From positions 726,288 through 790,287 of the forward strand of contig NC_092676.1 in NCBI RefSeq assembly GCF_964355755.1: a DNA stretch of 64,000 bases, given 5' to 3'. Source of the DNA: Antedon mediterranea (Eukaryota; Echinodermata; Crinoidea; Comatulida; Antedonidae). The translations under genes and the position numbers were made by a program. Shown piece by piece: positions 1 through 64,000 of this stretch; positions within the stretch are counted from its first letter, which is position 1, and every line of letters begins with the position of its first letter. The notes beneath the pieces are model-generated. The model was not told the DNA's origin. It saw only the letters and a list, made by a program, of their open reading frames with translations, and did not search any database.

Positions 1-296
1 ATTAGGTTACGGTGGCATGGTCACCATCCTGAAATGTTGTTAAATAATTAAATATTTTAAAATGTTATCAAAATAATTATATATTTAACTAAGGACTATC
101 AGTTGCACAATAATTTATCCAATGTTGTCATTTAATTATTTTGTATTTCAATGATAATTAAAAAGATAATTTGAACAGACAAGCAGAGGTTTTTTTAACG
201 GTTTATCAAACTTTGTTGTTCACGTACAGTACAGTATATGAAAATCATATTATATTCATAATCAGTGAATAAAATATGATGATACTGCTCACTTAC

Positions 297-961
297 CAGA
301 GCTTCAGGTTTCAACTGCAAATCTTGTAAATTTAACTGACCTGGATAAGGACAAAGAATAACAGCATTAATAAGAAATATCATAGGTCATGTTCTAAATA
401 TAGTATATTGTATTGTCAAGCAGAGCATAATAATTTAAAAATACATTTTTACAAACATTATACATACAGCATAATTTGTATGTCTTACTATTTATAGCTT
501 GATTTCCACAAGGATACAATGTAGGGATGGGACCACAGCGAAAGTAATTTTGACCAATCACAACCGTCATCCAGATTGGTCAAATTACTTGCATTCACAC
601 ACATAGTACTGTATGTCATATTCATTATAATGTGAACAAAGCAACAGCTCTGTCCACACTATCAAACTACAGTATTTTGACAAAAAATGTGATGTGCCCA
701 AATATGGTGGTGATATGCCCAAATATGGTAGTGATATGACATCATCGTGTAAATATATGGGCACATCGCATTTTGTTGTCATATAAAGTTTGATAGTGTG
801 GACAGAGCTTTATAGTCATCTGACCATGTGAACAGGAATCACTGACAAATATGAAACTTACCACTAAAAAGGCCAACATCCAAGTTGTCTGTGTCTAAGT
901 TCTCAATGTATTTATCCAAATACTTGTTGAGTAGACTTGCCACAATACTCTCAAGCACCAT
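297..961 (-). CDS. VPS13-family N-terminus (partial, first two coding exons)
   Basis: Exon 1 is 862-961 (ATG at 961) and exon 2 is 297-340. Both have canonical splice sites (donor GTAAGT after 862 and after 297; acceptor CAG before 340) and join in phase 1 to give 48 residues beginning MVLESIVASLLNKYLDKYIE. This matches the start of the chorein domain of VPS13A/C-type proteins, where an amphipathic helix and the pattern NLDTxxLxxGLxxGxxxLxxLxLKPEAL are typical. VPS13 proteins are very long bridge-like lipid-transfer proteins at organelle contact sites. The remainder of the gene lies beyond the left edge. The A/C-type assignment is based on the MV-ES start; VPS13B and VPS13D differ more. No other exon is visible in the 296 bases before the edge. 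Confidence 0.8.
645..812. mobile_element. Foldback MITE, family A (full-length)
   Basis: The element has imperfect terminal inverted repeats: AGCTCTGTCCACACTATCAAAC on the left and its complement ending GTGTGGACAGAGCTTTA on the right. The interior is nearly palindromic, containing GTGATGTGCCCAAATATGG and, inverted, ATATGGGCACATCGCA. It encodes nothing. It belongs to a family with about ten other copies or fragments in the window. Confidence 0.8.
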
Positions 962-1602
962 GTTGGAAGTTGCCCAGTGGATGGGCAAGTACTAGTCAAC
1001 ACAATGGTGGTCGTATCAGGCAAGTTCTTGCCTTGGATCTTACAATGGTATGGCCTACTTCATAGACAGACAATTCCTGAAAAATAATAACAAATGATGT
1101 CCTACTGTTTCAATTGTTAATAAATATGCTTTCAAGTGTTATTAATAATTAATGAAGTGATTATGGCCTGGACAGGTAAGAGAGCTATGATGTTTATTCT
1201 GGTACTGCATTTAATTGTGCTAGGCAGAGATTTCTTAGCCTTCCACCAATCTTAAATTGGTTCATTCCAATCCTATTGTTCTTTCATAATTAATAAAGTA
1301 TTCTCAAGTACAACCTATTACAACCTTGGTGACAGTTCTAACAACTTCAATGGTACCCATCCTATGTTTATTCTTCTGTGTCTGTCCAGGGAGGTATTTA
1401 TACCTACAGTATCTGGTCTGTCAGTGTTAAAAAAGGTAACTACTGTACACAGAGAACTGAAAATTAGTTAGCAGGGTGGATCCAGGATTTCTCAAATAGC
1501 GGAGTTGTCCTACAATAAATTAGTTTGTCAAAAATAGATATCAAAAGGTATTTCATGTGGCTATTTACACTTAAATACAGGATTTAATATTTGTAATGTT
1601 TT

Positions 1603-1702
1603 CACATGATGATGTCATATCACTAAACATATTTAAGCATTAGCACCACCATATATGGACACACCACATTTTTTTTAGTTTGATAGTGTAGACAAGGCTT
1701 TA
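1603..1702. mobile_element. MITE family A fragment
   Basis: Retains the half with CATGATGATGTCATATCAC and the right terminal repeat GTTTGATAGTGTAGACAAGGCTTTA. The left terminus is missing. Confidence 0.65.
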
Positions 1703-2705
1703 GGGCCTGGCTTTTGGTAGATTGATTCCATTAGTAGAATAGCTACATTGGACCATGGAGTAAAGATTTACTCCATGATTGGACTGCATTATTTACTGTT
1801 TGTATGAACTATATAGGCCTACTGTACATGTCATTGCAAGTGTTGTTATTTAACTAAAGCACCTCATTACCTTTTAAAAATATAAATAAACTGGTAGCCA
1901 TTAAAGAATATTTATGGACTAATACTTTATCCTCTAAAGTTACATAATTATCTTATGTATTACCATGTTTAGTGTCACACTATATTCTGTAACAAACATA
2001 AGCCTACAATAATAATTATTAAATAAGATTTTGGTACTTTGTACTTCAAATTTATAAATATTTCCATTGTAAATGAACAGCACATAACTGTACACATAAT
2101 CTACAATAACATGCAAACTGAAAGTAATCTAGTTTCTCTTGGTGCATTTATAAAATCAAATTTAATACAAAATTAAAAACCTGACGTAATGCTTCGCTGG
2201 ACAAGTATGCAGATGAATGTACAATTAATTTCCTTTTGATGGAAGGCTACTGTATACAAAATGAAAAATGTTATAATAATCTCCAAGACTACAGTATCAA
2301 GATATTACTGACAGTTATTAATAAATTGAAATATTGCATTTTGCATTTTTACAATTTATCTTTTGAGTAAACAAAATAATTAAACAACTCCCTGTTTCAA
2401 CCATTTCAAAGAATAAAACACCACAATAAGATTTTAAGGAAGGAAAAAGGAAAGGAGTGTTTTGTATGATCTTTATACATAACTACTTCTAATTCATGTT
2501 TGTTTTAAAACAGATCTACAGTAGTACAGTTTGAGCTGCTAGATCCTAGATTTACAATTCCAGCCAGAGAATGCATTATAAACTGCAGTCAGTACCTCCT
2601 AATATTAATAAGAATTGGGGTTAATGTCCTTAAAATGCATGAGATTCCATGAGAAGTATGGAGGCCTTTGGACCATACTTGGTAAGTTTAATTCCGTTCA
2701 TCCGC

Positions 2706-2795
2706 TTGATGATGATGATGATAATGATGACGATGATAATGGCGATGATGATGATAATGATGATAATGATGATGATGATGATGACAATGATGATA

Positions 2796-2830
<35 letters not shown>

Positions 2831-2850
2831 AATGATAATGATAATGGTGC
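2706..2850 (+). repeat. GAT/GAC trinucleotide microsatellite
   Basis: About 145 bases of imperfect GATGATGAT with interspersed AAT and GAC. It produces artefactual poly-Asp and poly-Met reading frames. Confidence 0.9.
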
Positions 2851-3033
2851 ACGTGATGGTAGCATTAAATTATGCTAGTACTGTAAGTCCTTTAATGTTT
2901 TCATTTCTAAATTAAGATCTTTAATTTACATCAAATATGTACATCTACGCACAATACATTACACAGTTAGCATGAATTAAAGACCGTTTTTCTGTACCAA
3001 TCAATCAAGCAATCAATTAAACACTTGAAGCGG

Positions 3034-3222
3034 ATAGCCTGCTTATAGTGTGCGATAGCCTGCTTATAGTGTGCGATAGCCTGCTTATAGTGTGCGATAG
3101 CCTGCTTATAGTGTGCGATAGCCTGCTTATAGTGTGCGATAGCCTGCTTATAGTGTGCGATAGCCTGCTTATAGTGTGCGATAGCCTGCTTATAGTGTGC
3201 GATAGCCTGCTTATAGTGTGCG
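3034..3222. repeat. 21-bp minisatellite, 9 copies
   Basis: Nine essentially identical copies of a 21-bp unit, beginning ATAGCCTGCTTATAGTGTGC. Because 21 is divisible by 3, open frames run through on both strands (for example HYKQAIA repeats), but there is no flanking gene structure. Confidence 0.9.
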
Positions 3223-5179
3223 TCCTCATACACTAACATCACTTTAATTTGAAAATACATTAACGAATAAAATTCCCATTTAATTCTACAGTGGGCAGTT
3301 GTCGAGAAAAAAAAAATTCCCAAATGCAATAAGCTCAGGCAGTCATAATGTTAAAATGCTATGGTGTTGACTAAAGCTCAACAGTGGACTGATAGTGTTG
3401 CAGCTACATAAATTAAATTGGATGAGTGATAACCAATCGGTTTGGTGTTTTTATCTCCAATTTTGTCCCATTTCTGCTGCTAAGAAATTGGGTGTAATTT
3501 ATTCATACAAAAACTGGCCTTTAATACTACGGTACAGTGTATGTGAAGAAGAAGAATGACTTTTCCTGGCCACATTCACCCACCATTAATGTGCTCTACA
3601 AAACATTACTTTTGATATTACATTATTTTGTGTTTCTGTACTACAATAATGTATAATGATAAGTAAACATAATTGCATCATAATTATCAGATAATTAGCA
3701 AACTCAAATTTCAAAGGTCAAGTGATGGAAGATGATAAACAGAAGACTTAATAAACAACTAGAGTGGTGTTAAGTATAAACATGATAAGTGTTATGTTTT
3801 AATAGTCAGTGACATTTAGCATAAAAGGATTTTATTATTCCTAAACTTGACTAAAAAATGTTGGACAGCCTAATAATATATTGAGTAATATGCTAGTTTT
3901 TACAAACATTTACACAATTGGAAAAAACAATAGCAAAACAAAAATTTTTTTTTGTAAATAAATTTTAATATTTTAATATAATGAAAACTGGACAGGACAG
4001 GATTCGAACCCTACCTTTACTACTATGCCTATACCATTATCATGTTACATTTTTGTATCATCATGTTTTCCTTTTAAACAAAAATAAAGGGACCCTAAAA
4101 ACAAGTCTTACCTAGGACTTGGGTGGCTTTCTGAAATAGGCTAGGCAACTGAGGCAACCTGTACATGCTTGGCCTAGGTAGGCTATTCGTTACCTAAAAA
4201 CCCCAAAGCCACTTGCCGATATGCTTCGTCCTTGCTGATATCAGATCAGCAGAGCATGCTATGCATAGCGAGGAGAGGAGGAACCTTCACTTCTCAGAGC
4301 GACAATAATGACAATCGTTTCGCATATATCAATTAACGATCACAAAATTCCATTTGAAAATACAATATCATGACACTGGTTTAATAAAAAAGTAAAGGTA
4401 AATAAATACTCACCTACTATTTTAAAGAAATGTCTAAATATAAAAAGAATATATTGTCAACCAAGCAGGCAGCTGTCATTGATGGTTAAGTAATGTTGAC
4501 TTTAGCGGTGTTTACAGGTTTAAGCGCCTGCGCGAAAGGAAAAGAGGCGGAGCCTTATTAATATTCATGAGCCTCAATATAAAATAAGACATTAATTATT
4601 AATGTTATGGACGCTGTAATTTCCGATATTATTCGGTCTATGTGTATTCTGTAGTACTTTTATCTAAATGCAATTAGAAAATTAATCCAGATTTTAAGAT
4701 TAGATCTTTACAGCAAAAGTTGAATCCTCTTATTTATCCATTTCTTAGTGTTAATATCTTCATCTTAAATAATATAATAACATATTTTCATCAACACCAT
4801 TGTATTATCATTTTTGTTTACCAATAATATATGGACAAATTTTCATGCAAAACAGAATTGAAATATGAAAAATATAAAACCCATCAACTATTATTTATTT
4901 GTTTATATTTTATTCACATATATACAAAAATAGTCTAAAATAATATGCCTAAATAGATTTTTTCTAATTTTACAATAATAACAAAGATTTGTAATGTTCA
5001 CTTTGAAAAAGGAAGATTAAAAGACTTTGATTGGCCAATTTGCAGTTTTAATAAAGTTATTCACTTAAGTTGAAAAAAATTAATGTTTTCACTTATAAAA
5101 AGACAAAATAAATGGTTAAATTCAACCAAAAACCAGTTGAATTTGACTATTTTTTGCATTAAATTACACCTAGCGCACA

Positions 5180-5370
5180 TGCAATATATATTTTAAAGTT
5201 TTACTGTTGATGGATGTTTTAATTAATGTTTTTAAATTGTAAATTTGTTCTATGTATGATGTAATTATGAATGTTTTACCATATTTTTCTGTCGAGGAAA
5301 ACAATTTTTCCATGTACAATTTATTTTATATGGAACGAATAAAGATTTGATTTGATTTGATTTGATTTGA
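5180..5370 (+). mobile_element. LINE 3' tail
   Basis: A 3'-UTR-like segment ending TATGGAACGAATAAAG followed by a short TTTGA repeat. The same kind of ending (AATAAA plus a short ATTGA/TTTGA repeat) closes the degenerate LINE at 59750-60535. This is typical of CR1/L2-type non-LTR elements, which end in short tandem repeats rather than poly(A). Only the tail is present. Confidence 0.5.
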
Positions 5371-5393
5371 CCTTTTTCAAGTAAATAATTATT

Positions 5394-5998
5394 TTTTCCA
5401 ATCCAATTTTTGGTCAAAGTGAATAATTATTATAGCAAGCAAGTTCATTATTCAGTAACGAGAGCAACTGAGTAAACGCCCTCTACAAGTATGAGAAATC
5501 TCGGGTTATTCAGAAGTAAGCTAGTTCATCAGATTCAGTTTTGTTATCTTGGAAAGTGACGAATGAGACGTCTCCTTGGAACGGCTTGTATAAACGCATG
5601 TGAACATAATTAGAACCAGTATTCACCTGGAAAAAAAAAAATTAATGTAAGTTAAGTTAAATGTATGTTGAAAAATGACAAAAATGTGATGTGCCTTTTC
5701 CAATCCAATTTTTGGTCAAAGTGAATAATTATTATAGCAAGCAAGTTCATTATTCAGTAACGAGAGCAACTGAGTAAACGCCCTCTACAAGTATGAGAAA
5801 TCTCGGGTTATTCAGAAGTAAGCTAGTTCATCAGATTCAGTTTTGTTATCTTGGAAAGTGACGAATGAGACGTCTCCTTGGAACGGCTTGTATAAACGCA
5901 TGTGAACATAATTAGAACCAGTATTCACCTGGAAAAAAAAAAATTAATGTAAGTTAAGTTAAATGTATGTTGAAAAATGACAAAAATGTGATGTGCCT
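5394..5998. repeat. 302-bp tandem duplication carrying the stefin terminal exon
   Basis: Copy A is 5394-5696 and copy B is 5696-5998. They look identical and include the whole last stefin exon, its acceptor with a polypyrimidine tract (oligo-T on the minus strand), the stop and 3' flank. The high identity points to a recent event or an assembly artefact. Confidence 0.85.
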
Positions 5999-6731
5999 AT
6001 ATAATGGATTACTGTATTTGGCCACATTTTTTTTGTCACAAAGTTTGATAGTGTAGACAGAGCTTTACAACTAGAACAAGGGTTGAATTGAGAAGCAACA
6101 TAAATTTTTAAGGATAAATTTGTTAGTTAAAATGTTACATTTTTAGTTGTTAGAAATACAGTAGGCCTAACTGAACACATCAATTTGCATAACATATCCA
6201 AATGCATGTACCTTGACAAAATAGTTGACTCCATTTACCAGCTGAGTTGCATATACCTTTGCCTCATATTTTTCAAACGATCGGCCCACTTCCTTTTCAG
6301 CCTCCTCGCGTACCTTTTTATAAAATAAATAAAAAAACCATTTTATTATTAAAATTATTACAATTTTAGATATATTTAATAATATGCAAAGGCCTAGCCA
6401 CACTTATAATATAGGCGTGTAGGTGCAAAAGTGCATTACTTACGAGTCTAGGCCTAGGGCCTACTTACTACATCAGATACGATTACTCTAACCACAGTAC
6501 CTGCTATACTATACTACTAGCCTATATACAGACTATTTACTACTACTAGTAGGCCTAGCCTAGGCCTACTACTAGTACAGTACTACTATATAGGTAGGCC
6601 TAGCCTAGCCTACTAGTAGCCTAGCTGGTAACTGTGTAGGCTTCATACTCTATATGTCTCACCTTGTCAATAAAACCCTGTATTTCTGCTGTTGCCACTT
6701 CTGCACCTTTCATACCACCACACAAAGCCAT
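5510..6731 (-). CDS. CSTB: Stefin / cystatin B-type cysteine protease inhibitor
   Basis: Three exons join in phase 0: 6663-6731 (ATG at 6731), 6212-6313, and a terminal exon at 5510-5626 or its duplicate 5812-5928. The product is 95 residues without a signal peptide, close to the usual 98 of cytosolic stefins. Hallmarks are the N-terminal MALCGG (glycine wedge), the first hairpin QLVNG (the family QxVxG motif), NYFVK at the exon 2 end, VHMRLYKPF in exon 3 and the C-terminal DELAYF. The protein should block papain-like cysteine cathepsins in the cytosol by tight reversible binding. Intron positions, notably directly after NYFVK, match vertebrate stefins. The terminal exon is present twice and identically, so the gene can end at either stop with the same protein. 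Confidence 0.88.
5975..6067. mobile_element. MITE family A fragment
   Basis: Contains GTGATGTGCCTATATAATGG and the right terminal repeat GTTTGATAGTGTAGACAGAGC. The start of its body is included in the 302-bp duplication, so the MITE was there before the duplication. Confidence 0.6.
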
Positions 6732-7650
6732 CTTATTATGCGATATTTAAATTAAAAGGAATGTTTATCTTGGATTTTTTTGGCCACAGCTGATTTAAAA
6801 AACCCCAAAAAATACAATACTCATCACGTGCCAAAACTTGTACAAAAAGAGGGCGGCATTATTATTCAAATCATGGTGAGAGGGAAGAGTAAAGTGTGTA
6901 TTAAAATAATCTGATATATACTGCATATTATTTGAGTGTAGCTAGTTAGTTTGTGTGGGGTACTCAAGTGGCCGACTATACAGTATTTTTTTAATTTTCG
7001 ATGATGACACTAACACATAGTTTTATCACACAAAAAAACATTTGTTAACGTTTATTCTTTTGTTCAAATCCAATAAATTATCACTTAATTATACATAAAA
7101 CAAACAAATTTGTTAAAAACAGGATCCCAAGTATGATTGATAATACTATCTAACACATACGAAAGTCGTATAGGTATAATATTGATGAAACACTAACTTG
7201 GTAAAACCACACTGAACATTTCAAAGTATACAAAAACACACTTCCAACGAACATCCTATTTTCTTTATATAGCACATTAGTCCCTTATTTACAGCATAGG
7301 AGCTACTGTATAAAAATTATATTTTTATCACTCCATGTTTACAGTAAGTACAGCATATATACTGTATAATCTTATTTCTGCCGATTCAATTTGGCAGATC
7401 ATTTAAACAAAAAAACAGACTGTATGTACTACATAGGCTGTAGATTATTTACATACATGTGAGATGGACACAAAATTGACTGAGGTAGTTCAAAACATTT
7501 ATGATAACCAAACTTGTTTCTCTTATAAAATATAATGGTATTAAAAAGTAAAGCCAGCTGCCTACATCACAACACCTAGCATGTGTGTCTGAGTGGGTTG
7601 ACTGGATAAACCAACATTTTTCATCACTATCAACTACAGTATATGATATT
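6732..7650. other. Region between stefin start and Rel gene 1 stop (3' UTR)
   Basis: No coding exon is seen. The part from about 7440 to 7650 resembles the 3' flank of Rel gene 2 (for example GAGGTAGTTC and ATAAAATATAATG blocks), so it is probably the Rel gene 1 3' UTR. It contains a let-7-type site at 7481-7488. Confidence 0.55.
7481..7488 (-). promoter_or_regulatory. Predicted let-7 8mer target site in Rel gene 1 3' UTR
   Basis: On the sense (minus) strand the bases read CTACCTCA, the perfect complement of let-7 positions 2-8 plus the A opposite position 1. It lies 163 bases past the stop codon. The equivalent site occurs in the paralog (19249-19256). The miRNA is deeply conserved in bilaterians; functionality is inference. 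Confidence 0.45.
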
Positions 7651-10600
7651 TTAGCTTTTTTGTTCAAAATTTTCATTATTTGGGATGTATGTAAATGAGA
7701 CGGCCTGACTTCCACCATTATCTGAAGGCCGTATCAACTTAAAATAAACTTGTTTAGGTTCCGTAATGTTACCATCTTTGTAAGGAGGAGTCGTGCACAC
7801 AATAGCAACCTGAAAAAGACAAAAATAGAAGCATTTCAATAAACGTGACACAGAGTAAAACATTGAATTTGTGGTGACCTATGACCTATTACCTTCTTGA
7901 TTACTGTACTTGCTTGATGGGTCATAGAAAAGCTTACAATATATCATGTAAACCACATACAAAGAATTCATAATAAATAACTCATGCTGTCTGGACCACA
8001 AACAGATAAGCCTGGAGGGTTCTTAAGCTTTTTCTACATTATCAAACTAGTTTGACAAAAATGGTGTGATGTGTCCAAATATGGTAGTGATATGCTTAAA
8101 TATGCTAGTGGTATGACATCATCATGTCCATATATGGGCACATCAAATGTTTTTGTCACATAAAGTGTGATAGTGTGAACAGAGCTTTAAATTGTAATGT
8201 TTACATGCACTATACATGACACGTGAATCTTGTGCTGTAAGTTTGTTTAAAAAACATGTTATGTACCAATATAGTTATATTTCACAAGAAAAACAATACA
8301 TCATTTTATAAAATGAAAAAAAAAATAGTTTACCCGACGGTGAATATCCGATGGATTAACTTGAGCAAATTCTGACCAATCAGCATCAAAGAACTTCACA
8401 GCTATATCATCTAATTTTTGAAAAAAATTAATAAACTCTTATAAACCTTTTATTAAACTGTTATATATTTTTAAAATTAACTTTCACACGTTGAATTATA
8501 TATATGATATTTTACTGTCATGTTTGTTTGTATTCATGAAATTTGCATTGTTGACACATAAAATCACAGTAAATTATAAATATATAAACACAAGAATAGT
8601 TTTCTGATTCTATTTGTATGACTGAGTATCAATACCTCTTTGTATTTTGCTACACAGGATAAACACTTTATCTCCGCCACGAGCAAAACCTGTACGGCGA
8701 TCAATCTGTATCACTGCTGGGTAATCTAATTGCAACACAAAATGATAAAAAAATTAACTTTATATAAATAATAAACAGAAAGACATTCTAAACCTACCAC
8801 AAAAAAAAATGACTAAATGCATGATAAAGTCAAAATCTGAACTTTTGAAATAATGTGTCTCAATTCCTCATATATGCAGACAACTGTATTTGGCCTAGGT
8901 TTAAATATTAGCTCTGTCAGCCTAATAAAAGATGAGATTGAAACGAGTTGTTCTGTTTATTAAGTGTATTTCAATAGAAGCTTCAGAATAATGTATATAA
9001 ATGTTACTACTTTTAAATTAAAAAAAGTAAATTATATAAAGTAAAAAAACTCACTTTTATCAAATATAGGCTGACTAACAACCGGAGCGAGAGGCACAGT
9101 TTCACCGGCCTCCTGAACCAGGTACACTTGAAAGCACAGACACACAACGGTGAGGTCAAACAGTCCGATAAGTTTCTTTCGGTCAGTAGTGGTCAGTTGA
9201 AAGTTTTTGAATGGGTTAACACCCTGATTGAGACGTACCAACAAAGCACTGAATATCTCATCTTGCTTTATACGCTGAACGCCAAGATGTTCAAATCTAA
9301 ACAGAATATGACAATATATTTAATTCAATTCAAAATCCACAATTATTCAGTAGGTAGGAAAAATAAATTAATAAGGTGGAATGGTACTTTATTAGCAGTA
9401 CCAGCTTCTTTTCAATTTGTACTTGGACAAAAAAATAAGTAAAACAATTATTAGTGCTTGTAAGACAATTAAGTACTAAATAACATACTTGATTGGCTGG
9501 CCTGCATTTGGCACAAACTTCTTACAGATTCCATTTTCACAGTCTTTACCCACAAGGCCATATGGATGTGGAATAGGCTTTGATGTTCCAGTCTCATTTG
9601 TAACCAGAGATACAACTACTCTTACGCTGCCTGTGTAGTTATTAACCTGTAAGGTTAGTGACAGTTTAGAAAACAAAAAAAAATGGCAGAGGTAAAAACT
9701 ACAGTAAAGAAATTGACAGAAAAATGGATGTGAGAAAGCTTTAATGATGGAAAAAGACAACAATTTTATAAAAGTATAACAAACCTGGATTGTTGGAAAA
9801 CTTTTATTTTTTGAGATTGACTTTTCCTCATATTGAACTTTCACCTTATAGAACCTGAAGTCCCTCTGTTTTGGTTCTTCTATAATCTCAGTAAACGGTT
9901 CTTCCTCTGAACAAAGCAAGTTACCTGTAAATTTATCATAAGTCAATGTAATATTAAAAACAATTACTGCTATTATATTATTACTTATGACTGAACAGTG
10001 GCCATATTGTATTCACCATTAACAGTTAGGCTAAGTGAAATACCTTTAGAATAAAAACTCTGCTGACCCAAGTGACATGTACATATTACTACTGTATATG
10101 ATTCAATTAATCAAGGATGTGTATTACTAGTACCTGTATAATTAACTAAAATTGACAGAAATTCATGATACATTGTTGTAACTATAAAAGTTTGTTATTT
10201 AGGGTACAATAAAAACTTCTCACCAAATTCTGATTTTACAGGCAGGAATACCAAATTTTGAGATGATTCTGAAAATAGAAACATGGTACTTAAATGGGCT
10301 GAGTAAACTCATTAGCTTTGGACTAGTGAAATAAAAATGTCAACCAAGTCGACAACCAATGACCTAACTGGGCCACTGGGACATCATCTTACCATCAGAT
10401 TCAACTTCACGTTTCACATTTAACAGTTTCTCCTGTACAGGTGATTCCTGGGCAACAGGCAGGCAATGTATAGGTCGTTTCTGGGCAACAGGCAGGCATT
10501 GCGTAGGTGGTTGCTGGGCAACAGGAAGGTAATCCATAGATGGTTGCTGGGCAACAGGCAGCCAATCCATAGGTTGTTGCTGGGCAACAGGCAGAAAATC

Positions 10601-13600
10601 CATAGGTGGTTGCTGGGCAACAGGCAGGCAATGCGTAGGTGGTTGCTGGGCAACAGGCAGGAAATCTGTAGGTGGTTGTTGGGCAACAGGCAGACAATGT
10701 GTAGGTGGTTGCTGGGCAACAGGCAGACAATGTGCAGCTGTTTGTTGGACTGGCAGTTCACAAGTTGGCTGTCCATGTGTAGATGGCTCATTGGTGTATG
10801 GTGTTCTACAGGGAGGTTGTTGGGGAGATCCAGCTGTTTGTCCTGATGGCATCTCTTTATTTAAATCTGCAAAAGAAAAAAGTGTTAAACCTATACTGCC
10901 TCCCCCTAAAGTCTTGTCTTCTCTACTAGCATTGCAAACTATCAACTATTTACAACTATCTACAATTGCCACTATTACTAATATCATTAACATTACCGTT
11001 ATTAACTGCTATGTCGTCATCATCATAATCAACATCATCATTATCATCATAATCACTATAATCAGACGAGTCTTCAGATGCTGATGATCCAATTACTAAA
11101 TCATTTGAAGATTCTGTTTAAAAATAAATTAGCAAAAAAGATTGAAAATATATCAAATATATTCTTTATATTATTAATAACTGAACTACAACTATGCTTA
11201 TCTATCAAGCATGTGCTTATGTTGCTTAGCTCACAAAACATACCGTGGTCTAGCTTTGCCTTCTTTGATAATTCTGAACTTTGAACTTTACCTACAAAAT
11301 GAGAAAAAGTCATTAAAGCGTAATTCCTACTTTCTAATTAACACACGTATTTTGTATATTTCATTGCATATCATTTGAAAACCTTTGTGCTCAATGCAAC
11401 ATCATGATTTAGTCATCAAGATATTATAGATTGGCTAGAGGGCAGACTCTTGACTGGGAAGTGATTCCAATAGGATGAGTAGTGCATGATTGTATAGGAG
11501 GTGTGACTGGTGTATCAATTGGTCGTATTGTATCATATTGTTGGTTCCCTCTAAACGAAGTATAACTTATTAACTATTTTAGTAAGAGTAGAGTTCACCC
11601 TCTAGTCAATCAGTAATATCTCAATTGATTCAGGTCACATGTGGGCTTGTATTTGGGAATTTGCCTAGATACAGTAAAATCGGTTAGTAATCTTACGTTT
11701 TACGGATGTCTTCACCATCTGGTTAAATTTAGTGCTTTCATTAGGATCTTCTGAAATAAAATTATGTAAATATATATATATCGGGAGATTCCAGCATTTA
11801 TCGGTATACTCCAGAATTTATCGGGAAACTCCAGCATTTATCGGGAAACTCCAGCATTTATCGGGAAACTCCAGCATTTATCGGGAAACTCCAGCAAATA
11901 TCAGGAGATTACAGAATTTTTGGGAGACTCCAGCATTCATCAGGAGAGGGAGGTGTGGTCCTTAAAATGTACATTTACTAAATGACAATGACAACAACTT
12001 ACTTGACATAACTTGGTCCGAGTTACTTGTCATTGATGTTGTAGATGATTCGTCTCTGTTGTCTAACGAAAAAAAAAATATATATATCAGAAAAAATTGG
12101 GGGACATTTATTGAGAGGGGGAGGTCTGGTTCTGGATATCCTTAAAAATAAGAAAGAATGTATTTAACAAAAGGCAACTTACTTGGCATAACTTCACCTG
12201 AGTTACTTTTCGTTGATGTTGTTGCTAAAGACGACGTTTCGCTGTTGCCTACCAAAAAATAAACATACTAGTCTAATTAAAATATTTGCAGAATAGATAC
12301 CGGTTTCCTGCTCTTCAAGTCCAAACTACACTTAACAATTCCAAACTACTCAATAATAAATTTAATCCTGGCGAGTAAACTGGAGCAAAGAAAACAATGT
12401 TATACCTTTTGTTAGAGCTTCCACTGCAAGTGGAACCTGAAGCGTTTTCAATTTCTCAATGAATGATTCCATTTTCCCCTCACAAATGACCCGCCTATGT
12501 TCAAGATCCATGATCAGGTTCCACACATCAACATACTCTTTAACAGGATCATTGTAACACTCACTGATTTTAGCCACATCAGCCTGTCGCAACACCATTC
12601 CAAGCATCACCACTTGTTGGCGATGACAGCTAAACTTTGATAATACAATGTCACGAACATTCGGGCATGATGGAATCAGCCGCTTAAGTTTTTCCACTAA
12701 GCCAAACTGCTTGGTTGCCTTTATGGTGTCGTATATCAGAGTGAGGTTACTGGGACTAAGATCTCCTGAGTCTATCAATAGATTCAGCAATTCAATCATT
12801 TTAGTAGCATTATCCAGCTCAAAGTTGCTTGCCACGTGGTCTTGGTACAACACTTTTAGCCAGTTGATATATGGACGTCGATCATACCACAGCGAAACCT
12901 CTGATAAAACATTCTTAAATTGTTCATCTGTTACTATAACAAGAAAAAAAAGTGATAATATAAAAATTTGTTTTCTTTTTCTGGGATGACAGTGTTTTTA
13001 CGGAATAATTTAGAGTAACTTACCTGTTGTACCATGGTCCAGCTTTGCCTTCTTTGATAATTCTGAACTTTGAACTTTACCTACAAAATAAGGAAAGAAA
13101 GGTCAAGAAAGGTTCAAAAGATTTATATATTTTTAAGTAACAAATGTAATTTTATATTTTTATTTTTGTTTTAATTTATTCTATTTAATTGCCCTAAATG
13201 ATTCGGAAACCTTTTTAGCTAAATGAAAAATCATTGCTTAGTTAATAATTTTTTTTTCCAATCTGAGACGGGAGTATCTACAGAGGAATTCAGATCTAAA
13301 ACCCAGACCGCCATATTCTATTATAACATCTAAATACATTCTTGTCATTTGATTCATTGAAACATACATGTCAAGTTTGAAACACTGTAATTTCCAAAAT
13401 GTCCCAACCGGGTAACCCCCTGCATCCACCTTATCAATCACTTTTATTTTAAGATTAACAGTACTTTACTTTTTTTTTGTCAATAAATCTTACACTTACA
13501 GGAAATTACATGAAAATTGAACTGTTGTACTGACAAACTTTACATTACATCGCAAGATTTAAATTTGATTCACTTACAATCAACTTCTGTTTGTGAACTG

Positions 13601-14754
13601 ATCCTTTTAGAAAGATTACCCGAAATACCATCATTTGATGACGCAACGACTTCTGTAACTTTGTTAATTTTTGGAGCTATTGTTGTTGTAGAACTCGACA
13701 CAACCTTCATCTTTGGATTGTTATCAGGGATATGTAAAATAAACATCGGCCTGCTTGTTTGAAAGGTATATGGCATAACCGATGATGATGTTCCTGTAAC
13801 CGGCATAATGTGGCGGTTTGGAAATTCTGCCTCATGAAGTATTGTGCAAGTTGTAGCTTTCAGACTGTGATTTGTGTATTTTTTTAAGCATCCAGCTTTT
13901 TCAGAAATCGTTTTCATCTTGCTTCCAAGCGTATTCACACCCAACGGCGCATCGATGTACCACGGAGTTCCGTCGTTTGGCGCCGCAAATCTCGGACGCT
14001 GCCACATACATTTCATGTCTGGGTTTAACACTTTTTTTAATGCGAGGAAACTCGAGACGGGGCACCTATTTGAACCGGGAATTTCGTGCATATGTCCGCT
14101 ACAGTCCTTATTAGGATCATTCTTACATCTAGATTTGGTCATGTTGTCACGATGCACAATGTAACGAAGATTTTTATCATCGACTTCAACAAAGAAATCG
14201 GAAATTGACATGCCTCGAAGGTTCTCTCTTCCACAGTTACCAAAGCGTATCATAATATCAATAAAAACTTTATTTTGCAGTCCCTCAGGTGTGGTAAGAT
14301 CCAAAGAGTCAAGTATTTTCTTCATGTCATCTTCAGTCACTGCTTGTTTGTGTCGCACGCCACCTTTGCCGAGTTTTTTAAGCTTAACAAGCATGGCTTT
14401 ATATGTTTTATCACTTTCTTTGAAGACCCAACTTTGAGTGATATCCACACATTTTTCAGCCATAAAGTGTCGGCCTAGCCCATATCGAATTGCATGCATC
14501 GTTTTTCTCGTGTACAATTCCCCATTATCTCTGCGTAGACCTCCATAGAAGCGACTCAAAAAACAATCAAGTTCTGTCGTATCTAGGCTTTCTACGTCCG
14601 CTAAAGTTGTACTTACAGCAATAGCAAAGGCTTCTAGCCTACTGACTGCATATTTGATTTGTTTTTTAGTGTTTGACGATTCTGGTGCATCATCATGTAA
14701 TCTAGCAATGTCTTCGTCGCTCAAAAGAGCAAAATTGCAACCGGATTCCGCCAT
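7651..14754 (-). CDS. Rel gene 1: Crypton-derived exon + DED-like domain + Rel homology/IPT domains
   Basis: Predicted 16 exons, 1163 residues: 13578-14754, 13024-13080, 12406-12933, 12183-12248, 12003-12062, 11697-11750, 11244-11291, 10997-11113, 10393-10866, 10224-10268, 9785-9924, 9489-9646, 9055-9296, 8636-8725, 8334-8410, 7651-7809. All junctions have GT/AG and agree in phase. Residues 1-392 are Crypton-like; about 415-500 are a death-effector-like six-helix region, with a second helical death-fold-like segment to about 585; 588-875 are a linker with an acidic exon and an 11-residue repeat; about 885-1055 are RHD-N with the hallmark [11 protein letters not shown]; about 1060-1155 are the IPT domain. 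The protein stops directly after IPT, with no ankyrin repeats. Relative to its paralog, the DNA-recognition loop is shortened and altered (RFYKVKVQ) and the basic tail is missing. DNA binding is therefore doubtful; a regulatory or decoy role is possible. Joining of exon 1 to the rest needs transcript proof. Confidence 0.72.
8024..8190. mobile_element. MITE family A, near full-length, in Rel gene 1 intron
   Basis: Left end AAGCTTTTTCTACATTATC, interior GTGATGTGTCCAAATATGG and its inverse, right end GTGATAGTGTGAACAGAGC. It sits between exons 7651-7809 and 8334-8410. Confidence 0.75.
10449..10745 (-). repeat. In-frame 33-bp coding minisatellite, about 8 copies
   Basis: Within the linker exon 10393-10866 of Rel gene 1, the 11-residue unit LPVAQQPPTHC recurs with substitutions at the last four positions (THC, TDF, MDF, MDW, MDY, TQC, IHC). 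The paralogous exon 23322-23537 has only a few irregular QQP-type motifs, so the expansion is specific to gene 1. Confidence 0.9.
11790..11905. repeat. 20-bp minisatellite in Rel gene 1 intron
   Basis: About five copies of CAGCATTTATCGGGAAACTC with decayed edges, in the intron between exons 11697-11750 and 12003-12062. Confidence 0.85.
12406..12933 (-). other. Death-fold exon of Rel gene 1
   Basis: A 176-residue exon. The first half has DED spacing: [12 protein letters not shown] (helix 1), [11 protein letters not shown] (helix 2), [19 protein letters not shown] (helices 4-5) and [11 protein letters not shown] (helix 6). The second half repeats a similar pattern around [19 protein letters not shown] and VPLAVEAL, consistent with a second DED/DD-like bundle. 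DEDs normally link FADD, caspase-8 and c-FLIP by homotypic contacts. The paralogous exon 26088-26621 is nearly identical. Confidence 0.7.
13578..14754 (-). other. Crypton tyrosine-recombinase-derived first exon of Rel gene 1
   Basis: A 392-codon open exon (ATG at 14754) ends in the donor GATT|GTAAGT in phase 1, which fits the next exon. The sequence follows the KIAA1958 / Crypton-type YR pattern: an N-terminal SAM-like region with FLSRFYGGLRRDNGELY, then LQNKVFIDIMIRFG, RENLRG (first catalytic Arg region), CPVSSFLALKKVL, MWQRPRF and YTNHSLKATT. Compared with the neighbouring ORF at 16574-17932, the HxxR box reads HxxK, the GH motif reads GT and the segment before the presumed Tyr is shortened by about two residues. 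Recombinase activity is therefore unlikely, which fits co-option as a structural or DNA-binding module. It could instead be a separate decayed intronless gene that ends at the in-frame stop shortly after the donor (13570). Confidence 0.65.
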
Positions 14755-16573
14755 TGTTGTTCGTTCGCGTTCAGCGATTGCATATAGCGAAATTCAACGG
14801 CGGCCATATATACCATAATAATTGAACGCTTGATGACGTAGCCTAGGCCTCCAGGTTCATTTGCGTATTTATTGAATACCATGTGACCCACAATCATCCA
14901 ACCAAATGCAGAGTTTCAAGTTTCTCAGATAAATTAAGTAATGTTGATAACAATTAAATAATTCAAAGACATTTTATACGCCCAACAAAAGCCAAATAAA
15001 GATAGAACAATTATCGGGACAATTGAAGTAAAAAACAAAGATAAAACTGGCGGGATTGCCTAATTAATAATACCTGTACAATAATTGTTATCTTAACAAT
15101 GAAATAATGCGGAATAAATTATTTTTATGAAGATGAAGAATTATTTTGTGGCTTTTTGACTTTGTGGTGCAGCATCGCAACACGACCGCAACAGCACAAC
15201 GACCACCACGTGCTGCAGCTCTGAGACGATCGGGGAAAACCCTGGAATCATGAGCGACTACCACGTGCTGCTGCAGCTGAGACGCGTACGATCGGGGAAA
15301 ACCCCGAAATCAGCGGTCATCTTAACAACTCATAACCACCGGATATTCGCCCGATTATGATACCAGCCAGAATAACAAATCTACCAGACGACTGGGTACT
15401 AGTAATTAGGAATTGCTTATAATTAATCATTGATGTGAAAGGCTTTGAATTAAAATTCTTTCATAAACCGGTAAAATGAATATACTGTAGGCCTACTGTA
15501 GTTTATTGCAGCTCCTCGCCATCATAATTCCATATAGGCCTACAGAAGGTATATCCGCATCCGTTACGTCTCGTGTGTATACTATATTGCGTTCTTGGAA
15601 ATGAAATACACCATTGTTTTGTTGAATTTTGAAAAATAATATTTATCATTATGTTTTTATATGTAAAAACTAATTAGATAGATGTGGCAGAGATAAATCT
15701 GTTTAGCTGGCCACCCACAAATCTCTATTACTCTACTAATAATCATTAATTAAACCAATAATAATTAATGCATACATTATATTATTATTATGACAAGAAT
15801 CTACTTAGGTGTGTTACATAAAATACTGTACCAATATTAGCTGTGTAAAATAACGTTTGACTAATAAGGAATTCCATTTTTTAAGAGAGAAAAATTTGAC
15901 TATTGCACATGAAAATAATTATTAAAAGCGTATTGTCCCAAGATTAATAAAATCAGACTTTGGAAATGCCATTGTGTAGTTGTATTAAGTTAATTTGAAT
16001 CACTTCATCAAAAAAAAAAAAATGATTTCACTTTATCATAAAATAACAAAATAATTGGTTAAATAAAAAAGCCATTATTTCAGGCAGAACATTTTTTTTC
16101 AGGTAAATTTGTTTGCGTGTATAACTATTATCTGACATTAAAATGGAATTTAAATAAAGATGTTGTACTAAACATAAAAAAAGAACAAAACCAGCAGATT
16201 TAGACACAGAGTCCAATTTGGAATGATTGGCATAAATAATAAAGATGTATGGTTCCCCTGACAAAAATTGTTTTACATTTTTGTTGTTGAATATGCCATT
16301 TTAATGTTACATAATAGTTATCCACCTTGACCAAAAATTGGATGTAAACAAAATTGATTTACCTGAAAAAAACTGTAATTTAAAGCAAAAAATGGTTAAA
16401 TTGGTTGACAGCCAATGGATTTTTGTTTGAATTCAACCATTTAATGTTTTTTTATAAGTGAAAACATTATTTGTTTTCTTTTTTTTTCAATGGAAGTGAT
16501 TAACAAGTTATTAAAACTACAAAAATATATATATATAACATATCCAAAGACTGATTTAATTAATCTTAATTTT
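14755..16573. other. Region upstream of the Rel gene 1 Crypton exon
   Basis: I see no coding exon. The bases just upstream (14760-14860) are relatively CpG-rich (GTTCGCGTTC, ACGGCGGCC) and may be the promoter of the Crypton exon. Around 15180-15310 an imperfect 70-80 bp duplication (CGACCACCACGTGCTGCAGC and a similar block) is present. The rest is AT-rich. Confidence 0.4.
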
Positions 16574-17932
16574 TCATGTTTTTTGTGGACAATACATCTT
16601 TAACATATAAATGAAGCAATTTTTGTAAAAGTGACCTATGACTCTACTTCTGTTAACATGATCCATGTTGTTTACATCCTGGTGAGTTGATTGAGAAGTT
16701 TCTAATGTTGTTGTTGGTGTGAGGTAGCTTGGTCCTGCTGTTGGTGTGAGGTAGCTTGGTCCTGCTGTTGGTGTGCGGTAACATGGTCCTGCTGTTGGAC
16801 TAATGGTACAGACTGGTGTACTGCTAGCACTGTTATTGAATTTGTCCGACAGACACAAACTCATACTCCGTTGAACGTAGTGTTTAATACTGGCTTCAGA
16901 TTTGTGCCCAGAAATGGACATGATGTGCCTTGGTGCAAATCCTTCGTTACCCAATGCATGAATCGTTGTAGCCCGCAGGCAACTGTTAGTATATATTTTA
17001 GATGTTCCGGCTTCACGACAAATATTATGCATTTTTGCTCCTAATGTGTTTTTACCCAACGGCATATTATTGTACCATACCACATTATTATCCAAAACAG
17101 TATTTTTAGGCCGCTGCCAAAATGTGTCGTTTGCTGGATCAAGGTGTGAGGTGTACTTGCAGTAGGCAGCTACAGGGCAGTCTGGCAGGCAGGTTTCATA
17201 CATTCTTCCGGAGTCATCTTTAGTCTGAGCAAAGTATACATATCTCTGATTTGTTGAGGAATCAGAAGTCATGGCAAAATCAGTTTTTAAGAAACTACGC
17301 AGATTTCTCCTACTACTAAGACTGTTGTTGCATAAATGAAGCATAAGATCAACAAACACTTTATTTTGGAGTCCCCTCGGCGTGTTCACGTTCAACGCAG
17401 AAGAGGCTTTTATTTTTAAAAAGTCCTCTTTAGAAATTGGGTCTTTCGGTGACCCACATCCTTTCCCAGACAATTTAATTTGCATAAGGACCGTTTGATA
17501 CATCTCATTAGCTTGCTTAAATTGTGAATCATTTACAATGTCAATTGTCTTCACCTTTTTAAAGTGTTTCTGTAGTCCGTAGCGTAGAGTTATCATCGAT
17601 CGTTTAGCATACAATTCACCGTTTGATCTCTTCACCTCGCCGAAGAATGACCGTAGAAACGCGTTGAGCTGGGGTGCTGTGAACTTTTCAATGCACGCAA
17701 CTGACGATCCCTTAGCCTTACAATATTCATTGAGTATATTGACCGAGGAAGTCACAACATGTTTTGTAGACAGAGAGTCCTTTTCGTCTAAGCCTAATTC
17801 TTCTTCATCATTTGAAGCAGCCATTTTCAAACAGCTTATTCCTGGGCTGTCCACTCCTTTCTCACAATAATCAATTTTAGATCGATCGTCCAGGCCACTT
17901 TCAAGAAAACTCGCGGAAGGGAGACCAGTCAC
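16574..17932 (-). CDS. Crypton / KIAA1958-like tyrosine recombinase-family protein
   Basis: A single open frame of 452 codons. The longest start is 17932; an alternative ATG at 17824 (MAASNDEEEL, context AAAATGG) resembles the start of the paralogous exon at 14754 and may be the true one. The order of motifs is that of Crypton YR proteins: LRSFFGEVKRSNGELY, LRYGLQKHF, LQNKVFVDLMLHLCN, RRNLRSF (first catalytic Arg), MWxRP-like FWQRPK, LGKNTLGAKM, YTNSCLRATT (HxxR box with Ser in the His position), SISGHKSEASIKHYVQR (GH and the presumed nucleophilic Tyr). Near the C-terminus a 10-residue unit (GPSYLTPTA) is repeated three times. Uninterrupted length implies selection or recent activity. Catalysis is possible but the His substitution makes it uncertain. 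It could be a domesticated gene or a transposon copy; no terminal direct repeats were identified. Confidence 0.7.
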   Translation of the reverse strand: MTGLPSASFLESGLDDRSKIDYCEKGVDSPGISCLKMAASNDEEELGLDEKDSLSTKHVVTSSVNILNEYCKAKGSSVACIEKFTAPQLNAFLRSFFGEVKRSNGELYAKRSMITLRYGLQKHFKKVKTIDIVNDSQFKQANEMYQTVLMQIKLSGKGCGSPKDPISKEDFLKIKASSALNVNTPRGLQNKVFVDLMLHLCNNSLSSRRNLRSFLKTDFAMTSDSSTNQRYVYFAQTKDDSGRMYETCLPDCPVAAYCKYTSHLDPANDTFWQRPKNTVLDNNVVWYNNMPLGKNTLGAKMHNICREAGTSKIYTNSCLRATTIHALGNEGFAPRHIMSISGHKSEASIKHYVQRSMSLCLSDKFNNSASSTPVCTISPTAGPCYRTPTAGPSYLTPTAGPSYLTPTTTLETSQSTHQDVNNMDHVNRSRVIGHFYKNCFIYMLKMYCPQKT

Positions 17933-19248
17933 TATTCCAACAAAATTTCCCTAACGGGGAGACTCATATAACGTTTTGGATTCTGACCACCAATCACGTT
18001 CGAGTATTTACACAGGGGGTCGTGAGAAAACTACGGAGTCTATAAAGGGACATGCATAAATAAAAAAATATGTTTTTAAACGCAGTACATGAAATTAATT
18101 GTGTATAAATAATTAATATAAAATATAATTGTATTTTATTGGAATGCAAATGCAGTATGTACTTTTTATAAATACAGTAGTTTAGTTTTAAGAATTACTG
18201 ACTCTTATGAATTTAAAAGGCCCTATTTTCCTGGTCCTGCACCTTAGGCATGGGGGATACCTATTTTTTAATTGGTCAAATAAATAAATGAAATAAATAT
18301 TATTTCGTAGTACAGTATTAAGAATTATGAAGGTAGAGCCTACAGCTGAGTTTTCCCAAAAAGTTTGATAGCTTATCACTTCTGATAAACAAAAACAAAA
18401 TAATACACAAAACACAACAATCTTTTTATAAACAAGTTGAGGTTATTCATTTCGTTTTTACTACCGTACATAAAGAAACTATAGAGTGCAGATAAGAAGA
18501 ACTTAGTCCATTCCTGCCATGCTAGATCAAGATGGCATTTGGAGACATACCTCACATTGCATTATTGTTTTACTGGCACTATCTGGAATGTATAGTTATA
18601 CTGTATAAAGATTGAAAATGTACTGTGTATTAGAATGACAATACAGTATCATTTAAAATACTCTTATCTTATGTACGGGGCGCCGGTCGGAGCACTACTA
18701 ATAATAATATCAATGGCACCCCGTAGCTATGTGCGCAATCTGACATTTTATAAAATATTAACACTTATATTAGTAATATTATTGATAGTAAACAACTGAT
18801 TAATATATAAAATCACACATTTTCAATGTTTGAATAAACTTTTGTCAAAAGCAATAAGGTTGATTAGTATTTAATTGATAAGTTTACTTTTAACTGGATT
18901 TCTATAGAATTAATTTTTTTTTATTTGAATCAACATGATCAATGTTGTGTCACTACCTAATAGACCTTCACTTTCACGACGTGCCATTTGGCAATCATGT
19001 TGAAATGTCCTTATGCACATGCTCAGAAACATACAGCATGCATAGCATGACTATTAGACTCAATAGCTACATAGAGACAAAATTAATAATTTATCGTACT
19101 GGATACAATATTATGTGAAAATTAATATTTAATCTTGGATGGATCTATGAAATACTGTTTTAAACACAGCATACACTTTTAATTTGTCTATAAATGAAAA
19201 ATACACATTTTTAGTAGGTTATTTACAATACAGGAGCACGACACGGAT

Positions 19249-19256
19249 TGAGGTAG
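19249..19256 (-). promoter_or_regulatory. Predicted let-7 8mer target site in Rel gene 2 3' UTR
   Basis: The sense (minus) strand reads CTACCTCA within AACTACCTCAATCC; the paralog reads AACTACCTCAGTCA. It lies about 714 bases past the stop. Confidence 0.45.
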
Positions 19257-19734
19257 TTCCAAATACACAAATAAATGATATACAAACTTAGGTTTCTCCT
19301 ACAAAATATAATGCCAAGTAAAAAGTATTAAGCCACATACAGCAGAGCAGGTCCATCACATCACCGTGTGTGTGTGTGTGCAAGTTCACTGAATATTTCA
19401 GCATTCACAATTTGTTTGTTCAGTGTTTTTAACACAACAACTTTTGAAGATGTTCAAATTCTAATTAATTCATAAATATTTACAACCAAATTCATTAGTT
19501 CTTCAGCATAAAATCACACCACTCATTATCACTAAAATATCATTAAACAAATTCTACAATGTAATATCTATACATCAGTAGTCACCTTGTTACACAAGTA
19601 TAAACATCTGATACATGTTACCAACTAACACTGTGCTCAACCATGATCATACAACTGATGATAACTGTGATCATGTAGTGTTGATACCTGTGATCATGTG
19701 CATTGATAACTGATTTATGTACAGTAGTGTTGGT

Positions 19735-19905
19735 ACCTGATCATGTGTGTTGATAACTGTGATCATGTGTGTTGATAATGGTGATCATGTGTGTTGATAA
19801 CTGTGAGCATGTGTGTTGATAATGGTGATCATGTGTATTGATAATGGTGATCATGTGTATTGATAATGGTGATCATGTGTATTGATAATGGTGATTATGT
19901 GTATT
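19735..19905. repeat. GTGATCATGTGTGTTGATAA minisatellite
   Basis: Roughly eight copies of a 20-22 bp unit combining TGATCATGTG and TGTTGATAA, in the predicted 3' UTR of Rel gene 2. Confidence 0.85.
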
Positions 19906-19969
19906 GGTAACAGCAATAATCATGATTGTGCATGATCTTAAAATATCCCGGATTAATATTAAAACTATT

Positions 19970-22900
19970 TTAGCTTTTTTGTTGCAAATGTGCCTTATGT
20001 TTTGATTTCTTATTTGGCACATACGTAAATGAAACGGCCTGACTTCCATCATTATCTGAAGGCCGTACCAACTTAAAATAAACTTGTCTAGGTTCTGTAA
20101 TGTTACCATCTTTGTAAGGAGGAGTCCTGCACACAATAGCAACCTGAAAACAGACAAAAATAGTTATTATTTGACACAGTACCTATAATTATTGTGTCTC
20201 TAATAACTAACATTAAGTAAAAGAATGAAGGAGGAATCAAGTCCCATGACAATGTTCATGCATCTGCAGAATGAATTGCTGTAACTAGTTTCTAGGTCAA
20301 TAACTCCTATCTCAACCACAGACAAGCAGATAAGTCTATAACATGAACACATATTTAGTGGCTTTAGTAGTAGTCTACAAGCACATGCACACACAATAAA
20401 ACAAATAATATACAATTCTGTAACATTAAGAGTAATACCTGACGGTGAATATCCGATGGACTAAAACGAGCGAAATCTGACCAATCAGCATCAAAGAACT
20501 TCACAGCTATATCATCTAATTATTGATTAAAAAAAAAAATTTCAAATATATTTATACAGAAAATTAATTTATTTAATAATTCATTAATAATAAATTATTT
20601 TTTAAACCACTTTCATTCTTTAATTAATATTTTATCTTTCTAGACTAAAATATATTTTACAATACGTAAATAAATGAATAAAGTACAGCTTTTTAATTAT
20701 AGTATAATATTATTTGTATGACTGACTAACTATACAAACCTCTTTGTATCTTGCTACACAGGATAAACACTTTATCTCCGCCACGAGCAAAACCTGTACG
20801 TCGATCAATCTGTATCATTTCCAATGCTGGGTAATCTAGTGAAAACAAAATAATAATGACAATGAAATAAGCTTTAAATGCGAATTAAACTGGAGTATTC
20901 TGCTTTCTACGCAGAAAGCCCACCTTCTGGATTAAACTTGTTGGCCTTGGTTCAAATATTAGCTCTCTCAGCTGAATATTGGGATTTTGCCAAAACGGTT
21001 CCACTAACTAAGGCCTAGATTAAGGCAAGTAAATAAATCTAGGGGAATAACCTGCGATTCGCAGCCTACTGGGCTAATTTGCACACAGGTGTGGACGACA
21101 CATACTAGGGACAATAATAGGGACTTTACAAAATAGGACGTTTAGGGGAGGATGAGGGAGATTCTGTGCTTGCTAGAGCGTAAAATCCTAAACAGATGAT
21201 ATAGCCATTTTATTAGTTACGAACAAATGGTTGTTGAGTAAGACTCACTTTTATCAAATATAGGCTGACTAACAACCGGACTGAGAGGCATGTCCTCACT
21301 GCCCTCCTTAACCATGTACACTTGAAAGCAGAGACACACAACGGTGAGGTCAAACAGTCCGGTGAGTTTCTTTCGGTCAGTAGTCGTCAGTTGAAAGTTT
21401 TTGAAAGGGTCAACACCCTGATTGAGGCGTACCAACAAGGCACTGAAAATCTCTTTCTGTTTTATACGCTGAATGCCAAGATTTTCAAACCTACAATGAT
21501 TGATGAAATAATAAATTCATATCACATTATAAATGCTAATGACTTGTTTTGGTTATTGTAGGATACTATATCTCTTGGACATTCTCTGTTTATGTGTAAA
21601 ACATTTGGTTTTAGGCACTATAAAGCTCTGTCTACACCATCAAATCTATGTGACAAAATATGTGATGTGCCAATATATGGACACAATGATGTCATATCAT
21701 ACCATATTAAAGCATCTCTGCCATACATCACACTTTTTTGTCACATAAAGTTTGATAGTGTAGACAAAGCTTAAGACAACCATTTTTTTTTCATTCATCT
21801 TCATCCATTCATCTTTTTATTTTGGAATATTATGATTACATAATATATCCATAATTAACATTAGATTAGATGACATGAACATAACGACATACTTGATTGG
21901 CTGGTCTACCTTCCGCACAAACTTAACATTAACATTAGATAGATGAAATGAATCTAACATACTTGATTGGCTGGTCTACCTTCTGCACAAACTTAACATT
22001 AACATTAGATAGATGAAATGAATCTAACATACTTGATTGGCTGGTCTACCTTCTGCACAAACTTAACATTAACATTAGATAGATGAAATGAATCTAACAT
22101 ACTTGATTGGCTGGTCTACCTTCTGCACAAACTTAACATTAACATTAGATAGATGAAATGAATCTAACATACTTGATTGGCTGGTCTACCTTCTGCACAA
22201 ACTTCTTACAGATTCCATTTTCACAGTCTTTACCCACAAGGCCATATGGATGTGGAATAGGCTTTGATGTTCCAGTCTCATTTGTAACCAGAGATACAAC
22301 TACTCTTATACTTCCTGTGTAGTTATTGACCTATTGCAAAAGATTGGCAAAGATAATTAACACTATTGTAATAAAATGAACATGGTATATAAGGCATAAT
22401 ACACTGGTCACTTATGGGCTCGAAAAAGATCAACACTATGATCGGAAAAAACAGAGTCCTCAAAACAGATAAATCAAATAATATATATGGACATGATGAT
22501 GTCATAGCACTACCATATTTAAACATATCACTACCCTATTTGGGAACATCACAAACTAGTTTGATAATGTAGACAGAGCTTACGAATTGTAAGTTTAATT
22601 ACTGAGGAGGAAAAGAAAGAGTACACATTTATTTACAAATATGTAATGTAAACACACCCTGATTGTTGGAAAACTTTTATTTTTTGAGATGGACTTTTCT
22701 CCAGAGATGCTTGCAGACCGACCTTCCACTTGGTAGCGGAACCTGAACTCCCTCTGTTTAGGTTGTTCTATTATCTCGGCAAACGGGCCTTCCTGCCGTT
22801 TTGGGCCAAGCCAGTTACCTGTAAAATGAGTTATTTTATGTATTTAGTCACATGTGTGGCATAAAGTCAATACAACTAGAAAGAAGAGCAATTATAACTG

Positions 22901-25900
22901 TTTCAAATAGTTTAACTATGATTATAATCTCTATTCACACTCGGCTAAGAAAAAACCCCATTAAAGTAAACAATTATATCCTATCTACAGTAAGTGAATA
23001 CCACATAAAATAACATCATCAAATATTGTTTAAGTAAAATTCTGTAATTCTAATTTACAAGAAATGTCTCACTTGAAATTGAATATTATTTAAATCTGTA
23101 ATGTTATATTTTAAAAAGTTAAAAAAAAAAAATCCTCACTAAATTCTGATTTGACGGATGATCCAGATGCGGAGCGTGACGATACCATCGAAAGTAATTC
23201 CAAATTTTGGAACGATTCTGAAAATAGAAACAATGTTCAAATAAGTTTAGTACACTCTTTGAAGTAGTAAAAGAAATGCACAATACTAAAACATTAATGT
23301 GTCAATATGATATAACTGTACCACTGCTAGATCCAACTTCACGCTTCAAATTTAACGGTTTCTGCTGTACAGGTGGTTGCTGTACAGATGGTTGGTGTAC
23401 AGATGGTGCCTGGCCAGGTGGCAGTCCATGCGTAACTGCTTGTTGGGCTGGCATATGATGATATGATGGTGTGCTAAGGGCAGGTCGTCCGTGGGCAGAT
23501 TTAGGTGCTTGTACAGAGGGTTTCTGTTTGTTCACATCTATAGAAAAAAAGTTGTACAGTTAATTTATTGTCTTGGGTAAATGGATAACTAAGAAGATAT
23601 ACCTTTTAAATTTTATGTTTGCCTTTTGTTTTTGCCTTTTGAGAATTTAATTTATTTTGTTTTGCCTCATGTCACCGCTGTGTCGGTTTTGTTTTTCTTT
23701 TGCATATTTATACGGAATTAAAAAAAAAAATAAAAAAATATAAACCTGACCTAAAAATAATTAGCTTACCACGACTGGCTTTTAAATTGTGTCCATTTTG
23801 GGCTAAAACACATAAAAAGCAAAATATACTGTACTGTTAGACTTAAACTTCAGGACCACAATGGAAATAAGTTTGCCGTCTTTGTACTTTATTGTGTTTT
23901 TATCCTATGATTTTATGTCAGAATAAAGTAATAAAAATGAAAATAAAACAAAAAAAAGTGGTAAATATATTTGTAAGATTCTCATCAAAGTCTCCTAGCT
24001 TAGCAAACTATTTACAATTGTCATTATCACTATTTAACAGTCTACATGAAAAACAGTGTTTGCAAATAGTAGTGTTATTTATTTCTTGTGTCAGTGACAT
24101 TACCTTTACTAACTGCTATGTCGTCATCATCACTATAATCAGACCAGTCTTCAGATTCTGATGATGCGATCACTAAATCATTTGACCCTTCTGTTTAAAA
24201 TAAATAAAAGTGAAGAATGTCAACTAATGTAATGAATGTAACTAAGCTATCTTTTTGTAAGCATGTACTTTGTTTAAAGGCCAATCATTTCCACAGACAA
24301 GTGGAAGCGGTAATAACAATATACTGTAGAATCTATGTTATTCCTTATGACCATTACACACAACGCTGATACTGTAGATAGAAATTCTACAAGGAACAAG
24401 CTACACGATATTCCGCTTACCTTTACCACTCACATGTGTAAATTGGCCGTTATACTAATATAAACTTTCCTCAGTTTCCACTTTGCCCATTTTCCAATTA
24501 CAGTTTTCTTTACTTACCTACGTATTTGTGATATATTTCTGGCTTTACAAGATGAGACTTATGTTCATCTTCACTAGTTATAGATAGTTCTTCAGAGTCT
24601 GACGACACATGAGATGAACCATTTGGCTTCTCTGTATAAAAAGAAAAACCCTTTAAAATTGTGTTTGTTTTTAAAATTGCTTGCTCATTTATTTTGAAAT
24701 CTAATAAATTTTCTTTTCATTTATTTTTAATGAAAGATAATTTTTTTTTTGGATGAACTCCTTTTTATAAAGAGAGGAAGAAACGATTCATAACATTAAA
24801 TCACATTGCTTACGTTAAAATAGAGAATGAAATTAAAAACAATTACAGCGACTTACCATGGTTCAGCTTTGCCTTCTTTGATAATTTTGAACTTTCAACT
24901 TTACCTACAAAGGTCAAGAAAGGGTCAGAAGATATTTAAGCATGGTTATTATATACTCTAATATTAATATTTGTACCCTAATGCATTGTTCTCATAAACA
25001 ATGTGCCCTAAGGATTTCAAACCATGTGATTGATTAGCTACTTATGTATTTAGGAATTTGCCTAGATACAGCACAAAACCAATCTTACGTTTTAATGATG
25101 TCTTTACCATCTGCTTGAATTTCATGCTTTCATTTGTTTTATTACTTGCAACTTCTGAAAAAAAAATATGTGTAAATAAACGTTAATAAGACAATTCTGC
25201 TATGACAAAATGCATAAATACTAATCCAAAATAATTTGTATTTCCATCATTAAAACTAAGCGATCTAAATTTACCTTTTTTCTGAGTTTCCAATAACTTC
25301 CTGAATGTTAGACTTTTATTAGCTGGATTTGAAGATTCTGGAAAATTTAAATTTCAGTTTTAACCAAAAAATTATTGCAATTTGATAATTGAATAACTCC
25401 TTCAAAGTAGCTTTGCATCAGGGAGCTAGGTTAATGAATCAGATGTTTTCCCTACTCTGATGTGATTGTACTTTATGCAAAGTAAATTTAAGAAAACAAC
25501 ATTTTCTCTCTGGTGGGATTCAAATCCACGCGACCAGAGTGGGGCAAACAAATGAATAAACCAAATGTTATTATAAATATATATAAAAAAAAATTAGTTT
25601 TCACTTTGTGTTGATGGTTTCGGTAATTTTGGTTGATTAAGTACCACAGTACCATCATTAGTTGAACCTGTCTGTGGGGTTTCTGAAAAAAAAAATTTGC
25701 TATTTTGTTTTCGGTACATATTTATGCATATACACCCTTTAATAATTTGAAATAATTGTCCTGTTCTCCGATTCATTTGTTGTTCAAAGTATGTGCAGTT
25801 AATAATTGACAACGATAATGATCATTACTTACTAAGAACATACGCGATGTGACCCAAGTTACTTTTAGACGTTGTTGCTGATGTAGAAGATGCTTCTCTG

Positions 25901-26765
25901 TTTCCTGCTAACAAAAAGAAACAGTTAAAACAATTTATCTCGGCTAAGTAGTATCTATCCTAAATGAAAACTGCTTGCTTATTAATTGGTGAGGCTAAAT
26001 ATTTTCAAGAGTCACTAGGCACAAAGGGCACTCTAACTGGGTGCTTACCAAATGTTATGCAAGTTTTTAACGTTAATAATGCCATACCTCTTGTTAAAGC
26101 TTCCACAGCAAGCGGAAGCTGCAGAGTTTTTAATTTCTCAATCAGCGATTCCATTTTGCCCTCACAAATGACCCGCCTATGTTCAAGATCCATGATCAGG
26201 TTCCAGCCATCAACATACTCTTTAACAGGATCGTTGTAACACTCACTGATTTTAGCCACATCCACCTGCCGCAACACCATTCCAAGCATCACGACTCGTT
26301 GTCGATGACAGCTAAACTTTGATATCAAAATGTCACGAACATTCGGGCATGATGGAATCAACCGCTTAAGTTTTTCCACTAAGCCAAACTGCTTGGTTGC
26401 TCTTATGGTGTCGTATATCAGAGTGAGGTTACTGGGACTAAGATCTCCAGAGTCTATCAATAGATTCAACAATTCCATCATTTTAGTAGCATTATCCAGC
26501 TCAAAAATATTTGCTACATGGTCCCGATACAACACTTTTAGCCAGTTGATATATGGACGTTGATCATACCAGAGCGAAACCTCTGATAAAACATTCTTGA
26601 ATTGTTCATCTGTTATTGGAACTACAAGAAAAAAAGTGAACATATTATATTTCGGATGTGGTAGATATTAAAGTATATATTTTGTGTGTGTTTACAGAGC
26701 AGCTAGTATCATAAAATTACACGTCAATAAATTGACTTTTACTTACCATCACTTGAACTCGCCAT
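19970..26765 (-). CDS. Rel gene 2: DED-like domain + Rel homology/IPT domains, no ankyrin repeats
   Basis: Predicted 18 exons, 756 residues: 26747-26765 (MASSSD), 26088-26621, 25833-25907, 25653-25682 (least certain), 25275-25337, 25089-25154, 24857-24904, 24518-24631, 24104-24190, 23770-23802, 23322-23537, 23140-23217, 22658-22818, 22173-22330, 21249-21490, 20740-20835, 20439-20515, 19970-20143. Residues about 8-95 are DED-like ([36 protein letters not shown]), followed by a second helical segment to about 180 and a Ser/Asp-rich linker. RHD-N (about 465-640) has [31 protein letters not shown] and [14 protein letters not shown] (about 645-745) has [21 protein letters not shown] and [10 protein letters not shown]. 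The recognition loop keeps RFRYxxEG but has Val where NF-kB p50 has its redox-sensitive Cys. The tail KKSKHK after IPT lies where Rel proteins carry a nuclear localisation signal. Likely a sequence-specific transcription factor with a homotypic death-fold interaction module. Confidence 0.78.
21621..21773. mobile_element. MITE family A, full-length, in Rel gene 2 intron
   Basis: TAAAGCTCTGTCTACACCATC on the left and GATAGTGTAGACAAAGCTTA on the right, with a palindromic interior. It sits between exons 21249-21490 and 22173-22330. Confidence 0.8.
21885..22200. repeat. 70-bp tandem array spanning exon end and 5' splice site of Rel gene 2
   Basis: Five copies with period 70 bp: the marker ACTTGATTGGCTGG occurs at 21891, 21961, 22031, 22101 and 22171. 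On the sense strand each unit carries the last ~28 bases of RHD exon 22173-22330 and its donor CAATCAA|GTATGT. The first copy (22171) is contiguous with the exon body. Each unit also has TTTGTGCAG just upstream, a possible cryptic acceptor that would delimit a 20-base microexon. Confidence 0.88.
22480..22582. mobile_element. MITE family A fragment in Rel gene 2 intron
   Basis: Right half only: GACATGATGATGTCATAGCAC through TTGATAATGTAGACAGAGC. Confidence 0.6.
23585..23745 (+). mobile_element. Possible retroelement 3' remnant in Rel gene 2 intron
   Basis: A T-rich block (TTTTGCCTTTTG, CGCTGTGTCGGTTTTG) ends TATTTATACGGAATTAAAA followed by an A-rich run, like the 3' end of a truncated retroelement. 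No coding remains. Confidence 0.3.
26088..26621 (-). other. Death-fold exon of Rel gene 2
   Basis: Exon of 534 bases. Its DED-like first half and second helical half are nearly identical to gene 1 exon 12406-12933. It is preceded only by a 19-base first coding exon, so the death fold is at the extreme N-terminus. Confidence 0.7.
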
Positions 26766-28358
26766 ATTGTTAACATACGTTGGTTACTCTATATTCACGT
26801 TTTCTTGTTTATCTCTGGAGAAAAAAACACAATCACATTTGTTTTTGTTATTAACAAATGCTAAGAAATGGCAATATGTATATTACTATTTCCTTCTTCC
26901 CTAACACAATTCTACGAAGCCATCGCAAGACTGCCCAGTTTTTCTTTCTGTAAATTCCCAAGCCACCATGCACGACCACAGCCGTGTCGTGATCGTGTTT
27001 TACCCACCACGTCCACGCCGCCATTATTGTTTTATAACAAGCAGCTAAATCAATTCGAGTAGGCACGACAATACTTACATTTATTACATTTCTCTCGTTC
27101 CCTAATAATACTCAACCCTAATGTCTTACCTTCAATCTGTAAAGAAGGTGGGAAGAATCTTTCATACTTGCGGATTTTCCATTTAAGTATTTATTGCAAA
27201 AATAGACGGGAAAAAACCGAGATTTCCCCACAGTTTTTTTTTTCCAATTGCAGTCGTATAGCGCCCTCTATATGCACCACCCTTATGACGCACTCATCTA
27301 CGTTTTCCCTACACAAAAAAGGTGTGGAAAAGTTTGGGAAAAATAACTAATGATGTAATTGTATCAGAATCTTGTAAAATGGGTAACTATAAGGCATAAG
27401 TAAAATAAAGATTATAACTTGTGAACAAATCGCTCATTTTGCGGAAGTTCCAATTCATTAATTTTTATTGCAAATGGGAAAAAACCCAGCTTTTCCCCAA
27501 CATGCTTCTTTCATCATGTTTGTCTAGCGCCCTCAATATTGTACCTAAATTGCAGAGAGAATTCCAAATAAACGTAAACTTGTTTATAAACAGTGAAATA
27601 TTAGTCAATTTAAACACAAGACAAATTATAAACACTGATTGCACATGGGCTTAGGAAACATTTCCAATAAAATAATGAGTTAAAATTCACTGTGACACAA
27701 GCAAGTGGACCGAAAATAACTGAATAAAATTAAACAACCTTTGTAATAATTATAATTTAATCATCAATCTGTTGTTATACCTTTTCATATATTTTAAATA
27801 ATGTATGCCCTACATTTTATAATGCAATAATCAGATGTAAATTAACTAATCTGGATTTCTGTCAACCACTGCTCCAACATCCCTTTTTTCACTTTCATTG
27901 TCTTATTTTGTTTGTAGTTGGTCTATATTCATCTCATAAGTCAACCTTATTTTCATATATGTATTTTATCATTTGTGTTATTATAATTATATAATATATT
28001 TTGATAAATTAACCAGTAAAATGCAGTATAGAATATAACAATAACAGTTATTACGACTCAGCTGAAGAGCTTTTCCAACTTCTTTTCATTTTTCTAACAA
28101 TTTGCCAAGGTCCTGTTTTACTACACTCAATAACGTACAATAATATTTGATAGCCTGCTTCTATATATAAGAATGAACCATTAATATAATATATAATACT
28201 TTTATATTACTGTATCTACCAGGAAAAAAACAAGACATTTACTATTGTCTTGCTAAATGACCTGCGCCAAGTGTCAATGTCAACTAACTCATCTTGCTAA
28301 ATGACCTGAGCCAAGTGTCAATGTCAACTAACTAATCAGCACATGTGGTTAGCTAGTT
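26766..28358. other. Region upstream of Rel gene 2
   Basis: No coding exon is seen. Two diverged copies of a ~100-base block (about 27175-27290 and 27440-27545) share ATTGCAAA, GGGAAAAAACC, TTTCCCC and TAGCGCCCTC. They contain NF-kB-like half sites such as GGGGAAATC on the minus strand, but this may simply be dispersed-repeat sequence. A 40-44 base tandem pair (CTTGCTAAATGACCTG) lies at 28248-28336. Confidence 0.4.
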
Positions 28359-30273
28359 TCAATATGCAACAGCAATACATTTCTTGTACCATTTCTCGGT
28401 CTCAAGAATGTCCAGCATAAACTGGGCTACATCCCCTCTGTTGATCATACTTGAGGCACCTTCAACAAACTGACGTTCTTCTACTTTTATTTCATTTTCT
28501 GCCAAAATTAAAAAGGAAATACAATGTATCATTATCAAGTTAATAGTGACCTACAATGTATCATTATCAAGTTAATAGTGACCTACAATGTATCATTATC
28601 AAGTTAATAGTGACCTACAATGTATCATTATCAAGTTAATAGTGACCTACAAAACTATGCAGCTGAGTAAAACAATTCATTCTGCATACGCTCAGAAACA
28701 CATTTAAACTCAATAGATCAGCTGTGTAGCCACTATTGTTCTAAGGAGCAATTCCATTATGTTTGGGGATGTTGTATAATGGTGTATGTGAAAAAAATCA
28801 ATAGATATATTGTTTTGAGCATCAGTGTCCGTAAGCACTAACTGTATACAGTCAATAGCCACCATATGTGATCTAGTATCACGATTACAATGGACCTGTA
28901 CCAATAAAGAAATAAGATGTAAACCGAACCTGTAGGTGGCGCTGTTTTTAATCCAGGTGGCCTGACTGTAGTGTAATCTAAATCACTGCATTCCTTTTGT
29001 AAGAAGTCCTCCATATCAGCCATACTGGTTAGTACCCTTCCTAGTACAAAAGGTTTTAATATCCATTCCACAAAAAATGGTCCTGGATCTTCAGAATTAT
29101 CTGAAAAGAAACCAAATTCTTCATATAAACTTTGCAAGTAATATCAGAAGATATAGAGGGAGCAAATGTAAGCCAATGTGTTGTAGACTGTATGTTATAA
29201 GAACGCTGAGAAAATGCTACATAGCGGCGCTTTTTAATTAAAAACTAACATTTGAAAAAATAAAAATGGTGTAAGGGTTAGTGACCCAACAAATCCAAAT
29301 GTTTGAATTCTTATAATACTTACAAGATGTACACCATGATGTAATAGCAACTAGTCTTTTCACTCCAACCGTTCTCATTGCGGAAACAACAATTTTCATA
29401 GTGTCTTCATAAAACGTTATCTTTGAAAAAAGTGTTGGTTTTGTTCCTAAGCAAGACAGAACCGCATCACATCCGCTGAACTGTTCCACCAAGAAATCTT
29501 GATTATAGATATCACCTTCAGCTACCTACAATAAAGAATATATCATTGATATAAAATCATAGCAACCATGAATCTTCCAAACCTTAAAACTAGTGCATGT
29601 GCTAATATTTGTCTTTTAAAATGTTACTATTCAATATGAAATGTTACTATACTGTACTATTGTTTTTACTAATCTACTGAATTAAAGATGGTGCCAATTT
29701 GCATTTTAATGACTGGTACACAAAGTCAACAAAGACAGATTTTTAACAACTGATTGATTGCAATACCGATAAACAAATTGCATAAACATACATTACATGA
29801 TGATGATATTAATAATTTATTTATTGACCCAGTCACATAATGACATATGTCAACTGAATCTGTTTCTTGATCTTTCTGAACCAGTGTAAATCATAAATGT
29901 ATGATTGTGATAGATTACTAGGCCTAATAGTAATATTAATTATAAAAAAGTATAAATACTATAAAACAATGTTCTGATCAAACTATTAATAGCTATAGTT
30001 CCCATTATACACGACAGTGTATACAACAACAGTAGTAATATAGCCTGCGTACTATTAATTATTAAGTTACAGTAGACCTAGGGCTAGGCCTGCAAAGGCT
30101 AGGCTTGGTTGGGCTAGGCCTCCTCACGTCTCACTCACGTTCAGCCGCTCGTGTTGCAACTGCACTTTCTGCGGGCTTCTCACTGGTACCACAACAGTGT
30201 GTCCCCTTTCTATGGCCAACTGGGTAAGTAATACGCCCGTTGGCCCTGTAGCTCCTAGCACTGCTAACTTCAT
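28359..30273 (-). CDS. Atypical SDR, NAD(P)H-binding flavin reductase (BLVRB)-like
   Basis: Four exons: 30139-30273 (ATG at 30273), 29324-29525, 28930-29100, 28359-28498; 215 residues. The N-terminus MKLAVLGATGPTG carries the GxxGxxG dinucleotide-binding loop, followed by RGHTVVVPVRSPQK. Exon 2 has CDAVLSCLGTKPTL and GVKRLVAITSWCTS, the strand-4 to strand-5 region of NAD(P)-binding atypical SDRs; exon 3 has FVEWILKPFVLGRVL and DLDYTTVRPPGL; exon 4 has INRGDVAQFMLDILE. This is the pattern of biliverdin reductase B / NmrA-like enzymes, which reduce flavins or biliverdin with NADPH. It is a cytosolic protein without signal or membrane segments. A paralog with the same intron positions and phases lies at 46017-47630 on the other strand. 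Confidence 0.8.
28520..28650. repeat. 32-bp minisatellite, 4 copies, in SDR intron
   Basis: Unit TACAATGTATCATTATCAAG plus TTAATAGTGACC, four near-identical copies. It begins about 20 bases from the acceptor of the last exon and is purely intronic. Confidence 0.85.
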
Positions 30274-31844
30274 ATTTGAAATGTATAAATCAAAATAGAT
30301 GCCGTTAGATCATGACCATGCAAAAACAATCTTTGTACACAGCTTCAATCAAACACTGATCACTGATCATTGTAAATGAGAACTTTGAATGATGAGAGGC
30401 ACGTGACTAAAAATATGTCACAACAATGGAATAGTCCAAACATTTGAATATTATTAGGTACCCTGGATAAAATTTACTCTGCAGAAATGAGTTAGAATTC
30501 GCGTATAAAAGATTTGGGATACATAATATGATCAAACTTTCTATTGAAGCAGGTTTTTAATTGTTTATAATTTAATCTCTAACGAGACCACACCTCATCC
30601 TTCGAACTTGTAATGGTTGACCAATCACCACAGATCAGTTTTCGAGAATCTGTTAAATGAAATTTGGAAACATCACCCTCTGAAAACATAGCAATAATAT
30701 TAGCGAAGAACAGCTAACAACATTTTAAGAGATTTAAGACATTTTCAAATTAATATTACAATATTCTATACTGTATTACTTATTTATTTCATTTGTCAGT
30801 TCTTATGATGATTGAAAAAAAATACAAACATTTTATAAAAATTTCTTACAAGAGCATAATTATTCTCATGGAGAAATAAGTTCTCAACTTATTTCTCAAT
30901 GATTACATTAATCTGATGGCAGGTATATTTACCATATATTATTCAAAATGGCTGCGGCATTCAAAATATTTTATTTCCAAAAACTAGAGTATGTACATGA
31001 AGGGTAGATTAAGTAGAGATTTTACAACACTACAGTGCTTTTAACCAAGTATGTATCGATTTTATTTTAATCACAAAAAGACTATTCACTTAGATTGTGG
31101 TGAGTTTCTCAAGAAACAATGATAATGGCGATACTCTAGATTGGTAATCAATTATTATATAAATTCATTATCTTTTTTACAAGATTCAATATCTTTTTAA
31201 TTCATTGGAACATTTACATTGTAGAGAATTGTACTCCTCTGTATGGGTTGATCCAAATGAATTACAAGGTTTTAAGAATTGCCAGCACTATTAGTTGAAT
31301 AAAACCTGTTGGATGTGTATTCTAGGCTTGGAGTGTTGTGAGTTACCAGGCCCAGAACTATCGTATCAAATGACTTAAACTCCTAGGATGTGGATTCTAG
31401 GCTCTCATAGGATGTGGGTTGAAATTCTACGCTTGGAGCGCTTTGAGTTACCAGGCCTAGAACTATCAAATGACTGAAACTCATATGATGTGGATACAAG
31501 GCCATTTCATAGGATGTGGATGCTAGGCCAGGCAACCACTGGGTGACTCAACCTTTGTGATGTGCTGCAGCAGCAACCTAAATGCATTTTCCATCCAGAC
31601 AACCATCTTTCTTGTGAATCTGCTAGTATCAATGCATATCTACTTGATATCTTTTCTTCGATAGACACCACTGACTTAAAATCTTCTGTCACATCAGAAA
31701 ACAGGGCGTTGGCTTCCTCAATGAGATGGTCTGTGGTTAGCACAACAAATGCATACGACCTACTTCGTCAGAATTCGCTAGCACCCGTCAATACATCTAC
31801 TTGATATCTCTATACCATGTTGTTAATCTAGTGACATCAGTTCA
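30274..31844. other. Region between SDR start and PAXBP1 stop
   Basis: No host gene. It contains two to three diverged ~90-base repeats (about 31310-31530; GGATGTGGATTCTAGGC, GAGTTACCAGGCC) and a partial copy of PAXBP1 exon 10 (about 31650-31745). Confidence 0.5.
31650..31745 (-). pseudogene. Partial duplicate of PAXBP1 exon 10
   Basis: The sense strand has the exon 10 acceptor region and LIEEANALFSDVTEDFKSVV, then diverges after SIEE. It lies downstream of the PAXBP1 stop codon and lacks the rest of the exon and its donor, so it is a broken copy. Confidence 0.75.
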
Positions 31845-34800
31845 TCAGCTATCATTGACGATTTCTTGCATGTCCTTTAAACTTAGCTCACTCGTGATAT
31901 CAAGAGCGTGTTTCATTGCGTGAATATTCACCAGTAATTTTGTAATAGTTTTGATGTACCCTTTGCTTTTCCTTTTGTCTAGATCGGAACTTGCGAAGGA
32001 TCCCTTGTAACAAGTGTCAGCAGCGTGGGACAGATAACGACAGAATGGCTCCAATTGACGAATGGTGCTGTCGCCCTCTAGATTCTTGAACCAGTCTTTA
32101 GGAAATGTAGACACAATCTTAAAACAGAGAAAACAAGAAAACCAATAATATGGATTTTTTCATTTTACAACTAGACTAGAATCGTGTTTATTTCATGTTT
32201 TTGTAATGTTAATTTGATTGGAAAGCATAAAGCTCTATCTAGTGTGATGTGCCCAAATATGGTAGTGATATGCTCAAATATGGTAGTGATATGTCATTAT
32301 CATGTCTATATATGGACATAAGCACAAGGAAAGAGCACAAACCTGTTGGCATTTATTGATACTGTCCTCATTCACGTCTGAGTTTTGTAAAGATAGAAGT
32401 AGATAACGATTCAGTAAGCCATCTACTGCGATGTCCAGCAATGTGTCTTGGACTATGATGCCTTGCCAGTTCAACATGTTACCAAGAAGCTGCAATAGAA
32501 AGACATTTATTTTTAAAAAATTATTTACCTCCGCCAAGGAGGTATATGTAATCGGTAGCGTGTGTTTGTTTGTTTGTTTGTTTGTTTGTTAGCAGGATTA
32601 CTCAAAAAGTAATTACAAGATCTTTACCAAAATGAATAGACAGATAGATATGTGGTCAAGGACCATTCCATTAAATTTTGGGACCATTTGGGACCACAGT
32701 CCCAATTCTGGACCACTTTTTAGTATACTTTTTTAGACCTGCTAGTGTTAAAAGATAGGACAGAATTTTTCAAAAGCCAGCGAGCAGTCTTAAAGTAACA
32801 AGTAAACTGAAATTGCATTTTCTCGAGAACTACTTGTCCAAAAAACTTCATTTTTTAACAAGAGGCAAGAGTTATAATTTGTGATTTGTAATTTTAAAAC
32901 ATAATTTGATTTAATGTGCACGTTTTTTGATGCGAGTAGTTTAAAAAACCTATTTCTTTTCAAATTCACTCGTTTGATTTTCGCGTTGCTGTTCTATTGT
33001 TAGTCAACTGAAGCTATTGTTAATTGAAAGGCTTGTTACATAACCATTACACCAAACTCGCATACACATGCTTGTAATGAAATTAGCCTAAATCACAAAC
33101 AGCATTAATACACACACAAATATATATATATATTTTTTTTACCGGAGAAATCTTATGTAGGAGAATTTTACAGTAGGCGGAGGTATGCCCTCTCGGAGTG
33201 GCTTTCTAGTTTATTTATTTTTTACACAGTTTATATAGATTTTATTTTTAGCTTATGTACCGTGAGATAAGGGTCACACAATTATGTTAGTGATTCAGTT
33301 CATGATTGTGCTTCTGCCTATTACCACACTCTCCTTGTTTTGTTTGTTTTTGCAATATTTATTTTTTTTTACAAAACTTGTAATTAAAATCAGATTATGA
33401 ATGAATTAAATGTTACAAGTCTTACCTTAACACATGACCAGAATTGCCTTTGTAAAAAGTTGAATTAAATGTTACAAGTCTTACCTTAAAGGGGGATTCT
33501 GGGTTTAAAATTGCTTTTAAATATCGTTTACTTATTAAATAAAAAATATTATAACAATATAGACATGTCAGAATGAAGAAGTAATAACGAGAAATTAAAA
33601 AAATTAAATTTCATATACATTTTAGGGTAAATTCATGGAAAGTCTGTTTTTCTGCAGCTTAGGGAAGCTCATTAATATTCATGAGATATTCACAAAATCA
33701 CGTCACCAGTGGATTCCAAATTCTCTCTCCCCTGTCAAACGACGACCACCCGATCATTGTGAAATACATTTTTTGTAGATTTTCTAAGCTAGGCCTAAAG
33801 TGTAATAATAACAGTAGTAGCATATATTTATTTGACATTTAATGAAATACAAAATTTAGTACAGATTACGGAGTCATAAATTATACTATTGTTATACCTC
33901 TATACTATAGTACAGATCGTATTATCGGCTTCACGTACAATACTACTCTAGGCCTAGCCTAATGGGCGAGAGCCATTCTGACTAGGGATTCCATGCCACG
34001 ATGGCTACGTTAAAACAATGGCGACCATGGGCCTAGCTAGCCTACTACTAGACGATTGGCCCATAAATAACAAAACCCATCCTATCAACCAAACTCCTAA
34101 ACAATCTAAACCTATAACGTTCTACAAAATCGGCTGTAAATATTGAAGCAAAACAAGGTCCGATCGCCGCCGTCCACACGTATGGTGTCCCGATCGTCTA
34201 AGTAGGCCTAAAATAAAATAGGCTTAGGCTAGTTTATTCTCCAAAAAAGCGGAATACTCATGCATCAAGCAAGTAGACCAGGTAGTAGGAAGGAGACCTA
34301 GCCGATCCGGCCCAGTTAAAAATTGAGCTAGCTAGTGTAGTAGACCCTATTAGTATTATATGCGAATTGATACTACCAGGCCTTTTACTATAGGCTGCAC
34401 TACACAAATATTCCAACTCTCTCATTCGAGCTATATTATCTATACCATTCCGGAAGGTCGAGTCGACCTTCAATCAAATACTGTACATCGTTCATGTTGT
34501 GATTATAGACGGGGTATACTCGACCCGACCAGTTTGGTATTGTTGTATCTGCTTATCACGTGACGATGCCAAGCATGGGCAGCAGAGAGAGCACGTGTAT
34601 CGTCGTCTCGCTCAATCCTCAGCAGGAATGTACAGTATACGTTACGCTTCATTGATTTTGATTTTTCCCTAAGTCGGTGTGAAAATCGGCAAACGTAAAG
34701 TGCAAACATATCTAATTTTTCACTGTTTTGATGAATTTTCATAAAAAATTGACTTTATAAATGGGAAGACCGACTAAAATTACATCAGATAAGTATAATT

Positions 34801-37800
34801 TTACAAAAGTAATTGATATGGTTAATGATAACGAGTCGTCGGAAGATGGACCATTTCACGAATTTCCTATTTTGTATCCACAGTGTGATTTTGCCGTAGC
34901 TGCACTTGTAATCTGGCCTGATTTCACAGCCTTCGTTCTGCTTCACTGGGCGCTTATATAAATTGAAACTTTTACCGTTCAAGAGACAAACAAATATATT
35001 TTACATTTTTTACTATTCATTTTAAACCCGGAACGCCCCTTTGACACATGACCAGAATTGCCTTTGTAAAAAGTTGAATTAAATGTTACAAGTCTTACCT
35101 TAACACATGACCAGAATTGCCTTTGTAAAAAGTTGAATTAAATGTTACAAGTCTTACCTTAACACATGACCAGAATTGCCTTTGTAAAAAGTTGAATTAA
35201 ATGTTACAAGTCTTACCTTAACACATGACCAGAATTGCCTTTGTAAAAAGTTGAATGCACCAGAAGACCTGTTTTCAAGGACACTAAAATTTAGGAGAAA
35301 AATATGATTATTAAACACTTTGAGAGAAGACGCATAAATTGAATTTGAAAAATGAAGGTGAATGGTTAAGCTTGGAAAGGCTAGGATGCAAGCAAATGCA
35401 AGTCATTTGACCAATCACAAGCGATGGATTATTTAAACTGTTGTTTATCATTGGTCAACTCGATTGCATTGCACTTACATCATTGCATTGCTTAAATAGA
35501 ACACTACAGCTATTATCAATTATGCATTGCAGAGGAGTAGGTGGGGTACACCCAAGTCTAATACAGCATTCACTCAAATTAAAATATTTAAGTTAAAACT
35601 AACCTCTTTGGAAACAGAGGCATATAGACATCGTCATCTAGTGTTTTTCTCATGCGTGCCACTACTGCTGTTAGCAATGTCTGAGTGTTCTTGTTCTCAG
35701 TAGAGACTGTAGGATAGTCCTCTGATAGCTTATGCACCATGGTAACGAGACGATGTGTCTGAGATGTGGACATGGGATCCCATACATTCTCAACCAGACC
35801 TGCAAAAAGGTGTAAATTGATTAAAGAGCTATCTATTGGTTTGACTTTGGAAATGAATGCCTTAGCACTGAAAGTGTCATTCAGTATAAAAACAGAATAA
35901 ATAAATTAATATCTCCCTAAGTATGCTAAGATACTTAAATAAAATACCGGACTCATCTAAAATACTTACCACATAATTTTGGTATAACAAACTTGTCTAC
36001 AATGTTAGGTATAAGTTCAAGATCAGGATCGTCTCGGTCACACACATCAACATTTTGACAACCAAAGAATAATAAGTCATCATGCCACCTATACTCTTCT
36101 AAATCTTTGTTATTTGGCTGCAAATAGAAAGTGTTTCATTGTCTCAATGATAACCGTTCACAGAAATTCCATATTTCAAAACCCAATACAAGATGTGTTG
36201 TATTATTCAAGAGGGGTTTCATATGCTATGCCTCTATCACAAAGTCTGAGGTCAGAAGTAAGTAAATGAACCAAATGAACAGATTCTCTTACCTCCAAGG
36301 GATTCCAGCTTATCAGTTGTAGTTTAACAAACGGTGAAAATAATTTAGGTAAACAAAGGCTAATATACGCATCATGATATGATTCTGATTGGTCGAATTT
36401 CCAGGATTGGAATCGTTCTTCGATAGACACCACTGACTTAAAATCTTCTGTTACATCAGAAAACAGGGCATTGGCTTCCTCAATAAGACGGTCTATGTTT
36501 AGAACAAAAAAGGTCAGTTTATATTTTGCTCTTCTTAATTATAATTAACTTTTGTAGGATTCTAACACAGGTTATCTACTCAATACCTAAATAATTATCA
36601 ATATAGCATTATATACATTTATAATGTAACTAAAGTGAAATTTTAATCAAAGCAATTGGCAAAAAATATAAGAATATGAGAACTTTTGCCTAACAATTGT
36701 TAAGAATATTAATCTTAATACCTCATCACCTTATATTAAAGGACAACAACGTATAGGGATGTACATATGATTTCAGAACAATCGCAAGATTAAGGATATC
36801 GCCGCACGCGCTCGCCGTACAGCCGTCGCCTTACTTTTATCAGCAATAAATAGGATATCGCCGCATGCGCTCGCCGTACAGCCGTGGCCTTACTTTTATC
36901 AGCAATAAATAGGATATCGCCGCATGCGCTCGTCGTACAGCTGTCGCCTTACTTTTATCAGCAATAAATAGGATATCGCCGCATGCGCTCGCCGTACAGC
37001 CGTCGCCTTACTTTTATCAGCAATAAATAGGATATCGCCGCATGCGCTCGCCGTACAGCCGTCGCCTTACTTTTATCAGCAATAAATAGGATATCGCCGC
37101 ATGCGCTCGTCGTACAGCCGTCGCCTTACTTTTATCAGCAATAAATAGGATATCGCCGCATGCGCTCGTCGTACAGCCGTCGCCTTACTTTTATCAGCAA
37201 TAAATAGGATATCGCCGCATGCGCTCGTCGTACAGCCGTCGCCTTACTTTTATCAGCAATAAATAGGATATCGCCGCATGCGCTCGCCGTACAGCCGTCG
37301 CCTTACTTTTATCAGCAATAAATAGGATATCGCCGCATGCGCTCGCCGTACAGCCGTCGCCTTACTTTTATCAGCAATAAATAGGATATCGCCGCATGCG
37401 CTCGCCGTACAGCCGTCGCCTTACTTTTATCAGCAATAAATAGGATATCGCCGCATGCGCTCGTCGTACAGCCGTCGCCTTACTTTTATCAGCAATAAAT
37501 AGGATATCGCCGCATGCGCTCGCCGTACAGCCGTCGCCTTACTTTTATCAGCAATAAATAGGATATCGCCGCATGCGCTCGTCGTACAGCCGTCGCCTTA
37601 CTTTTATCAGCAATAAATAGGATATCGCCGCATGCGCTCGTCGTACAGCCGTCGCCTTACTTTTATCAGCAATAAATAGGATATCGCCGCATGCGCTCGT
37701 CGTACAGCCGTCGCCTTACTTTTATCAGCAATAAATAGGATATCGCCGCATGCGCTCGCCGTACAGCCGTCGCCTTACTTTTATCAGCAATAAATTTACT

Positions 37801-40800
37801 CTTGTTAGTTTCCATGATCTCGTCATCAGATGACATTCCTTCATAGTGCATTATTCCTTCTGTTTTACTTTCCCTCGCTCTTCGGCGTCTTGCTCTAGAC
37901 ATTTAAAAAATATTAATAACATAAAATAAAAGTATAACATATTATTACACATACAATGTTATTTTTGGGAAGAATTTAAAGCAATAGTACACGAATTGAA
38001 TGAAATGGACAATAAGAAAAAAATAACAATGTTATAATATCTAACATAAACATGTTAAGATTTAATACCTTCTTGCTTCTCTCTCTGCTATCCTTCGTTG
38101 CATTGTTTCTTCATCTTTATTCTTCTTCTTTCCTTTAATCCCTAGATTAGGTGCAGAGGCAGCTTTACTAGAGATAAACTCCGAGGCTTGATCCTTGATA
38201 TCAGTCTGTCTGCGTGTCACCAGCAGCTGAGCTCGTTGCTTTAGCAGTACATTCATTGTTAGATCCAAACCAGTAATTATTGGAACCTATGATTGAATAT
38301 ATGAAATCATTTATTAGTTAATTAGTTCAGATAAAATTTATGAATACAATATTAATTAACGAATTAATAATACTGAAAAATAATTAGTAAAAAAGCTAAA
38401 CTGTAACAAAAGTTTGAAATAAACTACACAGCAGCAGAACATAATTAGTTTGTTACTGCATATCATATATAAAAGAATTTAAAGAATTTTGTGAAAAAAA
38501 ATAAATGAACCACTTATTGTAAATAAGGTGGATAAGATAAAATAATAATATTTAGCCATTGGTGATAGAATTAGCCAGACATATCCCGTTCTAATTGTTT
38601 TTCTGGTATTGAAGGGTTAGTTATTTTTTTAAATATAGGGCCAAACATAGAACCGCAAAAAAACAAAACCTTCTTTAAATAAACAATATTTGACCAATGA
38701 TGACTGGCCATTTTTCGGAAAAATCCCTGTACTATAGTACATGAAAATTTTCGAAAAATGGCAAAATTTCGACCCTTTTTTTTACAAAACTAGTTACTAT
38801 GGCACTATAAGATGATGATAACACAATATATGCACATATATGGCAATATTATGGCATAATTATTGGATTTTAAAAAGTGGATATTTTTCGAAAAAAAATA
38901 GTTCCAGTACTATCAAAAGTCTTTCTGATATTGAAGAATGTGTACATCGTAATTTATCAGCTCCCAACGTCATTTAATGTTAAGACCCACCTTTTCATTG
39001 AGGCATTCAATCAAGTCACTGACATACCCCCTCATCTCCTGAAAAAACGAATATTGTTCCGAAGCAACTTTTGTTGACTCCTTAAGTTTTTCTGAATTGT
39101 GTCGAGATGATTCAAGTTGATCGTTTAATTTGTCATCTTCTCTCTCATGAGACCTGTAAACCTCATCAACAGATTCATATCTAAAACAATTACAACATAC
39201 TGTCACATGTTCCTGTCAACAACATTGTCACATTGTTCTGTCAAAAATATTGTCACATTGTTCTGTCAAAAATATTGTCACATACAGTATCATGTTCCTG
39301 TAAAAAATATTATTACATAATAATTATGTTCCAGTCAAAAATATTGTCACATTGTTCTGTAAAAAATATTGTCACATACAGTATCATGTTCCTGTTATTA
39401 TTATTACATAATATTATGTTCTGGTCAAAAATATTACCACATAACATGTAAAATACTATATACACTGTAGTTCATGACAGACATGTGGAAGACATTTGTG
39501 AATACAAATAATGAATAATAAAGGTAAAATAGTAACTGAACACATTACACCATGAATCAGTGGTAAAATAGTACTGTAAAACCCGATATGAATACTGACC
39601 TGTCAGCGATAGTTTTCTTTAACGTATCTAATGACACGACAGGAATGTGCATTGGTAAGAGCGCCATCGGTGGCGGCGGGGCTTCATCGCTATATTCCAA
39701 TACACCATAGTCCTCAGAATATGTCACAGGGGCAAGATATGGTGCATCAGAAGGGTAATAATAAGCAGCTTGTGATGTACTCTGTTCAACCTGGCCCTAT
39801 GTAACATATTAAAAATATGAGTGTGCATTTTATCACAGTGATTGTTTAATTATAAATTGAGATAGTAAAATATGGTAATTCATAAATATATGAGGTATTT
39901 AGTATGAATTAGACAGACTGCTTGTGTCATTATTATCAGACATTTACAGGGGGTGGGGGTGGAGAAGAAAGAACAACTTGCTTCCTGAAGACACTTATTA
40001 CTGTAAACATCAATGAAAGTATGTGTTGTTCCTTTTTTTTTGTAGAAAAACAAAATCTTCTGTAAAAATCCTTACTACAAGCTTGGTTAAAACACATGTT
40101 TCTTTATATACTCTACTCTGTATGTTGTTGCTGTATTGTGGTGAGTAGTTAGTAACATACTTGTCAACACATGTTTCTTTATATACTCTACTCTGTATGT
40201 TGTTGCTGTATTGTGGTGAGTAGTTAGTAACATACTTGTTAACACATGTTTCTATATATACTCTACTCTGTATGTTGTTGCTGTATTGTGGTGAGTAGTT
40301 AGTAACATACTTGTCAACACATGTTTCTTTATATACTCTACTCTGTATGTTGTTGCTGTATTGTGGTGAGTAGTTTAACATACTTGTTAACACATGTTTC
40401 TATATATACTCTACTCTGTATGTTGTTGCTGTATTGTGGTGAGTAGTTGGTAACATACTTGTTAACACATGTTTCTATATATACTCTACTCTGTATGTTG
40501 TTGCTGTATTGTGGTGAGTAGTTAGTAACATACTTGTTAACACATGTTTCTATATATACTCTACTCTGTATGTTGTTGCTGTATTGTGGTGAGTAGTTAG
40601 TAACATACTTGTTAACACATGTTTCTATATATACTCTACTCTGTATGTTGTTGCTGTATTGTGGTGAGTAGTTAGTAACATACTTGTCAACACATGTTTC
40701 TTTATATACTCTACTCTGTATGTTGTTGCTGTATTGTGGTGAGTAGTTTAACTTACTTGTTAACACATGTTTCTATATATACTCTACTCTGTATGTTGTT

Positions 40801-43329
40801 GCTGTATTGTGGTGAGTAGTTAGTAACATACTTGTCAACACATGTTTCTTTATATACTCTACTCTGTATGTTGTTGCTGTATTGTGGTGAGTAGTTTAAC
40901 TTACTTGTTAACACATGTTTCTATATATACTCTACTCTGTATGTTGTTGCTGTATTGTGGTGAGTAGTTAGTAGCATACTTGTTAACACATGTTTCTTTA
41001 TATACTCTACTCTGTATGTTGTTGCTGTATTGTGGTGAGTAGTTAGTAACATACTTGTCAAGGGTGAATAATTTACCTGAGGTGCATTTGTATTAATGCC
41101 TTTCCTAATTTGCTCTTCCTCAAACAAATCCATCTCACGTTTATCATGGTTATCAGACGCAAACTGATCTGGAAATCATAATAATTCAGAAAGATTAAGA
41201 TTTACAAATACTAAATAAAACTATTGAGCTTTAAGATGATTTTTTTATATTTCATAAGCATCCAACAGCGAGCACAAACTCGCCAATTATTTTATAATTT
41301 TACATGCTTATAAAGTCTCATTTGAGGCTTAGGGAGTGGAGTTGAAAGAATCGTGAGTTACAAACCCAAACCTTGGGATTGGAAGGCAAACACGTTAACC
41401 ACCAAGCTACAGCTCCACTACAAAGTGGGTAGTTGTTAGTTGTTACTTGGTGTAGTGATGCTAGTATGCTAGTGGTATATTAGACAGTGTCTTGTATCCA
41501 ACATGGCAACACAGTAACTTACTTATATCAATAGATTCAATGATCCTTTCGCGATTTGTCTTATGACGGACCGAGAAGCCCATCCTTTTATCATCGTCAT
41601 CGTCATCACTGTTATCATTATCATCGTCTCTGATAAGACGCGAGTCGTTGGTTGCATACGTTTGAGTGTCATCTATGGCTATGTAATCTTGCTGACCCAT
41701 CTCTCGCGCCATTTGCCGTTTCTTTCTAGCCATGTGAATCAAGTTTGCATCTGGTATTGAACCTGAGGATAATGAGAAGAAAAATAATGTAATGAGATTG
41801 CAATTTAGTATCATTAAATTGTGTTTGAAATACCTCTAAAACTCATTCAGATACACTATCAAACTAGTTTGACAAAAAAGTGTGATGTTGTAAATATGGT
41901 AGTGATATGGCTAAATATGGTAGTGAAATGACATCATCATGTCCATACTGTATATGGGCACATCACTTTTTTATGTCACATACAGTTTGAAAGTGTAGAC
42001 AGAGCTTAACACTGTTTTTTTTTATACCCCTTACACAGTAGTACATTGTACTGTAAAATGATTATTGAGGGCACGTGTTTCAACACTTTGGCCAACTCTT
42101 AATCAGAAGAGATTGTATTAGATCCAGAAGCTGTTCTCTAAATAGCATTCTACTGTATTCCTATACAATGTTCACTCTTTACAGAAAGTATTCAATAGAG
42201 AGAAGTTTTTAAAAAGAAGTTTATTTTTAAAGTGAAAACAGTAACTAGAAATGTTACCAAGTATGTAGTTAAGATGAACAATATCTACCTGTAGTTAAGT
42301 TTCTAAATTTGCCAGCAATTTCATTTTTATCATCCTCTTCTTCAGCCATTGCCTCTGCTACCTTACCACTCAGAATTATGTTCTCCTTCTTGAGGGACGC
42401 CAGCTTCTCTTTTGTGTACTGACCTATAAAGAAGAAATTTTTTTTTAAATAACAAATAGAGATGTTTAAAATTGTAATGTAAATAATCACACCTTACATG
42501 GTACTCTCAAATGTCTGTCTTACATTTTACTGTCTCATAGGTATAAAATACATATCTATTTTTATGGATATTTATCTGAAATAAAAGAAATGCATGAAAA
42601 ATTTAAACGACCTCTGGTTACAGATCAGGTCCAGGATCTAATTTAATAATTCTAATTACCACCCATATCAATACTTACCTGTACTAGCTAATTGTGTGTT
42701 ACTGGGATCATTTTTAGGTTGCTTCTTATCCAATTCTTTTAGTTCTTTTTGACGATCTTTTGCCTTTTTGGCCATCTTCTTGCTGTGACTAGACTTCTTT
42801 ACTTTGAAAACTTCGGCTAAGCAAAAGAAAAACATACATCATCATCATCTATTCATATCATTATCAATTCATTCGGGCAAGCCATTGTTTTTTTTAAAAT
42901 ATTAATTATTACTATTAATATTATTAAATCTGTTATTTTAATCTACAACAGATGGTAATGATTCGAATACATATTGGCTTTTTTGCCACCGCCCAACTTA
43001 GCCATTAAGTAAATCAAAATAAATAATCATAAGCTAGGCCTAGTCCGAAGTTGGTACGTACCGCCGCTCTCGTCTTCTTCATCGCCGAAGCTGAGTCCTA
43101 TCCCTAGGCCTACACCACCTGCAGACTTCGTGTCTGCATCCTTCAGTTTGTCTTTCTTTTTCTTCCTCTTCTCATTTTTTTCTTTCGCATTTTTTAGTAT
43201 TTCCGTATGGTAATTTTCTTCTAAAAATGGAATTTCAGTAGGCTGAGATTCTTCGTCACTTTGGACATCTCGTTTTCGAATGTTTCTATTTCGTTTTTTA
43301 AACTTCACGGCCGCTGAATCGTCTTCCAT
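31845..43329 (-). CDS. PAXBP1: PAX3/7-binding protein 1 homolog (GCF-like)
   Basis: Fifteen exons, 874 residues (human protein about 917): 43062-43329, 42679-42816, 42289-42423, 41523-41762, 41077-41168, 39600-39796, 38991-39180, 38069-38286, 37779-37894, 36293-36492, 35970-36117, 35604-35799, 35217-35283, 32343-32489, 31845-32117. All phases agree. The basic/acidic N-terminus has FKKRNRNIRKRDVQSDEE; the middle has IPDANLIHMARKKRQMARE (exon 4), EEEQIRKGIN (exon 5), a coiled-coil region in exon 7 and RARRRRARESK (exon 9); the GCF C-terminal domain runs from exon 10 (AYISLCLPKLFSPFVKLQLI) through RKTLDDDVYMPLFPKR, GLLNRYLLLSLQNS and PFCRYLSHAADTCYK. PAXBP1 is a nuclear protein linking PAX3/7 to H3K4 methyltransferase complexes in vertebrates; relatives are linked to splicing. 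I chose the ATG at 43329 over an upstream in-frame ATG because the extension looks non-coding. The 3' ends of exons 9 and 13 are embedded in tandem arrays. Confidence 0.88.
32229..32321. mobile_element. MITE family A fragment in PAXBP1 intron
   Basis: AAAGCTCTATCTAG followed by GTGATGTGCCCAAATATGG and TATATATGGACAT; the right half is lost. It ends about 20 bases before the donor of exon 32343-32489. Confidence 0.6.
32527..33212. mobile_element. Dispersed repeat with CCTCCGCC / GGCGGAGG ends
   Basis: Begins CCTCCGCCAAGGAGG followed by a GTTT tandem run and ends GGCGGAGGTATGCCCTCTCG. This end pair is that of a dispersed non-coding repeat found widely in marine animal genomes. It lies in the intron between PAXBP1 exons 13 and 14 and encodes nothing recognisable. 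Confidence 0.6.
33411..33486. repeat. Detached copies of the PAXBP1 exon 13 array
   Basis: About 1.3 copies of the same 59-bp unit as at 35041-35260 (TTAAATGTTACAAGTCTTAC and so on), separated from the main array by the TIR element at 33487-35043. Confidence 0.85.
33487..35043. mobile_element. Non-autonomous TIR DNA transposon inserted into the exon 13 array
   Basis: Left end AAAGGGGGATTCTGGGTTTA and right end TAAACCCGGAACGCCCCTTT are imperfect inverted repeats of about 24 bases. The element interrupts a 59-bp repeat unit, whose halves flank it (TACCTTA on the left, ACACATGACC on the right). The interior is 1.5 kb; its left part is AGGCCTAG-rich, and there is a short frame at 34761-34961 without recognisable domains. 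No transposase is seen. Confidence 0.7.
35041..35260. repeat. 59-bp array spanning PAXBP1 exon 13 end and donor
   Basis: About 3.5 copies of a 59-bp unit. On the sense strand each carries the last ~35 bases of exon 13 (encoding FLQRQFWSCVK) with donor GTTAAG|GTAAGA, followed by intron. The copy adjoining the unique 5' part of the exon ends at 35217. Confidence 0.88.
36795..37793. repeat. 59-bp minisatellite, ~17 copies, starting inside PAXBP1 exon 9
   Basis: Units of 59 bp (AGGATATCGCCGCATGCGCT, CGCCGTACAGCCGTCGCC, TTACTTTTATCAGCAATAAAT). The most sense-proximal unit overlaps the last ~20 bases of exon 9 and its donor GATAAAA|GTAAGG (37779/37778), so every unit carries a copy of this donor. 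Units differ mainly at CGCCGT versus CGTCGT. CpG-rich compared with the surroundings. Confidence 0.92.
39215..39450. repeat. Irregular repeat in PAXBP1 intron
   Basis: Six to seven imperfect copies of TGTTCTGTCAAAAATATTG-type units with ATTACATAATA variants, just upstream of exon 38991-39180 in transcript direction. Confidence 0.75.
40088..41062. repeat. 75-bp minisatellite, ~13 copies, in PAXBP1 intron
   Basis: Unit of 75 bp containing ACATGTTTCT, TATATACTCTACTCTGTATG and TTGTTGCTGTATTGTGGTGA. Some copies lack about five bases (AGTTTAAC). The array starts 15 bases beyond the donor of exon 41077-41168. The length permits long frames (NYSPQYSNNIQ repeats), but it is intronic. Confidence 0.92.
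41335..41425 (-). mobile_element. tRNA-derived SINE fragment in PAXBP1 intron
   Basis: The minus strand reads GTAGCTTGGTGGTTAACGTG (A-box-like, as in tRNAs) and then TTTGCCTTCC and GGGTTTGTAACTC (degenerate B box). The ends GTGGAG and CTCCAC are complementary. Not a functional tRNA gene. Confidence 0.5.
41850..42008. mobile_element. MITE family A, full-length, in PAXBP1 intron
   Basis: GATACACTATCAAACTAGTTTGAC at the left reads in shortened form here, and GTTTGAAAGTGTAGACAGAG closes the right. The interior has the paired TGATGTNNNAAATATGG / ATATGGGCACATCA blocks. Confidence 0.75.
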
Positions 43330-46016
43330 CTTGAAAATTGAGGGAGCGTGTATTATTAGATGTCGCTCGAGTATATCCGCCACCAAGAGTTCGAGCACGA
43401 TTGTGATTGTATGAAGGCTCAAAAGGAACACTCCCCAAATATTAATATTAGGCCTATATAAAATAATAACTTTATTACTACAAAATGGCCTATTCAAAGT
43501 TTTATTTTATTCATCTTCCATCGTTTTGGGGCCAATAAATCTAGTTTAAATAATGCAACTTGATGTTTTATAGGCCATACGAATTACAATTTAGGATCAG
43601 ACATTAATGTTTATAACATACTTTGATCTATATCGCAATGGCATGATGCACTTTTTAAAACATTTGTAAGGGCCTTTTTTTACTGTATACGTTATGCATA
43701 AAGAAATAGTATTAATAGGTCCTCATCCATTATTGTTTTGTTTTATGGCACATAATTAAGTTTTAGATGATCATGACCTAATGTTTATAAGGCTATTGTA
43801 ACTCTTCCACACGTGGTATGTACTTTTAAAATGGGTTATTACATTATAATTCTTCTGTTAAACCTAATAAAAATATATTAGACATAATATGTATACCATG
43901 AAACTATCATTTAAATTATGTTTTGAATTCTTTGTAGGCCCAATGCAATCAAGTTATATTACTAATCCATCATGGATGGCACAAGACAAATTAACTTTTA
44001 GATTGTAACTTAATTTAAATTATATTCGCAAACAATGTTAGAAATGTTACGTCACCATGTACAATGTAAATGTCTTTGGAATCTTAACGCCCTTTTTTGG
44101 CTTATTTGAGATTTCACACATAAACAAAGATTTAACCACGTTTTTTGTCTCTTTTATTTTTATTTTGTTCTTACTTTATGTGGAACAATAAAAATAAATG
44201 AATGTATACGTTTTGAAATTCTTAAGGCGAATTCCGTGATACAGCATGTGTTTCACATCGTCATACCGTACAAGACATTTACAGTAGTTCCCACATACAG
44301 TTATTTTTGACCGATTGATTGACGTGATAACAAAATATTGTAAACAGAACTACAATTCATCCGTCCACATGATGTGTAGTGTCTATATTAAAAAAAAGTG
44401 ATTATCAATAATAACTTTAGAACATGTTCTTTGTCGGTCTTCTAAGCCATACACATCCGGGCTATTGCGCACGTACAATCGAAATTATTATATTGATAAA
44501 TATGCGAAGGACGATTTTTAGATCAGTCGGCCTACACAACAAAGCAGTTTGCTTAAGTTCGATTCACACTTAACAATTTTGAACAGATTAACACTAAAAA
44601 AGAATAAGTGAAGCATTTAAAAGTGACGTTGTCTTTTCATTTTTTGGCATTTTATTACAGAACTTTCACATACGCAGGGGCGCATATAAACAGATTTCAC
44701 TGCATTAAGACCAACCCTATGCAGGCCTCGCTACCACCTGATAGGCCTAACGTAATATTTCAGCATTGACAAACGAAAGTAACTCGATCTCATATCATGT
44801 GAATATATTAAATATTGAAGCAAACACGGGGCTGTCAAACAACAGAAAAGGTAGGTGTGTCGTCTTCCGGGTTGACAATAACACATAACAATAGGCTACA
44901 CGTCAGGTAAACGATTGACACTGTTAGGCAGGGAGTTAACAACTCCCTGGTTCAGGCTTGGGTACCGTGATCCTAGGTAACCGATGACTATAGTATATTA
45001 TAGTATAGTACTGTATCTTGAATGTGATCGTAAATGAATATAGTATGCCCACCGATATTGTTGTTAACTTAACTTGTACTGTATTCATATGCCTGAGTCT
45101 TTGTTAGTATTAAATTAAGGTATTTCTTCCCGATTTGCATTTTGTCTGGCTTTCACACTATCGAATCGCCCACCCGTGTCGTGTGAACAGGTGATAGCTA
45201 CAACCCCTGGTCATCTATTGTATATAGGCCTATACATTGATATCTATCATCGATACGTGACCATCAATCACTCTACCATGTTTACTAAATGAAACATTTA
45301 ATATTTACATTACAAACATGCATTATGCACTGTAATATTATTTGTTATAGATATATAATTACACACGATTTAGGATTACGACGACAGAAGGTTTGAAATC
45401 GATTTGCTATTCCTATTGAATAACACATCGCGTTGCACACTGTATAAGAATGTATTATTATTATTCATTTCTATCTAATTTGCTATCAATAAAAGAACTA
45501 TGGGAGCTGATGACGTAGGCACTTCTTACAATATATTGGCAGTCATAACTTAATTGATTGTAAAGCTTGGTTCCCACTAGCACGCAACGCAAGGATGATC
45601 AGTGGTCAGGATCCCTAAAGCTTGGTTCCCACTAGCACGAAACGCAAGGATGATCAGTGGTCATAAAGCTTAGTTCTCACTAGGACGTAAATTCAACGCA
45701 AGCGTGTTGAATGACAAGCGAAAGTTCGAATCAAATCAATCGCGTGTGATTGGTCAATTCACTTACGTTGCGTTACGTCCTTGTGTTGCGTCTTTAGTAG
45801 TAACCAAGCATACGTATCGGAAATATCAACGCAAAATAGGGCAACGCACTTAATTTTACTTAATGTTTACAATTTTCTCTCTCCCCCTGTTTCAAAATCC
45901 TAGATCCGCCACTGGCCTAACTCTCATTGAATTATTTATATTTATTGCTATATTTTGTTTTACAGAACTGGCTAGATAATATCATTTAAAAACTTTAAAC
46001 TGTTAGAAATAGGAAT
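43330..46016. other. Intergenic region between PAXBP1 start and SDR paralog
   Basis: The divergent PAXBP1 and SDR-like genes are about 2.7 kb apart. No exon is seen. A LINE-like tail (TATGTGGAACAATAAAAATA) is at about 44150-44205, and family B MITE pieces lie at 45555-45812. The 45115-45700 part has CACTAG and ACGTAA elements from these repeats. Confidence 0.45.
45555..45812. mobile_element. MITE family B cluster
   Basis: Two truncated left ends (AAAGCTTGGTTCCCACTAGC at 45561 and about 45617) precede a longer copy (45664-45812) with AAGCTTAGTTCTCACTAGGA on the left and, inverted, TTTAGTAGTAACCAAGC on the right. Interior GATTGGTCAATT and ACGCAAGCG blocks are inverted repeats. Confidence 0.6.
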
Positions 46017-47630
46017 ATGAAGATAACAGTAGTTGGTTCAACCGGTCAGACTGGTTACCATGTAGTTCGACTGGCACTTAAAGCTGGACATGAAGTACAA
46101 GCACTCTTACGTAATCCAGCTAAGATGCCACTCAAGCACCAACGGTTAACGGTAAGCAGAACTCGGATCTCTTCCAAAACAACATACAAAAAAAAATTCA
46201 AAATTTAAATGCTGTCAGAAACCGTTGATTGGAAATTTTGAGAACAAAAGGAAATTACAAAAAAAAAAAACACGTTCAGAGGGAAAGAAATCCTTTTTGA
46301 ATTTTGAGAATAAAATGCAATCGTTGTCAGCAGACTAACTGACCGACCGACGTCATTCATGCTTGACGAAATAAAAATTCCGAGATTCTGTCTATTGTTG
46401 TCTAAAAGCATAATTATACTATGAATGTTTGAATTATGTATGGCACGCCTACGTATGGAACGCAAAAAAGGCATTAATATCGTAACAAAACTCTCAACTA
46501 AACATTAAATACCGTACTTTTCTTCTGTAGGTTATTAAAGGAAACGTGCTATCAGAAACCTTTTTAGCGACAAACTTTGCTGATCAAGATGTGGTTATTT
46601 CGTGTCTGAACACGCATCCTGGACTGTGCGTCAAGATAACGCTATACACAGATTCTATTGAAGTTATAACAGGTGCTATGAGGCAAGCTGGAGTGAAAAG
46701 GTTAATTACGATGACGTCATGGTGTACTGGAAGTAGGTTTATAACAATATGCATACTATGAAATAATATTTAAAATAATTTTGGGTGCCAAAAATATGTT
46801 TTTGATGTGCGTGAGAATACAGTATTATCAGAGGTATAACTTTTATAGGAACAAACACTATACAAGCAAAAAATGGCATCATTTTGTATCAAACTCCCAA
46901 CACACTCTAAAGCTCTGTCTACATTATCAAATTTTATGTGACGAAAACAAGTGATGTGCCCATATATGGACATGATGTCATATAACTATCTTATTTAACT
47001 TGCAGGTGATCCAAAGGACCCAGGTCCATTCCTCATGGAGTATATTTTGAAGCCTCTCTTCATGAAGATAATTCTGGAGAATATGACGTGTATGGAAGAA
47101 TACCTGATGAAGGAATGCCATGACATCATCTACACAATTGTCAGACCACCAAGAGTTGTCAAGGATCGTACATCTGGTAATCTTCTTCTTTTTTTCTTCA
47201 GCCTATATCGTCCCACTGCTACCAAAAAGGCCTCTCTCAACTGGTGCCAGTTGTCTTTTTGTCATGAGAAAGAAATCTTTGCGCGCGTCTGATTTGAAAA
47301 TAGGTCTCTGTGATCTTCACCAAGTTCTAACTCCACTACTAACGGACTGAAATACATTTCCACTAGAGTAGACAGAATGATGTTGTTTTAGCTAAACAAT
47401 ATTAATTCTTTTCTTATTTAGGTAAGGAGTTAATATCCCAGGAAAGATTCCACGTGAAAGAAGCATGTAGTACGATTCCAAACGTTGATGTGGCAAAGTT
47501 TATGGTGTCTTGTGCTGAAACTTCAACGTGGGAATCAAAAGCTGTCGCCATTGGCGTACCTTGGAAAATTGTAAGTTCAAGATTTAATATACTGATCAAC
47601 ACCGTTATAATGTCTATCCAATTATCATAG
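46017..47630 (+). CDS. Atypical SDR, flavin reductase (BLVRB)-like paralog
   Basis: Four exons: 46017-46151, 46531-46732, 47006-47176, 47422-47630; 238 residues. The first three exons have exactly the same lengths and phases (135, 202, 171 bases) as the minus-strand paralog at 28359-30273. MKITVVGSTGQTG supplies the GxxGxxG loop; exon 2 has DQDVVISCLNTHPGL and GVKRLITMTSWCTGS; exon 3 has LMEYILKPLFMKIILENM and YTIVRPP; exon 4 has VDVAKFMVSCAETSTWES. The C-terminus reads past the usual end: after VAIGVPWKI there is a GTAAGT, so either the frame continues 19 codons to the TAG at 47628 or another short exon follows. Probable cytosolic NAD(P)H-dependent oxidoreductase; substrate not predictable. 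Confidence 0.8.
46909..46990. mobile_element. MITE family A left half in SDR intron
   Basis: TAAAGCTCTGTCTACATTATC through GTGATGTGCCCATATATGG; it stops about 15 bases before the acceptor of exon 47006-47176. Confidence 0.7.
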
Positions 47631-48261
47631 AATGCCATCGAGAGAATATGAACTGAACATGTTTCTCTGTGCGGCTTCACTGTCGTGACGTCACTCTCTA
47701 CACATGACACCACATTCTAGCAACTAGCATTTTTTTTTGTTTCTTCACAGATTTGAAGCCAAACCAGACAACTATTAACACAAAGAACAAACAAGATACA
47801 CATTGCTTCCAATGTACGGAAAAGAAATTAGGAAAATGTGTGGTTATCGTAAAGTAAAATACAAGATGATTACATAATATAAACAAATATATTATTTTTA
47901 TATAAAACATTTATACAATGTAGTGTCTACAGTTAAATTAACGTCAAAACATTTCGAAAATTATCGTCAGCCATCCAACAATGGGAAATTCAACAAATCA
48001 CTATTTCTATCGTCAGCCATCCAACAATGGGAAATTCAACAAATCACTATTTCTATTTTTGAAATTTCTACTTGTGGACTGTATTAGGGCCTAAATGTCA
48101 CTGAACTGTAGAATATTAAAAGGATCGTCAAAAGTGCCTATGTTCTGTACTGTATAATTCATTTTCAAGAAAGGAATATAAAAGTCATGGATTGATTTAA
48201 ACAGAAAGAGTTAATAAAATGTTTGTAGGCCTAACATGTTTGGCTGTTAGTGTTTATGTGA
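47631..48261. other. Region between convergent SDR paralog and the unknown small gene
   Basis: Convergent 3' flanks of the two genes; no exon is seen. A tandem pair of ~46 bases (CGTCAGCCATCCAACAATGG) lies at 47963-48055. Confidence 0.5.
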
Positions 48262-49055
48262 TCATAAATTGTAACAAGCAGCAGGGTTTGGTAAAGATAA
48301 TGCGTCTTCTTCTTGATAATCTCTACTTCTTGTTAACTGTATCAAAATTGATCTTAAATCAAACATAATCTTTTCTAATCTTTTAAACGATCGATCACTA
48401 TCAACGAGGGCGTGTTTTAGTTCTTGATGGATGTCCAGAAGTGCATTCTCGAGGCCCTCTATCGAGCAATTCTCAAACTCACACTCAACAGTCTCAATGA
48501 TTCTATTGAGGTAGCCAGTTGACATTCTGTTCAATTCTAACGATCCTTTGGCATAATCTAATAGAGAAGCCATATTTTCCGACACATCGTCAACTAAATT
48601 TCCACCGGTAGCAACAGGGGAATTAGGTCTATCTCCCGCATTTACATCTACTGGAGAAGTTGATCCTTCGTGTGAGTAGGTTTTTCCATTGAAGTTTTGA
48701 CGCTTATCGGCATGGTGAAGCTGGTGTCCTGATGACTAAAATTTAGAAAAACAAAATTCAAATAAAATGATTAGGTTTAGGCCTAGGCCTAGGTTAGTTC
48801 ACCCTATTTAACTAGGCCTAGACTAAGTCTAGATCTTCTGTTCTTGATTTCGAGAATATCTGCTTTTGCGGCTTATTGCAACACTCGGATATATCTATCT
48901 ATCTAATAGTAACAAAACATTATTAGGCCGGGCCTAATTTAGTTAAAATAATTTAAATTTAAATTTTAAAAAATATATAAGGCTTAGGCCTAGTGAGTCT
49001 TTCTTGAATCCAACCAGGCTAGCATGAGTCAACTAACCTGTAGTTCATTTGCCAT
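48262..49055 (-). CDS. Small helical protein of unknown function
   Basis: Two exons join in phase 0: 49038-49055 (MANELQ) and 48262-48735; 163 residues. I do not recognise the family. Residues about 7-55 are polar and probably disordered (HHADKRQNFNGKTYSHEG). Residues 60-145 are helical with hydrophobic spacing typical of coiled coils: MASLLDYAKGSLELNRMSTG, IIETVECEFENC, LENALLDIHQELKHALV and FKRLEKIMFDLRSILIQL. No signal peptide or membrane segment is seen. Splice sites are good (CTACAG|GTTAGT; TTTTAG|TCATC), and the frame is open throughout the long exon. The size and helix pattern resemble small subunits of complexes such as BLOC-1/BORC, but nothing specific supports this. Confidence 0.65.
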
Positions 49056-49335
49056 TTTAAATGCACTTGATCCTAAAATTAATTCCGAAGATGCATCCGA
49101 TAGTTGAAGGCTATAGGCTAGACCTGAACGTGGTGTTAAAAACGTGCGAAAAATAATGATTTGAAATATTAAAACTGCGCGCGCGTCATATTCTATTCAT
49201 AAACGGGCGCGGGTGCATACTATGGAGGAGAGAGATGATGATAAATTGAATGCACTTTTTATACAGAATTATTAAAAGTTAAAAACAAAAGATTAAAACA
49301 GAAAGTCTGTATCATCATCTTGCATTGTTTGGATA

Positions 49336-49452
49336 TAAACTTTATATGACAACAAAATGTGATGTGCCCATATATCACTACCATATTTGGTATATTATAA
49401 TTATTTATATACTTTTTTTGTCAAACTAGTTTGATACTGATAGAGCTTTAGT
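49336..49452. mobile_element. MITE family A, internally deleted
   Basis: AACTTTATATGACAACAAAATG to the right end GATACTGATAGAGCTTTA, with GTGATGTGCCCATATATCAC inside. Confidence 0.65.
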
Positions 49453-50364
49453 TAACAACGAAAACAAACTATAAAAATGTAGATGAACGAAAGAATATCG
49501 TAATTGACGAATAACGCACAAACGCCTCTGCCTATTAATATTACTGAAATCGTTATTTAAATCGGAAGTCCTGTTAGATACATCGTTTTAATCTGACAAA
49601 ATGTTCATCTATGGAAAGTACCACGTGAAAAATCGAATAACATTTAGTAATAATTTACTGATTTTAGAAAATGTATCGTAAGATTGTGCGTAAAATGACG
49701 TCACTATTACTCATAAGTAAATCTCGGATCTCGTTAAAGTAGGAATCACTACAGCATCACAGAAGCTTTGTTGTTCATCAAAATGTCATATTTCAAGTCA
49801 TTCACCTAAAGAAAGTGTCAAATTTTTAAAAAATACTAATAATAAAAACAGATGAAATTCTTTGTCTGACATTTCACGAAAATGAATCACCAAAGTAGGA
49901 TGGATTATGGGATATCAATGGTCAGTTTTCAGCATCTCCTTGATTTGTACAACTAATAAGTCAACCGTATTGTTACAAATTAAACACCCTAACATTCCCA
50001 GTATCAGTCCATTGAGTAATTAAAAGATTATCGGGATATCGGTCAGTTTCGTGACCTGCGGCGCCGACATTTCAAATAATAAAAAATATCTAAGCGATCG
50101 GTAATTGTATGTTATTTCTAAATGCAATTCTGCTGAAATGCAAGTTGAATCGAATTAATTAACGAAAGCAAACACATCTATAGACTTATGGTGTGAAAAG
50201 GAATCATAGTAAAATCAATTTCTTACCGGTACTTTAACGGGACCTAGATCTGTATTGTTTTACGTACGTGGAATTAATGCATAAAGCAATCAACAAGTAG
50301 ACGATGTGGTGGGTATCTTATGAAATGACGCCAACTACTTTCAACCATTAATGGCTGAGCAGTA

Positions 50365-50511
50365 TAAATCTCTGTCTACACTATCAAACTAGTTTGACAA
50401 AAAGGTGTGATGTGCCCAAATATGGTAGTGATATACCCAAATATGGTAGTAATGTGACATCATCATGTCTTTGTGGGCACATCACATAAAGTTTGATAGT
50501 GTAGACAGAGA
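50365..50511. mobile_element. MITE family A, full-length
   Basis: CTCTGTCTACACTATCAAAC at the left and the exact complement GTTTGATAGTGTAGACAGAG at the right (20 of 20). The best-preserved termini of the family in this window. Confidence 0.85.
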
Positions 50512-50668
50512 AGCAAAGTCGTCCGTAGAGAATAATCTAACGAAATCTAAAAATATTAACAAAGACAGCTGCATTAAAATGAGTTTAAATAATATTCATT
50601 TTCTCAATTTAATAGAGTTTAACCTAACTACTGTTTTCTTTTGAAATGTACTTGATTTAGAATAACCA

Positions 50669-50990
50669 ACCATCAGTATAAAATACCATCAGTATAAAAT
50701 ACCATCAGTATAAAATACCATCAGTATAAAATACCATCAGTATAAAATACCATCAGTATAAAATACCATCAGTATAAAATACCCTCAGTATAAAATACCC
50801 TCAGTATAAAATACCATCAGTATAAAATACCATCAGTATAAAATACCATCAGTATAAAATACCATCAGTATAAAATACCATCAGTATAAAATACCATCAG
50901 TATAAAATACCATCAGTATAAAATACCATCAGTATAAAATACCATCAGTATAAAATACCATCAGTATAAAATACCATCAGTATAAAATAA
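50669..50990. repeat. 16-bp minisatellite, ~20 copies
   Basis: Unit ACCATCAGTATAAAAT, with two copies reading ACCCTCAG. Confidence 0.93.
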
Positions 50991-51961
50991 TTCGTCATAA
51001 TAGTTCGTTCCATGGAGTTATTTTTTATCCAGGATTCAATTTGTTATCTACTGCCACCTACGGTGGGCGAGGTTTTTTCTTGACGTCTGCTGAGGCACAA
51101 ATCATGAATAAAATGCATGAGATTATTATTTTCCATGTTTAAAAAGAACCTATTTCCTAAATAACAATCTAAATAATCTTTCTCAACTAAAAACATCGAA
51201 GATTAAGACGGCCTTTAAGTCCAGGACTACTCAGGTCCATAGTCTAAAGTATATCCACTGAGCCACACACTGTTGACCACAGCCTATTGATCTATGTCCT
51301 GCAGCAACCCCTATTTTATACAATGTTCTACTTTATACCATAATCAAGCTGTTGAATAATTAATGATTTCTGTCTCTGACGTCCAGAATGGTTGACAGAG
51401 CCTGTGACGATTGAAAAGGGTCAAGCGTAGTCTATTGGTCTACAGCGCACTCTTGCCATTCAATCCTATTTAAATAATTCATTAAACTGAAATTAAACAA
51501 AATACTGAAGACATCAATAAATAACGAAAATCAATAATTACTAATAAATCTAGAATTGCTCTTGGGGATAAACCACTACGAATTTTAAGAACTAATTATT
51601 GTGAGTTATTATTTTAAATTATTCCTTGTCTTGTTTCTCTCTTCAATGAATCAGATTTATTATCAAGACATGTAAGTGTTAGTACATTTTGATCATTTAT
51701 TTCGTATTATTTATTTTATTTCTTTATTGAATCACAAAGTTTGTAGATAAATAAGATCAGCCTACTGCCTTATGAGTGAAAACATTTAAAAAAACGCCAT
51801 ACATTTAAAACATTTATATTTTAAACAATACGTATACCATTCAGAATATAGCAGTCAATTATTGAAGAAAAACGGTTCACAAGAAGAATAACTGTTTAGA
51901 ATTTACTTGATGGTGGATCATTTCTAATTTGGTAAACGTTTTCAACTGCACACATTTTACG

Positions 51962-52190
51962 TACGCGCGTCAATCATCTCGCGTACGCGTCAATCATCTC
52001 GCGTTCACGCGTCAATCATTTTGCGTCCGCGTGTTAATCATCTCACGCTCGCGCGTCAATCATCTGGCGTCCGCGCGTCAATCATCTCGCATCCGCGTAT
52101 CAATCATCTCGCGTCCGCGCGTCAATCATCTCACGCCCGCGCGTCAATCATCTCACGCCCGCGCGTCAATCATCTGGCGTCCGTCACCCG
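51962..52190. repeat. ~21-bp CpG-rich minisatellite, ~11 copies
   Basis: Units such as GCGTCAATCATCTCGCGTCC with variable CpG-rich halves (CGCGTACG, CGCTCGCG, CGCCCGCG) and a constant GTCAATCATCT. The constant part on the minus strand is ATGATTGAC. Confidence 0.9.
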
Positions 52191-52544
52191 ATACTTTGAA
52201 ATAGAAAGATCTTTAGGTGTTAATCGGCGACACTACTTTCTCACCTCTTTTACAAACAATCTTTTCTAAAATTATTTTAATAATACATAATGTAACATGT
52301 ACTGACGTATCTTTGTATTCTTATCCTTGACACTACAAGCCTCTTGGGCAACTCTTTCCAATTTAAAAGTGAGAAAATAATCTCAGTGTCTGTCAGTACA
52401 ATGCCTTGTCTATTCTTACACTATACCCACAGGTACGATGTTAATATTAGTAATAATTTAAAAGCTTGAAAAAGGTCAAAGAAAGTTGATTAGAAATGTA
52501 TTAAATATACAAATAAGTTGTATATGTTGTACATTTAATCGTCA

Positions 52545-52860
52545 TAATCATCGTCATAATCATAATCATAATCGTCGTCGTAATTATAATCATCATCGTC
52601 ATTATCATAATCATCATACACCATAATCATCATCATGCACCAGCATCATGAGCATCATCATCCTCATCATGCATCATCATCATCATGCATGTTCATCATT
52701 ATCATCATCATGCATGTTCATCATTCGCATCATCATCATGCATCATTTAATCATCCCCATCATGCATGTTCATCATTATCATCATCATGCATGTTCATCA
52801 TTATCATCATTATCATCATCATGCATCACAATCTTCATCATATCATCATCATCCTGCATC
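52545..52860. repeat. CAT/CATCAT-rich microsatellite with ATGCATGTTCATCATT units
   Basis: Starts as imperfect TCATAATCA repeats and passes into 20-30 base units (CATCATGCATGTTCATCATT). Long low-complexity frames here are artefacts. Confidence 0.9.
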
Positions 52861-53512
52861 ACAAAAATACCCACCTACACCTGTCATCCTCGACGGAGTC
52901 GTTCATCTACCATGTTTTTTTTTAGATTCTTTTTTTGTTTTAGTTCCAATTTCAGTGCTACAGAAATAATAAGAAACAATAATGAAGAATAACTCTCGCC
53001 CTGACCTGGTTTATTGGTCACTATGGTCCAAAATTATTTGACTACCAGCACAAAGCATTGAGCTACTGGTCATTACACTAGCATAGATAGAAGGCAGTTC
53101 ATTACACGAACAGATTGCCATCCAATAACTAGTAGAAAGGAATACTTTGCAACCCGTTTAGCCCGCCCTACTTCCTTTCAAGTTACGCTCCTAATAAAGC
53201 GATAGAAAAATTAATTTAGGTCTAAAACATAAAAAAAAGCAACAAAAGCTAAACGAAAAAACACACGATACACAATGAAAAAGACAATCTATTTTAACGG
53301 GTTTGAAAGTATATGGCCTATGTCCCTACTGTTATGTCATATTTTCAATGCTATTTTTTTTTTATTTTCCATGTTTAAAATCTGATTCAGTTTTTAAATT
53401 AAATCTTGAATCAGTAAAAACATCAAAACATTACAAATTTAAACTTAATTATAGAGTATAAATAAGAAGCAATGTTCACGGTAAAGTCAATAGCTTTTTT
53501 GTTTACAACACT

Positions 53513-53985
53513 TCGTAATATCGTTGGCGGTTCGTAATATCGTTGGCGGTTCGTAATATCGTTGGCGGTTCGTAATATCGTTGGCGGTTTGTAATATCGT
53601 TGGCGGTTTGTTTACAACACTTCGTAATATCGTTGGCGGTTTGTAATATCGTTGGCGGTTTGTTTACAACACTTCGTAATATCGTTGGCGGTTTGTAATA
53701 TCGTTGGCGGTTTGTTTACAACACTTCGTAATATCGTTGGCGGTTTGTTTACAACACTTCGTAATATCGTTGGCGGTTCGTAATATCGTTGGCGGTTCGT
53801 AATATCGTTGGCGGTTCGTAATATCGTTGGCGGTTTGTTTACAACACTTCGTAATATCGTTGGCGGTTCGTAATATCGTTGGCGGTTTGTTTACAACACT
53901 TCGTAATATCGTTGGCGGTTTGTTTACAACACATCGTAATATCGTTGGCGGTTTGTTTACAACACTTCGTAATATCGTTGGCGGT
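53513..53985. repeat. Composite minisatellite (19-bp and 32-bp units)
   Basis: A core CGTAATATCGTTGGCGGTT is iterated either directly (19-bp step) or with an inserted TTGTTTACAACACTT, giving a two-letter higher-order array of about 20 cores. Confidence 0.92.
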
Positions 53986-55756
53986 TTCCCACTTTTTATA
54001 AACGACCAAACTATTAATATTTTAGCTCTCTTTTTCAATTCAAAGGAATATTAAATGTACATGTTTATCTTATTGTTAATCTTACACCATTTTCAAATCT
54101 GTCGATATCCAAGATAAAATATGCTATAAATGGGAATTTTTCTTCTTAACTTTGTGATTTTTTAAGTGAGTAAACTAATCTGCCATCTGGTGATATAAAT
54201 GCTTATTACAACAAGTGACACTTATCAATTTCATAGCAAAGCTATCAAAGGATTTGCTACGTTTAGTCAACGTTAAATCGTCGTCGCTGTATATTCCGCG
54301 GAAGAGTTCAGATTTACCTATTGAGTGATGGAATGAGTTAGAAAGTCGATTTCCGAGTAACCAATAATTTGTGCTTCATATTTTTTTATTTTTTTTTTTA
54401 TTTTATATATATTTTTACTTCGAAAATTCGTTATGCTGCTCAAAATATTGCGACAATGGATTTAAAGATCAGAACTCATAACTAACGTAAAATATAAAAA
54501 AACAAAAAATAAACGGTCTAATGAGTAATTAAGTACATTATTTTATTTATAGTAAATTACTAAACGTAAAATCAGAGGCCCGGGGGAACGACAACTCAAT
54601 GCAGCTTAGCTTCGTTGATTAATATACCACAAGTTGAAAACAATGTTTTCGATAAAATAGAGCGGCAAACATATTACTGATATCATTTCATCCGACATGT
54701 ATCACTGTCAAATTACATTTATTAAAAACACGTCATCTTAATGATAGAATATACATCTTCTATTTAAAGTTCATAACCTCTAACAAGGAAATACAGAGAT
54801 TTGTGAGTTTTTAGATTGTATTTTGATTTTGTTGAACATGTCGTGAACTTGTATTTAATGAACGACACGTTTTCAGTCACCGATGTAATCTTCACAGACG
54901 ACAGTTTGACAATAATTCAGATTTATTCATTGAGCCATAAAGTTTAAGTATGTCCGTAGCTGATTTACTTAGCTTGGTAATTGAGCAAATTAAAGGCCTA
55001 ACCATTTCACCTTTCATCTTTCTCAAACGAACGAAAAGAAAAACAATGGAATTTGTGAAATTCTTGTTTTTAAAAATCCATTTAAACGGTACAAATTTCT
55101 ACGAAGAATCGTTGTAAACTCTGTTTAACCTATAGGCAAAGTTATTTACGCGATTCCGAAGCATTGGTTTATGCGCATGCGTAGTCATATCAATTAAATA
55201 ATTCAATTATAATAATTTAAATGACCCACTATATTAATGTAAAGCATCTCAGTGGACTTGGTAATGTGCACCGCATACTAATATATACATATTTGAAATA
55301 AATTAAAACATATTGAAAAATGAGTCACTTTTAGATATTATAATATTACTTTTATCGTAATATTGTATTAATCAATGCAAAGCCAATGTATGGAATGCCA
55401 ATTTTCAGATGTATTCTTAAAAGGCAATACTCCAGGCTATGGATTAGCACAAATAGGCCTGGATATGGAAGGCCTTTTGCCAACATATTATTTCTCACAA
55501 TTCAACCCTAGGCTACAAATTAGCTAAGACAGACTTGTATATTATTGAAGGCCTTGTTGCAAACATATTCTCACAAGTGAATACTCTAGGCTACGAACTA
55601 TCGTATCCACATGGGAAGTATATCTTAAAGCAATGACTTTTATAATAAACTCAATATTATGCTCTAATGGTATGGCTTCCTGTTATCTATTGTTCACTTG
55701 TTTTAACATTCATCCTATTAGAGTATTAGATTTACAATATTTGCTCAGGGATAACT

Positions 55757-55904
55757 AAAGCTTGGTTCCCACTAGACGCAACGCAAGGACGTAAGCGCAA
55801 CGCAAGCGAGCTGACCAATCACAAGCAGTGGATTATTCAAACTGTCGCTTGTCATTGGTGTAAACTCGCTTGCGTTGTGTCTCTATAGTGGGAACCAAGC
55901 TTTC
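55757..55904. mobile_element. MITE family B, full-length
   Basis: AAAGCTTGGTTCCCACTAGA at the left and TAGTGGGAACCAAGCTTT inverted at the right. Interior inverted blocks ACGCAAGCGAG and CTCGCTTGCGT, and paired GACCAATCACAAGC / CATTGGTG. Confidence 0.8.
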
Positions 55905-56749
55905 GAGTATAGCTAATTCCTCTAAACCATTACGGATGTAATTCTATAAACGTAGGCCTATAACCTATCTGCCATGACGTTGTGTATGGTATTTCCTAAT
56001 CCTTTACATGACAACATTGTTCACAATGATGTATATTATTTAATACGAGGGCATAACTAATCCCTCTAAAAACCATTTACGGATGTCATTCTAAACGTAT
56101 AGCCTAGTCCGTATCTCTCATGACATTATACAGACATTTTTATTTTTGTTTTGTTTTCCAATCAGCTAGCTATTTTTTTCCTGTTTTATTAAATTCAAGC
56201 AATCGCTGTTTTTCTTTTTTATTTCTATTTCGTTGGTTTAGCACACTTTCATTCATTATTCTTTTCCATGACAAAGATATACAAAGATTGAATTGAAAAA
56301 AAAATAAACATGTGTTAAAAAACATGTGTTTATAACATGTATTATGTACTATAATATGGTTAATATGGCAATCGCTGTTTATCAATGTTAACAAGGATAA
56401 TAATTTCTACTACTATAAAATCAATAGATTACAAGAAATATCTTCAGTGGTGGTGTGGTGACACACACAGTACATACATACCGGTAATGTAGACCTGCAG
56501 AGCAGTGCACAATTTGTGGTAATGTTTCATTAGTATAATGTACATGCGTGGTTTCCTATGTGTTTGGCAATTGGGTGTTGGTCAATGTCATCTATACATA
56601 ACAACCCATTAATATCGTTCTTTTTTATTTTCGATTTTTTTTAGGTTTTGTGAATAAACGTTCAAGTAGTACGCCCATCCCGGTATGATATTAGACAGTA
56701 TTGTGAATACTTAACTTCAAAATGTTGTTTTTCTGAAATGCCATCACCA

Positions 56750-57190
56750 TCCCATGATGATCATGATGATTATGATGATTATGATGACCATGATGATTAT
56801 GATGATCATGATGATAATGATGATTATGATGATTATGATGACCATAATGTGATGATCATTATGATCATGATGATAATGATGATTATGATGATTATGATGA
56901 TAATTATGATCATGATGATAATGATGATTATGATGATTATGATGACCATAATGTGATGATCATTATGATCATGATGATAATGATGATTACGATGACCATA
57001 ATGTGATGATCATTATGATCATTATGATCATGATGATTATGATGATTATGATGATTATGATGACTATGATGATCATAATAATCTTAATGATCATGATGAT
57101 TATGGTGATTATGATCATGATGATCATCATAATCATGATCATCTTAAATCATCACGATCATTATGATCATCATAATCATGCATTCAAGAT
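56750..57190. repeat. ATGATGATT/ATC microsatellite with internal inversion
   Basis: Runs as TGATGATTATGATGATCATG, passes through GATCATTATGATCATGATG and ends in the complementary CATCATAATCATG orientation at 57115-57180, so the ends of the array can pair. Confidence 0.9.
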
Positions 57191-57794
57191 CACTAGACCA
57201 TTTTGTTGGAAGGAAAGAAAGGGTTCAGAGACAGAATCAAGTCAGTTGAAACTGACTGTGAAAATATTACACATTTTAATTATAAGTCTATAATATTGTA
57301 CACTCGACCACGTTGAGTCCTTCTACATTCCCCAATGATTCTCTAAGTCATATCGAGAAACTACGTGACGCCTTCCCTGTCGCAATTAATGATTATTCTG
57401 CTTCGTTATCAATTATAGATTACTTTACAAACTAAGCATTCCTTATTATTATTATCCCATGTATCCCAATGGAGTTGTTATCCCATTACGTCACTTTGAT
57501 AATTTAAACATTTGTGAGTAATATTATTGTTTAGGCCTATTTATCAAAAAAAGTGCATTGTACTGAAGTATTGTTAATGGAGCAAAACCTGATGATGTCA
57601 ATAAATGATTCATGTTCCAATATCTTTACAAAATGTCACACATTACATGGTCTAATTAATCTAATTATAATACAAGCCTATTTTTCATATTGCAAGTTTT
57701 CAATATACTGAGCATGCGTACAATTATGGCAGAGTATGAAAAATATCTGATCACTTATTACATGCTTAATTAATATAAATAACAACTTTGTATT

Positions 57795-58136
57795 TATTTA
57801 TTTATTCGACTTCTCACTAACTCAGTTAGTGAAGGATCTGGACCAACAGGTGGTAAACACCTCTAAAACGGTCCAGTCCCAATTTGCACAGTGGCTGTGT
57901 GTGACAGTGGCTGTGTTTGTGTGGACTAGTACACCGGGGTAACCCCTACTCGTCTCGAAAGATGTACTAGGTTCTTTAAAGTGCGCATGAGCTATGTGTA
58001 CACTGGACTTACGGTTTATAAGCCCTTATCCGAGAAGACTCGTTCTACCACCAGAACCATGGAGCGAGTGAGCCTCGAACCCTTGCCGATGTACGGTTCC
58101 ACTGTCTTAACCGCTCGGCCACTCACTCACTCGCTT
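57795..58136 (-). mobile_element. tRNA-derived SINE, near full-length
   Basis: On the minus strand the head has an A box TGGCCGAGCGGTTAAGAC (58104-58121, tRNA-Leu/Ser type) and a B box GGGTTCGAGGCTC (58070-58083), about 50 bases apart. A unique body with AAAGAACCTAGTACATCTTTCG follows, then a tail ending AGTCGAATAAATAAATA. There is no foldable mature tRNA. Confidence 0.75.
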
Positions 58137-58163
58137 GTATAACATCGTATAACATAACAATAG

Positions 58164-58291
58164 TCCTTATCCGAGAAGACTCGTTCTACCACCAGAACCA
58201 TGGAGCGAGTGAGCCTCGAACCCTTGCCGATGTACGGTTCCACTGTCTTAACCGCTCGGCCACTCACTCACTCGCTTGTATAACATCGTAC
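58164..58291 (-). mobile_element. Tandem duplicate of the SINE head
   Basis: Repeats the head of the preceding SINE plus its flank (TTGTATAACATCGTA) after about 141 bases; A and B boxes are retained but the body is absent. Confidence 0.75.
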
Positions 58292-58351
58292 GTTTATCTG
58301 TCTGTTTGAAATTGTAATGCAGTAATGGGAAGAAGGAACAACAAAGACAAG

Positions 58352-58790
58352 AATATGGATATTCATTCTCTCCTCCACCCCATCAACTCTCCTACATTCA
58401 TCCTATTCATGTATTATGGATATTCATTCTCTCCTCCACCCCACCAACTCTCCTACATTCATCCTATTCATGTATTATGGATATTCATTCTCTCCTCCAC
58501 CCCATCAACTCTCCTACATTCATCCTATTCATGTATTATGGATATTCATTCTCTCCTCCACCCCATCAACTCTCCTACATTCATCCTATTCATGTATTAT
58601 GGATATTCATTCTCTCCTCCACCCCACCAACTCTCCTACATTCATCCTATTCATGTATTATGGATATTCATTCTCTCCTCCACCCCATCAACTCTCCTAC
58701 ATTCATCCTATTCATGTATTATGGATATTCATTCTCTCCTCCACCCCACCAACTCACCAACTACATTCATCCTATTCATGTATTTGTATA
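58352..58790. repeat. 61-bp minisatellite, ~7 copies
   Basis: Unit TCATTCTCTCCTCCACCCCA, TCAACTCTCCTACATTCATC, CTATTCATGTATTATGGATAT. Copies alternate CCCATCAAC and CCCACCAAC. Frames run through in all three phases, so the apparent 196-codon protein is an artefact. Confidence 0.92.
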
Positions 58791-58914
58791 TGCATCCAGT
58801 GAGAACAAAGGTGGATTTTAACATTAAATATCCTCATTCCCCAAGTGGTATTCAATTAAAATTAAATCAAACTACAGGTTTATTCACAATTTCGGGTATG
58901 TATTTCAATCCATG

Positions 58915-59010
58915 AGGATTATATACTTATTATTATATACTTATTATTATATACTTATTATTATATACTTATTATTATATACTTATTATTATATACTTAT
59001 TATTATATCT
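58915..59010. repeat. 14-bp minisatellite, ~7 copies
   Basis: Unit TTATATACTTATTA. Confidence 0.92.
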
Positions 59011-59749
59011 AGCAAGTAATCGAATTATAGAACAAACATTAACTACATGAATACTTTTGTCTGTTGTTTAATGTAAACGTTTTTATTTCTTAGGCCTATT
59101 TCGATAAAGCAATATGAGTAAATGATTGAGAAATTGAAGAACACGATGACGAGGATTTTAAGCTTTAAAAACAAACTGTGACGGTTATAATAACATTATT
59201 AGATGGTTACAGCTAAATATGAATTGACATATTCATATGATTCTATTTCATAAAAAAGATCTATTTCAGCAGACATTTTATAAAATAAAATGTTTACAAC
59301 ATTAAAGAGGATTTGAAAGGATCTTCGTTACTATGGACGCTGAATAAAAAACGTTTTCTGTTATAAAAACTATAAAAACAACTTGAATAATCCCCAGCAT
59401 CGAGTTCATAGTCATCCAATCAAATGAAGAATGTGTAATTCTGTTAAATCAGGATAAGTACAAACACCATACGTCAACTGCTGTTATTAATATTCACCTG
59501 CAGTTTCTCAGTATCTCCACTTATTGTTATAAATTAATAGAGTAATCCTACGTTTGGCGGAGTAGATTAGGATTTCTACTGAATTGCTTGGAAAAACATT
59601 ATTTCAGGCTGCGCATGACAATGAAAAAGCTTGGTGGTTTTCCATGTGAAGAACGTACGCGCCAGCTGTGCTGCACAAACAATCTAAAGCAATCATAAGA
59701 CAGATTGGATGATCCGTCATTTGTGATTGGTATTATTTTTCGTTTGTCT

Positions 59750-60535
59750 TCATATTTACCCCCTAATATCCTACGCATCCTGTATTGCTCTATGATTCTT
59801 CCCTATTTGAGTTATTGTAATATTGTTTGGTGCAACACATACTCCACAAACCTTAATAAATTGCATACCCTCCAAAAGTAAGGCTATCAGAATTATATCT
59901 GGCGCGCCTCCGCTTTCCCATTCCTCTCATTTATTTTCAAATCTTAATCTCATCAAACTTAATGATGTCAATTTAATTCAACAAACCATTTTTGTCTACT
60001 CTGCCTTAAACAACATCCTTCCTCACCATCTTTGTTATCTATTTACTTCAATTCTTTCCATCACACACGTACTAAAAATAAATTATCTATACCCTCCCAT
60101 AGAACAAATTCTTTCCAACATAACATTCGATCTCTGGACCCACCCTATGGAACAACCTACCACCCTCCATTTTAAAATCTGCTTCCCTTAAGATACTTCT
60201 CTCAAAATTAAAAAAAAATACACCTTTTCTACTTTCTACTTATTAAATATTTATTAATCGGTCATGTCTCGATCTGCAGTACCAACAGATTTTTTTTTTC
60301 TGTTATTCATATTTTAGATTATGAAATTTATTATGATTTTCTTCAATGCATTTCTTTTCTTTTTTATTTGTGTTAAGGCTCGCCCAACACAAGATGTTAC
60401 AAACATCTTTCAGGGCTTTTGCCTTCATTTTCTGATATACTTTTATAATTCTGTACAATCCTGTTTCTTGTTTTCCTACTGTATGTATTCAGATTTTGTA
60501 AATAAATGTCTATTGGATTGAATTGAATTGAAATT
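59750..60535 (+). mobile_element. Degenerate CR1/L2-type LINE, 3' end
   Basis: A frame at 59762 encodes ILRILYCSMILPYLSYCNIV, the C-terminal reverse transcriptase region ending in the typical YCNIVW. After LHTLQK a stop and frameshift occur, and the homologous pattern continues in another frame (AIRIISGAPPLSHSSHLFSN, then VYSALNNILPHHL). A 3' UTR follows, ending GTAAATAAATG and a short ATTGA repeat (60517-60535). 5'-truncated and dead. Confidence 0.75.
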
Positions 60536-60978
60536 ATTGCGCGGCGCTTATACGTCCTTGTGCTGCGTCCAATTTGTGGAGTATCAACAGAGTAAACTAC
60601 ATGAAACATTGTGATCTTTATAATAATAGTATTATAGTCTGTCTCCTGGAAGTTCATGGCGATTATGTGAGTCATTTGTTATTACATTTGATAAAATCAT
60701 CCCATAACCTGTGATCAAAAACAAGATAACTCAATTCCAATATTAAAGGGTTACTTTAATAATATTATTATTTCCTTATAATTTGTTCCCGTATAACCAC
60801 CTTGACCGTCTGCCCCTGCTAACTTTATTACATGTTATTAGGTCTATTCCTTCCGCCTTTTGAGAGGATACGTATCCTGAGCTGTGAGACACTTAATGAC
60901 AACATCACATATGTTTAATAGTTTCACGTTTTCAACTTTTAGTGTTGATGCAGAAATCTTGTTACATTCTGAATCATT

Positions 60979-61027
60979 TACCCCTACTCATTAGTCAGTT
61001 ACTATAGTAACTAATGAGTAGGGGTAA
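60979..61027. repeat. Perfect-arm inverted repeat / hairpin
   Basis: The arm TTACCCCTACTCATTAGT is followed after a short AT-rich loop (CAGTTACTATAGTA) by its complement ACTAATGAGTAGGGGTAA. It is too short for the listed MITE families. It could be a terminator-like or small-RNA hairpin, or a bare pair of transposon ends. Confidence 0.8.
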
Positions 61028-62384
61028 CACGGATCAAATATCAATTGAAATAACGTATTTCTCATGTTATGATGTAAATTGCGCATTTGTATTATAATTT
61101 GTCAAAGGATTTCTCTACAACGGCCGAGTCAAATTGATGATCGTGGTAAGCCTGCAATAATGCTACGCCCTAGTAAAATACACTATAAATAGTATAAGAC
61201 TAAAACTGAAAATTGCAAAGCGACCTATATAATAGGCCTAGCTCTCTGCTGGTGTAATGTTTCCGAAAGGATAACCAGGACTTCTGAGATCGTATAGCAT
61301 TACTGGAACTATTTTTTGCTGGAACTGACATAGCAGAGTAGAGGATAACCTCTCTAAATAAACGGCGATTCACTTGGTAAAAAGATATATATTGGCACGC
61401 ATGGCGTACGCGTTTCATACGCATAAATTAATCTAGGACAACGTTGTGCTGGTGGTGGAACCACACAATATAATGACTTGTTGAAACTGGCATAACTCGT
61501 TAAGCTGGGATGGGGTTCTCCGTGTAGGAGACATGGAAATAAAATCTTATCCACCTAATTCAAACACACCACTCTAGGATTCCCTTATGGAAACAAAAGT
61601 CATTTATTTCATTATTTTCTCATTTTTAGCATCATCATTAAAATAATTGAAACTCGGTACTTATTAGTATTCTTGTGCTCAACGATGCATACTAATCCCT
61701 GGGGCAAAAACATTATCACATAAATTATGCAAAAGGTACAACGTGCACAACGCCCCTCGTAATTCACATATCTACGCATGCGCGCGCAGATGATCCGACA
61801 AAAGTTTCAAATTAGCTGTATAATCGATTGTTGCCGATTTCCACTGATTGGCACGAATAATTAGCCATTGTCAATGAGGCATGAACTGCGCACGCTTACG
61901 AGTAGCAGCCGATAATAATTACCCGATCCCTCCATACGCGCATACATCGTTTTCTGTAATGAGCTTAAATATTAGCGCCAGTAGGAGCTGGATTTGTCAT
62001 GCAATAGTATTATTATTATTATTTCTCGTCTAAATGAGTGGTATTGATCTATTTATGGATGATTTAAAGTGCATTTCAGATATCTTGTCAACCCATTATA
62101 TTATGCTTATTATCTGGGGATATATGCAAAATTACTATTATGGTGATTAACGTACTGGGGAAAGTTCAGAAGTCCACAAATTAATGTTTCCAGAAAGTAA
62201 GGAACAGACACATGCGTTACTATACTGCATGCTATAATAGTAAAAGATGTACTTATTAAAAAAAAAACCTCGTAGAATTATTACGTAACTAAGGTTTCCA
62301 GGCACGCGATTTACGGGTTCTCACACCGTACACACACATTGTTAAAGATACGTTAAAGATATTTCAATTTACCGTCTTTGGGTC

Positions 62385-62520
62385 CCTAGACGGCAACAAC
62401 GATGTGGGTGCAACTCAAATGAGTTGACCAATCACAAGCGACAGTTCGGATGAAACTGTGTGAATGATCAAATAACTTGCGGTGCGCGCGCTTTACGTCT
62501 ACTGAGGTGCGTCCAAGAGA
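62385..62520. mobile_element. MITE family B remnant
   Basis: GAGTTGACCAATCACAAGCG and diverged ends (GTCCCTAGACG, ACTGAGGTGCGTCC) match the interior of the element at 55757-55904. Confidence 0.5.
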
Positions 62521-63337
62521 TTATGGGTATTATATCACCAATTAGCTTGCTTGATCTACTTATTCTACCACATTTTTCAACGTGACATTTTCACACTCCT
62601 TTTACTTCATTAATTGAATTTATATGTTCGAATTTCCATAATGGAATTCATGCACAGAGATTGAATTATGCATACAATAACCATTTAAATTGATCATCAC
62701 CATCGCCTTTGTCGTCGTACGGGACGCGGATCGTCCTTGACAACTCAATCATACTCCGCGTACGTTACAAAGAACCGCGCACGCTACAAAGTACACCATG
62801 TCCTAAAATAAATAAAATATTCACTTTTTGATTTCACGTTTCAATAATAGCCATTTGTGCAGTTTGTTGGATGATGATCGTTGACTGCACAACTCACGTC
62901 GTTTATGAGTCATAGGTGTAATTACGATAGGTTAGAAGTCGCTGCGTCTGGGTCACTAATCCCCATTTTACCATTTTTATATAATTATGCTGATTTGTGA
63001 TTTTGTTTATTATTGCGGTTCTTTGTGGATTTATAGTAATTATTAGGAATTTGGTCGGTGTTTAATCTATCCATTCAAATGATTAAAATGAATAAAAAGA
63101 AAATACAAAATTATAATAAACATCTAGGCGTGCGTTTAGTATTCTGTAATAGATGTATTTGTCAAACCCGGCAGGTCTAAGAAAAGGAGAGTTTAAATTC
63201 GATTGTCAATCTCGATGTCATGTCATAAAAATCAGCATATATATAGAAAATCACCGATTTCACCTTTTCTTGTCTATCACTAATACCAACATTGAGTAAC
63301 ATTTAGTTAGTGTTATAATAGAACAAGTCTAAGATAA

Positions 63338-63530
63338 GGACTATAAACCGTAGGTCCAGTGTACACATCTAGCTCATGTGCACTTTAAAGAACCTAGTAC
63401 ATCTTTCGAGACGAGCAGGGGTTACCCCGGTGTACTAGTACATCACAGCATTAATCATATCTGAGCCATCTGGGAGACCAGCCTTTGACTGAAGAGGTTA
63501 CCCAGCTAGTCACGTAAATAAATAAAAAAC
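63338..63530 (+). mobile_element. SINE body fragment, opposite orientation to 57795-58136
   Basis: The body of the same SINE (CACTTTAAAGAACCTAGTAC, TCTTTCGAGACGAGCAGGGG) without its tRNA head, then a different 3' part ending CGTAAATAAATAAAA. Confidence 0.65.
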
Positions 63531-64000
63531 AGAACAGCATTGGCCAACATCGCCCTCTACCAACCCCCTGCACTTTTTGCTTAGTTTAGTGACGTACATT
63601 TTGATATCGATAATGGACAAAAACCATAACATTAGTACAGTAATCCTTATGTGTAAATTGCATACCTTCTTACTAATATAATGAATAAAAACATTAAAAC
63701 AAAAACCACCATGACGTCATAATATATACGTTGATCTAGATTCAAATCCTTCGGGAAGATGTTTGCAAAACTTAGTGTGGAAATCGCTAAGTACATGATC
63801 CCATTTACACTTCCACAAAGTATGTAGGCCTCTTATTGCCGCGGTGTATCCCATCGGTTAGGATAATCACTAAGACATATCATCTAACTTACACTTTCAC
63901 ACACAGTAGCCATCCCGCTTGACTAGATCCCAATGTGAATAACAGATTACATGTACAGATTTACACATACACACTAATGGTCTTTTTTCGTCTTTTCGTC

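Follow-up and report, generated by a model that had tools for sequence, protein, structure and literature searches.

Two tandem genes in a 64,000-nucleotide stretch of Antedon mediterranea DNA (the window, to which all coordinates refer) raise the question of how a death-effector module comes to be part of a Rel protein and what it might do there. Both genes lie on the minus strand, and in each a one-exon death-effector module can be spliced in frame, through class 1-1 exons, to RHD-N exons, IPT exons and a stop codon. A sequence-only reading of the locus had claimed this arrangement for both genes, and it holds: the GT-AG, in-frame exon chains are contained letter for letter in NCBI predicted proteins, with the death-effector peptides of that reading in exons 26621-26088 (gene 2) and 12933-12406 (gene 1) and its RHD-N peptide in exons 22330-22173 (gene 2) and 9646-9489 (gene 1), all on the minus strand. 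The NCBI proteins are predictions, and the fusion is known here from genomic sequence and predicted models.

Structure of the two genes

Our hand-built model of gene 2 (19970-26765, minus strand) comprises 16 in-frame exons encoding 734 amino acids plus stop, with all 15 introns GT-AG, and the NCBI predicted protein P0001 (760 amino acids) equals this model exactly plus one 26-residue exon (25682-25605). Exon 1 (26747..26765) carries the start codon, encodes MASSSD, ends in a phase-1 donor and is identical in P0001; exon 2 (26088..26621; 178 codons, class 1-1) encodes the module. The linker exons follow at 25904-25833, 25682-25605, 25337-25275, 25154-25089 and 24904-24857 and then at 24631-24518, 24190-24104, 23537-23322 and 23217-23140 (region 23140..25904), and include basic, NLS-like exons (KTSLKRK and SKKAKL) and an acidic stretch of 14 residues. 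RHD-N is encoded by exons 22818-22658, 22330-22173 and 21490-21249 (region 21249..22818), and the IPT/dimerization part with the stop by exons 20835-20740, 20515-20439 and 20143-19970 (region 19970..20835).

Gene 1 (7651-14754, minus strand) also forms a chain of 16 exons with 15 of 15 introns GT-AG, encoding 1,163 amino acids plus stop when a Crypton-like first exon is included, and this whole model corresponds to residue 410 to the end of the NCBI predicted protein P0121 (1,572 amino acids). The proposed first exon (13578..14754) is a Crypton-derived, DUF3504/QRICH1-like open reading frame (ORF) with the phase-1 donor GATT/GTAAGT, which P0121 joins to the death-effector exon. The module exon (12406..12933) is preceded by a linker exon at 13024..13080 (KVQSSELSKKAKLDHGTT) and followed by linker exons at 12248-12183, 12062-12003, 11750-11697, 11291-11244 and 11113-10997, then 10866-10393 (with 11-residue repeats) and 10268-10224 (region 10224..12248). 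RHD-N exons lie at 9924-9785 (with a damaged recognition loop), 9646-9489 and 9296-9055 (region 9055..9924), and IPT exons with the stop at 8725-8636, 8410-8334 and 7809-7651 (region 7651..8725).

Comparison of gene 1 with gene 2 by the NG86 method gave dN/dS below 1 across the module and the RHD (first DED, 0.030/0.250; second DED, 0.035/0.356; RHD-N, 0.099/0.264; IPT, 0.053/0.131). The linkers are long (275 residues in gene 2, 289 in gene 1) and poorly conserved: of 190 aligned residues 58.9% are identical (NG86, 0.301/0.569).

The Rel homology region and the death-effector module

Both halves of the Rel homology region matched Pfam families in gene 2 (RHD_DNA_bind PF00554, E 4.6e-47; RHD_dimer PF16179, E 1.7e-29) and in P0121/gene 1 (5e-34 and 4.6e-27). 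Against solved chains, the full RHD scored highest with p65/c-Rel (234-215 bits), followed by p52/p50 (205-190) and RelB (189-188), and on these scores and the tree it is assigned to the Rel class. The Pfam matches of gene 2 and gene 1/P0121 include no ankyrin family, in agreement with the earlier claim of a death-fold module and a Rel homology region in one predicted polypeptide lacking ankyrin repeats. We know of no Rel-class protein with ankyrin repeats, and since the RHD is Rel-class their absence is ordinary; the suggested independence of an internal IkB is thus not special to these proteins, and a separate IkB could still bind. The novelty of the tandem-DED Rel proteins is their N-terminus, not the missing ankyrin repeats.

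The recognition loop of gene 2 (RFRYQVEG) departs from the consensus RFRYxCEG by one change, Cys to Val, and keeps RFRYxxEGRS. Gene 1 reads RF-YKVKVQYE plus a five-column gap against the canonical RFRYECEGRSAGSIPG, the consensus RFRYxCEG is absent, and by this alignment most of its DNA-recognition loop is lost. No C-terminal transactivation region is present, there being 13 and 8 residues between the last IPT motif and the stop in the two proteins, and they are therefore Rel-class RHD proteins of unusual build rather than ordinary Rel proteins.

The module, previously described as one DED-like domain, does belong to the DED subfamily by Pfam, PDB profile and second-half fold, but probably holds two DEDs. 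A Pfam search of the 26088-26621 translation, a kind of check suggested in the sequence-only reading, returned a DED match (E 1.9e-5, under the curated cut-off); over the whole gene 2 protein the match has E 4.2e-4 (20.9 bits, not reaching the cut-off of 35.9), and the gene 1 exon likewise falls under that cut-off (E 2.5e-5, 24.9 bits). The DED assignment goes beyond chance resemblance: with the Pfam DED threshold relaxed to E 10, all but one of nine modules in this family matched (best 5.5e-10), and the full-length relatives P0122 (50.0 bits) and P0124 (51.6 bits), with several modules each, lie above the cut-off, while P0123 (35.6 bits) is just short of it. A profile of the family searched against the PDB had c-FLIP as its best match (full-sequence E 5e-4, with a best single stretch of i-E only 0.044), and a single-sequence phmmer search of the PDB gave no match at E ≤ 10. 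In predicted structures the confidently modeled second half matches the DED fold, one model showing six helices and the other five, and the first half, which matches Pfam DED by sequence, is poorly predicted (pLDDT about 37-52). Seven structure alignments span both halves (104-139 residues, to c-FLIP, caspase-8 or vFLIP chains; rmsd 4.7-6.0), partly through low-confidence residues. The position of the E/D-RxDL motif, which is conserved but not defining, reads TKQFGL and by eye is not kept, the helix register of the first half being uncertain. A tandem DED of the c-FLIP/caspase-8 kind is the most likely identity of the module, the first DED assigned by sequence and the second by modeled fold.

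Relatives of the module and origin of the fusion

Two crinoids have the same module on proteins of NACHT-LRR, OTU-NACHT, RING/B-box and LRR-like type; among the matches listed, in searches limited by number or length, it is found in those two crinoids only, and the Rel fusion in Antedon only. FADD, caspase-8 and c-FLIP had been taken as the reference for DEDs, but the closest carriers among the matches listed are DED-NACHT-LRR receptors of crinoids, together with related proteins. Three such receptors (P0123, P0124 and P0128) share the module and have NACHT-LRR where genes 1 and 2 have RHD-IPT. In P0123 the likeness extends to the linker: its Smith-Waterman score was 103 against the gene 2 linker (maximum of 2,000 shuffles, 74) and 92 against that of gene 1 (shuffle maximum, 62), and the P0124 linker did not match. 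The linker exons concerned in gene 2 carry a 17-residue stretch (25089..25154) and a 15-residue stretch (24857..24904), with counterparts in a DED-NACHT-LRR gene. In the NLR gene the P0123 linker pieces lie apart from one another in the genomic sequence; the first module and the start of P0123 were not found in the genomic DNA examined. Taken together, the module and linker exons of two kinds look like a cassette in common with a DED-NACHT-LRR gene on the same chromosome, about 0.37 Mb away. By sequence, the RHD exons belong with the Rel gene lineage, and several intron positions look the same, by eye, in a Rel-like gene on C10; tblastn with the gene 2 module and NLR proteins found no DED in about 20 kb upstream of either this gene or an NF-kB-like gene (C6). 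Genome-wide, at least 90 Pfam DED matches reached E ≤ 0.001 (150 of 359 candidates scored), ordinary DEDs and this module mixed.

Each known system resembles the two proteins in part. Rel-class NF-kB proteins (p65/RelA, c-Rel, Dorsal) share RHD-N and IPT, with p65/c-Rel the best solved relatives, but lack the N-terminal tandem DED and long linker, and differ also in the C-terminal transactivation region and in the loop that is damaged in gene 1. NF-kB p105/p100, which carry a death domain, likewise combine a Rel homology region and a death fold within one protein, whereas here the death fold is DED-type and N-terminal, there are no ankyrin repeats, and p50/p52 score below p65. c-FLIP, caspase-8 and vFLIP probably share with them two consecutive DEDs (the first by sequence, the second by fold), supported by profile and fold matches, but genes 1 and 2 have no caspase-like part and do not, by eye, keep RxDL. 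DEDD and DEDD2 have a nuclear role and, to our knowledge, no Rel homology region. Like the tandem-DED Rel proteins they place a DED in a DNA-binding protein (by the name "DED-containing DNA-binding protein" given in PMC6599020) but have a single DED (enumeration in part of PMC4558505), and no Rel protein stands among the DED proteins enumerated in that same part. Amphioxus hybrid immune genes show domain shuffling with DED connectors, DED-NACHT included, but no Rel hybrid in the sections of PMC2575513 examined. No report of a DED-Rel fusion was found in the open-access literature, as judged from titles and abstract openings, and the main text of PMC11432056 has no mention of death effector, death domain, crinoid or Anneissia.

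The earlier reading had made gene 1 too short, missing both the damaged loop and a probable Crypton-derived N-terminal exon. Alone, this ORF scores under the cut-offs (DUF3504, 15.3 bits; QRICH1, 18.6; Phage_integrase, 17.9), and P0121, with two Crypton ORFs, scores over all of them (39.1, 40.6 and 36.8). The second ORF (16637..17824, minus strand) lies between genes 1 and 2 and is joined to gene 1 in P0121 through a non-canonical acceptor, with no in-frame AG acceptor within the 400 bases tested. PMC3212892 gives R-H-R-Y as the catalytic tetrad of active Cryptons; the gene 1 ORF departs from it, with HSLK at H-x-x-R and VTGT at GH (positions by eye). An active Crypton insertion was considered and rejected, the family being low-copy (13 matches from 17 candidates, including the query and its window neighbor) and all four long ORFs having at least one catalytic position changed, by eye; the least damaged, 17824-16637, keeps GH and Y. 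The same paper, PMC3212892, describes KCTD1 isoform b, where a Crypton inserted upstream gave a new N-terminal part. The likeness to gene 1 lies in a single-exon, catalytically damaged Crypton domain that extends the N-terminus, and the difference in what lies downstream, BTB/POZ there and DED-Rel here.

A proposed route from receptor to Rel protein

In well-studied animals, NLR-type sensors act through adaptors, kinases and IkB on NF-kB. The apparent joining of a DED module of cytoplasmic immune receptors to a Rel factor suggests that an immune sensor could reach gene control by a short route. We hypothesize that exon shuffling placed a receptor signaling prodomain on a Rel protein, that an activated DED-NACHT-LRR receptor oligomerizes its DEDs, and that these would recruit the tandem-DED Rel protein via homotypic DED contacts. 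Receptor assembly would in this way set the location and dimer partner of the Rel protein, bypassing adaptor, kinase and IkB. The DNA-binding member of the pair would be gene 2, and gene 1, with its damaged loop and Crypton-derived N-terminal domain, a dimerizing modulator or inhibitor. We give this model of exon shuffling and receptor recruitment an even chance of being right. A fuller version, a receptor-to-promoter short circuit with a brake, in which the tandem-DED cassette recruits the gene 2 factor to NLR-like assemblies and gene 1 is a paralogous inhibitor whose loop decayed and which captured a domesticated Crypton N-terminus that may redirect dimers to other DNA, is a distinctly long shot.

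The module could instead be inhibitory, constitutive or self-limiting assemblies storing the Rel protein in the cytoplasm until cleavage of the linker frees the RHD, much as the ankyrin repeats of p105/p100 retain theirs. An N-terminal oligomerization-type domain, a long, poorly conserved linker with NLS-like basic exons and the lack of ankyrin repeats are consistent with this, but basic exons of similar kind occur in the NLR gene and are therefore not specific to a released factor, and we regard storage as unlikely. We judge it equally improbable that both proteins lack normal Rel function and serve only as dimerization decoys tethered to receptor complexes: the early stops after the IPT and the loop changes (damage in gene 1, Cys to Val in gene 2) point that way, against which RFRYxxEGRS is kept in gene 2 and acidic, aromatic linker stretches could activate.

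Other alternatives concern the gene models. That gene prediction alone has merged neighboring but separate module and Rel genes seems very improbable: the NCBI models are predictions, and the Crypton-Crypton junction of P0121 is irregular, but in-frame GT-AG exons of matching phase follow the same order in two tandem copies (as duplicates, not fully independent evidence), an unbroken run of linker exons leads from module to RHD, dN/dS is below 1 on both halves, and the predicted models argue against module and RHD exons in separate mRNAs. Unlikely, rather than remote, is the view that the Crypton-like ORF, with a stop of its own, is a gene unrelated to gene 1, which starts elsewhere or is a pseudogene. 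The ORF reaches a stop (EVDCK, then TGA) 8 bases beyond the donor, inside the putative intron, the genome has further long Crypton-derived ORFs in single exons, and of eight candidates from a scan upstream of gene 1 for ATG exons with a phase-1 donor, five fell within the Crypton ORF and one was at 13425-13368. Against this, the donor is compatible with the next exon, P0121 makes the join, blastn and the simple ATG/donor scan found no MASSSD-like exon within 7 kb upstream, and the exons of gene 1 are open and show dN/dS below 1. Gene 1 probably begins at 14754, the Crypton-derived exon being its best-supported start.

By appearance, a Rel factor here carries the sensor's own signaling exon cassette. 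Confirmation would mean that receptor and transcription factor can together make up the whole pathway, would allow a natural test of control of a Rel protein by DED assembly alone, and would add a transposase-derived domain within the same protein family.

Architecture of the two DED-Rel genes

Gene 2 (26765-19970, minus strand) comprises, in order, a MASSSD exon, the death-effector module exon, small linker exons, three RHD-N exons, three IPT exons and a stop. The MASSSD-encoding first exon spans 19 bases, and the complete module lies within a single 534-base exon. Our splice-site model has 16 exons and 734 residues, with GT-AG at 15 of 15 introns; the predicted gene 2 protein P0001 (760 aa) matches it letter for letter and carries one additional 26-residue exon (25682-25605), absent from the hand-built model. 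Gene 1 (probably 14754-7651) comes next on the minus strand and is arranged in the same order. Counted from its module exon (12933-12406) it has 14 exons, with the stop codon at 7651, and the entire model forms the C-terminal end of its predicted protein, P0121. The sequence-only reading had linked the death-effector exon through phase-compatible exons to RHD-N and IPT in both genes, and this is borne out by GT-AG models contained in P0001 and P0121. In both models the module and linker exons are class 1-1, and across the RHD exons the phases read 1-0, 0-2, 2-1, 1-1 and 1-0; the symmetric class 1-1 exons can presumably be shuffled or skipped with the frame intact. Precomputed Pfam lists of both proteins omit the DED, which scores below its curated cut-off, so automatic annotation hides the architecture.

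A 70-base repeat, present in five copies at 21817-22236, by eye takes in the last part of a gene 2 RHD-N exon together with its splice donor, and so supplies possible decoy donors in the next intron. In the gene 1 linker, a 33-base tandem repeat (10406-10781) encodes QPPTHCLPVAQ-like 11-residue repeats and by eye is missing from gene 2. Elsewhere in the window are two similar ORF sets, NAD(P)-binding reductase family-like by eye (28359-29525, minus; 46531-47289, plus), and satellite-like tandem arrays at 36666-37909 (period 59), 50579-51058 (period 16) and 58293-58841 (period 61).

A putative Crypton-derived front end of gene 1

Between the Rel genes, the minus strand carries two single-exon ORFs of Crypton origin that share about 35% identity (13578-14754 and 16637-17824). 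The former (391 residues), our proposed first exon of gene 1, has weak DUF3504, QRICH1 and phage-integrase family matches, all under their cut-offs. It closes at a phase-1 GTAAGT donor compatible with the following linker exon and module; without splicing, its stop codon falls 8 bases beyond the donor. No MASSSD-like start was found in the 7 kb upstream of gene 1, and a simple scan turned up other short ATG exons there. P0121 contains the same junction and adds the second ORF, whose inclusion appears doubtful because it requires a GT-AA intron and there is no in-frame AG acceptor within the 400 bases preceding the ATG. Crypton-like matches in the genome are few (13, including 4 long ORFs, both window ORFs counted); the other two long relatives are at C9:8682362 and C4:35685078, the remaining matches are mostly broken or short, and catalytic positions are altered in the long ORFs by eye. 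KCTD1b (PMC3212892) offers a precedent for a Crypton turned into an N-terminal part, as proposed for gene 1.

The Rel homology region and constraint on both halves

Among solved relatives (full RHD chains), gene 2 is closest to p65/c-Rel (234-215 bits), followed by p52/p50 (205-190) and RelB (189-188). RHD exons occur at three loci of the Antedon genome (11 exon matches, 10 candidates): the window, a C10 locus resembling canonical Rel by eye (RFRYECEGRSAGSIPG) and a C6 locus resembling NF-kB by eye (FRFRYECEGKSHGG). In a seven-row tree without a vertebrate p50 row and with a long C6 branch, the fusion RHDs pair together (100/100) and then group with the C10 Rel (86/91). Gene 2 retains RFRYxxEGRS in the DNA-recognition loop, with Val in place of Cys; gene 1 reads RF-YKVKVQYE with five more residues missing, and its DNA contacts, which this loop makes in Rel proteins, are therefore probably damaged. 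The two fusion proteins end 13 and 8 residues past the last IPT motif and so lack a C-terminal transactivation region. The linker contains NLS-like basic runs, and gene 2 alone also has them beyond the IPT.

Between gene 1 and gene 2, dN is below dS in every region compared. NG86 dN/dS values are 0.030/0.250 and 0.035/0.356 for the first and second DED, 0.099/0.264 for RHD-N (first RHD-N exon alone 0.108/0.514, with no YN00 value), 0.053/0.131 for IPT and 0.301/0.569 for the linker; the YN00 values are 0.050/0.115, 0.030/0.401, 0.113/0.187, 0.042/0.177 and 0.283/0.751, respectively. This pattern suggests that the module half and the Rel half have both been conserved since the genes duplicated, with constraint apparently looser by YN00 at the first DED and RHD-N.

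Origin of the module and a possible signaling role

A search with the module region, taking in proteins of about 418-1330 aa, matched 5 of 709 candidates at E 0.1, all crinoid, with an RHD in one (P0001). Gene 1 residues 300-700, searched against proteins of about 640-2035 aa (up to 8000 candidates), gave at least 6 matches at E 1, again all crinoid, with an RHD in two, both Antedon. The whole of gene 2 gave at least 342 matches at E 0.01 (up to 7999 candidates); among the 120 matches listed, P0001 alone covers the query and the others cover 38-43%. These searches depend on shared 5-residue words, which distant relatives could escape. In other crinoid proteins the module is joined to NACHT and LRR or LRR-like repeats (P0123, P0124, P0128), OTU and NACHT (P0125), RING/B-box (P0127), or a weak TIR match (E 0.062) with LRR-like repeats by eye (P0126), and occurs four times in a row in P0122. 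A 17-row module tree places the modules of the two Rel genes as sisters (100/100) inside the crinoid family, with weak deep forks (63/84).

Most of the P0123 gene lies at about C7:1,121,000-1,132,400, on the window's chromosome and ~0.37 Mb from gene 2; the DNA examined there does not contain its first module. Its linker holds NESMNLQQIVKTSIKRK, KALLRPTLTKKPKLDHGK and TSQSSKLTKKQKLDH, each in its own genomic stretch, and aligns to the gene 2 linker with a Smith-Waterman score of 103 (highest of 2000 shuffles, 74) and to the gene 1 linker with 92 (highest of shuffles, 62). The P0124 linker matches neither, 911 and 1045 of 2000 shuffles being equally good. We infer that module and linker were acquired as one unit from a DED-NACHT-LRR gene, a direction based on the wider spread of the module and not on the tree. 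DED-NACHT-LRR genes or fragments, whose many LRR blocks resemble one another, cluster at C7:1088100-1127700 (L041, L054, L055), 0.3-0.4 Mb from the window.

DED-NACHT receptors are on record for amphioxus, sea urchin and Nematostella (PMC2575513), which gives the receptor side clear precedents. Titles and abstract openings in the literature searched yielded no description of a DED-Rel fusion, which is the part that appears new. We hypothesize that NACHT oligomerization of a receptor would bring DEDs into clusters to which the DED-Rel proteins could be recruited via like DEDs, and that clustering may alter where these proteins are, which dimers they form or how far the basic linker is exposed, with gene 2 as the DNA-acting member and gene 1 potentially serving as a modulator.
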